Positions 1 to 64,000 are shown, counted from the first letter of the stretch. The stretch: 64,000 nt of DNA from Candidatus Poribacteria bacterium (GCA_028819845.1 JAPPKS010000017.1:62001-126000); one strand, 5' to 3'. Translations and numbers: made by a program. Notes: generated by a model not told the origin, from the letters alone.

Positions 1-792
1 GATGAGGAAATCGGAGGGGAACTTGGCGCAGGTTATTTGGTTCAAAATCGGATGGTTCAGGCGGATTATGTCGTCAACTGCGAAGGGGGCTCACTCTTGA
101 ATGTGGGTGTCGGCCACAACGGCGTCATTTGGATGAACGTGACTGTTCACGGTGTGGCGGCACACGCGTCTCAGCCGGAAAAGGGATTGAATGCGTTCGA
201 GAAAATGGTATCACTCGTTTCGGCGCTTCAACGCCAAAAAGCACGTTTAGCGCCGCCCAATCGCGTTTTTGAAACCGAATCGGGGCAGCATCGGCGTCCG
301 ACGATTAGTATCGGTGGCGTCTTTCACGGCACCGATGGGGATAAAGTGAATACGGTTCCGGCGCAAGCTACCTTCTCTATTGACCGGCGCGTCATTCCTT
401 CGGAAAACCTTGAAGAAGTCGAACAAGAAATCCGGGAAATCATTAAGGAAATTTGTAGTGCGGATTCTGAGTTAGCGGTGGATGTCAAAACAATACTCTC
501 TATTGCGCCTTGCATCGTAGACGTGGGGCACCCATTCGTGCAAGCCTTCGGCGAAGCCGTGCAAGTCGTTCGCAAACGGACCCCTACCTTTAGTGCTACA
601 AGCGGATTCACAGATCTTCACTATTTCGTAGTAGATGGCGGTCTGCCAGGTGTAGGGTACGGCGTTGACGGTGAAAGTGCTCATGGGGTCAATGAGCGGG
701 TGAGTATCCCCGATCTCGTTGCAGTTGCGAAAATTTATGCGACCCTCATGATGATGCCGCATGCGCTAGCGCACACGCTATCAGGCTCATAA
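1..792 (+). CDS. M20 family metallopeptidase (ArgE/DapE-like), 5' partial
   Basis: The reading frame is open from base 1, so the true start lies upstream of the window. The visible 263 residues begin with DEEIGG, the M20 motif that carries the catalytic general-base Glu and a metal-ligand Glu. The dimerisation (lid) domain follows, with VHGVAAHASQPEKGLNA, in which the His that reaches the neighbouring active site is recognisable. The C-terminal part returns to the catalytic domain (SGFTDLHYF, then GESAHGVNERV with the last metal His). Family members are zinc or cobalt amidohydrolases acting on N-acylated amino acids or dipeptides in the cytoplasm. ArgE, DapE and carboxypeptidase G2 cannot be told apart from this fragment. 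It stops at TAA 790-792. Confidence 0.9.
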   Translation, partial: DEEIGGELGAGYLVQNRMVQADYVVNCEGGSLLNVGVGHNGVIWMNVTVHGVAAHASQPEKGLNAFEKMVSLVSALQRQKARLAPPNRVFETESGQHRRPTISIGGVFHGTDGDKVNTVPAQATFSIDRRVIPSENLEEVEQEIREIIKEICSADSELAVDVKTILSIAPCIVDVGHPFVQAFGEAVQVVRKRTPTFSATSGFTDLHYFVVDGGLPGVGYGVDGESAHGVNERVSIPDLVAVAKIYATLMMMPHALAHTLSGS

Positions 793-928
793 GATTTACC
801 ATCAATCCGGGAGCATTGTGCACGACCGCTTGGGTGGCAGTCGCATTAACCAAACTCCAATGTAACATCGCGTCCCGAGCGAACCAAGACAAAATATCCT
901 ATAAATAGCGGCCTATCCTGCAAAAGTA

Positions 929-3031
929 TTATCGATCCGATTTGGCCTTGGACTGAATGCCGATTCTGCTTGCGTCGATAGGTTGGAATCCGAGTTTCAA
1001 TGCCGGTGAATCCGGATGTAAGTTGAAATTTTCGTCTTCAGGGTCTATCAGCATCGGATCGGCAATCACTGAAGTCGTGTCGTAACCCATTTTTTGCCAT
1101 TCATCGAAAGTGTACACTACCATGGGTCTTTCCATCCAAGTTTCCCCGATCTGGTAATTCTCATGCGTCATGTAGTACACATTTCCCTCTGACTCGGCGA
1201 TACGTTTATCGTCGAGTAGACCGAACTCTTTGTCGTCGGTATACAGCCACCACAAATTTCCTTTGCCCGAGTGATATACGTTGTTCCGTGCGCGATTTCC
1301 TACACAGAAGCCCCACATATCTTTTGCGCTTTCTTCAGGACGATGAGTCAAATCATTGGCTATGTAAACCATGCACGCACTATCATAAAAGATATTATTC
1401 TCTATCAGATTGTTTTTCCCGCCATGGATGGTCACGCCATTCCACACGTGGGCAAAAATGTTTCCGTACACCAGGCAGTTGCTCGCCCAGTCATCCAGGT
1501 AAAACCCCTGCACCGTATCCGTGATGTAATTGAACCGTAGAATGTGCCCTGCGCGATCGGTCCTGTTGAGCACATAAACTCGTCCATCGTCGCCGATTTC
1601 ATAGGGATCCATCCACATATTGACAGCGCCAGTGTCGTACAGGACTAAGCATGTGCGGCGAATGTCGTTGTATTCTAACAGATTGCGGCCATGGCCATTC
1701 GTGGCAAGATTTACTCCGTGATGCGGAACGTCATGTATTTCATTATGGGCAATCCAATTTCCATTGCTTAACCCCGCAAAAACGGCGGCTGTGTAATGTA
1801 GTATACATCCCGTTCGGTCGAAGTGGTTATTGACCACCTTGTTGGACATGGGATGCGCCTCGGCAGTTCCTAAAAGAGCTACACCATTGGCTCCGATATA
1901 GTTGAATTCGTTGTGTTCAATCCGGTTCTTTAAGTTGTCACCTTCTAAGTAAACCGCGTTGCCGCCCAAGGCATAAAAACGGCAGTCTTCAAAAACACAA
2001 TACGATGCGTCCTTCAGATGAATCGCCTCACCACAGTAGTCCCAACCTTTGACGGGAAACATGGCTCCGTAACCGTCGAGGCCCGATCGATGATAATTGT
2101 CGCCGCTGGTGGTCTCGGTAAATGTAAAGCCGGATAACGAAACGTACGAAGCACCCTGAATATCGATTAAATTGTCAAGGCGTGGCAGCACAACATCACT
2201 CTCCGGCGACAACGGTGTAGGCGGCCAGAAATAGACAACGCTTTCTTCAGTATCGAGGCACCATTCGCCAGGAGTATCTAACTCCTCCAAGATATTCTCC
2301 ATCACGAACGGCGCGTCACCTTCTCCTCGATTTCGAAACGGCATGTGACGGTAACGCACGAAATTGTCGTTCTCGCTATGCCATGTCCGCCGTTGCAATC
2401 GTATGATGCTATTTTCACGGTCAACCGATTCAACAGGTACAACGTTCGTACTCCATCCGCCCGCAACCGTAACAAGCGCTTCCGCCAGTTGAGGTTTCTT
2501 CCATCCACGGGGAAGCGCGCCTTGCGCAAATCTGAAAGAAGTGTCGCTGCCCGGTTCTGCTGCATCCTCTATGTTCAAATATGCACCAATGACTGGGTTT
2601 GTATTCGCGTCGAAATTGGGCCAACGCGCTCGGACCTGCAATTCACCATTATACGTTAACTGCCGGCTTTTACTCACGCTCCAACTGCCGGGCGGGAGCT
2701 TCGCCTTAAAAATACTATCCTGATGTTTTTCCCAGCCGGTGAGATTCACGCCTCCGCTAATAACGGCCTCTTCGCCCGAATGGCTGGTGTAGATAACCGG
2801 AAACTCTCGACTGCCGCTGTCCTGTTCGGTTAAAACCAATGGGCTGCCCAGATAATACTTGCCTCCGCGCACCACCACAGTGACAGCCGTGGTCAAGCCG
2901 CAATCCTGTTTGAACTCACGCACCGCATCACGCGCGCGGTGCAGTGTCGCAAAAGGCTTTTCACGCGTACCCGGATTAGTATCATCGCCATCCACAGCGA
3001 CGTGGAACTCCTTATTGCTCAATTCCTGCAT
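929..3031 (-). CDS. Right-handed parallel beta-helix repeat protein
   Basis: A 700-aa protein. An in-frame ATG lies upstream at 3133, but it would overlap the preceding PhyH gene by about 90 nt. ATG 3029-3031 lies 13 nt after that gene's stop, and the first domain follows it directly, so this start is preferred. Residues 7-40 (FHVAVDGDDTNPGTREKPF) form the N-terminal segment typical of extracellular beta-helix proteins (DUF1565-like). The middle (about residues 320-560) is rich in short N/G/I/V strand turns such as NRIEHNEFNYIG and NLIENNIFYDSA, as expected of parallel beta-helix coils found in polysaccharide lyases and epimerases. No signal peptide is seen at the chosen start. The substrate is unknown. 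It is probably co-transcribed with the PhyH gene. Confidence 0.8.
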   Translation of the reverse strand: MQELSNKEFHVAVDGDDTNPGTREKPFATLHRARDAVREFKQDCGLTTAVTVVVRGGKYYLGSPLVLTEQDSGSREFPVIYTSHSGEEAVISGGVNLTGWEKHQDSIFKAKLPPGSWSVSKSRQLTYNGELQVRARWPNFDANTNPVIGAYLNIEDAAEPGSDTSFRFAQGALPRGWKKPQLAEALVTVAGGWSTNVVPVESVDRENSIIRLQRRTWHSENDNFVRYRHMPFRNRGEGDAPFVMENILEELDTPGEWCLDTEESVVYFWPPTPLSPESDVVLPRLDNLIDIQGASYVSLSGFTFTETTSGDNYHRSGLDGYGAMFPVKGWDYCGEAIHLKDASYCVFEDCRFYALGGNAVYLEGDNLKNRIEHNEFNYIGANGVALLGTAEAHPMSNKVVNNHFDRTGCILHYTAAVFAGLSNGNWIAHNEIHDVPHHGVNLATNGHGRNLLEYNDIRRTCLVLYDTGAVNMWMDPYEIGDDGRVYVLNRTDRAGHILRFNYITDTVQGFYLDDWASNCLVYGNIFAHVWNGVTIHGGKNNLIENNIFYDSACMVYIANDLTHRPEESAKDMWGFCVGNRARNNVYHSGKGNLWWLYTDDKEFGLLDDKRIAESEGNVYYMTHENYQIGETWMERPMVVYTFDEWQKMGYDTTSVIADPMLIDPEDENFNLHPDSPALKLGFQPIDASRIGIQSKAKSDR

Positions 3032-3044
3032 TGACCCCAACCTT

Positions 3045-3968
3045 TCATGATGGTGTTGAGTAATTGTCGGCGTTATTGTGCCGCCAGTTTGGAATAAAAC
3101 CTTCCGGCTCTCCGAATCCATAGGTTTTCCCAATCTGGTTCATGCTTGAACCTGAATACGGCCACGCCTGACCTCCGATTATCCGAAATTCATCAGCTTT
3201 TCCGCAAAGCCAATAGAACATGTGCGCAATGTATCTGGCAATACCATGGCTCCCATAGTCGGCAGTATGAAAGTTGAAGCCCGGTTCAACAATCCAATCT
3301 CTTTGCGGCGGCACTGTACGCCAATAGTTATATTTCAGCATATGCCGAACCCCTTCGCCAGTGGCTTCGCCGCGGCGATGAAGGATCTGAAAAAAGTGGA
3401 TGACAAACGAACCGGCGGGGGCGCTAGTTGAAAGGCCTTTCTCTCCCGCCTCACGGTGGGTAGGGCGAATGTGCGATCCTGGCACAATCTCCGTTGGGCC
3501 CATCTCCAATGGCGTGTCCTGCGGGTAGTAAAATGCCTGAATAAAACGAACCTCAGGCCCAAATACGTGGTCTGCATCATGATGCCACCCCTGCGCAGGG
3601 CCTGGACATTCAGCACGATGAAGACTCATTAGCACGGGCAACCCGACGTTCCTTCCGAGAAGCGACCGCACTACCCCCGCGACCTGAGGATTGAGCACAA
3701 CATGCTCGACAAACCAGTCTTCAAGGAAGATTGTGCTGGGTTCATGCGAATTACGAATTCGCTCTAAATCTTCATGCGTGAGTCCTTCGGGAATATAACT
3801 GGGTTGAGCCGGAATTTTTCCGTCCAGGTAATCGCATGTACGCTGATTTATGTCATCTTGGACAACACCCTCCAAAATTAAAAACCCATTTTTGCAAAAT
3901 TCCAAAACTTGCGTGTCGTTAAGGGTGGGTTCGCAGTCAAATGTCCTATTGGTTTTATCGTATTCCAT
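3045..3968 (-). CDS. Phytanoyl-CoA dioxygenase (PhyH) family protein, copy 1
   Basis: A 307-aa Fe(II)/2-oxoglutarate-dependent oxygenase fold. The iron-binding HxD lies in WHHDADHVFG (His129/His130-Asp131). The distal His is in ILHRRG (about His197), and Arg208 in VRHMLKYN is a candidate for binding the 2-oxoglutarate carboxylate. IVPGSH (about 161-166) is the usual strand after the HxD. Family members hydroxylate lipids, amino acids or natural products; no substrate can be assigned here. A very similar 306-aa copy lies at 6309-7229 in the same orientation, which indicates a local duplication. The beta-helix gene begins 13 nt downstream. Confidence 0.9.
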   Translation of the reverse strand: MEYDKTNRTFDCEPTLNDTQVLEFCKNGFLILEGVVQDDINQRTCDYLDGKIPAQPSYIPEGLTHEDLERIRNSHEPSTIFLEDWFVEHVVLNPQVAGVVRSLLGRNVGLPVLMSLHRAECPGPAQGWHHDADHVFGPEVRFIQAFYYPQDTPLEMGPTEIVPGSHIRPTHREAGEKGLSTSAPAGSFVIHFFQILHRRGEATGEGVRHMLKYNYWRTVPPQRDWIVEPGFNFHTADYGSHGIARYIAHMFYWLCGKADEFRIIGGQAWPYSGSSMNQIGKTYGFGEPEGFIPNWRHNNADNYSTPS

Positions 3969-4184
3969 CGTGGAGGCCCTCCATCTTTCTCACATACATG
4001 TGCGGTGGTCTTTCAATAATTTGTTGTATTAAGGTAGGCATCTGGCAATCCTATCATTTCCCAAACTTTCAGCCGACGCGCTATCACTCAATAAAACTTT
4101 TTATCAGGCTCCTCGCCAATAGTTTGAACAGAAATTGGAAAAACTTTCCATCTGCTTGATGGGGGTAATACTTGATGTGATTCA

Positions 4185-4919
4185 TTAATCCCCAATCGTG
4201 ACATCCTCGTTTTCCAGTGCCGGCATGCCTTTGAAGCGAAGCAAGAGCTGCGCAACCGCGAGCACGTCCTTCTGGCAGTACCGGGTGATTCGATCCACAT
4301 CATCTTCGTGCCAAAAGACCGCTCCTACCTCGCTCCCATCAATATCATCCTTTGGGGTGGGTAGACCAAATAGGGATGTGAGCAAGGCTAAAGATGTGTA
4401 GTTCTTGTAGTCCCCGAACTTCCACAGGTTCATCGTGTCTACAAAATTGGTCTCCCAGGGCTTCCGGCCTGAAATATCCAAAATCTGTGGAAGCGTTAAT
4501 CCATTTACCAAAGCCCTGCGGCAGATATAGGGAACATCAAACTCTTTGATGTTATGGCCAGCCAAACCGATTTCCGGTTTATTAAAGTGCGGATGGTTGA
4601 GTAAATCAATGAACCCTTCCAATATCGGTGTCTCTTCGCGGCCCGAGAACGATTTTATTCGAAAGTTCAACCCATCAGCACTTTTGTCGTCTTTTAAAAA
4701 ATAACCGACTGAGATACAAACAATCCTCCCAAATTCCGCAAATATGGCTGCCCGGTCGAAGAAATAATCTTGCGGCGCCACATCTTCTGGGCAGTGTTTA
4801 CGCGCCTTAGACTTCCATGCATCCTGCATTGCCTTCGGCAAAGATTCCAAATCTGGTTCAACCGGAGCCGTCTCAACGTCTATTACGAGTAGATTCTCTA
4901 ATACTACATGATCGAGCAT
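4185..4919 (-). CDS. PolB-type 3'-5' exonuclease (DnaQ-like fold)
   Basis: A 244-aa protein with the three DEDDy exonuclease motifs in order: LLVIDVETAP (Asp-x-Glu, near residue 14), AGHNIKEFDVPYICRRA (about residue 120, with the Asp of Exo II), and ITRYCQKDVLAVAQL (about residue 215, the YxxxD of Exo III). It is a stand-alone exonuclease domain with no polymerase part, resembling the predicted PolB-like 3'-5' exonuclease family (DNA_pol_B_exo2). A role in DNA repair or RNA/DNA end trimming is inferred from the family. It sits between two PhyH copies without obvious functional linkage. Confidence 0.85.
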   Translation of the reverse strand: MLDHVVLENLLVIDVETAPVEPDLESLPKAMQDAWKSKARKHCPEDVAPQDYFFDRAAIFAEFGRIVCISVGYFLKDDKSADGLNFRIKSFSGREETPILEGFIDLLNHPHFNKPEIGLAGHNIKEFDVPYICRRALVNGLTLPQILDISGRKPWETNFVDTMNLWKFGDYKNYTSLALLTSLFGLPTPKDDIDGSEVGAVFWHEDDVDRITRYCQKDVLAVAQLLLRFKGMPALENEDVTIGD

Positions 4920-5348
4920 CTAACACCATCTTATGTTTCCCGCCTGCGACGGGTAAAACAGGTTGATAATGTAATAAGAAATTGAAAATGGACGCATTCC
5001 GCATGCCGCCATGACCCAAAAGAAGAATGGCATCTCACGTATTCGGGCCGTAGACGGGATTCGGACGCCCGGTGGCTTCGAAATTCAGGATAGATTGATT
5101 ATTGCGCGGATAATTACTAATTTAGACAGGTTTGGGCTTTCCAGTCGCACGGTTAAGTTTCGTACCAATCATCTACATCCTGGACTCATCACTATGCGGA
5201 ATGCGCAATTTATCCCGTTAGTCCTTATATTACAAGGAATTGGCGGATAGGTGTTTCAAGGTAAAACCACGTGAAAGGATTTGGTGGTATTTGGAAATTC
5301 AGCGAAATGGACGATTGGAAAAAATCACCATATGAGGCAAGGATTAAC
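4920..5348. other. Intergenic, 429 bp, nothing recognised
   Basis: Separates the exonuclease and LamG genes. A 79-codon frame at 5011-5250 (+) has no recognisable domain, ribosome-binding site or compositional support. I see no repeat or hairpin of note. Confidence 0.5.
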
Positions 5349-6215
5349 TCAATTACGGAACGAACGGTTTGCCTTTAGGCCGCCCCACGCTACCGCCAAC
5401 TTCGCGCCAGGTTCAACTGACAGAACGCCCTGAATGCCTCCATTGTAATGCTTCAGCACGTCCGGGTGAGTCCACGCCTGGTGCGCAACGACCGCTTCAT
5501 CGATAAGTCCGTTGAAAAACAGGTAGTGCTCTGTCATGCCGATGGTGAGTGGGTTGTTGATTCCCTCGGGAATTTCCTCCTTTGCCGTCTGTTCACCAAA
5601 CAGTTCACCGTCGAGATAATGTGTGTACTGTTTTCCCTTCCTGACAAGTGCGGCGTGGTACCACCGGTTAAGCTCAGGAGTCCCAATAAACTCAGAACGC
5701 AGCCAGTCGACATTATTGTCCGCTCGATTGATGTGGAACACGAGCGTACCGCCTAAAAATTCCCAGACTGCCTTCTTCGACTGCGCTGCACCGCCATCAT
5801 CGTGTCCGATTAAACCAAACACGCCGGGTTCGTTGGAAAAATTCATCCACATTGCCAACGTAAAGTCAGTGCCATGCAAGTGGAAGCTTTCACTGTTCGC
5901 GACCTCTGCGCGAGCGGGTTCTTTCACCTTCAGGCACTTTCCGAACTTCCCGTTACCCCATCTAGCGGCTTCCACTAGGACCGCGTGGTTCCCATGCGGC
6001 GAAACGTCTTTAGCCTCATCGCCCACACCTTCGTCAAATGGCAGCGCAACTACAAGGGCGTCGCGGTCAATTAACGCCGCAGATCCAAGAGAAAAAGCCC
6101 ACGTCGAAACGGTCAACAGCGCCGTGTAGATTAAAACTCTTTTTATGTGTTCAGCGAGCCTCAGAATTTTTCCCTTATAGTCATTTGCATCGACACCGAT
6201 GAATACTCGGTGCAC
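5349..6215 (-). CDS. LamG / concanavalin A-like lectin domain protein, predicted secreted
   Basis: A 288-aa protein. The N-terminal region (about residues 24-46, HIKRVLIYTALLTVSTWAFS) looks like a signal peptide preceded by an unusually long basic leader, so the true start may be an internal TTG or CTG rather than ATG 6215. The rest is a single LamG jelly-roll: LPFDEGVGDEAKDVSPHGN, then FTLAMWMNFS, WYHAALVRKGKQYTHYLDGEL and the closing NGLIDEAVVAHQAWTHPDVLKHY, which is the standard concanavalin-like signature. Such domains bind carbohydrate or protein ligands at the cell surface. It lies between the exonuclease and the second PhyH. Confidence 0.85.
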   Translation of the reverse strand: MHRVFIGVDANDYKGKILRLAEHIKRVLIYTALLTVSTWAFSLGSAALIDRDALVVALPFDEGVGDEAKDVSPHGNHAVLVEAARWGNGKFGKCLKVKEPARAEVANSESFHLHGTDFTLAMWMNFSNEPGVFGLIGHDDGGAAQSKKAVWEFLGGTLVFHINRADNNVDWLRSEFIGTPELNRWYHAALVRKGKQYTHYLDGELFGEQTAKEEIPEGINNPLTIGMTEHYLFFNGLIDEAVVAHQAWTHPDVLKHYNGGIQGVLSVEPGAKLAVAWGGLKANRSFRN

Positions 6216-6308
6216 TTGACAATTCTCGCTAGGTTAGCCTTGCTCGCCGTGCTTCTGGCACCAATACAAAGGCCATACCATGACTAGTCCGACCAGTCTG
6301 CGCGTTTC

Positions 6309-7229
6309 CTAGTTTGGGGCGTCCGCGTAGCCGTCACCGTTATTGTAACGCCAGTTCGGAATATAACCTTCCGACTTCCCATATCCATAGGACGGGCCGA
6401 TTTGGTTATTCGTTGACCACGGCCACCCTTGTCCGCCGATTACCCGAAATTCATCTCCTTTGCCGCACAACCAGTAGAACATATGGGCAACATATCTAGC
6501 CGTAGTGTGTCCGCCGTAATAGGTAGTGTGTAAGTCAAATTCGGGTTCAACAATCCAATCCCTATCTGGTGCAGAGGTGCGCCAACAGTTGTATTTTAGC
6601 ATGTGGCGCGTTCCTGTAGCGGTGGACGGACCCTTACGGTGAAGAATACATTGATGGTGGATGATAAGTGAACCAGCAGGACCAGAGGATAGAACCCCTC
6701 TGTCTTCAGGCCCTCTATGCGTGGGTTGAATGTGCGACCCAGGCACAATTTCAGTTGGTCCTAATTCTTCTGGGGTGTCCTGAGGATAATAGAACACTTC
6801 AACAAAATTTAGTTCTGGTCCAAACACATGGTCGGCATCATGATGCCACCCTTGTGGAGGCGAGGGGCATTGAGCGCGGTGATGACTAACCAATACCGGA
6901 AGCCCGACGTTTTTACCGAGCAATGATCGGAGGGCGCCGCAGACTTCACGGTTGAGAAGGGTGTTTTCAACGAACCAATCCTCAAGAAAAATTGTGCTGG
7001 GTTCGTGAGAGTTACGAATCCGTTCTAAATCTGCAGTTGTAAGTCCTTTCGGAATGTAACTGGGGTTAGCAGGCAGCCTTCCTTCCAAGTAATCACATGT
7101 TCGTTGGTTCGTTTCTTCATCGACAACACCTTCCAAGATGATGTAACCATTCTTACAAAAGTCTAGAATTTGTGTGTCGGTGAGGGTGGGGTCGCAATCA
7201 AATGTTCGATTCGCTTTATCGTATTGCAT
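6309..7229 (-). CDS. Phytanoyl-CoA dioxygenase (PhyH) family protein, copy 2
   Basis: A 306-aa paralogue of the protein at 3045-3968, collinear from the N-terminus (YDK.NRTFDC) to the C-terminus (IPNWR.NN). The metal motif WHHDADHVFG and the distal CILHRKG are intact, so both copies look active. A candidate extended -10 promoter lies about 100 nt upstream on the same strand (7331-7339). The substrate is not assignable. Confidence 0.9.
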   Translation of the reverse strand: MQYDKANRTFDCDPTLTDTQILDFCKNGYIILEGVVDEETNQRTCDYLEGRLPANPSYIPKGLTTADLERIRNSHEPSTIFLEDWFVENTLLNREVCGALRSLLGKNVGLPVLVSHHRAQCPSPPQGWHHDADHVFGPELNFVEVFYYPQDTPEELGPTEIVPGSHIQPTHRGPEDRGVLSSGPAGSLIIHHQCILHRKGPSTATGTRHMLKYNCWRTSAPDRDWIVEPEFDLHTTYYGGHTTARYVAHMFYWLCGKGDEFRVIGGQGWPWSTNNQIGPSYGYGKSEGYIPNWRYNNGDGYADAPN

Positions 7230-7762
7230 CGCTTGATTACCTCATGTGTGATTTTCTGTGGCACTAAGCTGAGAGGGACTAAGGAGGCCAATAAACATCA
7301 TAGCGATTTCTGACCTCAAGATGGTTTGAAATTATAGCACAACAGCGAGAAAAAAGCAAAATATCTGTCGTATTGTCACGAGGAAGTAACTTCGGCCCTT
7401 CGCGAGATGCATGCCGTGTCGAAAGAACAACGAATTGTCGTTGACGGTGAGCGGAATTTCTACTAGACTTTGATAAAAAGTAATCTTCGTCGCGATTGTT
7501 CGCAAAAGAAGAAGCCTGTGACCAGTGCAGTTTGAGCGGCTAAACCAAGACTATACCATTAAAGTCACAAGTGTAATGTATCGCCCACAATACGCGGCAC
7601 TTTGCAGTTACGAGCGTCGCGAGACTCAGAAACGCCTACAATCCAAATCGTTAATATCAAATCTGGCACTGCATTGATGAAAATCGCAATACTGGGTGAT
7701 AGGTTTACCTCGACCCAATCTGGCAACCAAACTAACTGCGCGGCAAATAAGCATCTACCCCA
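7230..7762. other. Intergenic between divergent genes, 533 bp
   Basis: Lies between the minus-strand PhyH copy 2 and the plus-strand spermidine-synthase-like gene. It holds the candidate minus-strand promoter at 7331-7359. No coding sequence, hairpin or repeat was recognised in the remainder. Confidence 0.5.
7331..7359 (-). promoter_or_regulatory. Candidate sigma-70 promoter for PhyH copy 2
   Basis: Read on the minus strand there is TTGCTT, a 17-nt spacer, then TATAAT preceded by TGC (an extended -10, TGnTATAAT). It lies about 100 nt upstream of the PhyH start codon. Sequence match only. Confidence 0.5.
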
Positions 7763-10261
7763 ATGACTCGTTACTTCATTTCAATTTCACTGATATCCGG
7801 TTCTATTATCGCGTACGAAATTACCCTGATGCGCCTTTTCTCTATCGGCCAGTGGGGTCATTTCGCTTACATGATTATCAGCCTTGCGTTGCTCGGATTT
7901 GGTGCAAGCGGGAGCGTGATTTTCCTCGCGCAGGATTGGCTGATGAAGCGTTTTCAATGGTCCTACAGTATTTCCGGGATAATATTCTCAATCAGCGTCC
8001 CCATTTGTTTTGCCTTGAACCAGAATGTGCCATTTAACCCGTTTATGCTAATCTGGCAGCCGGGCCAAATGCTGTCCCTTCTCGCGCAATACCTCATACT
8101 ATCCGTCCCATTTTTTTTCGGCGCAGCGTGCATCGGCGCGGCGCTGCTGCGATTCAACCGACACGTAAATCGGCTCTATTTTTTCGACCTCCTCGGGTCG
8201 GGAATCGGTGCGTTCGGCGTTGTTTTTTGCATGTACGTGGTTCCTCCCACCGCCATTCTCATCGTGATTTCAGCCATTGGGATATGTGGAGTCTTAATCT
8301 CTAATTTGGGTGGACTAAAAACCCATTGGCGCGGGATAGGTCTGATTACAGTCGGCGGCGCACTATTTATCGGCTGCTTGTTGCTCAAGCCAATCTCAAT
8401 AAAAGTTTCACCGTACAAGGGTCTGAATGCTGCACTGAACTTTCCTGATGCGGAACTGCTTAGCAAGGCAAACAGTCCACTTGGCGCTTTGCACGTTGTT
8501 CGGAGCGAGTCGATTCGATCTGCGCCAGGCTTAAGCTTGACATCACAACACCCGATACCGCGGCAATTGGGTGTATTCACTGACGCAGACGCGATGACTG
8601 CAATCACCAAATTCGATGGAGACCTATCGAAACTGGCTTATCTGGACGACACAACTTCGGCATTGGCGTACCACCTGCTCAAGAGGCCGCGTGTATTAGT
8701 GTTAGGCGCAGGCGGCGGGAGCGACGTTCTCAACGCCTTATATCACAGCGCAAGTTCCGTTGACGCTGTTGAATTGAATCCCCAAATCGTCAATTTGGTG
8801 GAGAAAGTGCACGGGGATTTCGCAGGGAATATTTACGCCTCGAATTCGGCTTATCCGGTTCGAGTTTACAACGCTGAGGCGCGGGGATTTGTGCAATCTA
8901 TCGCGGGGAAATACGATCTCATTCAAATCGCACTGTTGGATTCTGTGAATGCGTCCGCCGCGGGCACACACGCCCTAAGTGAAAGCTATCTTTACACGGT
9001 AGAGGCAATTACGGAACTCTTGCAACATCTGAATCCCAACGGTATCGTGTCAATTACGCGCTGGTTGAAAACGCCGCCGCGAGATATGATTAAGCTGTTT
9101 GGTACAGCGGTCGAAGCACTCGAGCGGAACGGCGAGCAAAATCCCGCTGAAAAATTAGTCATGATTCGTGGCTGGCGAACAGGTACACTCCTGATTAAAA
9201 ACAGTCGTTTCCATCCGCATGAACGGGCGATAATTCGCAATTTTTGCGGCGAGCGTTCTTTCGACACCGCCTACTATCCCGACATGGGTGAATCAGAGGC
9301 AAACCGGTATAACCAACTAACCGAACCAATCTATTTCCGCGCAGCACAGTCGATTCTGTTCGAGAATCGAAAGCGGTTCTACAGCGAGTATCTATTTTAC
9401 ACCCGTCCCGCGACCGACGATCGCCCGTATTTTTTTCGTTTTCTTCGGTTAGATTCGCTATTTCAAATGATTCGCGCAGCCGGCAGGAGTTCCATCCCGT
9501 TCATTGAGTGGGGTTATCTACTTCTTATTGCAACCCTGCTGCAAGCTGTTTTAGTGGGATTCATCCTAATCCTCGTGCCGCTAATCCTTTCAAAGCGCCA
9601 ATCCGTGTGTATTACCCGACAAGGTAGGGATACAACTTCTCGAACACCAACCAGTGGTCAACCGCGTAGAATCAAATATTGGAGTATACTCGGCTATTTC
9701 TTCAGCTTGGGCGCCGCCTTCATGTTTATTGAGATGGCGTTCATTCAGAAATTCCTTCTCCTGCTCTCCCACCCGACTTATGCCGTCGCGGTCGTGCTCA
9801 GTGCATTTCTTGTTTTTGCAGGGTTAGGCAGTTTTTTCTCGCTGCGATTCAGGGACACAATCCTAAAATTCAAAGTAAAATTTCCGCTGCGGTATCCCAT
9901 TCCCGTTGCAATCGGCGTGTTATCGGCAATTGCGCTGCTCTATCTCCTCTTGTTTAACCCAATCTTCCATCGTTTCCTGGCAAGCCCGGACCCGATAAAA
10001 ATAATAGTCTCAATTTCACTCATTGCCCCGCTGGCGTTTTTTATGGGAATGCCGTTTCCGCTCGGGATAGACCTGCTGAGAAATCGCAATCCACACCTGA
10101 TCGCGTGGGCATGGGCAATAAACGGTTATGCTTCAGTGGTGAGCGCAATTCTGGCAACCTGCCTTGCAATTTCATTTGGGTTTAGTACTGTAATCCTGGC
10201 GGCAATTGGCATTTATATTGCCGGAGCAGTGATAGTTCCGCGTTTAGATTCAAAGGAATAG
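7763..10261 (+). CDS. Polytopic membrane protein with spermidine-synthase-like domain
   Basis: An 832-aa protein. Residues 1-220 hold about seven hydrophobic spans (for example FAYMIISLALLGFGASGSVI and LLAQYLILSVPFFFGAACIG). A cytosolic Rossmann domain follows, with VLVLGAGGGSDVL (near residue 313) and DAVELNPQIV, the SAM/dcSAM-binding motifs of spermidine synthase-like proteins. Residues about 595-830 form a second set of membrane spans. This membrane/SpeE-like/membrane arrangement is common in bacteria but its reaction is not established, and it should not be called a spermidine synthase on this evidence. No clear ribosome-binding site precedes ATG 7763. Confidence 0.8.
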   Translation: MTRYFISISLISGSIIAYEITLMRLFSIGQWGHFAYMIISLALLGFGASGSVIFLAQDWLMKRFQWSYSISGIIFSISVPICFALNQNVPFNPFMLIWQPGQMLSLLAQYLILSVPFFFGAACIGAALLRFNRHVNRLYFFDLLGSGIGAFGVVFCMYVVPPTAILIVISAIGICGVLISNLGGLKTHWRGIGLITVGGALFIGCLLLKPISIKVSPYKGLNAALNFPDAELLSKANSPLGALHVVRSESIRSAPGLSLTSQHPIPRQLGVFTDADAMTAITKFDGDLSKLAYLDDTTSALAYHLLKRPRVLVLGAGGGSDVLNALYHSASSVDAVELNPQIVNLVEKVHGDFAGNIYASNSAYPVRVYNAEARGFVQSIAGKYDLIQIALLDSVNASAAGTHALSESYLYTVEAITELLQHLNPNGIVSITRWLKTPPRDMIKLFGTAVEALERNGEQNPAEKLVMIRGWRTGTLLIKNSRFHPHERAIIRNFCGERSFDTAYYPDMGESEANRYNQLTEPIYFRAAQSILFENRKRFYSEYLFYTRPATDDRPYFFRFLRLDSLFQMIRAAGRSSIPFIEWGYLLLIATLLQAVLVGFILILVPLILSKRQSVCITRQGRDTTSRTPTSGQPRRIKYWSILGYFFSLGAAFMFIEMAFIQKFLLLLSHPTYAVAVVLSAFLVFAGLGSFFSLRFRDTILKFKVKFPLRYPIPVAIGVLSAIALLYLLLFNPIFHRFLASPDPIKIIVSISLIAPLAFFMGMPFPLGIDLLRNRNPHLIAWAWAINGYASVVSAILATCLAISFGFSTVILAAIGIYIAGAVIVPRLDSKE

Positions 10262-10294
10262 CACCTTAGCCATGCCCGTGAAACGGTAATCCTG

Positions 10295-10323
10295 TTTACC
10301 TAGTCTATGGTGTGTGATATAAT
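10295..10323 (+). promoter_or_regulatory. Candidate promoter upstream of the kinase/PhyH pair
   Basis: TTTACC and TATAAT (10318-10323) are separated by 17 nt. It lies about 165 nt upstream of the kinase start, which leaves a leader with no recognised structure. Confidence 0.4.
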
Positions 10324-10489
10324 TGACGGAATTTAAACCGTGTAGTTTTACAACTCTTCCTACGGCATTATTGAGCGGCGATGCAACGCACTCACGCTCG
10401 TAAGTTTCCAGGGCTTGGGGACTTTTCCGCTTGGCCGCACGACGGTGGGAGGCGCCGCCGTAACTTGGTATTCACTCGGGAGGACATAG

Positions 10490-11182
10490 ATGCGAATTTT
10501 TATAATCGGCTGCGAGTATGCTGGCAAAACGACGCTAGTTAACGGAATCACCGATTGGATTGCGCAAACCATGGGAAGCTATACCGGCTGCCACGACCAC
10601 TTCACGCTGCCAAATGTGGGTCAAGGAGAAGCTACGGACGAAATCGAAGAGACCGTTATGGAACTCCTTGAGAAAGTCCCTTCGTTTGTCGAACAGTTTC
10701 AGCGATTCCAATTCGTTTATCATCTGCAGCCTGTGCTTTACCATCGCGATGATTTCCTGATTGAAAACTGGTACTACGCCGACGCTGTATATGTACCGCT
10801 GTATTATCCGAATCTCGGCGGACACGACCGCCAATACCTTGCGCGGTTCATCGAAAGCGATCTAAAAGTTTTGGCGCCGGATATGGTATTGGTACTCGTG
10901 AAAGCGTCGCCGGATGTTATCCGCAATCGCATGCGTCAGCAACCGCGTCCCCGGTGCCCCCTCAAGAATTCGCAGGATATCGAAACCGTGTTAGATCGCT
11001 TTCAAGAAGTCTATACTAACTCAATAATCGATGCAAAAATCTCCGTAGATACAACTAGCACCTCAGCCTCGGAGACGCTACAGGATTTTGTGCGGCAAGT
11101 GGAACCTCATTTGCGGCCTGTGGACCGGCAGCGAATTCTCAGCCATCAGACGCTGGAACAGGCAACATCCACCACGCGATAA
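10490..11182 (+). CDS. P-loop nucleoside/nucleotide kinase-like protein
   Basis: A 230-aa protein beginning MRIFIIGCEYAGKTTLVNGI, whose GCEYAGKTT is a Walker A loop. A hydrophobic strand (LAPDMVLVLVKASPDVIRNR) and the Arg-rich lid PRPRC follow, as in thymidylate or deoxynucleoside kinase-like folds. GGGAGG about 8-13 nt before ATG 10490 is a good ribosome-binding site. The PhyH gene begins 54 nt downstream, so the two probably share a transcript. The phosphoacceptor is unknown. Confidence 0.7.
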   Translation: MRIFIIGCEYAGKTTLVNGITDWIAQTMGSYTGCHDHFTLPNVGQGEATDEIEETVMELLEKVPSFVEQFQRFQFVYHLQPVLYHRDDFLIENWYYADAVYVPLYYPNLGGHDRQYLARFIESDLKVLAPDMVLVLVKASPDVIRNRMRQQPRPRCPLKNSQDIETVLDRFQEVYTNSIIDAKISVDTTSTSASETLQDFVRQVEPHLRPVDRQRILSHQTLEQATSTTR

Positions 11183-11236
11183 ATTGCGATACCGGGACAG
11201 CCTGCGCAAGATAGTTTGTTCAAGGAGATAACAACA

Positions 11237-12418
11237 ATGAAGGTTAATCCCCAACAGATACTTGATGACGGCTTCATCATTCTACGCAGTGTCATTCCGC
11301 CTGAACGGTTAAATCAGCTGCGCGACAGTTTTGAAATCACGGTTGAACGGCAAAAGGCAATCTGGGCGCAAAACCGCAAACCCGATGCGCCGCCCGGCGG
11401 TGAATGGGAGACCAGTCCACAGCCGCGGGTAATGTTTTCCAACGTTGCAGACAAAGCAACCGCTGACACAATTGAGTTTTGCTTGCACGAAAATACACGC
11501 GGTGTTAGCCGCCAACTAATGCGGTCGAAGGAAGCAACCGTCACGCTAATGGCGCTCATGTGCAATCCCGTGCGAGACCATGGGCCGTCGCACTGGCATC
11601 GCGACATTCACCCCATCGATCAAGCTCCGTTGGGCGGTTTACAGTCGGACATGCTAGAAAATGCCCTGGGCTATGTGCAATGGAACATACCTCTTTATGA
11701 TGATGACGTGCTGTGGGTTGTACCGGGCAGCCACCGCCGATCCAATACGGACGAGGAGAACCGCCAGTTGCTTGAAAATAGCCGCGTTCCGCTTCCGAAC
11801 GGCATTCCAGTGGAACTCAAAGCCGGGGACGCCGTTGCCTATACCAATACAATCTTTCATTGGGGCAGCGACTACAGTCCCAAACTCAGGCGAACAATTC
11901 ATCTCGGCTACCGCGCGTTTGGAGGTCCCATCTTTCCGTATGTCGCTCACCCGTATTGGAGATTGGATTTTGGCGAGTATCTTTCGCCCCGGGGACTAGA
12001 GATCTTCGAAGGATATTGCAACCTACTCGAGGAAGAGTGCAATCGTATCGTGTCGGTGTTTCAAGCAATGATTGACAAAGATGCTGACGCATTTCGCGAA
12101 GGAATTGCCGCACTCCATCCGGGCGAGAGTGGACGGATGGTGTGTGTCACGCTGTTATCCAAATTTGCGTATAAGATTCGATTTAAGCCGCCAGGATACG
12201 GAGGGGATATTACAAGGTCGCAAGAGATTGGCAACCGCTTTTCGCCGGAGCAGATTGAAACGCTCTGGAATCGGTTCGCGCCATTGGACGCAAAACTCCA
12301 GTCGGATACGGAGCAGTACCTCCCCGGTTTTCAGTCCGGTCCGATGCGATATTACTTTTACGAAATGCCGTCTGATTTTGGCATAGAAGAATTTATCGCA
12401 AGTTGGGATGCTAGATAG
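11237..12418 (+). CDS. Phytanoyl-CoA dioxygenase (PhyH) family protein, copy 3 (divergent)
   Basis: A 393-aa protein. The start is set at ATG 11237 because AAGGAG (11222-11227) lies 9 nt upstream; a longer frame from 11216 lacks such a site. MKVNPQQILDDGFIILRSVIP is the usual PhyH N-terminus (D-G-F/Y-x-I/V). The metal HxD is in SHWHRDIHPI, and the distal His and Arg are in NTIFHWGSDYSPKLRRTIHLGY. It has little resemblance to the two close copies at 3-7 kb beyond the fold. It is coupled to the kinase upstream. Confidence 0.85.
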   Translation: MKVNPQQILDDGFIILRSVIPPERLNQLRDSFEITVERQKAIWAQNRKPDAPPGGEWETSPQPRVMFSNVADKATADTIEFCLHENTRGVSRQLMRSKEATVTLMALMCNPVRDHGPSHWHRDIHPIDQAPLGGLQSDMLENALGYVQWNIPLYDDDVLWVVPGSHRRSNTDEENRQLLENSRVPLPNGIPVELKAGDAVAYTNTIFHWGSDYSPKLRRTIHLGYRAFGGPIFPYVAHPYWRLDFGEYLSPRGLEIFEGYCNLLEEECNRIVSVFQAMIDKDADAFREGIAALHPGESGRMVCVTLLSKFAYKIRFKPPGYGGDITRSQEIGNRFSPEQIETLWNRFAPLDAKLQSDTEQYLPGFQSGPMRYYFYEMPSDFGIEEFIASWDAR

Positions 12419-12530
12419 TGCGTGTAATTGCAAGCACAACGTAAAAATTCTTTTGCACAGTGCTTCATTTTTCTCCCGTCTTCTATAGCCCCCGTAATAT
12501 TATTTAGGAGTGCGCCACCAGGCCTTGTAG

Positions 12531-12549
12531 GCGGGGCATCTTGCCCCGC
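12531..12549. repeat. GC-rich intergenic hairpin
   Basis: GCGGGGCA, a TCT loop and TGCCCCGC form a perfect 8-bp stem. A degenerate relative occurs at 36912-36936 (CGTAGGCAGGG...CCCCGC), so this is a dispersed intergenic palindrome. Confidence 0.7.
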
Positions 12550-12572
12550 GTGCAACACCACGCCGTGTAGGC

Positions 12573-12615
12573 GGAGATCAAGTGACTGAATAGAATCAAC
12601 TGAACGAATAGCGAA
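12573..12615. repeat. Degenerate copy of the 23-bp GATCAAC repeat
   Basis: GAGATCAAGTGACTGAATAG is followed by a near-consensus 23-mer at 12593-12615 and GGCGA. It is related to the arrays at 38059 and 38721 and to the copies at 45275 and 62951. Confidence 0.7.
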
Positions 12616-12723
12616 GGCGAGCGTAAATCTCATGCGATAGAATTTCTTTAAGATTTAGCGCCTCAAACGCCCAAGAATTCCTTTGCCGCCCATTACTCAA
12701 CCAGGCTCTTAAGAGCAACAACA

Positions 12724-13365
12724 CTAATGGGAAAAATGCTCAAACACAAAAGCGAAAATTCCCAAAATAACCAGAAGCGCGCCGGTAATTCCCCGCTCAT
12801 GGTGTTCTAAGAAATGAGAATGGAACCGCTCAACACCTCTCCGACCCAAATCGACCAGCAGTAACATGCCAAGGACAGTTACGACCAAGTAGATAATTGA
12901 AACTGCGCTAATGCCGAACCAGCCCAATGCGCTTGCCGAAAAATAGTAAACCTCAATCTCGATACACGGAGAAAAGAACATCGCGGCGGCTAACGAGGTA
13001 ACAATCGCGAACTTCGATTTCCGCGAAATGTTTTCGTTGTTCACGTGGTGATGCGCGTGGTTGGCTTTTGAATCCAACACCAAATAAATCACGCCCAAAC
13101 AAAACAAAATCGACGGCGCCACAATGTGCGCAAACAGCTCATAGGATTCGGAGATTTTGAAGCCGATAAATCCGACAACAATCCCGATGAGAATTGTGCT
13201 CAACGAATGGGCAATCCCGGTAATTGCCGTGATGCCCAGCGTTTCGCGGCGTGACCACTGTTCAGTCTTCCCGATTGCAACCAACGGAATCCAATGATTG
13301 GGAATTAAAGCGTGAACTATGCTTAACAAAAAGCTGCCCGCGAGGACCTGTATTGCGCCTCCCAT
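12724..13365 (-). CDS. Polytopic membrane protein, NicO/RcnA-like
   Basis: A 213-aa protein with about six hydrophobic spans. Points of resemblance to nickel/cobalt efflux proteins are the N-terminal HALIPNHW, the GIAHSLSTILIG helix, and a His-rich cytoplasmic loop (NHAHHHVNNEN, about residues 112-122). FSPCIEIEVYYFS in the second half carries polar, potentially metal-coordinating residues within a membrane span. The family assignment is by pattern; TauE/SafE-like transport is an alternative. It stands alone on the minus strand. GGAGAAG about 10 nt upstream could serve as the ribosome-binding site. Confidence 0.6.
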   Translation of the reverse strand: MGGAIQVLAGSFLLSIVHALIPNHWIPLVAIGKTEQWSRRETLGITAITGIAHSLSTILIGIVVGFIGFKISESYELFAHIVAPSILFCLGVIYLVLDSKANHAHHHVNNENISRKSKFAIVTSLAAAMFFSPCIEIEVYYFSASALGWFGISAVSIIYLVVTVLGMLLLVDLGRRGVERFHSHFLEHHERGITGALLVILGIFAFVFEHFSH

Positions 13366-13714
13366 CTCTGTTCTTCTCCGCGTTCAATTGACGTGATAAA
13401 GAATTAAGGAATGGCCTTACGACCGCCCGAAAACCCGCTCTTGGTACGCCTTGGGATTACCAATAAGCCCTTGGGGAATTGCTGAATAATTCGTTCCGAT
13501 ACGGATTTCATATGCACATCGCACTGATGTCTACATTTTTTCCGCGGAGCAGTCGGAGGTTAACCTAATTTCACTTGTGTGATATAGTATATACAATCCG
13601 AAGTTATTCAGCAACCCTTTTCGCAACAAACGCAAAACCAGAATTCCAGCAGACCAACGGATGCAAAAACAACCTGTGGCAATTTGCTTATCATCGAAAA
13701 GGAGGAATCTCCCA
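13366..13714. other. Intergenic between divergent genes; candidate promoter
   Basis: TTAACC (13560-13565), a 17-nt spacer and TATAGT (13583-13588) could drive the TolB-like gene. Nothing else was recognised. Confidence 0.4.
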
Positions 13715-14701
13715 ATGAAAATGGCCCAAATGAACCGAATCACGTATTTGCGTGTCCTGACCGTGGCGATTGGCTTTGTCCTCACGTCGGTCAATCAAGC
13801 CCAATCCCTGGACTCAATGATTGCCTTTTCATCAGACCGTGACCACCCCGGTGGAAATCATGACATCTTTGTAATGAAACCTAATGGGTCTCAGGTACGC
13901 AATCTTTCGAATAATCCACTGTCACACGATCAGTCCCCCGCTTGGTCGCCAGATAGGACGAGAATCGCATTTCAGGCGGAACGCGACGGAAACAATCCCG
14001 AAATCTACGTAATGAATGCTGACGGCAAGAGCCCTGTTCGGCTTACGTCAAACCGATTTTTAGATGTCGATCCCAGTTGGTCTCCAGATGGACGGAAAAT
14101 CGCCTTTGAGTATGGCGTTGGAGGGGTTGGAGGTTTAGAATTATACCTTATGGACCCTGACGGCAAAAACCGCTTCCGGTATCCGCTTAACCGTGGATTC
14201 GACCGCGATCCTAGCTGGTCGCCGGATGGACGGAAAATCGCCTTCACGTCATGGCGCGCTGGATTCAGAGATCTCGAGATTTTTGTTATGGACGCTGACG
14301 GCAGAAATCCGCACGTGGTTCGACTGACGGAATCCCCCGGATGGGATGTCAGTCCTAGCTGGTCGCCTAACGGGCGGAAAATTGCCTTCTCGTCAAATCG
14401 CGATGGAAACGGGGAGATTTATGTCATGGACGCTGACGGAAAAAACTCTGTCAGGCTTACGAGACATCCCGAGGATGACCATAGTCCTAGCTGGTCGCCT
14501 AACGGGCGTAAAATCGCCTTCTCGTCAGTGCGTGATGGGAACTGGGAGATTTATGTTATGAACGATGACGGCGGTAATCCGACAAATCTCACCCAACATC
14601 CGGCGGTCGATGTCAGCCCTGCATGGCCGCCGAATCCATTGGCGGTTTCTCCAAAGAAGCAATTATTGATGCTATGGGCGGCAATAAAAAACTCCCATTG
14701 A
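13715..14701 (+). CDS. Secreted TolB-like beta-propeller (PD40) protein, copy 1
   Basis: A 328-aa protein starting at ATG 13715, with AAAAGGAGG (13697-13705) 9 nt upstream. Residues 1-32 are a signal peptide (YLRVLTVAIGFVLTSVNQAQS). About six PD40/WD40-like blades follow, each built on SPSWSPDGRKIAFxSxRDGxxEIYVMxADG. This is the repeat of TolB and related propellers, used for protein or glycan contacts outside the cytoplasm. No catalytic residues are seen. The C-terminus ends soon after the last blade (SPKKQLLMLWAAIK), which is almost the same ending as in its paralogue at 17802-18794. Confidence 0.85.
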   Translation: MKMAQMNRITYLRVLTVAIGFVLTSVNQAQSLDSMIAFSSDRDHPGGNHDIFVMKPNGSQVRNLSNNPLSHDQSPAWSPDRTRIAFQAERDGNNPEIYVMNADGKSPVRLTSNRFLDVDPSWSPDGRKIAFEYGVGGVGGLELYLMDPDGKNRFRYPLNRGFDRDPSWSPDGRKIAFTSWRAGFRDLEIFVMDADGRNPHVVRLTESPGWDVSPSWSPNGRKIAFSSNRDGNGEIYVMDADGKNSVRLTRHPEDDHSPSWSPNGRKIAFSSVRDGNWEIYVMNDDGGNPTNLTQHPAVDVSPAWPPNPLAVSPKKQLLMLWAAIKNSH

Positions 14702-15486
14702 TCGACGCGGAATTATAAGCTGCTTACAATATCCCATAGCGATGCATAGAAACATCTCTATAACTTATACCTACTGCGTTTTCCTCATTGTGATTCTCGC
14801 GTTATTTCTTCGAGTGTCTCATCTCCGCGGATTCGATTAGAAGAGTTTAATTCGATTTCATTCGGCGAGAATTGTCCCACGTGACGAGTATTGAAATAGT
14901 ATTGGTTGCGTTATGCCCGATTCCATTCGGACAAGGGTTCACGCCTACAGCGTTCCATTGGCCAGTTTCAGTCTGCTCAATACTCAGCCGTCGCTCGATC
15001 AATTTCCCCGCAGTTGACGGGAGCTGGTTGCCATTACTAGTGCGCCACTTTCAATCTTCGCCAGTTTCATTTCGCAGTCGGCAAACCTTGTCAATATTTG
15101 AACAGTGGTGTAGCGTAATTGACACGATGCTGTCAACATTTCGCTGCATTGCCAATTCCGAATCTTCATCTCTCGTAATGGGCTACGCCTAAACCGCCCA
15201 AAAAGGTCTGTTCTTGCATCAATGGCACAGAATTTGCTTATTTATTCACAAAGATGTTCTTGATGACTGCAGCCATTGGGAATTTGGCGAATCGCAAAAA
15301 TGTTGTTCTATGTGAACATTTTCTTTTTATCCTTTGGTTAAGAATTTGCTTTCCGTATGAGATGGTGCAATCACCAACCGTTCGCATAACTTTCTCATTT
15401 TCCAACGATCACTCAATCCGAAGTCGTGCCCCCAAAATTGAAGTTTAGGAAATTAGCCGCCGAACGCAAATATGGAGGATAATCCG
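14702..15486. other. Intergenic, 785 bp, nothing recognised
   Basis: The longest gene-free stretch in the first half. A 106-codon frame at 14872-15192 (+) lacks domain similarity and a ribosome-binding site. I found no repeats or hairpins that match the families seen elsewhere. Confidence 0.5.
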
Positions 15487-17719
15487 ATGAAAAAAGCGAT
15501 GGTTCTGAAGTTTTGCCTATTATTCCTCTCCGCTCTATGTCTACCGCACAGCTTTGCCCAAGATTCACCGCAATGGGGTCTGCCCGAGGGCGCAAAAGCG
15601 CGCATCGGTAAGGGGCGCATAGGTGAAATACAGTATTCACCCGACGGCACTCGACTTGCGGTGGCTAGCAGTATTGGCATTTGGCTTTACGATGCGGCGA
15701 CCCATCAAGAAATCGCCCTGCTCACCGGTCATACAGGTTTTGTCACTAGCCTCGCCTTCAGTCCGAATGGTGAGATCCTCGCTAGTGCGAGTCGGGACTA
15801 TACCATCCGCCTGTGGGACGCCGATTCGGGAAATCACCTGCAAACACTCACCGGGCATGGGGATTGGGTCTTTAGCGTTGCGTTCAGCCCCGATGGCAAC
15901 ACCATCGCTAGCGCGAGTGGTGGAGACCGCACCGTCCGAATATGGGACGCCGATACAGGAAATCCCCTGCGAAGGCTTGAGGGGCATATGGGTGAAGACT
16001 GGAGCGTTGGTGCAGGAAGCGTTGCGTTCAGCCCCGATGGCAGCACCATCGCTGGTGCAAGCGGGCACGATTACGTCCGTATGTGGGAGGTTGGTACGGG
16101 GAAACACCTGCGAATCCTGAAAGGACATACGGAATGAGTAGAAAGTGTAGCGTTCAACCCCAATGGCAAAACCATCGCTAGTGGCAGCGGGGACAACACC
16201 ATTCGACTGTGGAACGCCGACACCGGAAAACACCTTCAAACGCTAAAAGGGCATACGTCTTTGGTCAAAAGTGTTGTGTTCAGTCATGATGGCAACATTA
16301 TCGCCAGTGCGAGTGGGGTATACCATCCGGCTTTGGGACGCCGATACCGGAAAACACCTGCATACACTTGAAGGGCATTCGGGTGACGTACAAAGCGTTG
16401 CGTTCAGTCCCGACGATGGCACTATTGCTAGTGGGAGTTGGGACAATTCCATCAGATTGTGGGACGCCAATTCGGGAAAACACTTGCAAACGATAACCGG
16501 CTATACGACTGAAGTCTATAGCGTTGCGTTCAGTCCGGACAGTGGCATCTTGGCAAGTGGTGGTAATGACAATACCATTCGTTTGACGGACGCGGAAACG
16601 GGAAAACTCCTGCGAACCCTCACGGGACACCAGTTCTCGGCCACTAGCATTGCCTTCAGTCCCGATGGCAGCACCATTGCAAGTGCAAGCGGGGACAATT
16701 CCATCCGTCTGTGGCACACCGATACGGGAAGGCACCTGCGAATGCTCAAAGGGCACACGAAAACGGTAACCAGTGTCTCGTTTAGTCCTGATGGGAGCAC
16801 CATCGCCAGTGGGAGTAGGGACAACACCGTCCGATCGTGGGACGCCGATACGGGAAAACTCCTGCGAACCCTCAACGGGCATACTAAACACGTCAATAGC
16901 GTTGCGTTCAGCACCGACGGCAGCATCATCGCCAGTGGGAGTGGGGGCCATACCATCCGATTGTGGGACGCCGATACGGGAAAACATCTGCGAACCCTCA
17001 ACGGACATACTAATCACGTCAATAGCGTTGCGTTTAGCCCCGATGGCAGCATCATCGCTAGCGGGGGTTCGGACAGAACCATCCGTCTGTGGCATACAAA
17101 CACGGGAGTATTTATGCGAAAACTCCTCGGGCATATCGAATCAATCAACAGCCTCGCCTTCAGTCCCGATGGACGCACCCTCGCAAGTGCGGGTGGAGGC
17201 TGGAGTTTGGATTACGCCATTCGGCTGTGGGACATTGAAACCGGAAAACACCTACAAATGCCCGTCGGGCATTCCTGGATTGTTACTACCGTTGGTTTCA
17301 GTCCCAATGGACGCAAACTCGCAAGTGGGAGTTGGGACGGTACCGTCGTGCTCTGCGAACTGGACTCTTCAACCGAATTAGGCGTAAAGCCGCTGACAAT
17401 ACGGACCACTACACTTGGACGCATCAAACGCACAGCCCTACTGCAGAATTATCCCAATCCGTTCAACCCCGAAACCTGGATACCTTACCAGTTGGCAGAC
17501 GATGCCGACGTAACCTTGAGCATCTATGACCAGAACGGTCATATCGTCCGCACCCTCGACATTGGACATCAAAAGTCGGGAGGATACCGAGACAGAGCAA
17601 GCGCAGCATATTGGGACGGTCGCAACCAAAACGGAGAACGCGTCGCTAACGGCACCTATTACTATCAACTCAATGCGGGAGATTACACCGCGTCACGCCG
17701 GATGGTGATTGTCAAGTAG
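15487..17719 (+). pseudogene. Secreted WD40-repeat protein with sorting-type tail, disrupted
   Basis: Originally one protein of about 740 aa. ATG 15487 has GGAGG 8 nt upstream and encodes a signal peptide (MKKAMVLKFCLLFLSALC...AQDS). WD40 blades follow ([37 protein letters not shown]). An in-frame TGA at 16135-16137 falls where the blades usually have Trp or a similar residue (GHTE[stop]VESVAF). Blade sequence resumes in the same frame to about 16318, where GGG-G-TATACC lacks 2 nt relative to GGG-GAC-TAT-ACC and the frame shifts. From 16319 the second frame continues through about nine more blades to a C-terminal segment (NYPNPFNPETWIPYQLADDA ... NGTYYYQLNAG) resembling FlgD-like/T9SS type A sorting domains. 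Assembly error cannot be excluded. Confidence 0.8.
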
Positions 17720-17801
17720 CATCGCACGATTGGGGTGAAAACCGAGTAAGCAAATCAACCAATACAATCTCAGAATGAATCCTAACTAGGAGGTTAAACT
17801 C

Positions 17802-18794
17802 ATGAATTTCATGCGGAAGAACCGAATCGCGCGCATATGCCGATTCACAGTAATGCTGGGATTTGCACTCATATCGGTTAATCAAGCCCAATCGCTCGAT
17901 TCAATGATTGCCTTCTCTTCAAACCGTGACAACCCTGATGGGAATCCTGATATTTTCATAATGAAGAGCGATGGATCTAAACCTCGTAATCTGACGAGAA
18001 ACATAGCTTCTCGGGATTTGCACCCAAGCTGGTCACCGGATGGGACAAAAATTGCTTTCGAGTCTCATAGCGAAGACGATTCCGAAGTTTATGTTATTGA
18101 TGTTGACGGCAAAAACCTCATCCAGCTCACAAAAGCTGCCGAGAGTGACGGCCATCCGAGCTGGTCTCCAGACGGGTTAAAGATTGCCTTTACGTCACGA
18201 CGTGACGGAAATTTCACTGGCCAGTTCTTCGCTCTAGATCTTGAGGTCTTTGTCATGGGCGCTGATGGCGGAAGTGTTGTGCGGCTGACCCGAAGCGCGG
18301 AGTCGGACGCGGATCCGAGTTGGTCACCAGATGGGAAAAAAATTGCCTTTGAATCGCAGCGTGACCTAGATTACGAAATATACGTCATGGACACAGACGG
18401 CCAAAATGTCGTCCGACTAACTCAATCGATCGGGTGGGATAGCGATCCGAGTTGGTCGCCGGATGGAAAACACATCGCCTTTCGATCGGTTCGCGACCGC
18501 GATTACGAAATCTGCATCATGGATGCGGACGGCGGGAACGTCGTCAGGCTTACCCAATCGCTAGGGTGGGACGGCGAACCGAGTTGGTCTCCGAATGGGA
18601 CAAGAATTGCCTTTGCCTCAAGCCGCGATGGCAACTCGGAGATTTATGTCATGGATGCGGACGGTGGAAATCAGATTAACTTAACGCAAAACCCGGCATC
18701 TGATAGCAAACCTGCGTGGTCGCCAGCGCAATTGTCGGTGTCTCCAAAGGAAAGTATGCTAACCTTATGGGCAACGATAAAAGCCTCGCAGTGA
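17802..18794 (+). CDS. Secreted TolB-like beta-propeller (PD40) protein, copy 2
   Basis: A 330-aa paralogue of 13715-14701. The signal peptide region is nearly the same (MLGFALISVNQAQSLDSMIAFSS), as is the C-terminal SPKESMLTLWATIKAS. AGGAGG about 10 nt before ATG 17802 is a strong ribosome-binding site. Six PD40 blades are visible (DPSWSPDGKKIAFESQRDLDYEIYVMDTDG and similar). The two copies flank the broken WD40 gene, so the three may have formed one set of exported propellers. Confidence 0.85.
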   Translation: MNFMRKNRIARICRFTVMLGFALISVNQAQSLDSMIAFSSNRDNPDGNPDIFIMKSDGSKPRNLTRNIASRDLHPSWSPDGTKIAFESHSEDDSEVYVIDVDGKNLIQLTKAAESDGHPSWSPDGLKIAFTSRRDGNFTGQFFALDLEVFVMGADGGSVVRLTRSAESDADPSWSPDGKKIAFESQRDLDYEIYVMDTDGQNVVRLTQSIGWDSDPSWSPDGKHIAFRSVRDRDYEICIMDADGGNVVRLTQSLGWDGEPSWSPNGTRIAFASSRDGNSEIYVMDADGGNQINLTQNPASDSKPAWSPAQLSVSPKESMLTLWATIKASQ

Positions 18795-18957
18795 TATCAA
18801 TCTGATTAGAAGTGACGTGGATTCATCCTTGTAGACACAATATTGAAATCTTTATATGACAGATCGTTTACCACGCCTTATTGAAAAAACTCGAACCGAT
18901 TTTGGCAAAATTTTCGCGCGAAATAGCATTTAGAGGGCACGAGCGCGTTTTTGGTAA

Positions 18958-19308
18958 TCAAACCGCTGCTTCGACAGTAAACCCACCTACTAAGGAATAG
19001 CTTGCGGCATAGTGATATAGCTTGGCGTTGACTTCCAAAATATCCTCTGGCGTGTGATGTGCTCCGGCTTTTGACCAGATGGCGTTGTTCGCTTCTACAC
19101 TCTCCCAAAGTGTCACCCAGGCATAATCATGTTTTGACGGCGCCACCCCCACGAATTCCCCCTTGTACCCTTTGAGGAATTCTACCCGCAGGCACCCCGG
19201 CAGCGAACGCGTAGCAGGCAAATATTCGCGTGACATAAAATCTTCAAAGACTTCGGCATCCACATTCTGCTTTAACTCGATCGTATGAATTGCACGGAAT
19301 TGAGGCAT
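18958..19308 (-). CDS. Small dimeric alpha/beta-barrel (ABM/NIPSNAP-like) protein
   Basis: A 116-aa protein with a pattern typical of ferredoxin-like dimeric alpha/beta barrels: strand (FRAIHTIELK), helix (FEDFMSREYLPATRSLPGC), strand (LRVEFLKGYKGE), then YAWVTLWESVEANNAIWSK. AGGAG 7 nt before ATG 19308 supports the start. Such domains occur in monooxygenases of the antibiotic-biosynthesis type and in many proteins of unknown function, so no reaction is assigned. Confidence 0.6.
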   Translation of the reverse strand: MPQFRAIHTIELKQNVDAEVFEDFMSREYLPATRSLPGCLRVEFLKGYKGEFVGVAPSKHDYAWVTLWESVEANNAIWSKAGAHHTPEDILEVNAKLYHYAASYSLVGGFTVEAAV

Positions 19309-19413
19309 GTTTCACTCCTATCTCGAAATAAAGAATTTGACCCAGTTTAGAAATAAAAAAAACTGATCGGCGGAAGACGGCTGTATCGCGGCGGATGATG
19401 CCGCTTAAACGGT

Positions 19414-19453
19414 AAAATAAAAATGGGAAAGCAGAAAACACCCCTGCTTTCCC
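19414..19453 (-). terminator. Intrinsic terminator of ino1
   Basis: A perfect 10-bp stem (GGGAAAGCAG / CTGCTTTCCC, 19425-19434 and 19444-19453) with a 9-nt loop. Read on the minus strand it is followed by ATTTTTATTTTA. It lies 30 nt past the ino1 stop codon in the right orientation. Confidence 0.85.
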
Positions 19454-19482
19454 TTGTAAACGCCGAATAACTCTTTCTAAAT

Positions 19483-20553
19483 TTATCGACCCGCAATGAA
19501 CGCTTCCAACATCTCACGTGCTTCGGTGTCGGCGTACTGAACCGGCGGCGACTTCATGAAGTATGCGCTGGGACCATAAAGCGCGCCAGCGATGCCGCGA
19601 TCTTGTGCAATTTTGCAGCACCGAATCGCGTCGATGGCGATGCCTGCGGAGTTTGGCGAATCCCAGACCTCTAATTTAACTTCACACCGCACCGGAATAT
19701 CCCCAAATTCTGTGCCTTCCAAATAAAGATAACACCATTTCCGATCGGCTAACCAAGGAATATAGTCGCTGGGTCCAATATGCACATTGTCCGGCGAAAT
19801 GTCATGGTCCAATTGCGAAACCACAGCGTTCGTCTTGGAAATGCGCTTGGATTCCAAACGCTCCTTTTCCAACATGTTCTTGAAGTCCATATTACCGCCA
19901 ACGTTCAACTGAGACGTACGATCCATTTTCAGTCCGCGGTCGCTCATCAGTTTGGCTAACGCCCTATGCACAATTGTAGCCCCGAACTGCGCCTTAATAT
20001 CGTCACCAACGATGGGCAAGCCCGCCGCTTCAAACTTCGCCCGCCACTGGTCGTTTCTTGCAATAAATACGGGCATGCAATTCACCACAGCGCACCCGGC
20101 GTCCAGCGCTTGAGCCACATACCATTTTGTCGCCTCTTCGCTGCCAACAGGAAGATAATTGATAAGAATGTCCGTTTGCGTTTCGCGTAGCACGGAAACG
20201 ACATCCACCACTTCAGCGGTAGATTCCTCCACAGTCTCGCGGTAGTATTTCGCGAACCCGTCCATCGTCTGTCCGCGTTGGACTGTTACCCCCGTCGCGG
20301 GCACGTCCGAGAATTTTATCGTGTTGTTGGGGTCAACGAAAATGGCGTCAGCCACATCGCATCCTACCTTGTTGCTATCAACATCAAAGGCCGCCACCAC
20401 TTTGATGTCACTGATATGGTAGTCGCCCACCCTCACATGCATGAGGCCGGGGACGAATTCATCTTCTTTCGCATCCCGATAATATTCAATCCCTTGAATC
20501 AGTGAGGAAGCGCAATTCCCCACGCCGACAATCGCGGTTCGTATTTCAGGCAT
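19483..20553 (-). CDS. ino1: Inositol-3-phosphate synthase
   Basis: A 356-aa protein that converts glucose-6-phosphate to 1L-myo-inositol-1-phosphate with NAD as an internal redox cofactor. The N-terminal Rossmann motif is [15 protein letters not shown] (about residues 8-22). [30 protein letters not shown] and [15 protein letters not shown] are the conserved active-site segments of the short bacterial/actinobacterial Ino1 type. The length is normal. AGGAG 9 nt upstream of ATG 20553, an extended -10 promoter and a terminator mark it as a single-gene transcript. The product could feed inositol phospholipids or compatible solutes. Confidence 0.93.
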
Positions 20554-20600
20554 TTCTTTAGTCTCCTGTTATTTCATCTAGTTTGAAAATTTTTGTATGA

Positions 20601-20609
20601 ATTATAGCA
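20601..20609 (-). promoter_or_regulatory. Extended -10 promoter of ino1
   Basis: On the minus strand TGCTATAAT lies about 50 nt before the start codon; no good -35 is visible, as is usual for extended -10 promoters. The same TGCTATAAT element precedes PhyH copy 2 and folB. Confidence 0.5.
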
Positions 20610-20687
20610 TCGTGTCACAGGTATTCACTGACTTCAATACGGAATTCTGATTCCCGCAAATAAGAACTGGTGAGCCGGGCAATGCGG

Positions 20688-21740
20688 TTAGCGTCCCATT
20701 GGGTCAGTTCGTAGTTTGCCGTTATTTTCGACGGTCAGTTTCCAACGCTTGCCATTGGGAGAACGCAAGATTACGCCGCTGCCAAGGGATGAAAGTTCCA
20801 CATCGCCCCCGTCGGTAATCTCCACCCGCTTTCTGTAATTGGCGCCGTCAAATCCGCTCTCGACCACAAGGTTCGAATCACCATTCTTGTTTTTTACATC
20901 GACGTTCATGCGCCAATTCACCTGATGAGCCATCTCCCCGTCGTGTGATTTTCCAATCCACCTCAGGTAATCGGAATCGTAGGCGCCAACCTTGTCCGGA
21001 TCGGGCTGATGGATAGTGAGGCTGTCCAGCGGCCGCTTCAGTTTGCCGCCGATTCGGTTGACCCCAAGCGCGATGGTGCCATCTTCATTCATACGCATGG
21101 CTTCTGCGGCGAAACCTTCTTCTCCCGGGTTCAACCCTCCTTGCACCGTCATAAACACCAGCGGCCGCAGCTGTCCCCGTCCGTGCGCTTCAACAATAAT
21201 TCCATACACTCCGTTTTTTGTGCCCATCCCGCTGTAACTAATCATTTCATGATCCGTCGCTGTTGGGTGAATACGGTGAATCGTCAGTTCTCCGATGGCG
21301 TCCAAATCTGGCAGTTTGCCCGCTGTCGGGAGCAGGTCGATGGCGCACCGCATATAGTCGCCTTGCGGCTCAAGGAAGATGTTTCCGCCCCTTTGTGCGC
21401 GGATTGAATCGCCGATGGGGGCTACGCCAGGTCCTACCCCGCCATAGCCCATCCGCAGATTATCCGACCACTCCAGTAGTCCGCCCGGAAGTATTTCAAA
21501 ATCTCGAAGAGCGATGCTATCATCTAGCGAAGCTGTCGGGATCGTCGCCATATCTTTCATCAAATCGGACATCAAATCGGAGTCTTGTTTCGACGTTGGG
21601 GATTCTTTCGGTTTCATGGCATCCGTAGAATCGCCCGTAGCGGCAATACCTGCATCACCAACCAACAAAAATAATATAACCGTTACGGCCTTTATTGTCG
21701 CCCGCCACGCTGAACTAACCTCGGCTACTCTCGGTGTCAA
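20688..21740 (-). CDS. Predicted secreted protein of unknown function
   Basis: A 350-aa protein. The start is TTG 21740, supported by AAGGAG and AAGGGAG just upstream. Residues 12-34 (ATIKAVTVILFLLVGDAGIAA) form a signal peptide. The mature part contains a possible beta-rich domain: LPGGLLEWSDNLRMGYGGVGPG, EAMRMNEDGTIALGVNRIGGKLKRPLDSLTIHQPD and a C-terminal LRSPNGKRWKLTVENNGKLRTDPMG. The phrases with DGTIALGV and GKLRTD resemble repeat or stalk segments of trimeric fibre-like proteins, but I do not recognise the family. It is on the same strand as ino1, 134 nt upstream. Confidence 0.65.
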   Translation of the reverse strand: MTPRVAEVSSAWRATIKAVTVILFLLVGDAGIAATGDSTDAMKPKESPTSKQDSDLMSDLMKDMATIPTASLDDSIALRDFEILPGGLLEWSDNLRMGYGGVGPGVAPIGDSIRAQRGGNIFLEPQGDYMRCAIDLLPTAGKLPDLDAIGELTIHRIHPTATDHEMISYSGMGTKNGVYGIIVEAHGRGQLRPLVFMTVQGGLNPGEEGFAAEAMRMNEDGTIALGVNRIGGKLKRPLDSLTIHQPDPDKVGAYDSDYLRWIGKSHDGEMAHQVNWRMNVDVKNKNGDSNLVVESGFDGANYRKRVEITDGGDVELSSLGSGVILRSPNGKRWKLTVENNGKLRTDPMGR

Positions 21741-21792
21741 TTGCTCCCTTCTCCTTGTCGCTTTAATTTCTTAATCCTTTTAATTTTAAATT

Positions 21793-21801
21793 ATTATAAC
21801 A
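21793..21801 (-). promoter_or_regulatory. Candidate extended -10 promoter
   Basis: TGTTATAAT on the minus strand, about 50 nt before TTG 21740. No clear -35 hexamer was seen. Confidence 0.4.
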
Positions 21802-21894
21802 TTCATCTCATGCAATTTTCCATATTATCTAAAGCCGCTCACTTACCGTATCAAACAGACCAAAAGTACAAAGTGAATCTCACTACACATCAGA

Positions 21895-24800
21895 CTAAAA
21901 ATCGGGCAACTTGTGCCCTACCCGGCGCGTGTTGTATTCCAGTTGATAACGCACATGTTCTAAATCGTCGGGGTAATTCTCGCCTTCAGGATATGGATAG
22001 GCGGACATGCCGTGAAAAGGCAGCGGGCCGGCGGTCTGAGAGAAGAGCGTATTGATGTCGCCATCCTTGTCCCAGCCATCGCTGAAAAGAATAAAATCGC
22101 GCACCCACCCATCCTTCAATGGCGGCAACTTCGCCGCGTCAAATTCAACCGTCATTTCGTCGCCCGCATTCATAACCACATACATATCATCAATCCGCTC
22201 GAGCAGCGGCGTGACATCTCCATAACGCGTATAATTCCCCGCGAGATCCCGCCACTGCGCCTCCTTGACGACGCTCTCATAGTTGAACAGGTGCGGTGCA
22301 TGGGGTGTCGGACGATACATCTCGGAGAAGCCGCGATAGTGAAGATCCGCGCCATGGGGAGGTAATTCCGTAATTTGCATGGGCACAACCGGTGCACCAA
22401 TTGAAAAAAACGCCGAATCCCAGTATATCTGCATATCGGTTGAAATCTTCACGCGCCGATCTTCAGAAAGGAATTTTCCCGTCAAATCTACGGCGATTGT
22501 TTTGTTCTTCCCCGCCGGAATCCCAATCACGTCTATCACCGTTTGCCAGTCGCCCTCACTGTTTAGCACTTGTAAATAAGGGAATCTCGGACTGAGCGAC
22601 GGATTTTGCGAGAGTGAAATGTTGATACTCGTGTCAGTTGGAAATATCCAACCGGAGAGAAACAACGTTAACAGTTGGTCATTTGGAACATCGCCGAGGT
22701 CGAGTATGACGGAATGCGGTTTAACCACCCCTTGAAACTTACCGGGTTCATGTTCGACGGCATAGCGGTAGTCGAATTCCATCAGTGCATCGGCGACATC
22801 GTTACCATGGGAATCAATCGCAGCGCGCGGTCGATGAATCTCTTGAGTTGCATAGATTTTGAAGTCCGGAAACGGCGGTGGGCTGTATTTTTCATCAACG
22901 AATATCTGCGTTCCGTCGGGGTGGTCCACTACGATTAGCTTGACCTCATCAACATAGACTGTCTCCCAGAGTTCTTCTGTGACTTGTATCGAATAGACGC
23001 CGGATTTGGGCTTCATGAGGTCGCCCGATATTTTGACGTAATCTGCAGTCTCGGCGGGCGCTTGGAACCCCATCGGCGTTGCCATCCCGAGCGGGCTGCG
23101 CCACAAAAGATCTGTCACAAATTGATATTTCTCCCCGTCATAAACGTACAAAAACGGACAAGAGCCTTTCAGAATCTGCTTCTCGACAATGCGCTGATTC
23201 GCCTGCGGATGTATAAGGTTCTGGGGAACGCCGTTCGTCCAGACCACACGCAGCACATCACCTTGCTCGGCAGCTCCCAGCCCGAAATGCGTAATCGGTT
23301 CCGTGACATTCTTCATCTGGTAGAGGTCGCCAGCCTTGAGTTCAACTCTCGAAGCGATACCGTCGATGTTGACCTTGTTATTGCCCGCAGTGACTCCCTC
23401 TAACCGTACCTGAAGCCATCCGTTCTTGTTGCCGCCGTCATTACGCAGCGCGAACAGTTGCCCCTCACCGTCAATCAAAACCAAATCTAAATCGCCGTCG
23501 TTGTCGTAGTCGCCCACCGCGCCGTCAATCCCACCGGCGGCACCGTCCGGCAGCAGTCTTGAAACGTCGTCAAATTTTGCGGTGCCGTCATTCCGAAACA
23601 GCAAAATTCCATCTCCGCCCTCTCGTTGGCCGACAACCCAAAGATCCAAAAAACCGTCGTTGTCAAAATCCAAGAAATGCGCATCCCATCCGCGCACGCC
23701 ATTTGTCGAGGCCAAGCCCGCCAGCGACCGGTTATCGTGAACAAACGTGGCGTCCCCCCTGTTGAGATAGAGCTGATGGGGCGTTTTGCCGTCAGTCGCC
23801 AAAAACAGATCGAGATCGCCGTCATTATCATAATCGCCCACGGCAACCGACGTAAAGAACACATCCTGCGAAATTCCCAGTCCATCAGACACCGCCCGCA
23901 GCTTGCCCTGGCGCAGATTGGTGTATAGGGTGGTTCCGCTCGCACCATTCACGGCAAATATATCAACATCGCCGTCATCATCAAAGTCGCCGAACGCGGC
24001 GTCAAGACCGCCCTGCGTCTCAGGAGGCAAAAAGGTCTGAAGCGTCACATCGGTGAATGAGCCGTCACCGTTATTCCGCTGCATGCTGGTTTCGGCATCG
24101 CTGACTGTCATCCTGTCCAGGTCGCCGTCGTGATCGTAATCGACATAAAGTACGTCTGACCCAACTTTCGGCGGCGATTGAAAATCAAAAGCGTCGCCCG
24201 CATTCAGGAGTAACCGCTCCTGTCTCTCCGCTAGCACGTACAAATCTTGGTCGCCGTCCTTGTCAATGTCCACGAAGGCGGCGGCATCGCCGTATTCACT
24301 GGGTGGATGGGATTCAAACTTCGCATCGTGGTTCAGGAAAAAACTGCCGCTTGATTCCTCGCCGTTCCTCGCGAATAGTGTAAACAGGTCTAAATCGCCA
24401 TCGCTGTCCGAATCGGACAGTATGACCCTCGATCTTTTGCCTGACAAATTGCTAAGTCCAAGCTCCTGCGTAACATCAAGGTAGCGCATATCAACAGGAG
24501 GGCTGAGTTTAGCAACCACACGAGATTTGAAACCGGGGCTGAACTCTTCAATCGGGTGTCCAATAATGTCAGTTACAAGTTCGCCAATTCCTTGCTGGTA
24601 GCGCGGGGTGTTTCTCTGGACGTTGCTAAATATTCGAACGTTTCGAGATGCCCCCTTGATGTCACCTTGGTCGAGCAGGAGCAATCCCTGTTTTAAGAAC
24701 TTGAGGAACTTTTCATCGACATCCCACAACAGCGCATGTAATTCAGTACAAATTCGTTTCGCCTCTTCAATCTGTTCTCGCTGCAGAAGCGCTTGCGCCA

Positions 24801-25398
24801 ACTGGAGCAGCACCACGATATTTGTTGGGGCACCCTCCCGCAGTATCCGTAAGTGGTCAATCGCCTGTAAAATCGCTTGTGGGTCGTTCCGTTGGCCCAA
24901 ATAGTGGCGCGCCAGCTTATACCGCATCTCCAAGTCATCCGGTGCGAGTTTTACAGCTTCCTGAATTTCCGCGACCATCTCCTCCGTCTTGCCCTGCCAT
25001 TGATAGACCTCTGCGAGGATAAAATGCAATTGGCTGTCCATCGGCGCAACTTCGAGGCCGCGTGTCACCCACGTTTCGGCTTCATCGCTCTTTTGCAGGC
25101 GAAGATAAGCAACCGCAAGATTTCCGTAACCAATCGGTTCTTGGGGAATTATCTCCACTAACGCCTCAAATTCCGAAATGGCTTTGCTCGGTTGAGACTC
25201 TTCCAGGTAAGCAAGTCCGAGGTTTTGGTGGCGTATCGCGGTCTCAATGACATCCGAAGGGCTTGTCGCCTTCTCAGCCCAAGTCAACGCGTGTAAAGAA
25301 AAGAGCCCGCACGCCAAGAAAATCTGAATGCTAATGCGATATATTTTCCTCGTAGTTATAGCGGCCATTCCTTGTTGGACGGGTTTTATAATCTCCAT
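21895..25398 (-). CDS. TPR / FG-GAP (VCBS) / ASPIC-UnbV repeat protein, exported
   Basis: An 1167-aa protein. ATG 25398 (with GGAG about 11 nt upstream) is preferred to ATG 25428, which overlaps the upstream gene and has no ribosome-binding site. Residues about 15-42 form a signal peptide or anchor (RISIQIFLACGLFSLHALTWA). TPR helices cover about 50-260. Seven Ca-binding DxDxDG loops of FG-GAP/VCBS type follow (DSDSDGDLDLF, DIDKDGDQDLY, DYDHDGDLDR, DFDDDGDVDIF, DYDNDGDLDLF, DFDNDGFLDLW, DYDNDGDLDLV). Next is an ASPIC/UnbV segment (IDGIASRVELKAG ... HFGLGAAEQGDVLRVVWTNG, about 680-740), then about 400 residues with no recognised domain. It is likely a surface or periplasmic beta-propeller, probably in the operon with the LarA-like gene. 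Confidence 0.85.
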   Translation of the reverse strand: MEIIKPVQQGMAAITTRKIYRISIQIFLACGLFSLHALTWAEKATSPSDVIETAIRHQNLGLAYLEESQPSKAISEFEALVEIIPQEPIGYGNLAVAYLRLQKSDEAETWVTRGLEVAPMDSQLHFILAEVYQWQGKTEEMVAEIQEAVKLAPDDLEMRYKLARHYLGQRNDPQAILQAIDHLRILREGAPTNIVVLLQLAQALLQREQIEEAKRICTELHALLWDVDEKFLKFLKQGLLLLDQGDIKGASRNVRIFSNVQRNTPRYQQGIGELVTDIIGHPIEEFSPGFKSRVVAKLSPPVDMRYLDVTQELGLSNLSGKRSRVILSDSDSDGDLDLFTLFARNGEESSGSFFLNHDAKFESHPPSEYGDAAAFVDIDKDGDQDLYVLAERQERLLLNAGDAFDFQSPPKVGSDVLYVDYDHDGDLDRMTVSDAETSMQRNNGDGSFTDVTLQTFLPPETQGGLDAAFGDFDDDGDVDIFAVNGASGTTLYTNLRQGKLRAVSDGLGISQDVFFTSVAVGDYDNDGDLDLFLATDGKTPHQLYLNRGDATFVHDNRSLAGLASTNGVRGWDAHFLDFDNDGFLDLWVVGQREGGDGILLFRNDGTAKFDDVSRLLPDGAAGGIDGAVGDYDNDGDLDLVLIDGEGQLFALRNDGGNKNGWLQVRLEGVTAGNNKVNIDGIASRVELKAGDLYQMKNVTEPITHFGLGAAEQGDVLRVVWTNGVPQNLIHPQANQRIVEKQILKGSCPFLYVYDGEKYQFVTDLLWRSPLGMATPMGFQAPAETADYVKISGDLMKPKSGVYSIQVTEELWETVYVDEVKLIVVDHPDGTQIFVDEKYSPPPFPDFKIYATQEIHRPRAAIDSHGNDVADALMEFDYRYAVEHEPGKFQGVVKPHSVILDLGDVPNDQLLTLFLSGWIFPTDTSINISLSQNPSLSPRFPYLQVLNSEGDWQTVIDVIGIPAGKNKTIAVDLTGKFLSEDRRVKISTDMQIYWDSAFFSIGAPVVPMQITELPPHGADLHYRGFSEMYRPTPHAPHLFNYESVVKEAQWRDLAGNYTRYGDVTPLLERIDDMYVVMNAGDEMTVEFDAAKLPPLKDGWVRDFILFSDGWDKDGDINTLFSQTAGPLPFHGMSAYPYPEGENYPDDLEHVRYQLEYNTRRVGHKLPDF

Positions 25399-25414
25399 AG
25401 CCGGGTGTTCTCCG

Positions 25415-27013
25415 CTACGCTGATACATCGCACATGAAAATTGGCGGGTAGTGATAGTAGGTAATTTCCGGCGTTGAACCCCCTACGAAACTCTGTGCCA
25501 TCTCGATCGCTTCCGTGAGGTTTTTCGCGTAGTCAAAACCCATACGGCGTACCGCTTCAACGCTCCTCGGTTTGACGAATATCACCTTACCCAAATATTC
25601 TAGCGCATAACAGCCCCAATACCACATGTAAAAGGGATGTACACCGTGATAAGCGTAGGAATTTCGGTAGAGGTCAATGTACCTAGGGTTATGGGCAAAC
25701 GACTCTTCGTACTTCTTTTCGATTTCGGCAGGTTCAGTAGTCTCTGTAAGCACCTCTTCGAAAAAGTCAATGTATGAGGGGTGATGGATTTTATGAAAAT
25801 CGTAATCGACAGGGTGAGTGAAAATCGCCGCCCCCCCTTGGCGTACCAAAGGCAGGTTGTGGTAAAAATTAAAAGCATATCCTAGCGTCATGCACATGAC
25901 CAGAATTGGATTCATGATTGAATCCACGTTGTAAGGGCCAATATACGGAACGCCCGTAACCAAAATATCCGCCTGGCCATTGACAGGCACCAACTGCTGT
26001 TTATAAACATTTTCAAGCGTCTTCTCATGCACCGGTTCGGTGTGCCCCGCGTGCACCCCGGTTAACCCGTAAGGCGCGCGCATGCTCTGCATCACGGCGC
26101 GAGCCATAGCACGCGGCATAATATCCAGGCTAGTTTTATTAATATGGAAATTGAGTCGATCGAACAGATTGAAGTTCTTCTCGCGCTTTTCTAAGTAAGG
26201 GAACAGTTTCGGGAAGGTAGCGCTGTTAAGCGTGGTTTCAATCGTAAAGAAATTGATGTGTTCCGTTATCACCTTCCAAATCCGTTGGCAGGAGTGGTGT
26301 AATGCAGATTTTGGAGGGTGCATATACGACAGAGAATGCATCAACGTGTGCGTGTTGTGGTGGTGGCGAATGCTTCGATAACTGCATATACCGGTCGGCA
26401 ACGATTTGTAACCGCCATCCATGGCAACCAAGTTGATATTTACATAGATCAAGAGGTCGGATTCCGCAATCCGGCGATTGATTTCGACCTCTTCTCCCAT
26501 CTCCGTTTTTCCAAGGTAAGACAGGTTATCATTGTCTTCAGCATCGTGATTATACAATCGCTCTGGATGGAACTGATTAAAAACCTTTGCGCCGACGCAC
26601 CGCTTTAGTTCAGCGGGCGTCATTCGCCGGTGAAGACCCAGTGCAGCTATCAGATGAATATCGTCGATACCGGCGCCAGCCAGTTCCTCTAGGACAATTT
26701 CAATGATGCGTTGCCGCACATCCGGCGTCTCCATCGGCGGCAGCGGCAGCGAAAGATCGTCGAACGAAATCGTGACCTTCATGCCGGGGCGAAGCTGGTC
26801 TGACAGCGGCGACGCACCCAAGGGATTCTCAATAGCGTTTTTAATTGCAGTTGTGTCATCAGCAATCGGCGTGAGAGGTTTCGGCGGATAGATTACGCGA
26901 GTCCCCTTCGGAAGGCGGTCATAGAGGAAACCATCCCCATAGTGGAATAGATATTTTTGGTCGGGGTCCTCTACGTGTGTGATAAGGTCACTTCTGTCAC
27001 TGTCGTTTCCCAT
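25415..27013 (-). CDS. LarA-like (DUF2088) nickel-dependent racemase family protein
   Basis: A 532-aa protein. LRPGMKVTISFDDLSLPLPPM (about residues 75-95) is a variant of the LarA N-terminal nucleotide/pincer segment. IHLIAALGLHRRMTPAELKRCVG contains the conserved GxHRxMTxxE motif, and later His residues (HFHPERLYNHDAEDNDN) match the family pattern. LarA enzymes epimerise 2-hydroxy acids using a nickel-pincer nucleotide, but the wider family acts on varied hydroxy acids. No LarB/C/E genes for the cofactor are in the window. AAAGGGA 9 nt before ATG 27013 supports the start. Neighbouring dehydrogenase and SMP-30 genes suggest sugar-acid or hydroxy-acid metabolism. Confidence 0.75.
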   Translation of the reverse strand: MGNDSDRSDLITHVEDPDQKYLFHYGDGFLYDRLPKGTRVIYPPKPLTPIADDTTAIKNAIENPLGASPLSDQLRPGMKVTISFDDLSLPLPPMETPDVRQRIIEIVLEELAGAGIDDIHLIAALGLHRRMTPAELKRCVGAKVFNQFHPERLYNHDAEDNDNLSYLGKTEMGEEVEINRRIAESDLLIYVNINLVAMDGGYKSLPTGICSYRSIRHHHNTHTLMHSLSYMHPPKSALHHSCQRIWKVITEHINFFTIETTLNSATFPKLFPYLEKREKNFNLFDRLNFHINKTSLDIMPRAMARAVMQSMRAPYGLTGVHAGHTEPVHEKTLENVYKQQLVPVNGQADILVTGVPYIGPYNVDSIMNPILVMCMTLGYAFNFYHNLPLVRQGGAAIFTHPVDYDFHKIHHPSYIDFFEEVLTETTEPAEIEKKYEESFAHNPRYIDLYRNSYAYHGVHPFYMWYWGCYALEYLGKVIFVKPRSVEAVRRMGFDYAKNLTEAIEMAQSFVGGSTPEITYYHYPPIFMCDVSA

Positions 27014-27051
27014 AGATTTTTCCCTTTTGCCCCCAATTCCTTAGAAATTGC

Positions 27052-28281
27052 TCAGTACGATGAACGCAGATCGAATACGGTTTTCACGGAACCGAATTTC
27101 CCGGTGTGCAGCGCGGTTTGAACGGCTTTCTGATAATTATCCAAAGAAAATAACCCCCCGACTAACGGTAACAGTTCGCTTCCCATCTGTTGCAAAAGTT
27201 GAATTCCTAACGAAAAAGTGCGAATCCGCTTGCCATCGTAGCTTTCCAAGCCATAAGCATACACACCCCGAACATTCAGCGCCTTGTGCCAGAGCGCCGT
27301 CCAATCGATGTTTTTTGGAATAGCGGGCATACCGACTAGCATCACTTGCCCGCCTGCACGGGTCATGCGGAGTGCATCGTCGATTGTGTCGGTGGACGCC
27401 ACACAGTCGAAGGCGACATCTACACCGCCAAGAATAACCGGTTTGCCAAGTTCCGGTTGATAACTTTCTGCCTGAGTCAATCGGCAAAAATCACGGTATA
27501 TCGCTTTACCAGGGGCAAAAACCACATCGGCGCCGAGTTCACGGGCGAGTTTCTGTTGATGCTGGTGCTTCCCAACCACGTAGATTCGGTTCGTCCTTCC
27601 GAGATGCCGTATCGCCGCGAGCGTGAGCAGTCCAATCGTCCCCGCGCCCAGAATCAGAATTTCATCCGTGTCTTTCAGGTTAGCTTGCAGCACCCCATGT
27701 AATGCACATGCGAACGGTTCAATCAACACGGCGATTTCGTCAGGGACATCATCCGGCACACGATGTAACTGATTCTTGTGAGCCACAAAATACTTACTCC
27801 ACCCGCCGCCAGTGTCCCGGCAATACCCGGTTTGAACGCCCGCAGAAATTTCACCCCGTGCAATATTTTCGCAACCGGCATAATGACCTCGTTGGCATTG
27901 ATGGCATTTTTGTACGATGCCCCTAATCTCGCACGGCAAAACCGGTTCGATGACGACGCGGTCGCCAACATCATACCCTTCAACCTGCGGTCCAATCTCC
28001 GCAATTTCTCCCGCAACTTCGTGGCCAAACACAAACGGACACGAGGTAAACGGCGAAAAATATGGACTCCCCTTGGCAGTGATTGTTGCGAGATCAGAGC
28101 CGCAAATACCGCTCAGGCGCGTTCTAATTTTTACCCAATCGGGCGAGGGGAGCTGGGGACTTTCAATATCGGCCAAACGAGCGCACGACAGCCATGAAGT
28201 GTAGAGCCAGTTCCAACGGTTCCCCAAGAGTCGCGCGATTAAATAGCGCGGCACACTTTTCCTGAATTGAATGGCTTGCAT
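27052..28281 (-). CDS. Zinc-dependent alcohol/polyol dehydrogenase (MDR family)
   Basis: A 409-aa protein. GICGSDLATI holds the catalytic zinc Cys, FVFGHEVAGEIAEIG the GHE motif, and CHQCQRGHYAGCENI the structural-zinc Cys set in partly altered form. ILGAGTIGLLTLAAIRHLG is the NAD(P)-binding loop. An insert near residue 135 (PCEIRGIVQKCHQCQRG) makes it longer than the usual 340-350 aa. The substrate is unknown; sorbitol or threonine dehydrogenase-like enzymes share this pattern. The gene sits 38 nt before the LarA-like gene and 29 nt after the SMP-30 gene. Confidence 0.85.
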   Translation of the reverse strand: MQAIQFRKSVPRYLIARLLGNRWNWLYTSWLSCARLADIESPQLPSPDWVKIRTRLSGICGSDLATITAKGSPYFSPFTSCPFVFGHEVAGEIAEIGPQVEGYDVGDRVVIEPVLPCEIRGIVQKCHQCQRGHYAGCENIARGEISAGVQTGYCRDTGGGWSKYFVAHKNQLHRVPDDVPDEIAVLIEPFACALHGVLQANLKDTDEILILGAGTIGLLTLAAIRHLGRTNRIYVVGKHQHQQKLARELGADVVFAPGKAIYRDFCRLTQAESYQPELGKPVILGGVDVAFDCVASTDTIDDALRMTRAGGQVMLVGMPAIPKNIDWTALWHKALNVRGVYAYGLESYDGKRIRTFSLGIQLLQQMGSELLPLVGGLFSLDNYQKAVQTALHTGKFGSVKTVFDLRSSY

Positions 28282-28310
28282 TATTATGCGTCAACCAATA
28301 CGACGTCTGT

Positions 28311-29168
28311 CTAACCCCTTCTCTTGAGGAGCCAACTCCTCCCCGGAACGTCAGTGCGGAAATACTCGACGTTCCCCCGATCCGCGACAGTGACGTAACA
28401 CAAACATCCGTCGGCGCCGCCGAAAGCCAGATTCGTGCAATTTTTCCCGGCGAGTTCGATTTCCATAAGCAATTCGCCCCGTGGAGAAATTTTCGCAACC
28501 GTGCCTTTCCCCCAGCGCGTTACATACAGATTGCCCCGAACATCGCAGCGCATGCCGTCCATTCCATAATCAGCGAACTGGATAAGGGGGCGTTTATTCC
28601 TAATTTCGCCGTCTGAAGAGAGGTCATATTCCCAAATGTTGCGTTGGTCGCTTTCATTGACGTATAGCTTCCGCTCATCGGCACTGACCTCAATTCCATT
28701 GGTAGTTCCCATTCTGGATTCAAGGCAAGAAACCGCACCATTCGAACCAATCCGCCAAATCCGTCCTGTGGAGTCCGCCCAGTTCGGATCGCTGGCGTAG
28801 ATAATGTCGTTCGCACCGATGGCAAGGTCATTCGGTTGGTTCAGCGCCAGCGAATGCGCGTGAACGCTGACTTCTCGCGTGTCCATGTCGACTTTGAGGA
28901 CATTGTGGTTGATATAATCAGCGATAAACATGAAGCCGGCGCGATTAAAACGAATGCCGTTGCCGATGCTGCCGTTCGGTAATTCGAGGAATACGCTGCA
29001 CTCGCCATCGGGAGTGACCTTCCCGATTGTACCTTGACGGGCATAGTTGACGGCATACAGGTTGCCTTCGACGTCGCAGGCGGGCCCCTCAATGCCCGCA
29101 GTGAAACCACCGGGGGCTGTAAAGGGGCGGCTCATGAAGAGATTATCGCTCGTGGTAGCGGCTGGCAT
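28311..29168 (-). CDS. SMP-30/gluconolactonase (LRE) family protein
   Basis: A 285-aa six-bladed propeller. Typical phrases are GPACDVEGNLYAVNY, NGIRFNRAGFMFIADYINHNV, LNQPNDLAIGANDIIYASDPNW and GMDGMRCDVRGNLYVTRWGKG, which contain the metal-binding Asn/Asp positions of gluconolactonases. It would hydrolyse a sugar lactone to the acid, which fits a pathway with the dehydrogenase and LarA-like protein downstream. No signal peptide is visible. Confidence 0.8.
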   Translation of the reverse strand: MPAATTSDNLFMSRPFTAPGGFTAGIEGPACDVEGNLYAVNYARQGTIGKVTPDGECSVFLELPNGSIGNGIRFNRAGFMFIADYINHNVLKVDMDTREVSVHAHSLALNQPNDLAIGANDIIYASDPNWADSTGRIWRIGSNGAVSCLESRMGTTNGIEVSADERKLYVNESDQRNIWEYDLSSDGEIRNKRPLIQFADYGMDGMRCDVRGNLYVTRWGKGTVAKISPRGELLMEIELAGKNCTNLAFGGADGCLCYVTVADRGNVEYFRTDVPGRSWLLKRRG

Positions 29169-29227
29169 TTTAAAGTATTCAGTCTTCCAAACTGACAGAA
29201 AGTCATCAACCTTTATCGACTAGATAA

Positions 29228-31228
29228 TTAACTCGATTCAGAACGGTTATCCGTTATCTGCGCCCGTTTTTTCAGCGTATTGTACCAGCTGTTGAATACC
29301 TGGTTCTTCTTCGATTGTAGCAATGATCGGCGAATCTTGGTTTTCTCGGCGGGATCGTTTTCAAATTTTTCCATATCCGGTTCCTGACGCTCAACTAGTT
29401 GAATAAGGTATTCGCTGTCATTGCCCGCAAAAGGCCCGCCAACGGCATCAATGTTCATATTAAAAGCGGCAAACATAACCTCGCGCGACGAACCTAGCCC
29501 TGAAACAAAATCGCTGGTTGGAGATATGGCAAACAATCTACTCTCTTCTACCGACTGTTCTTTCTTGGTAACTCCCTCAGGCGCCTCATACTTTTTTAGT
29601 AAATCTTCGAGCGATTCGCCGCCGCTCCGAAGACTCAACAGTCTCTGCGCGTCTTCGCGCGCCATCTGTTTCGCTCTCTCTTTTTTTATATCCTCAACTA
29701 CCTGCTCTTTAACCGTACGCTTCGGACTCGCTGTCCAGGTGTCCTCAAGCGCGGGGATGCCTCCAATTTTTTTCTCAAGCACCCTCGCCACAAAATAAGC
29801 CTCGATGTCCCCGTTCCCCTTCTTCGCTTCAATGATATCGCTTACCCCCACTTCCATGTTAAACACCTTGTCAATGAAACTGCGGTACGTCCATTTCGAT
29901 CCAACTTGCGGGATGTTGGTAGCATCTTCAGAAAACCATCCCGTGTCTTGAACCAAAACTGATAAGTCACTATATCTTTCCCCTTTGGCGGCCGCTTCAA
30001 AATCTTGATATTCCACGTCGAAAAGCAGATATTCTGCGGCAGTCTTCGCTTCATCGACACCATCAATTTGGATTAACTTATCCCGAATCTCGCGCTCCGC
30101 AGCATCGAACGTCTGAATCTCCTCCGGTTTTCTCTCTTCCAATTTGATAATGTGAAAACCAAATTGGGACTCAACAAGTCCGCTCACCTCGCCCGGCTGT
30201 AATTCCTCAAAACACGCCTTTTCAAATGGGGCAACCATATCGCCGCGCGCAAAATAATCTCCCGGCGGTAGTTTCGGGTGGCGTCCCCTCAACGCCCCAC
30301 CTGATGGAGCCGAACCGGCGTCTTCCGAATGCTCCTTCGCCAGGTCGGCAAAATCCGTCCCCGCTTCGACTTCAGTCTTCACTTTTTCAAGGAGTTCTTC
30401 CGCTCTGCCCTTGACTTCAGCTTTCTGTTCATCCGATGCGCTATCCGGAAATTTTACGAGAATATGGCGCGCCTTAACCGCTTCAGGCGTTGTAAACTCA
30501 CCTTTACGTTCTTCATAGTACGCCCGTACCGATTCGTCTGTCACAAAATCCCTTGGATCAAGCTTGATGACCCGTAAATTAATCCGATCGTCAATTTTAT
30601 AGTCTTCTTTGTGTTCTTCAAAATACGCGGCGGTGTCGGCGTCTTCAACGTTTACAGCGCTGGTATATGACGTGTGTTGGAATTGAATGTATTTCAACTT
30701 CGCCTTGTCATTCTGGATACGATACTCATTTTCAATCTCTGTATCCGTGATTAAGTCAAGCCCTTCAAACTGGCTGCGCAAGGCTTCAAAACTCATCTGC
30801 AAACGGACGATTTGGCGGAAGTAGTTTCTCTCTTGCGGGTTAGATGCGTTGTATGCAGCCAACAGGTGAGAATAGTCCCCGCGAATACTCGCCTCAATCT
30901 CAGCATCGCTAATCTGGGTGTTGTTCAAGTAAATTTGCTCCTGAATTATCTGTTCAATCACCTGCTGTTCAATCTCTTCGCGCTCAGTTGTTAAACCAGC
31001 TTGTCCCTGCTGTTGTTGTCTCTGCAGGTGGTTACTAACGAGCCGTTCAAATTCACCGCGCCGCACCTTCGCGCCATTAATCTTGAGCACAACGTCATCA
31101 TCACCGGGCCCAGCACTCGAATTGCCCGACATCGTGGTATACAGTAAAAAAGAACCAATCACAAAAACAATCGCAATAATCCACATAAATATCTGTGCAA
31201 TAAATTTTTCCCGCAGAAAAACTATCAT
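29228..31228 (-). CDS. PpiD-like membrane-anchored peptidyl-prolyl isomerase
   Basis: A 666-aa protein with one N-terminal membrane anchor (FIAQIFMWIIAIVFVIGSFLLY, about 8-30). A SurA/PpiD-like chaperone region (31-245) precedes a parvulin domain (about 248-355) marked by VKARHILVKFPDSA, DFADLAKEHSEDAG and VSGLVESQFGFHIIKLEER. A C-terminal chaperone part completes the layout of PpiD/YacD-type folding factors. It would act on exported proteins at the outer face of the inner membrane, which fits a genome with many secreted propellers. AGGAG upstream of ATG 31228 supports the start. It begins the minus-strand run that continues with SMP-30, the dehydrogenase and LarA-like genes. Confidence 0.88.
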   Translation of the reverse strand: MIVFLREKFIAQIFMWIIAIVFVIGSFLLYTTMSGNSSAGPGDDDVVLKINGAKVRRGEFERLVSNHLQRQQQQGQAGLTTEREEIEQQVIEQIIQEQIYLNNTQISDAEIEASIRGDYSHLLAAYNASNPQERNYFRQIVRLQMSFEALRSQFEGLDLITDTEIENEYRIQNDKAKLKYIQFQHTSYTSAVNVEDADTAAYFEEHKEDYKIDDRINLRVIKLDPRDFVTDESVRAYYEERKGEFTTPEAVKARHILVKFPDSASDEQKAEVKGRAEELLEKVKTEVEAGTDFADLAKEHSEDAGSAPSGGALRGRHPKLPPGDYFARGDMVAPFEKACFEELQPGEVSGLVESQFGFHIIKLEERKPEEIQTFDAAEREIRDKLIQIDGVDEAKTAAEYLLFDVEYQDFEAAAKGERYSDLSVLVQDTGWFSEDATNIPQVGSKWTYRSFIDKVFNMEVGVSDIIEAKKGNGDIEAYFVARVLEKKIGGIPALEDTWTASPKRTVKEQVVEDIKKERAKQMAREDAQRLLSLRSGGESLEDLLKKYEAPEGVTKKEQSVEESRLFAISPTSDFVSGLGSSREVMFAAFNMNIDAVGGPFAGNDSEYLIQLVERQEPDMEKFENDPAEKTKIRRSLLQSKKNQVFNSWYNTLKKRAQITDNRSESS

Positions 31229-31613
31229 ATCTAAATTTCTCCTAACAAATCCTTTTCGGCGTGCGTCAATGTTTTTAGAACGCCAAATTAATACTTGATC
31301 GGTATTGAATTTTCAAGCAGATTTTCATGGAGGCCTTGATCGTCCGCTGTCCCTGTTCGGAAGATAATGAGACCGCTACAAACGTCGGTTTTTGTTAATC
31401 GCTCTCAAAATTTCTTCCTTTTGCCAACCTGACACCTCCACCCGGCATTTACCAAGTCGCCGCAAGTGTCTACCTCTTTAACAAGTCGTCACAGACGTCC
31501 TCCCCGTAACAAGCCGCCACAGACGTCCTCCCCGTAACAAGGCGCCACAAATATTCTCCCCTTAACAAGGGGGAGCGAGAGGGGGTAGAGTAACAAAAAC
31601 CTCCTTCGCCCCT
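31229..31613. other. Intergenic, 385 bp, tandem repeat array
   Basis: Holds the 28-bp tandem array at 31454-31566 and otherwise nothing recognised. It lies between folB and the PpiD-like gene, both on the minus strand. Confidence 0.6.
31454..31566. repeat. 28-bp tandem repeat, four units
   Basis: Units at 31454-31482 (29 nt), 31483-31510, 31511-31538 and 31539-31566, each starting AAG(T/C/G)CG(C/T) and ending in a pyrimidine-rich stretch plus TAAC. Units 2 and 3 differ at two positions. There are no spacers, so it is not a CRISPR. The last unit leads into CCCCTTAACAAGGGGG, a short palindrome. Confidence 0.9.
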
Positions 31614-31982
31614 TCACGCGTGAGAGTTCCTCTTGCGCCGAATCCTAACGCCTGCATAATTGAGTCGATGTTCAATCGGCGGCGACAGCTTTTTAACGGT
31701 TATCCGCACTTCCTCGACTGGAAACTCATCCAAAATCACTGACGCAACGGTCTCGGCGAGCGCCTCAATGAGTTGAAATGATTGCCGCGTGCCAATTTCA
31801 ACAATCACACTTACGACTTCTCCATAGTCAATTGTGTGTGCAAGTTCGTCGGCCGCTCCCGCCAGGGACAAATCACACGTCAAATCCGCGTCAATTTCAT
31901 ACTCCTGGCCAACCTGGCGTTCTGATTCCGATACCCCGTGATATCCGTGAAATCGAACACCCTTGATGATAAGTCTATCCAT
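31614..31982 (-). CDS. folB: Dihydroneopterin aldolase
   Basis: A 122-aa protein. An upstream in-frame ATG exists at 32081, but ATG 31982 has AGGA just before it and gives the usual FolB length. MDRLIIKGVRFHGYHGVSESER is the classic FolB N-terminus; IDYGEVVSVIVEIG and LIEALAETVASVILDEFPVEEVRITVKK follow in family order, with the Lys of the active site in VKKLSPP. It releases glycolaldehyde from dihydroneopterin in folate synthesis. No other folate gene is adjacent. Confidence 0.93.
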   Translation of the reverse strand: MDRLIIKGVRFHGYHGVSESERQVGQEYEIDADLTCDLSLAGAADELAHTIDYGEVVSVIVEIGTRQSFQLIEALAETVASVILDEFPVEEVRITVKKLSPPIEHRLNYAGVRIRRKRNSHA

Positions 31983-32063
31983 TTTTCCTGAACTTGCGGA
32001 AGGTTTTCCAATCTCCAACAGAACATTCACTATTTCCACAACCTCTAGGCGATTAAGGTTGTT

Positions 32064-32072
32064 ATTATAGCA
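32064..32072 (-). promoter_or_regulatory. Extended -10 promoter of folB
   Basis: TGCTATAAT on the minus strand, 82 nt before ATG 31982; no strong -35. Confidence 0.45.
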
Positions 32073-32283
32073 TAGGTTCATCGCGCATTTCTATGATATA
32101 ATTTTCAGATGCAGTGTGCGCATTTCGGTATCCCGCAACGCCCCGGAAAAATTACGGTTCTTCCTTAATTTGAAACGGCGAATTGTAAGAAGTTTCATGC
32201 TACCCGTGGAGACTCAAATCGCTTGCGCATTTCTTGTGATTTTCCGTATTTTCATAGCTAGTCTCTGAGGATTGGGTTTTGCA

Positions 32284-32313
32284 TTGACACAAACCCACTT
32301 TTTCCTTTATACT
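32284..32313 (+). promoter_or_regulatory. Strong sigma-70 promoter of the multidomain lipid gene
   Basis: A perfect TTGACA (32284-32289), an 18-nt spacer and TATACT (32308-32313), about 110 nt before ATG 32423. It is one of the best consensus promoters in the window. Confidence 0.7.
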
Positions 32314-32422
32314 AAAGCTAACGCGTGCAACTCACCGAACGTCACTCGTTTATGCTGCCGCGCATCTCACCTTTCCGTGACGTTGGTCGATGGACTATCT
32401 TTTTTGAAAATACCAAAGCGAA

Positions 32423-35400
32423 ATGAACACAATTCCAGGATTTTTCCACGGTAAAGTTATTCTGATCACGGGCGCCACAGGTTTTCTCGGCAAACCGTTG
32501 GTTGCAAAAATTCTTACGGACATTCCCGATATACATAAGATTTACCTGCTAATCCGCGCCCGTGCAGAACCCAACGGCAACGTCTATTCAGCTGCAACGC
32601 GCCTGCGGGAAGAAATATTCACGTCCAGCGTCTTCTCCAAATTGAGGGGTATTCACGGTTCAAGCTTTGACGAATGGATTCGTGAAAAAGTTTCCGCCGT
32701 AGACGGCGACCTCTCGTTAAAACGGCTCGGTCTATCGGATAGCGATTATGCACGCCTGACGAGTGAAGTGAGGGTATTCATCAACAGCGGAGGCCTTGTA
32801 AAATTCGATCCCGCCATTGATGCCTCCCTGCGAAGCAACACGCTCGGCGCAAAATATGCCGTAGAGTTCGCTAAGAGTTGCAATGACGCCGTGCTAATTC
32901 ACGTATCGACGGCTTACGTCTGTGGAATGCGTCCCGGGAAAGTTGCAGAAGCGCTCCATCAGCCCTATGAGTCTTATGCCGACGGGCATCGCGAACAAAC
33001 CGGTGAAACCATGCCCAGCAACCTCGACGCGGAAATTGAGGACATTTTGCACTTGAGCGAGAAGGTGCGCGCTGAAGCACATCATTCCTCGCGGACGGTT
33101 CAATTCCGCAAACAAGCCCAACGCCAGTTGGGGGGCGGGAAAAGGACGAGTCAGAAACTCGAGTCACAGATCGAAACGGTTCGGAATAGGTGGATTGAAG
33201 CCCGTTTGGTGGAAGAGGGCTTGAATCGGGCAAAGTCGCGTGGATGGAACGATACGTACACTTACACAAAATCACTCGGCGAACAAATGATTGCCAAAGT
33301 TAAAGGCGATTTGCCAATCGCGATTGTCCGCCCCTCAATAATCGAGAGTAGCCTCGAGGAACCGGAACCCGGTTGGCTTGACGGTTTCCGTATGGCCGAT
33401 CCGATCATTATCGGGTTTGCGAAAGGACGGCTCCCGGACTTTCCCGGAAAACCGGAAGCCATTACCGACATTATCCCCGTTGACTTCGTTGTAAACGCCA
33501 TCCTGGCGATTTCGTTCCAGACATACCGCAAACGCGGAATCGAGGTCTATCATGTCGCAACTGGTTCACGGAACCCGTTGTCCTTTCACGGTATCGTAAC
33601 GGCAACCCACGACTACTTTGTCCAATCCCCCATGTTTGACAAAGGGAAGCCGATTCCTGTGCCTGTGTGGAAATATCCAAGCCTCGAGAAATTCCAACGT
33701 CAACTTCGGCTTAAATATCTCATGCTAGGTTTGGGCGGTTCCATCCTCAGCCGGTTGCCGCTGAAATCGGCGGCGGGCGCCAATCGCCGCATTGGCGTGT
33801 TGCAGAATGCGATTGAAGGCTTACAGAATTATATCCGGCTATACGGCACATACACCCGCTTGAGTTTTGAGTTTGAAACCGGCAAAACTGAAGCGCTGTT
33901 TCGTTCTCTCGATCCGTCCGACCAACGGCGGTTCAACTTTGATGTCTTACGTTTTGACTGGAGGCATTATCTCCAGGAGGTTCATATTCCCGGCATCAAG
34001 CGTCACATCCTCAAACTCGAAAGTGGCAAAGGACAAAAACCCGTACCTGAACAAAGTGAAGAGGGGGACAGCATCCGAGTTGACGAAGCTGGCGGCAGTT
34101 CACAATTGCCTTATCGTACCATTCCAGACCTGATTGCCGAACGTGTCAAATCCCATCCGAATAAAACGGCGCTTCAGATGAAATCCGGTGACAATTGGGT
34201 ACGGTATTCCTACCGCCAACTCTATGACATTTCCCGGCGAATCGCGTGTTCCCTCTGGAATCGAGGCTACCGCTCAGGCGACCGCCTCATCCTCTTTGCT
34301 GAGAATTGTCCGGAATGGGCTATCGCTTATTTGGGTGCCATACACATCGGCATCACAGTTGTTCCAGTCGACCGGCAAACCTCGGAGCGTGAAATCTTTG
34401 CACTCGCCAAGTTTACCGAGGCGAAAGCCATTCTAACCTCAGATTCGCTGGCTGGGCATTTGCACCGTGCACTAATTCAGTCCGACGACTGCACACCTAC
34501 GGTAGACCTCTTAAACATCTATCGTTTCTGTGAACCATTTGAGTTAGACCATTCGCCGGAATCCCTATCTGCTTCAACCGAAGAGAGTGATGTGTCCGAG
34601 GTAACCAACGGCTTCCCCAAAGTGGATATCCAACCAGACACAATCGCCTCAATAATTTTCACTGCGGGCACCACGGTCGAGGCGAAAGGGGTAATGCTCT
34701 CCCACAAGAATTTCATTGCTAACGTCCACGCTGTTGCACAAGCGTTGCCGCCCCGCGATACAGACCAGTTCTTGTCGATATTGCCATTGCATCACGCGCT
34801 GGAGTTTACCTGCTGTTTTCTGATGTCAATTTACGGCGGTGCCACGGTCACTTATCCCAACACGCTCAAACCGACCGTTGTTCTAGAAACCATGCAGGAA
34901 ACACAGACAACTGTCGTCATAGGCGTGCCGCGAATGTTTAAGTTAATTTATGACACTATCATGCGCTACGTTTTGAAATCTGCCGCTGCGGAAGATGCTC
35001 CGCCTGACCGATCGGCGATTGAAGCGTTGCACGCCGCGTTAGGTGGTAACATGCGTGTCCTAGTGAGCGGCGGTGCGGCGTTGTCCAACGAAATTTATGA
35101 CGCATACCAGCGTTTCGGGTTAACAATTTATCAGGGCTACGGGTTGACCGAAACGGCTCCCGTGCTTACCGTGAATCCTCATCACAAAAGTAAGCGGGCG
35201 GCTGTCGGCGTTCCCGTACAAGGCACACAAGTTCAAATCCATCAACCAAACCCGGACGGGATTGGCGAAATTGTAGCGCAAGGTCCTAGCCTAATGGCAG
35301 GTTACTACCGGAACCCGGGGGCGACCGAACACATGATGCGGAGTGGAACCCTACATACAGGGGATCTCGGCTACATTGATGCGGATGGATATCTCTATAT

Positions 35401-36820
35401 CACCGGACGTCTCAAGGATGTCATCGTATCGAGCGCGGGAAAAAACATATATCCAGTCGAACTTGAAGAGCTGTATCAACACAGCCCGGACATCGCAGAA
35501 ATCTGTGTTGTCGGTGTGAACATCGGCGATTCGCACGGGGAAGAAGTTCACGCTGTCATTGTTCCCAATCGAAGGGGTAAACCCAATCCGGCGGAGGTTG
35601 AAGCTAAAATTCGCCAACATCTTCAAAACTGCGCGCGCGATCTCCCCAGCTATCAACATCTTCACAAATTACATTTTTGGGAATCGGAACTGCCCAAACT
35701 ACCAACCTTTGAGATTCACCGCCGGCGCGTTAAAGAGATGCTATTGGATCGGCTGTCTGGCGTGAATCAGGACAAAATTTCAACGGGAGAGAGCGCCGAC
35801 GACGCCTCTGATGAGTCGACTTCCTCAGCGCAGCCGGATTGGATTTCAGGCGGTTGGGAGGGTGCCATTGCTGCTGAATTGAGCCGCCTGTCTCGGCTGC
35901 CGCTTGAACAGATTCGTTTGGAAGATCACTTGGACGCCGATCTCGGATTGGATTCCCTTGCGCGAGTTGAACTGTTGCTATTGCTGGAAGCCAAAATACA
36001 ACATCCCATACCTGACGAGATGGTCATGCAGATTCGCACCGTCGGCGACGTAATTCAATCCGTCAAATCGCTGCAAGCCCAACCTGCAATTCACCAGGTT
36101 GAGAGCAGCGCGTCGATCGCTGCCCGCGCTGAACCGCCGACTTATGCTGACATGGGTCTGCCGCACTTATCAATCAAAACACGCCTTTTGCGGCTCGGCA
36201 TGCGAATCGCCTATCACGGGTATTTCTCCATCAAAACTTACGGTAAAGCGCACATCCCGGACGGTCAACCGTGCATCTTTGTCGCTAACCACACAAGTCA
36301 CCTTGACACCGGCGCCGTAGTTACCGCCCTCGGCAAATCAGCGAGGGGCATCAAAATTCTAGCCGCACGCGACTACTTCTTCAATACCCGCTTCAAAGCA
36401 TGGTTCTTTGGCAAACTTTTTAAGTTTCTGCCTTTCGAACGGAAAGACAATTTTTCACAGTTTCTTCAGGATGTCCGGACTTCTCACGAGATTATGCTTG
36501 AAAACCGGTGCTTACTCATCTATCCGGAAGGTACACGCTCGGTCACAGGCGAACTCCAACCATTCAAAGCCGGGCTGGGATTGCTCGCCTACGAAACCGG
36601 GGCGCCGGTTGTCCCAACATATATTGACGGCGCATACCAAGCACTGCCCAAAGGCAAAAACTTGCCGCGCAGAAAGCAAATTAAGGTGGTTTTCGGTGAG
36701 CCAATGACCCTCCGTGCATCCCAGGACGGTGCGGCAATCAATCATGAAGTCTATAGAGCCTTTGTTGATGAAGTGCGAGAAAAAATCGAGCAGTTGCGGG
36801 AAAGCGTACATAACGTGTAA
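32423..36820 (+). CDS. Multidomain reductase / acyl-AMP ligase / ACP / PlsC acyltransferase, ElbD-like
   Basis: A 1465-aa fusion. Residues 1-390: NAD(P)-dependent fatty acyl reductase (NAD_binding_4) with ILITGATGFLGKPL (near 17) and the catalytic YTYTK (near 276), followed by a helical tail to about 540. About 560-1110: AMP-forming acyl ligase with FTAGTTVEAKGVMLSH (near 748), YGLTETAPV and TGDLGYIDADGYLYITGRLKD. About 1145-1220: acyl carrier domain with DLGLDSLARVE (phosphopantetheine Ser near 1176). About 1250-1465: PlsC acyltransferase with NHTSHLDTG (HxxxxD, near 1289) and YPEGTRS. One polypeptide could activate, carry, reduce and transfer acyl chains. The domain set recalls myxobacterial ElbD, linked to ether-lipid synthesis; that link is from memory. 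A HAD phosphatase gene follows. Confidence 0.88.
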   Translation: MNTIPGFFHGKVILITGATGFLGKPLVAKILTDIPDIHKIYLLIRARAEPNGNVYSAATRLREEIFTSSVFSKLRGIHGSSFDEWIREKVSAVDGDLSLKRLGLSDSDYARLTSEVRVFINSGGLVKFDPAIDASLRSNTLGAKYAVEFAKSCNDAVLIHVSTAYVCGMRPGKVAEALHQPYESYADGHREQTGETMPSNLDAEIEDILHLSEKVRAEAHHSSRTVQFRKQAQRQLGGGKRTSQKLESQIETVRNRWIEARLVEEGLNRAKSRGWNDTYTYTKSLGEQMIAKVKGDLPIAIVRPSIIESSLEEPEPGWLDGFRMADPIIIGFAKGRLPDFPGKPEAITDIIPVDFVVNAILAISFQTYRKRGIEVYHVATGSRNPLSFHGIVTATHDYFVQSPMFDKGKPIPVPVWKYPSLEKFQRQLRLKYLMLGLGGSILSRLPLKSAAGANRRIGVLQNAIEGLQNYIRLYGTYTRLSFEFETGKTEALFRSLDPSDQRRFNFDVLRFDWRHYLQEVHIPGIKRHILKLESGKGQKPVPEQSEEGDSIRVDEAGGSSQLPYRTIPDLIAERVKSHPNKTALQMKSGDNWVRYSYRQLYDISRRIACSLWNRGYRSGDRLILFAENCPEWAIAYLGAIHIGITVVPVDRQTSEREIFALAKFTEAKAILTSDSLAGHLHRALIQSDDCTPTVDLLNIYRFCEPFELDHSPESLSASTEESDVSEVTNGFPKVDIQPDTIASIIFTAGTTVEAKGVMLSHKNFIANVHAVAQALPPRDTDQFLSILPLHHALEFTCCFLMSIYGGATVTYPNTLKPTVVLETMQETQTTVVIGVPRMFKLIYDTIMRYVLKSAAAEDAPPDRSAIEALHAALGGNMRVLVSGGAALSNEIYDAYQRFGLTIYQGYGLTETAPVLTVNPHHKSKRAAVGVPVQGTQVQIHQPNPDGIGEIVAQGPSLMAGYYRNPGATEHMMRSGTLHTGDLGYIDADGYLYITGRLKDVIVSSAGKNIYPVELEELYQHSPDIAEICVVGVNIGDSHGEEVHAVIVPNRRGKPNPAEVEAKIRQHLQNCARDLPSYQHLHKLHFWESELPKLPTFEIHRRRVKEMLLDRLSGVNQDKISTGESADDASDESTSSAQPDWISGGWEGAIAAELSRLSRLPLEQIRLEDHLDADLGLDSLARVELLLLLEAKIQHPIPDEMVMQIRTVGDVIQSVKSLQAQPAIHQVESSASIAARAEPPTYADMGLPHLSIKTRLLRLGMRIAYHGYFSIKTYGKAHIPDGQPCIFVANHTSHLDTGAVVTALGKSARGIKILAARDYFFNTRFKAWFFGKLFKFLPFERKDNFSQFLQDVRTSHEIMLENRCLLIYPEGTRSVTGELQPFKAGLGLLAYETGAPVVPTYIDGAYQALPKGKNLPRRKQIKVVFGEPMTLRASQDGAAINHEVYRAFVDEVREKIEQLRESVHNV

Positions 36821-37040
36821 TACCATTTCGCTTGAATAATTGTGCATATCGTGTTTTCTATTATACTACTATGACGCGACCCATACTAACTGTTGCCCTT
36901 TCCACCGAACCCCGTAGGCAGGGTATCTTGCCCCGCTTTGGAAAGACTCGATTCACGCTATTAATACACTGACAATATATAGAAATGGTATAAGTAGTCC
37001 GTGTGTTGCACAGGGCATTTCAAATTGGAGTTCAATATCG

Positions 37041-37742
37041 ATGTCAAAAACTCAGCCGGCTGAACGAAAAACGGCTGCATTCTTCGATGTCGATGGCACC
37101 ATAGTCAAGAGCACCATCGTCCACTATTTCGTTTGGCTTCGCGTTCCGCTGCTTCCTCCCGCGCTGCGTCCGTTCTGGATGGTTCAATTCGCCCCTAAAG
37201 TGATATACTACCTCATTCTTGATAAAGCCAGCCGCACAAAATTTAATAGTGTGTTCTACCGAAACTATAAAGGTCTGGATGTTGAGACGCTTCAACATCA
37301 TTCATACGAAAATTTCGATACGCATCTCCGCCCGAAAATCTTCCCCGCCGCATTAGATCGCATAAGTGAACACCGAAGCCGCGGCGATTTGGTCGTTCTC
37401 GTGAGCGGTTCTCTCAATTTCATCATCCAGCCGCTCGCCGATTTTCTCGAATGCGACCATGCTTTGACCGTGCAGATCCATGAGGAGGGCGGCAAATTCA
37501 CAGGTGAACTCACTACACCGCCGCTAAGCGGAGAGGAAAAAGCTCGCGCCGTCACAGAATTCGCCGAACATCACGGCATCGATCTCGCTGCAAGCTACGC
37601 ATACGGCGATAGCAGTGCAGATCTGCCGATGTTGCAATGCGTGAATCATCCGGTTGCCGTCAATCCCGGCAAGAAATTTCGGCGAATTGCGCTTGAGTCC
37701 AGTTGGGAAATCCAAAATTGGACGCTTCATCCCGATCCATAA
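37041..37742 (+). CDS. HAD-IB family phosphatase (SerB-like)
   Basis: A 233-aa protein with HAD motifs AAFFDVDGTIVKS (nucleophile Asp16, acid/base Asp18), VVLVSGSLNFIIQPLADFL (motif II) and SYAYGDSSADLPML (motif IV, Asp pair). This subgroup is often found beside PlsC-type acyltransferases and acts on phospholipid-like phosphomonoesters or phosphoserine. It lies 220 nt after the fusion gene on the same strand, so a role in the same lipid pathway is plausible. GGAG about 11 nt before ATG 37041. Confidence 0.85.
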   Translation: MSKTQPAERKTAAFFDVDGTIVKSTIVHYFVWLRVPLLPPALRPFWMVQFAPKVIYYLILDKASRTKFNSVFYRNYKGLDVETLQHHSYENFDTHLRPKIFPAALDRISEHRSRGDLVVLVSGSLNFIIQPLADFLECDHALTVQIHEEGGKFTGELTTPPLSGEEKARAVTEFAEHHGIDLAASYAYGDSSADLPMLQCVNHPVAVNPGKKFRRIALESSWEIQNWTLHPDP

Positions 37743-37789
37743 ATCCGCCGTTTCATAATCTGGCAACCGTTATCAGGAGAATAATAGAT

Positions 37790-38002
37790 ATGAAAGTGAC
37801 TCGCTACTTCGAATCGCTGTCCCAACCTAACGACACCATGTTCGTCGAAATTGACGGTCCCTATCGTTTCACGAGGCGCGGACAAGATTGGATGAAATTC
37901 CGCGAGGACCTCATCAGTCTCATTAAGGACACCATCGCCGAAGACCTCGCCGACACGTTCGCAACCGAGACGGAAAATTGGAGTTCTGAAGAAGTCCCAT
38001 AG
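37790..38002 (+). CDS. Small hypothetical protein, 70 aa
   Basis: AGGAGA (37775-37780) lies 9 nt before ATG 37790, which makes this start better than the longer in-frame 37703. The product (MKVTRYFESLSQPNDTMFVE ... ending SSEEVP) has alternating strand-like and charged helical parts, with no recognised domain. It lies 47 nt after the HAD gene, so may be the last gene of that transcript. The good ribosome-binding site is the main argument that it is real. Confidence 0.5.
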   Translation: MKVTRYFESLSQPNDTMFVEIDGPYRFTRRGQDWMKFREDLISLIKDTIAEDLADTFATETENWSSEEVP

Positions 38003-38450
38003 GTTGATGGGCACCTTACATTCTCCCCCGTACCAAGTACGTTCTCCCCCTTGCCAAGGGATCAACTGAGCGAATAGCGAAGGATCAACCGACCGAATAG
38101 GGAGGGCGATAGTCTTCACTAGTTCTTGTAGGTTGGGTTAAGCGGGTAATACAAAGAGCTGTCCTGAGTCAAGATTCGTTCCGATTTCTGTACGGCGCGG
38201 CTAGCAAATCACATGGAGCGAACCCAACGCTTTTCGAATTCTTAAACCACTGCTCGACAATACATTCCGAATTCGACAAAAAACGTTGGGTTACGCTTCA
38301 TCAGCCGACATGTTGAGGGTAATCAAAACACGTACATGCACGCGGCATACAGGCGTTGTCTCGTTAACACCGCTCAACCGAACCTACACACTAGCTTAGA
38401 ATAAACACAGAGTCGTCGGTGACACATCCGCGACAAAAGGAGGCGTTCAA
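38003..38450. other. Intergenic, 448 bp, 23-bp repeat pair
   Basis: Carries the two-unit array at 38059-38117. The middle part (about 38120-38400) shows no coding sequence or repeat I can match elsewhere in the window. Confidence 0.55.
38059..38117. repeat. 23-bp tandem repeat, two units plus conserved tail
   Basis: Units 38059-38081 and 38082-38104, of the form GGATCAAC-YGA-SYGAATAG-SGAR, followed by the tail GGCGATAGTCTTC (38105-38117). The same unit-plus-tail occurs at 38721-38825, 45275-45310 and 62951-62986. Confidence 0.9.
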
Positions 38451-38660
38451 TTGGGAATAAATTGGCAGAAGGGATTCAACCGCCTTTGGTTGTTTTTCTC
38501 TATTGTCCCTGGTGTTCTGATTTTGGCTTATGTTACTGTTATTGAAGGCTTCAGTGAAGGCGTCTGGGTGGCAACTATATTCTTTGGCATTACATTCGTC
38601 GCCGGGCACATTGTCTTCAGAGCAGTTCTATGGATAATAAAGGGATTCCGAAGCCCGTAG
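38451..38660 (+). CDS. Small two-span membrane protein, 69 aa
   Basis: TTG 38451 is preceded by AAAAGGAGG (38435-38443) with 7-nt spacing, the best Shine-Dalgarno in this part of the window. The product has two hydrophobic helices, FFSIVPGVLILAYVTVI and VWVATIFFGITFVAGHIVF, then an amphipathic basic tail (RAVLWIIKGFRSP). No family was recognised. It stands between two repeat arrays. Confidence 0.65.
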   Translation: MGINWQKGFNRLWLFFSIVPGVLILAYVTVIEGFSEGVWVATIFFGITFVAGHIVFRAVLWIIKGFRSP

Positions 38661-38720
38661 TCACTCCGGGTATGGTAGAGAGATTGACCGACCGATTTGT
38701 ACCCTGTAGGTAGGGCAGAT

Positions 38721-38825
38721 TGATCAACTGAGCGAATAGCGAAGGATCAACCGACTGAATAGGGAGGGATCAACTGAGCGAATAGCGAAGGATCAACCGA
38801 CTGAATAGGGAGGGCGATAGTCTTC
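38721..38825. repeat. 23-bp tandem repeat, four units plus conserved tail
   Basis: Units at 38721-38743, 38744-38766, 38767-38789 and 38790-38812 alternate between two variants (CTGAGCGAATAGCGAA and CCGACTGAATAGGGAG), then the GGCGATAGTCTTC tail at 38813-38825. The alternation suggests duplication of a 46-bp pair. Confidence 0.9.
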
Positions 38826-38929
38826 TCTTGTAGTGGTGCTTCCCCCGCTCTCAAATCGTATTCACACGCGGAGTTTTTGCTTTCAAAAGCCATTAGACAT
38901 CTTTCCAAAATTATTCCACCGCCCGATAG

Positions 38930-39004
38930 CCCCAGAGGGGCGACAGGTATATAGAATGCACTGGTACACATCAACATCTAGCCCCAGCGGGGCGGCAGGT
39001 AAAA
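38930..39004. repeat. Two copies of a TAGCCCCAG(A/C)GGGGCG repeat
   Basis: Copies start near 38931 and 38979; each has CCCC-AGA/AGC-GGGG as a 4-bp palindrome followed by RCAGGTA. Short dispersed intergenic element. Confidence 0.6.
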
Positions 39005-39033
39005 ACGACTACCGTCAAATTGGGCTAGTACGC

Positions 39034-39060
39034 TGTAGGGGCAACCCTTGTGGTTGCCCT
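39034..39060. repeat. Intergenic hairpin (AGGGGCAAC...GTTGCCCT)
   Basis: An inverted repeat around a CCTTGTG loop. A relative with the arms AGGGGCAGG / CCTGCCCTT is at 45722-45746. Confidence 0.65.
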
Positions 39061-39148
39061 TAACGCTTCGGTTTTTTCAACCACATTGAGTTAATTAGGA
39101 AAGATGTCTATTATTAATCAAAACATAATTTAACCGCCCCTCACCCCC

Positions 39149-40171
39149 ATGCAAAATTACGCCTTACCCACAAAAAATCAGGTTCGCTCGGACATAAACA
39201 AACATGTTGAATACGGCCTATCCTTGGAACAACAGGGCGGCATTCCGAAAGCCATCCAGTTGTGGGAGACAATTTTGTCCGTCGAGGCTGTACCCGATAT
39301 CCGCGCCCAAGCCAACTTCCATCTTGCTAAAATCTACGAAACTTGGAACGAAGTGTTTGCCGCCCAGCGGTTTCTCGGACGTGCACTTCAGTTGAATCCT
39401 GCAGATGCGAAAATCCGGACGGAATACCACAATCTCAATCGCCGCATCGCGGAAAATCAGGACGTGATGATTGCGGAGCGGGAACGAAAAAACAGTGACC
39501 AGATTGTCTCGCTATTCCGAATCGCTACAGGACTAAAACTGCTCCAGATGGACAAACCGGCACACGCCTATCCCTTGCTGAATAGCCGCACAAAAATCTA
39601 CCCGAACGCCGCTGTTGCCATGCACTTATTGACCGACATCATCATTACAGAAGATGACAAAAACTCCGCCATAGAGTTCCTGGAGGACAGGGATGGGCTT
39701 GCGAACACGGCGCATAACAGGTACACCATTACGCATAGCGGACTGCATGTGTTTTATAGCGAATTGGCGAAGCTGCACCAAGACAATGAGGTCTACGGCG
39801 AAGCGGCAGAATGCTGCGAACAGGCATACTGGTTGGACAACGCCGCCCCAGAACCGCTCTATCGCAAGGTCGTCTGCGAAGCGAATTCTGAAGCGTGGGA
39901 GGCGGGGTTAGCCGCGTTAGACCGTATCGCCAATCACCTCGGCGAATCTCCCCAGACCCGGTCCAGCGAGTACCCAGACGGTATCGATCCCGTGGAATAT
40001 CACACCGCCGCGGCAAAAATCTGCGCCTCCGCATTTCGTACCACACAGGATAACGCCATGGGACTACGCGCAATCGCGGCGTGCGAGGTAGCCCTCGCAA
40101 TCAAAAAGAAAAACAGACCAGTCTCCAAACTTCTCAAATCCCTGCGCTCGGCGGGTGTCGCTACTGCCTGA
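39149..40171 (+). CDS. TPR-repeat protein
   Basis: A 340-aa helical protein. At least three TPR-type helix pairs are visible: VEYGLSLEQQGGIPKAIQLWETIL, ANFHLAKIYETWNEVFAAQRFLGRALQLNP and AKLHQDNEVYGEAAECCEQAYWLD. There is no signal peptide, and the start (ATG 39149) has no clear ribosome-binding site, so a later start is possible. A protein-protein interaction role is all that can be inferred. Confidence 0.7.
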   Translation: MQNYALPTKNQVRSDINKHVEYGLSLEQQGGIPKAIQLWETILSVEAVPDIRAQANFHLAKIYETWNEVFAAQRFLGRALQLNPADAKIRTEYHNLNRRIAENQDVMIAERERKNSDQIVSLFRIATGLKLLQMDKPAHAYPLLNSRTKIYPNAAVAMHLLTDIIITEDDKNSAIEFLEDRDGLANTAHNRYTITHSGLHVFYSELAKLHQDNEVYGEAAECCEQAYWLDNAAPEPLYRKVVCEANSEAWEAGLAALDRIANHLGESPQTRSSEYPDGIDPVEYHTAAAKICASAFRTTQDNAMGLRAIAACEVALAIKKKNRPVSKLLKSLRSAGVATA

Positions 40172-40235
40172 AGTGTACTAATCCCTAATCAATAGAAGTC
40201 CCAACTCCGCCAGACGCACGCCAAACTCAAAATCA

Positions 40236-40697
40236 ATGAAAACCTACCACCTAAAAACCGAACAGAAAATCGACAAACCGCAGGACGAACTATTCAGCTT
40301 CTTTTCAGATGCGCACAACCTCGCGAAAATCACGCCCCCGTGGCTGCATTTTAACGTATTGACACCCCCGCCCATTGACATGCAGGTCGGAACGTTAATC
40401 GACTACCGCCTGAAGATTCGCGGTATTCCCATCCGTTGGCAAAGCGAGATTACCGCATGGGATCCGCCGCACTCCTTCGTCGATGAGCAGCGCCGCGGCC
40501 CCTACCGCCGCTGGATTCACAAGCACTCCTTCGTCCCAAACCCGGACGGTACACTGGTCAAAGACGAGGTCGAATACGCAGTCTACGGCGGCTGGCTCAT
40601 CCAAAAACTCTTCGTCGCCCCGGACATAGCGAAAATCTTTGCCTACCGCTCCGAAAAACTGCGCGAACTGCTCGCCGTCCCCTCTAAAGCCGATTGA
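40236..40697 (+). CDS. SRPBCC (START/Bet v1-like) family protein
   Basis: A 153-aa protein. YHLKTEQKIDKPQDELFSFFSDAHNLAKITPPWLHF is the usual N-terminal strand-helix of the polyketide cyclase/SRPBCC group; IDYRLKIRGIPIRWQSEI, FVDEQRRGPYRRWIHKHSF and VKDEVEYAVYGGW follow in order and resemble the YfcH-associated subgroup. Such proteins bind hydrophobic ligands. No catalytic function can be assigned. 64 nt after the TPR gene. Confidence 0.75.
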   Translation: MKTYHLKTEQKIDKPQDELFSFFSDAHNLAKITPPWLHFNVLTPPPIDMQVGTLIDYRLKIRGIPIRWQSEITAWDPPHSFVDEQRRGPYRRWIHKHSFVPNPDGTLVKDEVEYAVYGGWLIQKLFVAPDIAKIFAYRSEKLRELLAVPSKAD

Positions 40698-40829
40698 ACA
40701 ATGGCAAAATGTCAACACCTCGCCAATATCTTTAAGACAGACTTTCTAATCTGTGGTAGGGGCTTCCCAGCCCCGATAATCGGGACGTTGACACCCCTCC
40801 TACTCCGCTCACCGCGCCCTAATTCGGAC

Positions 40830-40858
40830 TTGACAATGTCAAATTCATGATGTATACT
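40830..40858 (+). promoter_or_regulatory. mazEF promoter with overlapping palindrome
   Basis: TTGACA (40830-40835), a 17-nt spacer and TATACT (40853-40858) form a near-consensus promoter. The -35 is the left arm of a perfect palindrome TTGACA-A-TGTCAA (40830-40842), a likely operator for autoregulation by MazE or MazEF. Confidence 0.7.
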
Positions 40859-40889
40859 CATTGTATCTACGCCACAGAGGAGAAATAAA

Positions 40890-41132
40890 ATGGAAACCCG
40901 TGTACAGAAATGGGGCAATAGCCTTGCACTGCGGATTCCCAAACCGCTGGCAAACCAAATTGGACTCGAACCCAACTCAACCGTAGACTTAACGCTTAAC
41001 GGGTCACATCTGGTCATCGTTCCGGTGAAACCCGCCAGTCTTGCGCTAAATGACCTTTTGGCACAGGTAACGGACCACAACCTGCACGGTGAAGTAGACA
41101 CTGTCGGCACGGTAGGCAGCGAAACATGGTAG
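40890..41132 (+). CDS. mazE: MazE-type antitoxin (AbrB/SpoVT fold)
   Basis: An 80-aa protein: METRVQKWGNSLALRIPKPLANQIGL is the DNA-binding swapped-hairpin of MazE, and the C-terminal tail would wrap the toxin. AGAGGAG lies 7 nt before ATG 40890. Its last codons overlap the toxin gene by 7 nt (ATGGTAG, 41126-41132), so the pair is translationally coupled. Confidence 0.9.
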   Translation: METRVQKWGNSLALRIPKPLANQIGLEPNSTVDLTLNGSHLVIVPVKPASLALNDLLAQVTDHNLHGEVDTVGTVGSETW

Positions 41133-41485
41133 CCCGATCCGAGTACGTCCCACAGCGCGGTGATGCAGTATGGCTTGACCCAAATCCCCGCGCCGGCAGC
41201 GAGCCGAGCGGACGCCGTCCCGCCGTTGTGCTTTCACCGAACGCTTATAACGGTAAGGTCAGCTTGGCGATTCTGTGTCCAATAACCAATCGTGAAAAAG
41301 GTTATCCCTTTGAGGTCGCCATCCCCGCGGGGCTGGATGTGTCGGGCGTAATTCTGGCGGATCAGGTCAAGAGCGTGGATTGGCGGGCGCGCAACGCCGA
41401 GTTGATTTGTCCTTTGCCCGCAAAGACGGTAGACGCCGTTCTACAGAGAGTCGAAACACTCCTGTGGCGGGAAGAAAGAACTTGA
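41126..41485 (+). CDS. mazF: MazF/PemK-type mRNA interferase toxin
   Basis: A 119-aa protein with PQRGDAVWLDPNPRAGSEPSGRRPAVVLSP, the MazF N-terminal signature including the catalytic Arg region, then VSLAILCPITNREKGYPFEVAIP and ILADQVKSVDWRARNAE. It would cut mRNA at short sequence motifs when MazE is lost. The length and motifs are complete, so it looks functional. Confidence 0.92.
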   Translation: MVARSEYVPQRGDAVWLDPNPRAGSEPSGRRPAVVLSPNAYNGKVSLAILCPITNREKGYPFEVAIPAGLDVSGVILADQVKSVDWRARNAELICPLPAKTVDAVLQRVETLLWREERT

Positions 41486-41625
41486 CGAATTTCCAAGATT
41501 CAACGGTCAATTCGAGCATAATCAACCAAAAAAGTCATCAATAGGAAAATATTCATGGCATCACATACCGGGTTGTAGTGGAAAGCACAGTCAGTAAACT
41601 TGATCAAAAATGAACGGAAATTGAT

Positions 41626-42849
41626 ATGCCGAATCTTACAGATAAGGAACTGCTGCAAATTATAGAAGACGATGAAGCCGACCGAGTTGAATTCAAAGAG
41701 TCACTATCCGGCAGTGCCCCGAAAGAAATCAGGGAAGCCATCTGTGCATTTGCCAACGATTTGCCGCACCGCGAAAAACCAGGCTATGTTTTCGTCGGGG
41801 TACGGAACGACAAATCTATCGCGGGGTTAACTGACACGAACGAATTGCTCCGCCAATTGGCTGATATGAAAACCGACGGGAATATCGTACCGCCGCCTTC
41901 ACTGACCGTTGAAAAGTGTGTGCTGGGCGCAAGGCAAATTGCATTGGTCACGGTGCAACCATCTAACTCGCCGCCGGGTCGGTACAAGGGTGTTATCCAT
42001 ATCCGTATTGGTCCCCGCCGCGGCATCGCGACAGCGCAGGAGGAAAGCATTCTCAACGAAAAGCGGCGATATGGAGACATCCCCTTCGACGTAAATCCTA
42101 TCCCCACTGCCGGCATCTCTGACCTAAACCTTGCGCAGTTCGAGAATGAATACCTGCCGCGGGTTGTCCCTACCGAAATATTGGAAGCCAATGAACGCAC
42201 TCCTGAAGAACGATTGGCTGCAAATAAAATGACCGCTCCAGGCGATGCACGAATCGCAACAGTGCTCGGAATCCTGGTGCTTGGTAAGAATCCACAAGAT
42301 TTTCTTCCCGGCGCTTACGTCCAGTTCCTCAAAATTGATGGCGGTGAGCTAACCGACGATATAGTTGACAGTGAGGAGATTCACGGCGCAATTCCGGACC
42401 TTCTTCGCCGTCTCGACGATAAACTAAACGCTCACAACCGCATCGCTGTCGATATTACGACGAGTAACGTCGAACGACGAACATCGCTTTATCCCATGAT
42501 GGCGGTGCAACAGATTACTCGGAATGCGGTGATGCATAGGAGCTACGAAGCAACCAATGCGCCGATTCGTGTGTCGTGGTTCAATGACCGCATTGAGGTG
42601 TTGAGCCCTGGCGGCGCCTTCGGGGCTGTGACCACCGAGAATTTCGGTCACACCGGTCTTACCGACTATCGTAACCCCAATTTAGCGGAAGCCATGAAAA
42701 ACCTCGGTTTTGTGCAGCGGTACGGCATGGGAATACCGATTGCTAGAATGTCGCTCAAAGCAGCCGGACACCCGGAACCCGAATTTAAGCTAAATGGCAG
42801 TTACGTGCTAACTACAATCAAAATCGCCAGAAATCCTGTCAGGACATGA
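41626..42849 (+). CDS. Schlafen/AlbA_2-domain ATP-binding protein
   Basis: A 407-aa protein. The N-terminal AlbA_2 domain shows DRVEFKESLSG, KEIREAICAFANDLP and GYVFVGVRNDKSIAGL (residues about 18-70). A middle part carries RIATVLGILVLGKNPQDFLPGAYVQFLK. The C-terminal region (AVQQITRNAVMHRSYEATNAPIRV and NPNLAEAMKNLGFVQRYGMGIPIAR) matches the HATPase-like part of this regulator family. Related proteins act as transcriptional regulators or in phage defence. Its TGA overlaps the ATG of the ParA gene (ATGA, 42846-42849), so the two are coupled. Confidence 0.85.
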   Translation: MPNLTDKELLQIIEDDEADRVEFKESLSGSAPKEIREAICAFANDLPHREKPGYVFVGVRNDKSIAGLTDTNELLRQLADMKTDGNIVPPPSLTVEKCVLGARQIALVTVQPSNSPPGRYKGVIHIRIGPRRGIATAQEESILNEKRRYGDIPFDVNPIPTAGISDLNLAQFENEYLPRVVPTEILEANERTPEERLAANKMTAPGDARIATVLGILVLGKNPQDFLPGAYVQFLKIDGGELTDDIVDSEEIHGAIPDLLRRLDDKLNAHNRIAVDITTSNVERRTSLYPMMAVQQITRNAVMHRSYEATNAPIRVSWFNDRIEVLSPGGAFGAVTTENFGHTGLTDYRNPNLAEAMKNLGFVQRYGMGIPIARMSLKAAGHPEPEFKLNGSYVLTTIKIARNPVRT

Positions 42850-43847
42850 CAATGCCCGTTCCAGTTTTAACATTCTTCAACAACAAAAGCGGTGTTGGCA
42901 AGACCTCCCTTGTTTATCATCTGGCGTGGATGCTTTCCGACATCGGTCACCGCGTCCTTGCCTGCGATCTCGACCCGCAGGCAAATCTTACGAGCAGGTT
43001 TATCAATGAAGACCAACTAGAAACACTCTGGCCCAACCATGGACCCCGAAAGTCCATCTATAGCGCACTTGAACCTCTTTTAGACGGAACTGGCGACGTT
43101 GAAAATCCTCATTTGGAGATTTTAACGCCGGAATTGAGTCTCATCGTGGGGGACCTCACTTTATCAGCCACAGAAGATGAACTTTCCAGCCAATGGCAAG
43201 AGTGCCTCGATAGGCGCCCTCGTGCATTCCGGGTAATTTCGGCGCTATGGCGTATTGTGCAAAACGCGGCGGAAAGTAATCAGGTCGAGATTGTTTTAGT
43301 AGACGTCGGCCCTAATCTGGGCGCTTTGAATAGGGCAGTGCTAGTGGCGACAGATTACCTAATAGTTCCACTTGGAACAGATCTACTCTCGCTTCAAGGG
43401 TTGCGCAACCTCGGTCCAACGCTGCACGATTGGCGCAATGGGTGGTTGGATAGATACGACCGCAACCCTATCTCTGACCTGCCTATACCTAGCGGATTAA
43501 TTCAACCAATCGGCTATGTGGTACAGCAGCACGGCGTCCGCTTGGGGCGTCCTGTTATGGCGTATGACAAGTGGGTCAACCGTATGCCGGAGGAATATGC
43601 GCGAAACCTGCTCGATGACAACGACGGACCTTACCCTCAGACGCCGGAACAGGATAAAGCAAATGCCCTCGCCACTGTTAAGCACTTCCGGGGATTGGTA
43701 CAAATGGCGCAGGAAGCGCGAAAGCCCATCTTCCACCTCACTCCCGCTGACGGAGCTATCGGCAGTCACGCCGCAGCCGCCAATGCCGCCCGTCGTGATT
43801 TCAAAAAATTAGCAGATAAGGTTATGGCGTGGATGGCACCAGCGTAG
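42846..43847 (+). CDS. ParA/Soj-family ATPase
   Basis: A 333-aa protein with FFNNKSGVGKTSLVYHLAW (deviant Walker A with the signature Lys), VLACDLDPQANLT (Walker A' Asp) and VEIVLVDVGPNLGALNRAVLVATDYLIVPL (Walker B). The C-terminal half contains a longer unrecognised insert. ParA proteins usually move DNA or protein cargo, but no parB or parS is next to it; coupling to an AlbA_2 protein suggests a role in the island rather than chromosome partition. ATG 42846 or 42852 can start it. Confidence 0.85.
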   Translation: MTMPVPVLTFFNNKSGVGKTSLVYHLAWMLSDIGHRVLACDLDPQANLTSRFINEDQLETLWPNHGPRKSIYSALEPLLDGTGDVENPHLEILTPELSLIVGDLTLSATEDELSSQWQECLDRRPRAFRVISALWRIVQNAAESNQVEIVLVDVGPNLGALNRAVLVATDYLIVPLGTDLLSLQGLRNLGPTLHDWRNGWLDRYDRNPISDLPIPSGLIQPIGYVVQQHGVRLGRPVMAYDKWVNRMPEEYARNLLDDNDGPYPQTPEQDKANALATVKHFRGLVQMAQEARKPIFHLTPADGAIGSHAAAANAARRDFKKLADKVMAWMAPA

Positions 43848-43894
43848 TTTTGTAGCCGCGGAATCAATCGCGTTCTGCCAACCAACACAGTATC

Positions 43895-45175
43895 ATGGCA
43901 AAAATCGAAGGCTTCAGGGTAAAAAACTTCAAGGTACTCAAAGATGTGACGTTGGGGCGCCTATGGAACCAACGGGAAATACAACCGCTCACGCTCATGA
44001 CCGCAGTCATCGGCAAGAACGGCGTCGGCAAAAGCGCGCTTTTCGATGCGTTCGGATTCCTCGCTGACGCCCTGAAGTCCGGCGTTGAGGAGGCGTGCGG
44101 TACTCGCGCACGCGGCGGGTTCGAGCAGATTCGTACACAAGGCGAATCGGAGCCCATCGAGTTTGAGGTGTACTATAGAGAGCACGGAAACGCCCGGCCC
44201 ATGACCTACGAGATCGCCATCGCGGTAGAGGAGACCGGGCGCCCGTATGTGTTGAAAGAACGCCTCAGACAGAGGCGCAAAGGCCAGAAATACGGCCGCC
44301 CATTCTCGTTCTTGTTCCTGAACGGCGGCAAGGGCGTGGCGTGGAAGGGTGAACAGGCAGGTCATCAGATTGACGAAAAGATGGAGCAACTCGATTTCCC
44401 GGAACTCATCAAGCTGATTATTGCGGACGAATCCAGCCAGACCGAAATCATCGAATTGGAAGATCGGAGCAAACTCGGCATCGCCACGCTCGGCGCCCTG
44501 AAACAACACCCGCGAATCTCGGCTTTCCGGCAATTCATTGAAGGCTGGTATCTCAGCTATTTCACGCCGGACGCGGCGCGCAGCCTGCCGCGCGCCGGTC
44601 CCCAGCAGCATCTCAACATCCACGGCGATAACCTCGGCAACGTCGTCCAATTCATGGAACGCGAACATCCGCGCCGATTCGGCGCGATTCTCAAAGAGAT
44701 CGCCGACAAGATTCCGGGGGTAGACCAAATCGACACGGAAAGAACCAGTGACGGACGCCTGCTGCTCAGGTTCAACGACAAAGGCTTTCAGGCGCCGTTT
44801 TACGCCCAGCAGATGTCTGACGGAACACTAAAACTATTCGCCTACCTCCTGCTCCTAAAAGACCCAGCGCCGCCCCCATTTCTCTGCATTGAAGAACCGG
44901 AAAACGGCTTGTACCACAAACTCTTGGAATCGCTCGCCAAACAGTTCCGTGAATACGTCACCGGACGCAGAGGCGGATCCCAAGTCTTCATCACGACCCA
45001 TCAACCGTATTTCGTCGATCTGTTAGAACCGCAAGAGGTCTGGATCCTAGACAAGGGCGCGGACGGCTACTCCACAATCCGCCGTGCCAGCGACGATCTA
45101 GCAGTAACCAACCGTCATTCAGAGGAGATTCCAGCAGGCAGCCTCTGGTACACCACCCATCTCGACACAAGGTGA
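43895..45175 (+). CDS. AAA_21-type ATPase (OLD/RecF-like)
   Basis: A 426-aa protein with IEGFRVKNFKVLKDVTL at the N-terminus, VIGKNGVGKSALFDAF (Walker A, about residues 38-50), the ABC signature QQMSDGTLKLFAYLLLL, Walker B PFLCIEEPENGLYHKL and the His switch VFITTHQPYFVDLL. No nuclease (TOPRIM) domain is fused and none follows. These ATPases often form the motor part of defence systems. The gene starts 47 nt after the ParA gene. Confidence 0.85.
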   Translation: MAKIEGFRVKNFKVLKDVTLGRLWNQREIQPLTLMTAVIGKNGVGKSALFDAFGFLADALKSGVEEACGTRARGGFEQIRTQGESEPIEFEVYYREHGNARPMTYEIAIAVEETGRPYVLKERLRQRRKGQKYGRPFSFLFLNGGKGVAWKGEQAGHQIDEKMEQLDFPELIKLIIADESSQTEIIELEDRSKLGIATLGALKQHPRISAFRQFIEGWYLSYFTPDAARSLPRAGPQQHLNIHGDNLGNVVQFMEREHPRRFGAILKEIADKIPGVDQIDTERTSDGRLLLRFNDKGFQAPFYAQQMSDGTLKLFAYLLLLKDPAPPPFLCIEEPENGLYHKLLESLAKQFREYVTGRRGGSQVFITTHQPYFVDLLEPQEVWILDKGADGYSTIRRASDDLAVTNRHSEEIPAGSLWYTTHLDTR

Positions 45176-45225
45176 TTATCCAACCGAATTAACCTAAATT
45201 GCATGCAATTACTAACAAAATGGGA

Positions 45226-45312
45226 GGTTGAATAAGAACTGAACACAAGCCTTATTCCCCTTCTTAGCAAGGAGGGATCAACTGAGCGAATAGCGAAGGC
45301 GATAGTCTTCCC
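45226..45312 (+). repeat. ~87-bp repeat, left copy flanking the defence block
   Basis: Begins GGTTGAATAAGA, passes TTATTCCCC and AAGGAGGGATCAACTGAGCG, and ends with the 23-mer (45275-45297) and GATAGTCTTCCC. It matches 62903-62988 in order and orientation, with scattered substitutions. Confidence 0.85.
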
Positions 45313-45363
45313 GATTTCTCGACCATGCGCTACCGCCCCCTCTGGCGTACGCATGTTTCGGTC

Positions 45364-45384
45364 GGTGCGGTATCCAACCGCACC
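45364..45384. repeat. Perfect 8-bp hairpin
   Basis: GGTGCGGT, an ATCCA loop and ACCGCACC. Followed by GGCGGACCGGATAAATACTGG. No T-run, so not an obvious terminator. Confidence 0.6.
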
Positions 45385-45721
45385 GGCGGACCGGATAAAT
45401 ACTGGTTCAGTCAGAAAACCGAACGAAAACATCTTTCCCTCCTTACCAAGGAGGTGGAGGTTCATAAAAACGCAGTTTCTCCTGAACGGGAAAAATTATA
45501 CATTTACTCATTGGTCTGTGGGAGAGGCTTCCTAGCCTCGATTATCAATCAGTCAATCAATCTTTGTGCAAAAATGATACTAAATGACTATAACATACTC
45601 GGTCACTCTTCAGAAATTGCTCCTACAGGCAGGATCGTCTCGGTAGGACGAGATTCCGATTCCCGACAACAACCGGGCAACCGCTAGGGTCACCCTACAG
45701 ACATCGACAAAATCCAATTGT

Positions 45722-45746
45722 AGGGGCAGGTCTCGTGCCTGCCCTT
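45722..45746. repeat. Intergenic hairpin (AGGGGCAGG...CCTGCCCTT)
   Basis: A 9-nt inverted repeat around TCTCGTG, 33 nt before the methyltransferase start. Related in layout to the hairpin at 39034-39060. Confidence 0.65.
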
Positions 45747-45779
45747 AGACTCATGATTTCCTTGCGGAGAAGCTAAAAT

Positions 45780-48700
45780 ATGACTACATCCAAACAAGAA
45801 ATCAAATCAGCCCTACAACGCTTCACCGATGGCAACTTTGCCGAAAACGCACGGTACCTTTTTGAGATTCTCGGCTACCGCAGCCAAAGGGCGATGGACT
45901 TGGAATACAACACCGCCGAGGAGTTTCTTGAAGTTCTCGATCGGCACGGAAAGGTTAATCAACAACGTGCGTTGCTAAATCAGTGGGACTCCATTCATAT
46001 CCTGCTTCAACTGAAAGCCGAACAGATCCGCGAAAACGGCGTAATTGAATTCGCTTCCACAGACGCCGATGTGGATAGCACATACATTGAATCCTACCTC
46101 TTTTTGGCGCTTAAGCTTCGCGGTGACAATTACACGCGCACACATCTCTCCCAAATTACTCGCGAAATCAACAGACCATTCGACATGCCCGCCATGATCC
46201 TCTTCCAACACGGCGAGACGCTTACTTTCGCGGTGATTGACCGAAGGCGTCACAAACGGGACAGGTCCAAAGATGTTCTCGAAAAGGCGACCCTCATCAA
46301 AGACATCGGATACACCGGTCCTCGCCCTCACCCCGCCCATGTTAACATTTTGTTCGATCTATCGATTGCGGAACTACACCGTAAACACCAATTCGCCAAT
46401 TTTAAAGAACTTCATGACGCTTGGAAAAAGACGCTTGACACGTCCGAACTCAACAAACGATTCTACAGGGAGATTGCCAATTGGTATTTTTGGGCGGTTA
46501 ATCAAGTAACTTTCCCAGACAATGCAGGGGAAGATGTCGAGGTGCGCAATGCCACCAGCGTGATCCGGTTGATTACGCGCCTGATTTTCGTATGGTTCAT
46601 CAAGGAAAAGGGATTAGTCCCCGATGCGCTTTTTGCTGTAAGAGACATAAAAACCCTTCTTCATAACACCGAACCCGATGCGAGCACCTACTACAAAGCA
46701 ATTCTTCAAAACTTGTTCTTTGCCACGCTCAATCAGGAAATGAACACTGAAGAAAAACCCAATAACCGCAAGTTCAGGATTCAGGCGAAGCAATCAGGCG
46801 ATAGAGATCAAAACTACATGGCGCATTCCTTATACCGGTACGAAAATTGTTTCAAGGATAAGCAAAATGCGCTCGAACTTTTTGGTGACATTCCTTTCCT
46901 TAACGGCGGCCTGTTCGAGTGTTTGGACAAACTGGTCGAGAACGATTCCGAAAAAGACAACTCCAAAAAGCCTAACTCTAAAGAGATACGAATTGATGGC
47001 TTTTCCGACCATAAAAAGAACCCGTTAATTGTCCCAAATTTCCTATTCTTCTCCGATGAACAGAGCGTTGACCTCAATGCCGCTTACGGCACACGCGGTA
47101 AGAATTACAAGGTACGTGGCCTAATCAATATTTTTGACAGTTACAAATTCACGGTTACCGAAAATACGCCGATTGAAGAAGAAGTCGCCCTTGACCCCGA
47201 ATTACTTGGTAAGGTCTTTGAGAACCTACTCGCCGCATACAACCCCGAAACCGGCATGTCCGCCCGCAAGCAGAGTGGTTCGTATTACACGCCCCGTGAA
47301 ATCGTCAACTACATGACCGACGAATCACTAATCGCTTACTTAAAACACAAGTGCATCGCCTACCGCGAATCCCAATCCGCTCCTTCGCCGACCACGCCGC
47401 CTGCGCAACTAGATCTCAGCGGTCGCATGGAACCAGTCCAAACGCAAATTGACACTCGTGGCGTAAAACTCTCCGATGAACAGAAAGACCAGATAGAGAA
47501 AGACCTCCGGCATCTGCTCGCTTACAATGACGCGCCGCACCGTTTTAGCCCTGATGAAATTGAGGTGTTGATAAACGCCGTTGACTCACTAAAAATACTT
47601 GATCCCGCCTGCGGTTCCGGCGCCTTTCCAATGGGCGTGCTGCACAAGTTGGTGTTCATTCTTTCCAAACTCGACCCTGGGAACGTGCGATGGAAAGAAC
47701 GGCAAATTGAAAAAGCATGCGAGATTCCTGATCCTACTACCCGTGACAAAACGATTGATGATATCGAAGCTGCATTTGAAAGCAATGAGCTAGACTACGG
47801 ACGGAAACTCTACTTGATTCAAAATTGCATTTTCGGAGTGGACATCCAGCCCATTGCAGTACAAATCGCCAAACTCCGCTTCTTTATATCTCTAGTCGTC
47901 GATCAACAACTGGACGATTCAGCAAACAATCGTGGGGTGCGCCCTCTTCCGAATCTAGAAACCAAATTTGTCGCGGCAAACACGCTAATCGACATTACAG
48001 GACAACTGTCGCTTCGCAGTTCAGAAATAAGAAAAAGAGAAATTGAACTTCAAGAGGTTCGGCGCCGTCACTTTACTGCGCGCACACCCACGACAAAAAG
48101 GCGTTATCGTGAGCGAGATGCTGAACTCCGTGCAGAAATTGGTGCATTACTCAGCGATTTGGGGTTACCGAAAGGGACGGCCGACGAAATTGCACGATGG
48201 GACCCATACGACCAGAATGCTTTCGCTGTTTTCTTCAATCCCGACTGGATGTTCGGTCTCTCGCAAGGGTACGATGTAGTGATTGGCAATCCACCATACA
48301 TTAATATTGAAAATCTGCAAAGTACAATAAAGGATTATCTATTCAAAAATTTTCAAACGTGTCAAGGGAGAACAGATATTTACATCGCTTTTCTCGAAAA
48401 ATCTATGTCCATTCTCCGAGGAATAATGTGTTTTATTCTCCCGTCAGCTTTTGCAACCCAAAAATACGGAAAAAAACTGCGCCAGATGCTCATTGGACAT
48501 TACGGAATTCGAGAAGTCGTCGATGCTAGTAGTTACAGGATTTTCGAGAATGCGACGGTTTACAATATAGTTTTGATGGTTGGGAAAGAAAAAGAACAAA
48601 ACGAAGAAACCAAGGTCAAATTGCATTCCAGCAATTCAGATTTTGAAACGCGTGGCGGGAGGGAGTTTTACGTCAATCAACAACTCTTTTCGAAACTCAA

Positions 48701-49481
48701 GGATTCTCGTTTTGAAACCGATCCACTCGTCTTTGACGGGCTTAAAGTGCAGGCAAAAATATGGCAGCACTCCGTTCGTTTTGATCGGATTTGCTTCGTC
48801 GCCTACGGCGCGCGGCTCAATCATCGTTCGGAAAATCTGGGAAAGCAACACTACATAAGTCAATCGCAAACGCCGGGCGCAAAACGGTTTTGTGAAGGAA
48901 AAAACATTGAGCGTTACACTTTTTCACAGGCCGGCTGGCTTGATTACACGCCCGATGAACACTACAATTCGATGTTTCCTGAACTATTCGCAAACAGAAA
49001 GCTGATGTCTATCAACGTTGTAAAAGATCGGTTGCGGTTTGCTTATGACGATAAATGCTTCTTCAACAGTCATACGGTTATAAACTGCGTTAGGCTCGAT
49101 TTGCTCTCGCATGCCTCCCACGTTTCAGCACGCCGTGCTTTTCGAAATGCCGATAAGAAATTCGCCAAACAATTTAGTTATGGGTTTCTTCTAGGAGTTC
49201 TAAATTCTACACCAATTAACTGGTATTTCCGAAGTTTCTTAAGCGAGAGTTTACATTTCTACCCGAACGATGCCAAACAGTTACCTATTCCTAGCGCGAT
49301 GCTCGATCAACAAACTCCCGTCTCTCGACTCGCAAATCAAATTCTTGATACCAAACGCATTGCCCCGAACGCCGATGTATCCGAACTTGAAAATGAGATT
49401 GATCGGATAGTATACTCCTTATACAACCTAACCCCTGAAGAAATCGCGATTATCGAGACATCGGACAGTAGAGGTGATTAG
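45780..49481 (+). CDS. Eco57I/TaqI-type N6-adenine DNA methyltransferase
   Basis: A 1233-aa protein. The N-terminal 450 residues include FYREIANWYFWAVNQV and NATSVIRLITRLIFVWFIKEKGLVP, a segment typical of large restriction-type methylases; I see no convincing PD-(D/E)xK nuclease motif. YYTPREIVNYM (near 500), the SAM motif LDPACGSGAFPMG (near 606) and the catalytic VIGNPPYINIE (near 836) are intact. The C-terminal third is a TaqI-like target-recognition region (PGAKRFCEGKNIERYTF, LLGVLNSTPINWYFRSF, DAKQLPIPS). It should methylate adenine in a specific site. The likely restriction partner is the PLD-helicase at 59529-62855. A GGAGAAG site precedes ATG 45780. Confidence 0.9.
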   Translation: MTTSKQEIKSALQRFTDGNFAENARYLFEILGYRSQRAMDLEYNTAEEFLEVLDRHGKVNQQRALLNQWDSIHILLQLKAEQIRENGVIEFASTDADVDSTYIESYLFLALKLRGDNYTRTHLSQITREINRPFDMPAMILFQHGETLTFAVIDRRRHKRDRSKDVLEKATLIKDIGYTGPRPHPAHVNILFDLSIAELHRKHQFANFKELHDAWKKTLDTSELNKRFYREIANWYFWAVNQVTFPDNAGEDVEVRNATSVIRLITRLIFVWFIKEKGLVPDALFAVRDIKTLLHNTEPDASTYYKAILQNLFFATLNQEMNTEEKPNNRKFRIQAKQSGDRDQNYMAHSLYRYENCFKDKQNALELFGDIPFLNGGLFECLDKLVENDSEKDNSKKPNSKEIRIDGFSDHKKNPLIVPNFLFFSDEQSVDLNAAYGTRGKNYKVRGLINIFDSYKFTVTENTPIEEEVALDPELLGKVFENLLAAYNPETGMSARKQSGSYYTPREIVNYMTDESLIAYLKHKCIAYRESQSAPSPTTPPAQLDLSGRMEPVQTQIDTRGVKLSDEQKDQIEKDLRHLLAYNDAPHRFSPDEIEVLINAVDSLKILDPACGSGAFPMGVLHKLVFILSKLDPGNVRWKERQIEKACEIPDPTTRDKTIDDIEAAFESNELDYGRKLYLIQNCIFGVDIQPIAVQIAKLRFFISLVVDQQLDDSANNRGVRPLPNLETKFVAANTLIDITGQLSLRSSEIRKREIELQEVRRRHFTARTPTTKRRYRERDAELRAEIGALLSDLGLPKGTADEIARWDPYDQNAFAVFFNPDWMFGLSQGYDVVIGNPPYINIENLQSTIKDYLFKNFQTCQGRTDIYIAFLEKSMSILRGIMCFILPSAFATQKYGKKLRQMLIGHYGIREVVDASSYRIFENATVYNIVLMVGKEKEQNEETKVKLHSSNSDFETRGGREFYVNQQLFSKLKDSRFETDPLVFDGLKVQAKIWQHSVRFDRICFVAYGARLNHRSENLGKQHYISQSQTPGAKRFCEGKNIERYTFSQAGWLDYTPDEHYNSMFPELFANRKLMSINVVKDRLRFAYDDKCFFNSHTVINCVRLDLLSHASHVSARRAFRNADKKFAKQFSYGFLLGVLNSTPINWYFRSFLSESLHFYPNDAKQLPIPSAMLDQQTPVSRLANQILDTKRIAPNADVSELENEIDRIVYSLYNLTPEEIAIIETSDSRGD

Positions 49482-49560
49482 ACAAGTCCGTTGATATAAG
49501 CATTTGAAATTAGGAAAATAATTGTCGGTTTCCAGATTAGAAAGGAGAGTCGTTGATATT

Positions 49561-50064
49561 ATGCCTTACAGAAACAAAACATATGTTTGTTTTGATGGTG
49601 ACAATGACATTCACTATTATTGGTTGATGAAGGCTTGGAAACAAAATGACGGTTTGTCCTTCAACTTTTTTGATGCTCACGATTTGAATACTGCTCGGGA
49701 TACAAGTTTAACAGATTCAATCAGGAAACAGCTTCGGCAGAGGTTGAAAAACAGCAAGATTCTGGTGGTTTTAATTGGGGAGCAGACACGATACCTTTAT
49801 CGCTTTGTGCGATGGGAAATGGAACAAGCTCTAAATTTAGGTTTGCCGATAATTGGTGTTAATTTGAATGGGCTAAGACAACAAGATTCAAAAAGGTGTC
49901 CTCCAGTAATACGCGATGAACTGGCTGTTTATGTTAGCTTTAACGCTGCTATTTTGCAATATGCTTTGGAGAATTGGCCCGCAAGTCATAGAACATATCA
50001 ACAGCAGGGAAAGTCAGGGCCGTATTATTACAAACAAAGTGTCTATAAAGGATTAGGCTTGTGA
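49561..50064 (+). CDS. thsB: Thoeris ThsB-like TIR (DUF1863) protein
   Basis: A 167-aa protein. ATG 49561 is chosen because AAAGGAGA (49541-49548) lies 12 nt upstream; a longer frame begins at TTG 49522. KTYVCFDGDNDIHYYWLMKAW, FNFFDAHDLNTARDTS, KNSKILVVLIGEQTRYLYRFVRWEMEQAL and GLPIIGVNLNG follow the TIR-like DUF1863 pattern. The Glu in FVRWE (about Glu86) is the expected NADase residue. In Thoeris, ThsB senses phage and makes an ADP-ribose-type signal from NAD. The stop overlaps the next gene (GTGA, 50061-50064). The base composition is AT-rich compared with its neighbours. Confidence 0.8.
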   Translation: MPYRNKTYVCFDGDNDIHYYWLMKAWKQNDGLSFNFFDAHDLNTARDTSLTDSIRKQLRQRLKNSKILVVLIGEQTRYLYRFVRWEMEQALNLGLPIIGVNLNGLRQQDSKRCPPVIRDELAVYVSFNAAILQYALENWPASHRTYQQQGKSGPYYYKQSVYKGLGL

Positions 50065-51032
50065 AATTACCTAATTTTCTTTCCAATTTGAAAGACACCA
50101 TATACCCTGACTTCCTAAAGCACATCTTCATTGTCCTTGGTTCAATTTGGTTACTAATTGAGATGGGGTCTTTTATGATTCCTTCGGTTGAGAGTTCGGC
50201 GCGGGGCAACGCGACGTTGTTTTTAATTTGTTTGAGTTTGGCAATAGCATTCGGTCTGGTTAAAATCATCCGGAGGCATACGGACGAGCGGCGACGTACA
50301 GAAGAAATTTCGGTTAGTCACAAGTTAGTCCGAAACGATATTTTGATAGAAATTCGCGTTGACAATCTTTTTGACGTTGAAGGGGCATTTGTTTTAAGCA
50401 CCAATACGACATTCGACACTGACATGTCCGCGGGTTTGATTTCCAAAATGAGTTTACAAGGACAATTTACAACGAACTACTATAACAAGGTAGAGCATCT
50501 TAACCGAGATTTGGAAGAATCGTTAAAAGGAGAAGTTCCAATTTCAGAGGACACGATTGGAAATACAAAACGGCACAAGATTGGCGGAAAAACGAAATGT
50601 TACGAAATTGGTACTGTGGCGCAGGTGTGTCCTTCAGATGAGGTTGTTGTCTACTTGGTCGCAATTGCGCACATTAATGACAATGGGAAGGCTTATGGTA
50701 CAGTTGAAGAGGTTATAAAGGGCTTAGGGAAACTTTGGTATTATATTGGTGAACACGGCGAGCTTGAATCTATTGTAGTGCCTGTTTTAGGCACCGGCTT
50801 AACAAGGATACGTATTTCAAGGGAAGATATGATTAGAGAAATTATCAAATCATTCATTACCGCTTGTTCAGAAAAGAAATTCACGGACAAATTGACAATC
50901 GTTATTTCCGAAAGTGACTATCGTAAATATAAAATAGATTTGGACGAATTAGGAAAATACCTTTATCATCATTGCAAATACACGGTCCTAAAGAGCAAAA
51001 CAGATACTGGAAGAGGAGAAGAAATCCCTTGA
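50061..51032 (+). CDS. thsA: Thoeris type II ThsA-like effector: two TM spans plus Macro domain
   Basis: A 323-aa protein starting at GTG 50061, overlapping thsB by 4 nt, with AAGGA about 10 nt upstream. Two membrane helices (IFIVLGSIWLLIEMGSFMI, about 20-40, and TLFLICLSLAIAFGLVKII, about 52-70) precede a Macro-type domain (about 90-310) with IEIRVDNLFDVEGAFVLSTN, VAIAHINDNGKAYGTVEEV and LESIVVPVLGTGLTRIRIS. A TM-Macro partner for a ThsB-like TIR is the layout of type II Thoeris, in which the Macro domain senses the TIR-made signal and the membrane part kills the cell. The 60-base line from 50881 has only 18 G+C, against more than half in the helicase gene. Confidence 0.8.
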   Translation: MKLPNFLSNLKDTIYPDFLKHIFIVLGSIWLLIEMGSFMIPSVESSARGNATLFLICLSLAIAFGLVKIIRRHTDERRRTEEISVSHKLVRNDILIEIRVDNLFDVEGAFVLSTNTTFDTDMSAGLISKMSLQGQFTTNYYNKVEHLNRDLEESLKGEVPISEDTIGNTKRHKIGGKTKCYEIGTVAQVCPSDEVVVYLVAIAHINDNGKAYGTVEEVIKGLGKLWYYIGEHGELESIVVPVLGTGLTRIRISREDMIREIIKSFITACSEKKFTDKLTIVISESDYRKYKIDLDELGKYLYHHCKYTVLKSKTDTGRGEEIP

Positions 51033-51365
51033 AGTGATGAATTCCTCAGCAACTACACACAAACGAGCGCCTATGATTCTAACCGATTTCTTTATCTCCT
51101 TATTGCAATAGCGGACAGGTTTTTGCATGATTGCACAGAAATATTGTAATCATGCTCGTAGACAACGCGGCCATGGTGACATCCCCATAGGCGTGAACGA
51201 CGGACTAAACACGTCTCGTTCATTATGAATAAGAGAAGTTGGCGCTATGAAAACACAATATAATTATTGTCAATTGACGCCAAACGAACCAAAATGGGAC
51301 TGTGTTTTTCAATCCGTTTCATCGTTGAATCCGTATCAACGCGCGATTCACGCAGAGAAAAGAAA
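51033..51365. other. Intergenic, 333 bp, hairpin and repeat copy
   Basis: An 8-bp inverted repeat GCATGATT / AATCATGC (51125-51132, 51148-51155) with a 15-nt loop follows thsA. A degenerate copy of the GATTCA repeat family lies at 51279-51355, immediately before the TIR-TPR gene. Confidence 0.6.
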
Positions 51366-54300
51366 ATGAGCAAACCACTAAAAGCCTTCATAACTTATTC
51401 ACATAAAGACCTAGAGCAGAACATCGAATTACAAACGCGCCTCGCTGTATTGGCGGATCAAGGCAAGATTGAGCTTTGGGACGATAACAAAATTCTCCCG
51501 GGCGACGAGTGGGAGGAAGACATTACTGAAAATCTCGCCGAATCGGACATTTTACTTTATCTTACCTCCGCCGCGAGTCTTGCATCGAAAAACTGCAATA
51601 AAGAATTGGCGGAGGCATTAAACTCCAAGATAAGGGTCATCCCGATAATCCTTGAGCATTGTGATTGGGAGAATCATCAACTCAGTCGTTTTGAGGTTCT
51701 GCCGCACAAAGGCAAACCTATTAACAAATGGCAACCTGAAAGCGATGGTTGGCAAAATGTAGTGACCGGTATCCGAAAAGTCGTTGACGAAATGCGACCT
51801 CAATTGGATTCGTCATCGGGTACGCCTAACGATCATCTACGTGCCGAATTGGCATTCCAACAAGGCAACGTTTTCATGATGTTTGGAGGAATAGACAAGG
51901 CGATAGACGCCTACTCGAATGCGATTAAACTCAATCCACGTGATACCGATGCCTTTAACAATCGCGGCGTTGCTTACCAAAAGTTGGGTAAGTTTGACAG
52001 CGCTATTGACGACTATAACACGGCGATACCACTCAACCCCTATGATGCGGTTATCTATAGCAACCGCGGCGCTGCTTACGTTGACAAAGGGGAACCTGAC
52101 CGCGGTCTCGAAGACATTAACAGAGCGATAGAGTTGAATCCCAATTATGCCGAAACTTTTTACAATCGTGGTATTGCTTACGTCAACAAAGGCGAGTATG
52201 ATCGGGCCATCGCAGATTACAACATAGCAGTCAAACGCGGACGCGATCATGCTGATGTATACAACAACCGCGGCATCGCTTTCCATAAGAAATGCGAGTT
52301 TGACCGGGCTATCTTAGATTTTGATACAGCAATAAAAATGAGTCCAAAGTTTCCCGATCACTATGTCAATCGCGGAAATGCTTTCCATGAAAAAGGTGCG
52401 ATTGACCACGCTATTGAAGATTTTAACAGGGCTATAGAACTCAATCCTAATGGTACCATCGCTTACAATAGTCGCGGAAATGTTTATAGTGGCAAAGGGG
52501 AGTACGATCGTGCTATTGCAGATTTTAACAAGGCAATACAATTGAATCCAAACCTCGCGGAGCCATATAATAATCGTGGAGGTGTTTACCACGATAAAGA
52601 GGATTTTGATCGTGCTATCAAAGACTTTGATAAGGCGATACAACTCAATCCCGGTTACGCGAACGCCTACTACAATCGCGGCGTTACCTATAAGAGCAAA
52701 GGCAATGTTCAATTTGCTCTAAAGGACTTCAATAAAGCGATAGAGCTGAATCCCGATTTTGCCATAGCATATAGCAATCGCGGCGTTGTTTACGACATGA
52801 AAGTCGACCATGACCGTGCCATGTTAGAATTGAACAAAGCCATTGAGCTCAATCCCAACCTTGCTGAAGCTTATATCAATCGCGGAATCGCTTACGACCA
52901 GCGGAGCGATTTTAACCGTGCCACTGAAGACTTTAACATGGCAATACAACTGAAACCGAAATTTGCCGAGGCATACAACAGCCGTGGTATCACTTACGGC
53001 AAAAAAGATCAGGTTAACCTTGCCCTTAAAGACTTTAACCATGCTATAGAAATCAAAACCGATTATGCCATAGCCTACAACAATCGCGGTGCTGTCTATC
53101 GGGGAAAGGGGGATTTTGACCTTGCCATCGTAGACTGTAACCGTGCGATAGAACTCAAGCCTGATTACGCCGAGCCTTATAGCAATCGCGGTGCCGCATA
53201 CCGCAACAAAGGTGATTATGTCCGTGCCATCGCCGACTTTGACACGGCGATACAGCTCGAACCGAATCTTGTCGAAGCCTATAATGGACGGGGCAATGCC
53301 TATATCACCATTGGCGAATATGACCGTGCCATTGTTGACTTTAACAAAGTAATAGAACTCAATCCGGGGCTTTCCATTGTTTATAACAATCGTGGAGTGG
53401 CTTATTATAGCAAAGGCGAGGTTGACCGTGCTCTTGAAGATTATAACAAAGCGATAGATTTAAAGCCGGTTTTTGTCGCCGCCTATTATAATCGCGGTGA
53501 AGCGTGGTTACGGTTGAAAGAATGGGAAAATGCCCGCAAGGATTTGAACACTGCTAAAGACAACGGTGTGGATATCATCGCTGGGCTCCGTAACGATTAC
53601 AAAAGCGTAAAGGACTTCGAGAAGAGACATCGTGTGAATCTACCGGCGGACATCGCTGCGATACTGACGCGACCGCGGCGCACACGTTTTCCAAGAAAGG
53701 AAAAATTCATAGACTCCGACGGTACTCCCTTTGAATCGCCTGAAGTGTTGAATCTCCTGGCGAAACTTCGCAACGCAGGCACACCTTTGTCGGATTACAT
53801 TCAAACGCGCCCCAGTTTCGGAATCAAAACCGGCAGTAACGGAGCCTTCGTCGTAGATAGCGCGACCCGAGATCGACTCATTGCGGAGCACCCTTCCTCC
53901 GTTGAAATTTTAAAGCCGTTTTTGCACGGGCGGGATATCAGGCGTTGGAGGGTAGCAAAACCGGATACATGGTTAATTTTTACCTACCGTCGCATAGATA
54001 TAAACCGTTATCCTGCCATCCGAAATCACTTGGAAACACATAGGTCCACCTTAAGCAAAAGAACGGGTAAACAGAAATGGTATGAATTACCAGCCGCCAA
54101 AAGCGATGCCGAACGCTTTACGCAAACGAAGTTGATTTGCCCAAACAGCTACGACCACCAAACCTTCGCCGTTGATTCGGACGGTTTCTACTGCGGGGAT
54201 ACATGCTACCTTATCCCGACTGAGGAGACGTGGTTATGCGGTCTCCTCAATTCCCGTGTCGTGGAGTGGTTCTATTCGCAGACTTCAAACCAATTAACGG

Positions 54301-54725
54301 GTGATTATCTTCGGGCGCGCAGCCGTTATATGCAACAGATTCCTATTCCCGATCTTACACCAACACAGAAATCACTAACCGGCAAAATTGTCGATTATCT
54401 CACCTACCTTCAGGGACAGCCGACGACGAGTGGCGGGGATCTGGCACACTCCCGCGACTTCATAATGCTCGGATATTTTGAACGAATCATTGACGGACTG
54501 ACTTATGAGTCCTATCTGAGTGAAGAACTACATCAAGGTGAAAAGCAGTTCTTCAAACCGTTGTTAGACGAAGGGTTGCCGCAGATTGAAGAAATTCAGG
54601 GAGATAAAATGCCCGCGTTACGTGAAATCTTTGAACGCTTGTATGAAAGAACCCATCAGATCCGGATCAACCTTTTCTTTCTGGATAGCGTAAAACCGAT
54701 CCGTATCATTGAGGACAAGGCGTGA
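51366..54725 (+). CDS. TIR - 17 TPR - TaqI-type target-recognition domain fusion
   Basis: An 1119-aa protein. ATG 51366 is chosen over an upstream TTG because it directly precedes the TIR domain. Residues 1-145: TIR_2 domain (KAFITYSHKDLEQN, LWDDNKILPGDEW, SDILLYLTSAASLASKNCNKELAEAL), with Glu80 as the expected NADase residue. Residues about 157-740: 17 consecutive 34-residue TPRs (AxAYNNRGxAYxxKGxxDRAIxDFNKAIELNPxx). Residues about 775-1030: the C-terminal specificity domain of Eco57I/TaqI methylases (FGIKTGSNGAFVVDSATRDR, LKPFLHGRDIRRW, TWLCGLLNSRVVEWFYS, RYMQQIPIPDL), with no methylase catalytic motif. A DNA-reading module thus sits where a sensor would be expected. The gene overlaps the following ATPase (GTGA). 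Confidence 0.85.
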   Translation: MSKPLKAFITYSHKDLEQNIELQTRLAVLADQGKIELWDDNKILPGDEWEEDITENLAESDILLYLTSAASLASKNCNKELAEALNSKIRVIPIILEHCDWENHQLSRFEVLPHKGKPINKWQPESDGWQNVVTGIRKVVDEMRPQLDSSSGTPNDHLRAELAFQQGNVFMMFGGIDKAIDAYSNAIKLNPRDTDAFNNRGVAYQKLGKFDSAIDDYNTAIPLNPYDAVIYSNRGAAYVDKGEPDRGLEDINRAIELNPNYAETFYNRGIAYVNKGEYDRAIADYNIAVKRGRDHADVYNNRGIAFHKKCEFDRAILDFDTAIKMSPKFPDHYVNRGNAFHEKGAIDHAIEDFNRAIELNPNGTIAYNSRGNVYSGKGEYDRAIADFNKAIQLNPNLAEPYNNRGGVYHDKEDFDRAIKDFDKAIQLNPGYANAYYNRGVTYKSKGNVQFALKDFNKAIELNPDFAIAYSNRGVVYDMKVDHDRAMLELNKAIELNPNLAEAYINRGIAYDQRSDFNRATEDFNMAIQLKPKFAEAYNSRGITYGKKDQVNLALKDFNHAIEIKTDYAIAYNNRGAVYRGKGDFDLAIVDCNRAIELKPDYAEPYSNRGAAYRNKGDYVRAIADFDTAIQLEPNLVEAYNGRGNAYITIGEYDRAIVDFNKVIELNPGLSIVYNNRGVAYYSKGEVDRALEDYNKAIDLKPVFVAAYYNRGEAWLRLKEWENARKDLNTAKDNGVDIIAGLRNDYKSVKDFEKRHRVNLPADIAAILTRPRRTRFPRKEKFIDSDGTPFESPEVLNLLAKLRNAGTPLSDYIQTRPSFGIKTGSNGAFVVDSATRDRLIAEHPSSVEILKPFLHGRDIRRWRVAKPDTWLIFTYRRIDINRYPAIRNHLETHRSTLSKRTGKQKWYELPAAKSDAERFTQTKLICPNSYDHQTFAVDSDGFYCGDTCYLIPTEETWLCGLLNSRVVEWFYSQTSNQLTGDYLRARSRYMQQIPIPDLTPTQKSLTGKIVDYLTYLQGQPTTSGGDLAHSRDFIMLGYFERIIDGLTYESYLSEELHQGEKQFFKPLLDEGLPQIEEIQGDKMPALREIFERLYERTHQIRINLFFLDSVKPIRIIEDKA

Positions 54726-56170
54726 GAATTACCGAAATTGAAATCAAAAATTTCAAAGCCTTTCATGGTACTTACCAAATTGACCTGCACAAAGCCGGGA
54801 AGAACTTGCTGGTTTACGGCGAAAATGGGAGCGGAAAATCATCCCTGTATTTCGCGTTAATGCGGTTCTTGGAATCCGGCGATGATCCGTTGCACAGGTT
54901 TGAAAACGATCAGAACATCTTTATCGCAGATGCGGGCTATATCAAATTATGTCTCCGCGCTGACGAAGGATCAAGGAAGACGATCTACGAGTGGTCGGAG
55001 AGCGTTAGAGAAACGGATGACGAACTGATTATTGAGGCATCGAAGGCAAAGGGTTTTCTCGATTATAAGTCGCTTTTGGATACGCACTACCTTCATCAAA
55101 AAAGAAACACTGTAAACGTGTTCGAATTGCTGCGCAAGACGCTCTTGGCAAACACCGTCAGTACCCTGACGAATCGAACCCTTGACCACGATTGGGCTGC
55201 CATTCAGCCGCCGTATCCACGCCGAAACGCCACAGGCAAAATTGCAGATTTAGAAAAACAGACAGAAGCCTTCAATACCGAATTAACAAATAGATTAGCG
55301 GAACTTCAGCCAATCGCATCTGAAATCCTTGGCAAGTTTGGACACAACGTTGCCCTTAACTTCGATTTTCCGGGTATTCAATACAATCGCGACACCAAGA
55401 CGCTTGATAATCAGGAAATCCTGTTAACGGTTGCGCTATTTGACCGAGATATCCCCGACCATCACCATTTCCTAAACGAGGCGAGGTTATCGGCGATTGC
55501 TATCGCAATCTATTTCTCGTCAATCCTGATTCAACCGGAAAGCCGCCTGAAGATTCTCGCCTTAGACGATGTGTTAATCGGCTTGGACACGTCAAACCGC
55601 CTGCCGGTGCTCGATATCTTAAACGAGTATTTTCCAGACCACCAAATCTTTTTGACGACCTATGATAAAACGTGGTATGAGATTGCCAAACAGCGGACGC
55701 CCGATGCGAAATGGAAATACGCCGAATTTTATACCTCGAAAACCGATGAATACGAGATTCCGGTCTATGCAGAAGATAAAGCGTATCTTGAGAAAGCGAA
55801 AGACTATTTCGCCGACAACGACTACAAAGCCAGCGCAATCTACCTTCGCACCGCCTTTGAAACCGTTATTAAGAAGTTCTGCGAAAAGAAGGGCCTCCGA
55901 GTCAGATACTGTGAAAACCCCAAGAAACTCAAAGGCGATGATTTCTGGATACCAATAAAAACGGGAAAGCGAAACGATAATACTCCATTTTTGGAACCAA
56001 GCCTCATTAACGACATTGAACTGTACCGAAGTATTATCCTTAACCCACTCAGCCACTCTAGTACCGTTACGGTAGTCAAAAAGGAAATTTCCGATGCAAT
56101 AAAAGCAGTGGAAAAACTTAAAACTAAATTAGCAAGAAATTTAAGAAACGACCCGCGGGCACATAGCTAA
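54722..56170 (+). CDS. SMC/RecF-like AAA ATPase coupled to the TIR-TPR gene
   Basis: A 482-aa protein starting at GTG 54722 inside the previous stop (GTGA). MRITEIEIKNFKAFHGTYQIDL and LVYGENGSGKSSLYFALMRF (Walker A, near residue 33) open the ATPase; a short coiled segment (about 165-200) follows; LKILALDDVLIGLDTSNRLPVLD (Walker B, near 281) and HQIFLTTYDKTWYEIAKQ close it. The last 130 residues (YFADNDYKASAIYLRTAFETVIKKFCEKKG ... RSIILNPLSHSS) are helical and may be HEPN-like, which is uncertain. It lacks the long coiled coil of true SMC proteins. It is probably the motor or switch partner of the TIR-TPR-TRD protein. Confidence 0.85.
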   Translation: MRITEIEIKNFKAFHGTYQIDLHKAGKNLLVYGENGSGKSSLYFALMRFLESGDDPLHRFENDQNIFIADAGYIKLCLRADEGSRKTIYEWSESVRETDDELIIEASKAKGFLDYKSLLDTHYLHQKRNTVNVFELLRKTLLANTVSTLTNRTLDHDWAAIQPPYPRRNATGKIADLEKQTEAFNTELTNRLAELQPIASEILGKFGHNVALNFDFPGIQYNRDTKTLDNQEILLTVALFDRDIPDHHHFLNEARLSAIAIAIYFSSILIQPESRLKILALDDVLIGLDTSNRLPVLDILNEYFPDHQIFLTTYDKTWYEIAKQRTPDAKWKYAEFYTSKTDEYEIPVYAEDKAYLEKAKDYFADNDYKASAIYLRTAFETVIKKFCEKKGLRVRYCENPKKLKGDDFWIPIKTGKRNDNTPFLEPSLINDIELYRSIILNPLSHSSTVTVVKKEISDAIKAVEKLKTKLARNLRNDPRAHS

Positions 56171-56185
56171 AAATCCATAATTTCC

Positions 56186-56272
56186 GAAACGAAGCCAAAC
56201 GAACCCAAATGTGATGAATTTCTTCAATCTGTGCAATCCGTAAAATCCGCTCCAATCCGCGATTCAGACAAT
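56186..56272 (+). repeat. GATTCAGACAA-type dispersed repeat
   Basis: Runs from CGAAACGAAGCCAAACGAACC through TTCTTCAATCTGTG and AATCCGTAAAATCCGC to the end CAATCCGCGATTCAGACAA. Well-matched copies are at 56410-56492, 56774-56855 and 57285-57344. Confidence 0.85.
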
Positions 56273-56409
56273 TGCGCTCAATGGCGATGAATGATAGCAT
56301 TGCGGAGGAAAAAGTAAAATTTGTCAATTTTTGTCAAATTTGGACTTCGGAGATGTGTATGACAGTTATGTATCTCTGTTGGAACATCAACAATGAAATC
56401 GCAATATCC

Positions 56410-56492
56410 ATTTTTACGAATCGAACCCCAATACGATGGTTTTCTTCTATCTGTGTTATCCGCAAAATCCGCGCCAATCCGCGATTCAGACA
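56410..56492 (+). repeat. GATTCAGACAA-type dispersed repeat
   Basis: Second copy, with TTCTTCTATCTGTGTTATCCG before the conserved end CCAATCCGCGATTCAGACAA. Confidence 0.85.
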
Positions 56493-56518
56493 ATTTGTCA
56501 ATCATAAATGAGGCTCCA

Positions 56519-56573
56519 ATTGTCTGAATCACAGATTAAACCGATTAAGCGGATAACGCGGATAACGCGGATT
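56519..56573 (-). repeat. Inverted copy of the GATTCAGACAA repeat
   Basis: TTGTCTGAATCACAGATTAA at 56520-56539 is the reverse complement of the element end, followed by AAGCGGATAACGCGGAT in the same inverted sense. It separates the two direct blocks. Confidence 0.7.
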
Positions 56574-56631
56574 TCTCAATACGTGTAATCCCTTATTCCG
56601 CGGCAATCCGCAATTCAGGCAATTACGTTCA

Positions 56632-56757
56632 ATGGCGATGAATGAAAGCATGGCGGAGGAAAAAGTAAAATCTGTCAAATTTTGTAAAGTTTTGTCAAAT
56701 TTGGACTTCGGAGATGTGTCTGACAGTTATGTATTTCTGTTGGAATATCAACAATGA
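56632..56757 (+). CDS. Candidate 41-aa small protein inside a duplicated block
   Basis: Reads MAMNESMAEEKVKSVKFCKV then LSNLDFGDVSDSYVFLLEYQ and one more Gln before TGA 56755-56757. The equivalent frame in the block at 56281 is broken by a 10-nt difference, although DFGDVYDSYVSLLEHQQ-stop is still legible in another frame there. No family is recognised and the ribosome-binding site is weak. It may be a remnant of a gene end carried by the repeat. Confidence 0.25.
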   Translation: MAMNESMAEEKVKSVKFCKVLSNLDFGDVSDSYVFLLEYQQ

Positions 56758-56773
56758 AAGCGCAATACCTAAC

Positions 56774-56855
56774 TTAGCGAAACAAACCCAAAAATCGTGA
56801 ATTTCTTCAATCTGTGTAATCCGTAAAATCCGCGGCAATCCGCGATTCAGACAAA
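56774..56855 (+). repeat. GATTCAGACAA-type dispersed repeat
   Basis: Third full copy, TTAGCGAAACAAACCC to CGGCAATCCGCGATTCAGACAA, 22 bp before the GxxExxY gene. Confidence 0.85.
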
Positions 56856-56877
56856 GAAGAGTACATACTAACACCCC

Positions 56878-57285
56878 ATGCGAATGCCGAACGAAAATCT
56901 AAAACACAGGGATATCACCGAAAAGATTATCGGGGCTGCGTTTGAAGTGCACAAGTTTTTAGGTAACGGCTTTCAAGAGGTGATTTATCAACGAGGGTTG
57001 GCGATTGAGTTGGCGCGGGCAGGCTTGGCATTTGCGCGCGAAATGGAGCGAGGTATTTTCTACAAAGATGTGCAGGAACCCATCGGCACTCGTCGAGCAG
57101 ATTTCGTGGTCGAAGAAAAGGTATTGGTGGAATTAAAAGCTATCTCCGAGTTGGAAGACGTGCACATTGCCCAAGTGTTAAATTATTTGAGAACATATCG
57201 GTTGGAAGTTGGATTATTGATTAATTTCGGATCGAAAAAATTGACATTCAAAAGGTTAATTCTCACGCAACCGAATCGCCGCTGA
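56878..57285 (+). CDS. GxxExxY protein (PDDEXK_3)
   Basis: A 135-aa protein: LKHRDITEKIIGAAFEVHKFLGNGFQEVIYQRGLAIELARAG carries the GxxExxY-type motif (GNGFQEVIY), and TRRADFVVEEKVLVELKAI carries the PD-(D/E)xK-like D...E-x-K core. VLNYLRTYRLEVGLLINFGSKKLTFKRLI is the family C-terminus. It is a predicted small nuclease fold of unproven function, commonly found alone between repeats. ATG 56878 or 56884 can start it. Confidence 0.85.
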   Translation: MRMPNENLKHRDITEKIIGAAFEVHKFLGNGFQEVIYQRGLAIELARAGLAFAREMERGIFYKDVQEPIGTRRADFVVEEKVLVELKAISELEDVHIAQVLNYLRTYRLEVGLLINFGSKKLTFKRLILTQPNRR

Positions 57286-57390
57286 TTCAAATAACGCCTT
57301 TAATCCGTGTAATCCTTTAATCCGCGGCAATCCGCGATTCAGACAGTTCTGTGCCATCCGTAAAATCCGCGCCAATCCGTGATTCAGACA
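57285..57390 (+). repeat. Two abutting GATTCAGACA(A/G) repeats
   Basis: The first ends GGCAATCCGCGATTCAGACAG at 57344; the second (57345-57390) ends GCCAATCCGTGATTCAGACAA. They follow directly after the GxxExxY stop codon. Confidence 0.8.
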
Positions 57391-57648
57391 AACAAAATCT
57401 TTGTGAGTTACTCGTTATTCGTTTTCTCGTTTTCTCGTTTTCCGTTTCACGTTTTCTCGTTTTCCCGTTTTCCCGTTTTCCCGTTTCCTCCGCATCTTCT
57501 CTCAAACAAATTCTGAACGTTGCCGAAAAAAAACTCGGAGGTTATCTGATTGATGACAACGCAATTCCAAGTCCATTTACTACTGGCAGCGCTTGATTTC
57601 CAGAGTCCTTGTATTGCAAAGAGATTTACCATCGTTATCTGATTTATT
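57286..57648. other. Intergenic, 363 bp, repeats and an 8-bp microsatellite
   Basis: Holds two GATTCAGACA elements (57285-57390) and the GTTTTCTC/GTTTTCCC tandem tract (57421-57490). No promoter or ribosome-binding site is evident for the carbonic anhydrase gene that follows. Confidence 0.6.
57421..57490. repeat. 8-bp tandem microsatellite, about nine units
   Basis: Units of the form GTTTTCYC (GTTTTCTC and GTTTTCCC), with two 7-nt units (57437-57450). This type of tract can expand and contract by slippage. Confidence 0.9.
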
Positions 57649-58425
57649 ATGTGTATAACAGGTTTTGGTAGGACAAAAAAGTTTCCCGCCCATACTCACA
57701 AGGCGGAGTGGGGTTATTCCGCAGAGAATGGGCCGGATGTTTGGGGGCAGCTTAATCAGGAATATATCCTTTGCGCCGAGGGGACGCACCAATCACCGAT
57801 CGACATTGTGAACCCGGTGCAAACCCAACTTCCGACTGTCTTCTTTGAATACTATCCTGCAACGGGTGTGGACATCCACCATGATGGACATACGATTGAA
57901 GTGGCATATCCTGAAGGCAGCGGAATCCATATCGATGGAACCTACTATCAACTGCTCCAATTCCATTTCCATGCACCTAGCGAACATACGGTAGCCGGTA
58001 AACAGTTTGACATGGAAATGCACCTCGTTCACCAAAGTGAAGCGGGCGATCTAGCAGTCGTTGGTTTGTTAATCGAGAGTGGTCGCCACCACCCTGCATT
58101 TGACCCAATCTGGGATTCCTTACCGTCCTCGCCGCTCGAAACACAGCGCGTTGAGAATGTGATTATTAATCTTGATGTGATGCTGTCGCCCAATGGACAG
58201 ATGCGTGATCAAGCCGGAGCGGCTTTTCCCAGCACCTACCGCTACGACGGTTCACTGACGACCCCGCCATGTACAGAGGGTGTCAAATGGATTGTGCTCA
58301 CAACGCCCGCTGAGATGTCTGAATCGCAAATTGCGGCATTTAAAGCGATTATCCACGGCAACAACCGGCCGGTGCAGCCGTTAAATGGGCGTAAACTGTT
58401 CCTCGATGTCACAGGAGTGCCCTAA
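57649..58425 (+). CDS. Alpha-class carbonic anhydrase, no visible signal peptide
   Basis: A 258-aa protein. AEWGYSAENGPDVWGQL, HQSPIDIVNP, LLQFHFHAPSEHTVAGKQFDMEMHLVH (three zinc His and the Glu network) and GSLTTPPCTEGVKWIVL (substrate-pocket Thr) are the complete alpha-CA set. It interconverts CO2 and bicarbonate. Bacterial alpha-CAs are normally exported, but here the frame opens with MCITGFGRTKKFPAHTHKAE, and a stop (57640-57642) lies just upstream, so an exported form would need a lost or frameshifted 5' end. Confidence 0.92.
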   Translation: MCITGFGRTKKFPAHTHKAEWGYSAENGPDVWGQLNQEYILCAEGTHQSPIDIVNPVQTQLPTVFFEYYPATGVDIHHDGHTIEVAYPEGSGIHIDGTYYQLLQFHFHAPSEHTVAGKQFDMEMHLVHQSEAGDLAVVGLLIESGRHHPAFDPIWDSLPSSPLETQRVENVIINLDVMLSPNGQMRDQAGAAFPSTYRYDGSLTTPPCTEGVKWIVLTTPAEMSESQIAAFKAIIHGNNRPVQPLNGRKLFLDVTGVP

Positions 58426-58921
58426 ATTATTGTGAACACCAAAAAAAATATGCACTTTCGTCCTCCGCAGTAGGCGCGGTTTCTTAACGGCACCGTTTTG
58501 GAGCGTCTCATTTATTCTAAGATTCACCATATTTCGCATCATGTAAAAAAGTGGGTGCAAAGCGATGTGAACGATTTCTGCAAATGGTTAATTTTTATCG
58601 GGGTAACCCCGCGATAAATCGGGATAAAGAGACTTGTGGTTGCCTTGCTCATGATTGGTGTTGAACATCATTGTCTTTGGGCAAGCACAAGTGCCCCGAT
58701 GCAATCGAGAGGGTCGTCCCGATTCATCGGTAATCTTAACGGGGGAGGTACCCTCCCGCCGCTAGCAGGGCCGACAGCGTGGACTTCTCAATCCGTGTAA
58801 TCCCTCAATCCGCGGAAATCCGCGATTCAGACAGAGGGTGGCTAAATACGGAGGGCTGATCAAAGCTTCATTTCTTATTTTTTTATATACTGATATGAAA
58901 TCTTGATTGAAAGGGGGCACT
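58426..58921. other. Intergenic, 496 bp, short hairpins and one repeat copy
   Basis: CGGGG-TAA-CCCCG (58599-58611) is a small hairpin. A GATTCAGACAG repeat copy ends at 58834. TATACT (58886-58891) may be a -10 for the toxin-antitoxin pair, but no good -35 was found. Confidence 0.55.
58786..58834 (+). repeat. GATTCAGACAG repeat copy
   Basis: TCAATCCGTGTAATCCCTCAA followed by TCCGCGGAAATCCGCGATTCAGACAG, as in the copy at 57285-57344. Confidence 0.8.
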
Positions 58922-59152
58922 ATGCGAAAAGCATCTTTGCAACAACAAGCAGTTGAGCTAATAGAGCAGCTTTCGACAGAAAAGCTGAAGACGGTTATTG
59001 ACTATCTGAGCTATCTGCAAGATAAAGAAGCGTGGGAAGCGACCCACGAATTGGCGAGTAATCCGGAAATCGTTAAAAGTTTAGAACGTTCAGAAACGGA
59101 TGTGCAGACAGGGAGGCTAAAGCGTTGGACCGATGTTAGACGCGACGTTTGA
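58922..59152 (+). CDS. Antitoxin-like protein of a RelBE/ParDE-type pair
   Basis: A 76-aa protein starting at ATG 58922 with AAAGGGGG just upstream; a TTG at 58907 is also in frame. The sequence is helical (QQAVELIEQLSTEKLKTVIDYLSYLQDKEAWEAT), the DUF2281-like pattern common in antitoxins. Its stop overlaps the toxin start by 20 nt (59133-59152), which supports coupling. Confidence 0.75.
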   Translation: MRKASLQQQAVELIEQLSTEKLKTVIDYLSYLQDKEAWEATHELASNPEIVKSLERSETDVQTGRLKRWTDVRRDV

Positions 59153-59363
59153 TGTACGACTCACTGATGAGGCAGTGACACACTACAACGTACTTGATGC
59201 CAACATGACGCGGCGAGTGAATGAAGCGATTGAGCGGATAGCCCAAAATCCGTTCTTTGGGCGGAACATTGTCAAGTTGAAGGGAGAATATGCTGGACAG
59301 TACAGATACCGTGTCGGAAGTTACCGAATTGTCTACAGTTTGGACACGCAACGTCGGGTGTAA
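59133..59363 (+). CDS. RelE/ParE-family toxin, possibly truncated by a stop codon
   Basis: A 76-aa protein. LTDEAVTHYNVLDANMTRRVNEAIERIAQNP, LKGEYAGQYRYRVGSYRIVYSL is the RelE core with the basic RYRVGSYR strand. The frame stops at TAA 59361. In the same frame beyond it reads TIKGIYRRGRAYRP-stop (to 59411), which looks like the normal RelE C-terminal strand that contributes catalytic residues. The toxin is therefore probably inactivated by one nonsense change. Confidence 0.75.
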   Translation: MLDATFDVRLTDEAVTHYNVLDANMTRRVNEAIERIAQNPFFGRNIVKLKGEYAGQYRYRVGSYRIVYSLDTQRRV

Positions 59364-59448
59364 ACCATCAAAGGCATTTATCGGCGTGGCAGAGCATATC
59401 GTCCGTAATTAAGCATATGATATGGATTCGGCACATTGAATCTGCGTC

Positions 59449-59484
59449 CATCATTTACCTAGTGGCAATCCGCGATTCAGACAA
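59449..59484 (+). repeat. GATTCAGACAA repeat copy
   Basis: A short copy, ending GGCAATCCGCGATTCAGACAA, 44 bp before the helicase start. Confidence 0.75.
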
Positions 59485-59528
59485 CTTAAAAACCCAAAAC
59501 AAAAGACACCGCCCCATAGGAGAAGAAC

Positions 59529-62500
59529 ATGCCAGAAAACACGACACTATTCCCGTCCGGCATCCGCGATAACCGCGAGCGCGGTACGGTCGGTGAGTTT
59601 CTGAAGTCGCAAATCGAAAACGGTTCGTCACTCTCGGTTGTATCCGCTTACTTTACAATTTACGCCTTCGAGGCGCTGAAATCATCCCTGTATCAAATCA
59701 AAGACCTTCGCTTCCTATTTGGCGAACCCCGGTTCATCCAAGGGCTTGATCCCGATAAAACAGAGAAGAAATCATTCATCATTAACGCTGATGGTTTGCA
59801 GTTGAAGAACCAACTTCAACTTAAGCAGGTGGCGCGAGAATGCGCTGACTGGATTGCGGAGAAAGTAGAGGTTCGGTCAATCCGTGAATCAAATTTGCTG
59901 CACGGCAAAATGTACCACATCGCTAAGAACGGCGTGGAAGACGCCATCCTCGGCAGCTCCAATTTTACCGTTCGGGGTTTAGGGTTAAGTCAAACAGCGG
60001 GTAACATTGAACTCAATCTGACGGTGGAAGACAGGCGTGACCTGAACGACTTGAAATTGTGGTTTGATGAACTCTGGAATGACAAGAGCCGCGTGAAGGA
60101 TGTCAAGGAGGAGGTATTGACCTACCTTAACCAGCTCTATGAGAATCACGATCCGGAATTCATATACTACAAGACGCTATTTCACCTTTTCGAAAAATAT
60201 TTGGGTGATCAGGAGGGTTGGGGTCTGCTGGACGAACCGCCGCAACTGGTTGATACCCAAATCTGGAAAGTTCTCTATGAATTTCAAAAGGACGGCGTGA
60301 AAGGCGCCATCAACAAAATCTTGACGCACAACGGGTGCATCATCGCTGACAGCGTCGGTTTGGGCAAGACGTTCGAGGCGCTGGCGGTGATAAAGTACTT
60401 CGAACTCCGCAACGAAAACGTGCTGGTGCTGTGCCCCAAGAAATTGCGCGAGAACTGGACGCTTTACCAAGCGCACACCGGAGACAAGTTTAATCCGTTT
60501 CTCAACGACCGCTTCGGCTACAGTGTTCTGTCGCACACCGACCTGAGCCGGAGCAGCGGTATGTCGGACAGTATTAACCTTGCATCGTTTAACTGGGGTA
60601 ACTACGGGCTGGTGGTTATCGACGAGTCGCACAACTTCCGAAACAATACCCGCGGAAAACGGGACGAGGACGGCGTTCCCATTAGCCGATCCCGCTACGA
60701 GCGGCTGATGGAAGACATCGTCAAGAGCGGCGTAAAGACCAAGATGCTGCTGTTGTCCGCGACGCCCGTAAACAACGACCTAAGGGATCTGCGCAACCAA
60801 CTCTACTTTCTCACGGAGGAGCGAGATGACGCTTTCGAGGAATCGCTCGGTGTCGTTAATTTGAGGGAAACCATATCAACCGCCCAAACCGCATTTAACA
60901 GGTGGGCAAAACAGGAAGGAGCGCGAAGCAGTCAAGGGTTGCTTGAAATACTAAGCACCTCCTTCTTCAGATTGCTTGACGGGTTGACAATCGCCCGTTC
61001 CCGGAAACAGATTGAAAAATACTATCCTAGCTCATTGAAAGAACTCGGCGGATTCCCGGAGCGTAGTAAACCCGAACCCGTTTATCCGGATATTGATACA
61101 CGCGGTGAGTTCATGTCTTACGACGAGCTAAACGCGGAGATTTCGCAGTATCAGCTCTCCCTCTACAATCCGACCAAATATCTCCGCCCCGAACACCATT
61201 CCGAATACGACCTAGGGCACATCAATCACTTTACGCAGAGTGACCGCGAATACTACCTAATCGGCATGATGAAGGTGAATTTTCTTAAACGCTTGGAGAG
61301 TTCTGTTCACTCCTTTAAGATTACGCTGGAACGTACGCTTGAGAAAATTGACGATTTGGAAGGTCGTATCCGGCGGTTTCAGGAATACCGCGGCGAAAAC
61401 CCCGACGCGGATTTGGGCGACGTGGATATCGATGCTCTCGAAGATGAAGAGTTGCAAGCGGCAATGCAGGTTGGTAAAAGCCTAAAGTTCAAGATGGCGC
61501 ACCTTGACGTTGAGCGGTGGCTCGAGGATTTACAACATGACCGAGACCAACTTGAAGGCCCCTACCGCTCGGCAAAAGAAATCAACATGCACCGCGATGC
61601 CAAACTCGCTAAACTCAAAGAACTGATTCAGGCGAAGGTCAACAATCCGACAACCACAAAGGAAAATAAATCGAATCGCAAAGTGCTTGTATTCACTGCA
61701 TTTGCCGACACCGCCGACTACCTCTACGGCGCACTCCATGAATGGGCAACCGCAAAACTGAATATCCACGCCGGGATGGTGACCGGCGCCGGCGCGAACA
61801 AAACTACGCTTGGCAGGACCAACTTCATCGACATTCTCACTAACTTCTCCCCGATTGCGAAGAACCGCGCCGGCATCGCCTCAATGCCGCAGGATGAGGA
61901 GATCGATCTGCTGATCGGCACCGACTGCATCTCGGAAGGACAAAACCTCCAAGACTGCGACTACCTAATCAATTACGACATACACTGGAACCCTGTGCGC
62001 ATCATCCAACGGTTCGGACGGATTGATAGAATTGGAAGCGTCAATAACAGTGTGCATTTGGTGAATTTCTGGCCCACCGAAGATCTGAATCGTTACATTA
62101 ACCTCAAAAACCGGGTTGAAGCACGGATGGCCCTCGTGGATGTCACAGCCACACAAGGAGATAACCTGCTCGATCCCGATGCACTTCACGACGTTATCGA
62201 AGGCGACCTAAGGTACCGCGACCAGCAACTGCTGAAGCTCAAGGATGAAGTCCTTGAGCTCGAAGAGTTTGCCGAAAGTGTTGCCCTTAACGAGTTCACG
62301 CTTGACGATTTCCGTATGGAACTCATCAAATACATTGAAAGTAACCGGAAAAAACTTGAGGGATCGCCTTTTGGGCTCTATGCCGTCGTGCCGCCGCCTC
62401 CAAATGACCCGATAATTCAACCTGGCGTCATCTTTTGCCTCCGCCAGAAAACCGAGTCGGATGAAAACCGGAACCTGAATCCGACACAACCCTATTTCCT

Positions 62501-62855
62501 CGTCTATGTTCGGCACGATGGGGTTGTGCGTTTTTCCTTCGTCTATCCCAAACAGATTCTGGAAATGTACCGCCAACTCTGCTCAGGGAATAACAGACCC
62601 TATGACGAACTCTGTGCGCTGTTCGACGAACGCACGGCTAACGGCGCAGACATGTCCCAATACGACGACCTTCTTGACAAGACCGTAAAATCTATCGCCC
62701 AGACCTACAGAAAACGCGCCTTCGACAACCTCACATCAGGCCGCGGCGGCGCCCTACCGCTTGTAACCGATCAGATTAGCGGCGCAACTGACTTCGAACT
62801 CGTCACATGGCTGGTGATTGAAAATCCTGAAATCGAGCAAGATTGCGCAACCTAA
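59529..62855 (+). CDS. PLD-nuclease / SNF2-type helicase of a restriction-like system
   Basis: An 1108-aa protein. Residues about 20-200: phospholipase D-like nuclease domain with LLHGKMYHI (near 124) and AILGSSNFT (near 142), the HxK and N pair. Residues about 255-560: helicase domain 1 with CIIADSVGLGKTFEAL (Walker A, near 275), LVVIDESHNFRN (near 365) and LLLSATPVNN. Residues about 700-900: helicase domain 2 with VLVFTAFADTADYL, LIGTDCISEGQNLQDCDYLINYDIHWNP and IQRFGRIDRIGS. The tail resembles the part of such proteins that contacts partners. Family members are commonly encoded beside Eco57I-type methylases, here at 45780-49481. Start ATG 59529 follows AGGAGAA. Confidence 0.9.
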   Translation: MPENTTLFPSGIRDNRERGTVGEFLKSQIENGSSLSVVSAYFTIYAFEALKSSLYQIKDLRFLFGEPRFIQGLDPDKTEKKSFIINADGLQLKNQLQLKQVARECADWIAEKVEVRSIRESNLLHGKMYHIAKNGVEDAILGSSNFTVRGLGLSQTAGNIELNLTVEDRRDLNDLKLWFDELWNDKSRVKDVKEEVLTYLNQLYENHDPEFIYYKTLFHLFEKYLGDQEGWGLLDEPPQLVDTQIWKVLYEFQKDGVKGAINKILTHNGCIIADSVGLGKTFEALAVIKYFELRNENVLVLCPKKLRENWTLYQAHTGDKFNPFLNDRFGYSVLSHTDLSRSSGMSDSINLASFNWGNYGLVVIDESHNFRNNTRGKRDEDGVPISRSRYERLMEDIVKSGVKTKMLLLSATPVNNDLRDLRNQLYFLTEERDDAFEESLGVVNLRETISTAQTAFNRWAKQEGARSSQGLLEILSTSFFRLLDGLTIARSRKQIEKYYPSSLKELGGFPERSKPEPVYPDIDTRGEFMSYDELNAEISQYQLSLYNPTKYLRPEHHSEYDLGHINHFTQSDREYYLIGMMKVNFLKRLESSVHSFKITLERTLEKIDDLEGRIRRFQEYRGENPDADLGDVDIDALEDEELQAAMQVGKSLKFKMAHLDVERWLEDLQHDRDQLEGPYRSAKEINMHRDAKLAKLKELIQAKVNNPTTTKENKSNRKVLVFTAFADTADYLYGALHEWATAKLNIHAGMVTGAGANKTTLGRTNFIDILTNFSPIAKNRAGIASMPQDEEIDLLIGTDCISEGQNLQDCDYLINYDIHWNPVRIIQRFGRIDRIGSVNNSVHLVNFWPTEDLNRYINLKNRVEARMALVDVTATQGDNLLDPDALHDVIEGDLRYRDQQLLKLKDEVLELEEFAESVALNEFTLDDFRMELIKYIESNRKKLEGSPFGLYAVVPPPPNDPIIQPGVIFCLRQKTESDENRNLNPTQPYFLVYVRHDGVVRFSFVYPKQILEMYRQLCSGNNRPYDELCALFDERTANGADMSQYDDLLDKTVKSIAQTYRKRAFDNLTSGRGGALPLVTDQISGATDFELVTWLVIENPEIEQDCAT

Positions 62856-62902
62856 ACACATTCCCTCGCCAAGAAGAAATTACGCTGGACTCTATGGCGA
62901 GT

Positions 62903-62988
62903 GGTTGAATTAGATCGGAAAAAAGCTTTATTCCCATCCTCACTAAGGAGGGATCAACTGAACGAACAGCGATGGCGATAGTCTTCCC
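62903..62988 (+). repeat. ~87-bp repeat, right copy flanking the defence block
   Basis: GGTTGAATTAGATC, TTTATTCCCATC, AAGGAGGGATCAACTGAACG and the final GATAGTCTTCCC match the left copy (45226-45312) in order and orientation. It lies 48 nt after the helicase stop. Confidence 0.85.
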
Positions 62989-63036
62989 AACTCTCAACCC
63001 CCTCGCAAAAACCCTGGACCGAAAGGATTAAACCAA

Positions 63037-64000
63037 ATGAACACCCCTCCCAATCGGCGGCACGACCTCGATGCCTTGCGTGCCGCCGCAATGCTGCTCG
63101 GCATCGTCTTGCACGCTTCAATGGCATATTTTTATATGCCAATCTGGCCCGTTCAAGACACGCAACGCAACGACGGACTCGGTATCGCTTTTGCGCTGAT
63201 TCACGGATTTCGAATGCCGGTATTCTTCGTCATGAGCGGTTTTTTCACGGCGATGTTGTGGCGAAAACGAGGTTTGGCGTCGCTCTTACGGCATCGGTTT
63301 CGCCGCATTTTGCTCCCGTTTATATTGGGGCTGTTTACCATCGTCCCTATTACCCATTTTAGCTACTTCGCTGCCGCGACGAATTTCACTTTTTCAGTCA
63401 CGCCTGACAAGGGCAAATCGAGTTCACCGTCAGAAATTCGGCGCCGCGATGTCTACTCGGCAGCAAAAACTGGAGACGTTGAAGCGCTCAAACTTCACTT
63501 GTCGGATGGCGCCGATCCCAATGCCGCAGATTCTGAATTCGGCGTTACGGCGCTGTCATGGGCAGCCCTTGAGGGAAAGGATGAAATAGCGGAACTTCTC
63601 ATTGAAGCAGGGGCTGACATCGGCGCGAAAAACTTGGACGGGGCGACGCCATTGCACGCCGCAGCATTCATGGGACAGCTTGAGATTGTAAAACTGCTTC
63701 TGGACTACGGCGCAGATGTCACCGCCAAAACCCTAAACGGTGAAACGCCGCTGGACACCGCACAAGCAAATTGGACGTACACACGAGCAATCGCAAATTA
63801 TTTGCAAATTTCATTTGACTCGAAAGATGTGAAAGCCGGCAGGTCGGAGGTAATTGAAATACTCCGTGATCGCATGGCGCAAGAAGGGCATCACGAGTTA
63901 ATAACGGATAGCAAAGATGCGTACGCCAGTTACGAGATTCTGAGCCGCATTTGGAATTTCCTTACCGTAGGCGAGATACTCACACACCTCTGGTTCCTCT
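63037..64000 (+). CDS. Acyltransferase-3 protein with inserted ankyrin repeats, 3' partial
   Basis: The frame is open from ATG 63037 (AAAGG upstream) to the end of the window, 321 codons. RRHDLDALRAAAMLLGIVLHASMAYF is the acyltransferase-3 N-terminus with the active-site His, and FRMPVFFVMSGFFTAMLWRKRG is the next membrane hairpin. Two ankyrin repeats follow (GVTALSWAALEGKDEIAELLIEAGADIGAKN and GATPLHAAAFMGQLEIVKLLLDYGADVTAKT, about residues 165-235), preceded by a partial one. At about residue 295 the sequence returns to a membrane-like segment (WNFLTVGEILTHLWFL). Ankyrins thus interrupt the membrane enzyme rather than flank it. Such enzymes O-acylate extracellular glycans or lipids. Confidence 0.85.
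   Translation, partial: MNTPPNRRHDLDALRAAAMLLGIVLHASMAYFYMPIWPVQDTQRNDGLGIAFALIHGFRMPVFFVMSGFFTAMLWRKRGLASLLRHRFRRILLPFILGLFTIVPITHFSYFAAATNFTFSVTPDKGKSSSPSEIRRRDVYSAAKTGDVEALKLHLSDGADPNAADSEFGVTALSWAALEGKDEIAELLIEAGADIGAKNLDGATPLHAAAFMGQLEIVKLLLDYGADVTAKTLNGETPLDTAQANWTYTRAIANYLQISFDSKDVKAGRSEVIEILRDRMAQEGHHELITDSKDAYASYEILSRIWNFLTVGEILTHLWFL

Follow-up and report, generated by a model that had tools for sequence, protein, structure and literature searches.

A TIR-TPR-methylase specificity domain fusion paired with an SMC/Rad50-type ATPase in Poribacteria: a probable anti-phage suicide system

Why should a TIR domain, a TPR array and a methylase-type DNA specificity domain (TRD) be carried on one chain, and why does the gene for this chain run directly into that of an ATPase? 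The arrangement occurs in the window, by which we mean the whole 64,000-nucleotide stretch of Candidatus Poribacteria DNA analysed here (GCA_028819845.1, JAPPKS010000017.1:62001-126000). An earlier note on this DNA had read the two genes as a candidate undescribed defence pair: a TIR with its Glu80 intact, TPRs and a TRD lacking a methylase catalytic motif, overlapping a RecF-like ATPase gene by GTGA. It had proposed either that a DNA sequence or modification guides NADase activation or that the pair links restriction to abortive infection. Based on sequence comparisons and predicted structures, we conclude that the pair is a probable, undescribed anti-phage suicide system.

Domain make-up of the fusion protein and its ATPase partner

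The fusion gene is read here from an ATG (Table 1), although the program-called ORF begins further out, at a TTG (51267). Pfam confirmed the three parts in a single chain, with matches to TIR_2 at residues 8-109 (1.8e-14) and to TaqI_C at residues 850-994 (1.4e-15). The TPRs number about 17, of which Pfam picks up 13-16 stretches, depending on the model. The catalytic Glu80 of the TIR domain lies intact within the motif CNKEL and is kept in all 24 of the aligned fusion TIRs. The TIR domain is predicted to be an NAD-consuming effector. A sequence search of the TIR alone against the PDB returned no match. In a motif scan, [NDS]PP[YFW] was absent from the fusion, as the earlier note had claimed, and present in the window methylase P0003 as NPPY837.

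Structure prediction covered only the fusion C-terminus and the ATPase. The C-terminus (residues 790-1119) was modelled from a 62-sequence alignment of the loci found here, with a pLDDT of 93. As the earlier note had proposed, it is predicted to fold as a TRD, and the model matches DNA-bound CamA in Foldseek (E 3.4e-15, TM about 0.67). Further matches, from the fold search and PDB profiles, are M.BseCI, MmeI and BrxX/PglX.

The ATPase gene starts with a GTG and shares the four nucleotides GTGA, at 54722, with the end of the fusion gene. Its product belongs to the SMC/Rad50/RecF type by Pfam (SMC_N/AAA_15/AAA_23), profile and fold, which upholds the RecF-like assignment; the model (pLDDT 89) resembles SMC and Rad50 heads. 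The Walker A motif GENGSGK and the Walker B DD are invariant among 63 relatives. The C-terminal helical domain has the invariant residues R376, E380, N441 and H445 (A3 numbering). Searches against Pfam, PADLOC and NCBIfam gave no match to the PrrC/RloC family.

Table 1. Features of the fusion-ATPase locus and its surroundings in the window
Feature	Position	Strand	Evidence or remark
Effector-sensor fusion gene, TIR - TPR array - TaqI_C-type TRD - C-terminal tail	51366..54725	+	1119 aa from ATG
TIR domain, aa 1-150, predicted NAD-consuming effector, Glu80 intact	51366..51815	+	Pfam TIR_2; E80
TPR array, about aa 161-762, linker/oligomerisation region	51846..53651	+	13-16 Pfam TPR stretches by model
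TRD, aa about 810-1014, TaqI_C/CamA/BseCI type, without methylase catalytic part	53793..54407	+	Pfam, PDB profile, model, Foldseek
C-terminal tail, aa about 1015-1119, predicted ATPase-coupling module	54408..54722	+	Co-occurrence with ATPase
SMC/Rad50/RecF-type ATPase, Walker A GENGSGKS, Walker B LALDD, C-terminal helical domain	54722..56170	+	Pfam, profile, fold
Eco57I-type N6-adenine methylase P0003, type IIG-like, own different TRD, no tail	45780..49481	+	Pfam; frequent upstream partner
ThsB, type II Thoeris	49561..50064	+	PADLOC ThsB 8.9e-80
ThsA, N-terminal hydrophobic segment and macro domain	50061..51032	+	Pfam ThsA_Macro 2.9e-49, PADLOC ThsA 2.8e-62
PLD-SNF2 helicase, about 1100 aa, canonical operon member, here downstream	59529..62855	+	PADLOC C3a139 'HKD+Snf2' 1.4e-126
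ParA/MinD-type ATPase, possible accessory	42846..43847	+	Pfam; 76% identical gene directly before G021 helicase-methylase-fusion-ATPase

Conservation of the pair and exchange of the N-terminal heads

The ATPase is present in 41 of the 85 Poribacteria genomes, and 40 of its loci in the phylum (L034-L073) were inspected. The gene directly 5' of it encodes TPRs with the same TRD and tail in 39 of these, the fortieth lying at a contig end; the fusion is thus not a product of chance, and the two-gene layout proves to be strictly conserved in other genomes. Roughly 20 other genomes have the complete TIR-TPR-TRD-tail architecture. Of 75 entries, in which some loci are counted twice, 68 show an overlap of 4 or 7 nucleotides between the stop codon of the TRD gene and the first ATPase start. 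According to the genome contig scan, the carriers, many of them sponge-symbiont genomes, are mostly Poribacteria and Latescibacteria assemblies, together with one assembly labelled Gemmatimonadetes. Across the Latescibacteria, only 4 of the 64 genomes searched have the ATPase, and the cyanobacterial matches are mostly weak. The fused proteins range from 547 to 1758 residues, and the length of the TPR array differs between loci. A scan of viral contigs with the ATPase turned up methylase-ATPase pairs and one truncated contig; no effector fusion was found among them.

Effector heads are exchanged on a shared TRD-tail-ATPase base. Among 43 distinct fusions, 22 begin with TIR, 5 with FRG (PF08867), 2 with an HNH_5-like domain whose Pfam scores fall slightly under the curated cut-off, and 14 with TPRs only. 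All 43 form one clade in the TRD-tail tree (SH-aLRT 99, by a quick method). The N-terminal class changes at least 14 times on this tree, and FRG requires five separate changes and HNH two. The nearest relative of the window pair (G021) is 80% identical in the TRD and 77% in the ATPase, and just 26% in the TIR. The literature describes both TIR and Frg domains as effectors that consume NAD+ or may act against viruses (PMC9503650). At least five of the TPR-only loci have a separate upstream gene encoding an effector with TPRs, either FRG (L040, L066, L072) or TIR (L044, L068), and some other TPR-TRD genes (L051, L054, L057, L061, L065) have no recognisable effector in cis, a point against a sensor-effector unit. 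A random fusion was rejected on the phylum survey together with the TRD-tail tree.

Two side observations concern these heads. At L049:2485-9161, one operon combines a free-standing FRG-TPR gene with a TIR-TPR-TRD fusion, both ahead of the same ATPase. A NERD-UvrD-like gene, a possible further effector class, lies directly 5' of head-less TPR-TRD genes in L036, L039 and L040.

TPR repeats recombine easily, and TaqI_C methylases are common in the genomes studied, so an ordinary TIR-TPR protein might have captured a non-functional methylase C-terminus, with the ATPase as a passenger. However, 43 proteins carry the full-length TRD-tail of one clade behind N-termini of at least four kinds, in every case with the ATPase, and the tail and the ATPase co-occur across phyla. 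We regard such a capture as very improbable.

Relation to restriction-like operons and to the neighbouring methylase

Outside the fusion lineages, the ATPase gene lies directly 3' of an Eco57I methylase gene that encodes the same TRD and a tail of about 100 residues. A PLD-SNF2 helicase of about 1100 residues usually precedes this methylase, as in 36 loci. These helicase-methylase-ATPase loci are found in Cyanobacteria, Bacteroidota, Chloroflexota, Planctomycetota, Pseudomonadota and others (L074-L152, e.g. L077:2279-11428), and PADLOC names just single parts of the operon. Two intermediate types occur: Nostoc and Calothrix pair the ATPase with a free-standing TRD-tail, and L125 and L135 have a helicase-methylase-TRD-tail-ATPase row. 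The G021 row (L179) reads ParA-helicase-methylase-fusion-ATPase; the window holds the same parts, but Thoeris and other genes intervene.

The tail ties these operons to the fusions. An HMM trained on the final 105 residues of fusions only matches all 34 methylases encoded directly 5' of the ATPase. It also matches ATPase-adjoining methylases of Prevotella and of three viral contigs (L175, L176, L178). By contrast, no match was obtained in three TaqI_C methylases without an ATPase neighbour, nor in the window methylase or others whose operon has the tail on another protein. About ten tail-bearing methylases are separated from the ATPase by one or more genes. The window pair follows the same rule, the protein encoded directly 5' of the ATPase bearing the tail. 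From this co-occurrence, we infer that the tail is an ATPase-docking module. As a separate observation, the three viral contigs are IMG/VR entries with methylase-tail and ATPase pairs, so that viruses or proviruses may be vehicles of the parent pair.

The fusion and the methylase-ATPase parts thus have a common origin, as judged by the homology of TRD, tail and ATPase. With the exchange of effectors, this homology favours the link between restriction and abortive infection that the earlier note had suggested. The helicase-methylase-ATPase system would have donated its TRD-tail-ATPase sensor to exchangeable abortive-infection effectors; this direction, from methylase to fusion, is taken from the nesting, the TRD-tail tree being unrooted.

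Does the TRD, then, read the site of the methylase next door? A methylase of the P0003 clade lies 5' of the fusion in 13 loci, in some within a few hundred bases, and the TRD is itself of methylase origin. In such a scheme, unmethylated phage DNA would switch the TIR on, and host methylation would keep it off. This cognate scheme was dropped as the leading reading after the TRD covariation comparison, which took in 12 of the 13 loci. Among the methylase TRDs, at least four classes are unrelated to one another (14-34% identical), whereas the fusion TRDs are uniform (59-94%), and identities between loci do not track each other (rho 0.18, the pairs not being independent). Thus, L052 and L062 share 97% identity in their methylase TRDs and 65% in their fusion TRDs, while L061 and L062 share 89% in the fusion TRDs and 21% in the methylase TRDs. 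Moreover, at most loci the stretch read contains no methylase, and the P0003-type methylase has no match in the pair-bearing genomes G043 and G084 and a marginal one in G040. Because of this lack of tracking and these absences, the site of the local methylase is unlikely to be what the TRD reads. The proposal that a local mark guides the TIR is weakened accordingly, and we consider it improbable.

The TRD is unusually conserved, whereas TRDs that read varied DNA sites usually diversify. Mean identity among the fusions is 64% for the TRD and 63% for the tail; since the TRD is as conserved as the tail and the ATPase, its ligand may be fixed or may not be a DNA sequence. This suggests a constant DNA feature or a protein.

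A protein ligand is the core of the main rival to a DNA-surveying model, in which the TRD-tail-ATPase assembly mimics a methylase subunit, senses anti-restriction proteins (DNA mimics such as Ocr, or Stp-like inhibitors) and frees the effector. The TRD fold resembles that of BrxX/PglX, whose Ocr-bound structures are solved. The TRD is conserved without following local methylase specificity, and the fusion stands beside a methylase in 13 loci. A precedent exists in EcoprrI-PrrC, where a type I restriction enzyme guards an anticodon nuclease that is released when EcoprrI is inhibited (PMC2610378). However, the pair is also found without a methylase to guard, and we hold such a decoy to be rather unlikely.

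The surroundings of the pair in the window are those of defence, with Thoeris and other defence genes. The type II Thoeris pair (49561-51032) sits between the methylase and the fusion; it has no counterpart at the other fusion loci read and is judged to be a separate system, although both TIR proteins may act through the one ThsA by cross-talk. Membership of the fusion in Thoeris was rejected, as other fusion-ATPase loci have no ThsA and the window ThsA has its own ThsB. The PLD-SNF2 helicase, a conserved neighbour in the 36 other loci, is displaced in the window and is not near most fusions. Further genes of the region include an AAA_21 ATPase that matches the PADLOC candidate HEC-01A (43895-45175, 5.5e-184). 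Between the ATPase and the helicase lie a GxxExxY/PDDEXK_3 family protein (56878-57285) and a eukaryotic-type (alpha) carbonic anhydrase (57649-58425). A Schlafen AlbA_2 protein is encoded near helicase-methylase-ATPase genes in the window (41626-42849) and at L131:8190-9656 and L180:7966-9183, and an Abi_2 gene occupies a similar position in L137.

Sponge symbionts typically have TPR proteins, and the predominance of Poribacteria and Latescibacteria among the carriers could thus be read as a sign that the protein acts on the sponge, not on phages. However, its setting is one of methylase, ATPase, PLD-SNF2 helicase and Thoeris, the restriction-like parent operon is also found in free-living bacteria, and no export signal is obvious in the fusion sequence. 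An action on the host is hardly to be expected.

Proposed mechanism and comparison with known systems

We favour, with somewhat better than even confidence, the reading that the fusion and the ATPase work as a defence unit of sensor and effector, with its origin in a helicase-methylase-ATPase restriction system. In this unit, the dimeric SMC/Rad50-type ATPase would be the docking partner of the TRD and tail, as it would be of the methylase TRD-tail in the parent system, and the resulting complex would survey DNA. The N-terminal killer domain on its TPR array would stand in for the methylase and helicase functions. The complex would respond to infection, the cue most likely being phage DNA sensed through the TRD; ATP-driven clustering would then gather the TIR domains, NAD+ would be consumed and the infected cell would stop. 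FRG (ART superfamily) or HNH heads would serve on the same base at other loci. A broader version is more tentative: specificity domain and SMC-type ATPase may together sense infection in general, through a conserved target that does not depend on the local methylase, and serve as the base for an exchange of abortive-infection heads (TIR, FRG, HNH or a separate effector-TPR protein), perhaps via TPR recombination. This would be a modular immune architecture of a new category.

The defence-unit reading would have several implications. It would trace an evolutionary path from restriction to abortive infection, in which the sensing half is retained and the cutting and marking halves are swapped for suicide enzymes. 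Three protein families that have been annotated apart so far would become linked, and the ATPase-docking tail is a directly testable prediction. The helicase-methylase-ATPase system, present across many phyla, is itself apparently uncatalogued.

The earlier note knew of no named system of this kind, and we found none in the libraries and literature searched: the models of PADLOC (2023), NCBIfam and Pfam name parts only, and no description of a TIR-TPR-TRD protein with an ATPase was found in the open-access literature searched. TIR, TPR, TaqI, Eco57I, RecF and FRG all go unmentioned in the BREX-diversity paper. The PARIS AriA model matches the N-terminal 71 residues only, and the partner of the ATPase is a TPR-TRD protein with no AriB match. 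Similarity to mad3 of MADS is weak (1.8e-11), and the other MAD genes were not found among the neighbours scanned.

Resemblances to known systems are partial. The fusion shares a TIR domain with Thoeris, and the PADLOC ThsB model (PDLC00420) matches it, but here the TIR is joined to TPRs and a TRD and has an SMC-like ATPase partner. BREX PglX/BrxX and DISARM DrmMI have the TRD fold in common with it, as well as an Eco57I-like methylase neighbour; however, the other core genes of BREX and DISARM were not seen in the fusion-ATPase system, and the fusion has no methylase domain. As in type IIG restriction-modification enzymes, the TRD is of the TaqI_C type, but the chain carries no NPPY. The operon of Eco57I methylase, RecF/SMC-like ATPase and PLD-SNF2 helicase (PADLOC REase_MTase_IIG and C3a139 HKD+Snf2) agrees in ATPase family, TRD, tail and order before the ATPase, whereas the fusion has TIR-TPR in place of the methylase part. 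STAND/AVAST and bacterial NLR-like proteins likewise combine sensor repeats with interchangeable N-terminal effectors. Here, however, a separate SMC/Rad50-type ATPase takes the place of a STAND/NACHT module and the methylase TRD is the fixed part, so that NLR-like effector exchange would occur on a base other than the STAND ATPase. Finally, EcoprrI-PrrC and RloC also bring together restriction machinery, a cell-disabling effector and an ABC/Rad50-like ATPase (PMC2610378). In PrrC and RloC, the nuclease resides on the ATPase chain and acts on tRNA, whereas the fusion carries an exchangeable effector through TPRs on a methylase TRD, with a separate ATPase. The fusion-ATPase pair would thereby extend restriction-linked abortive infection, possibly as a new class.
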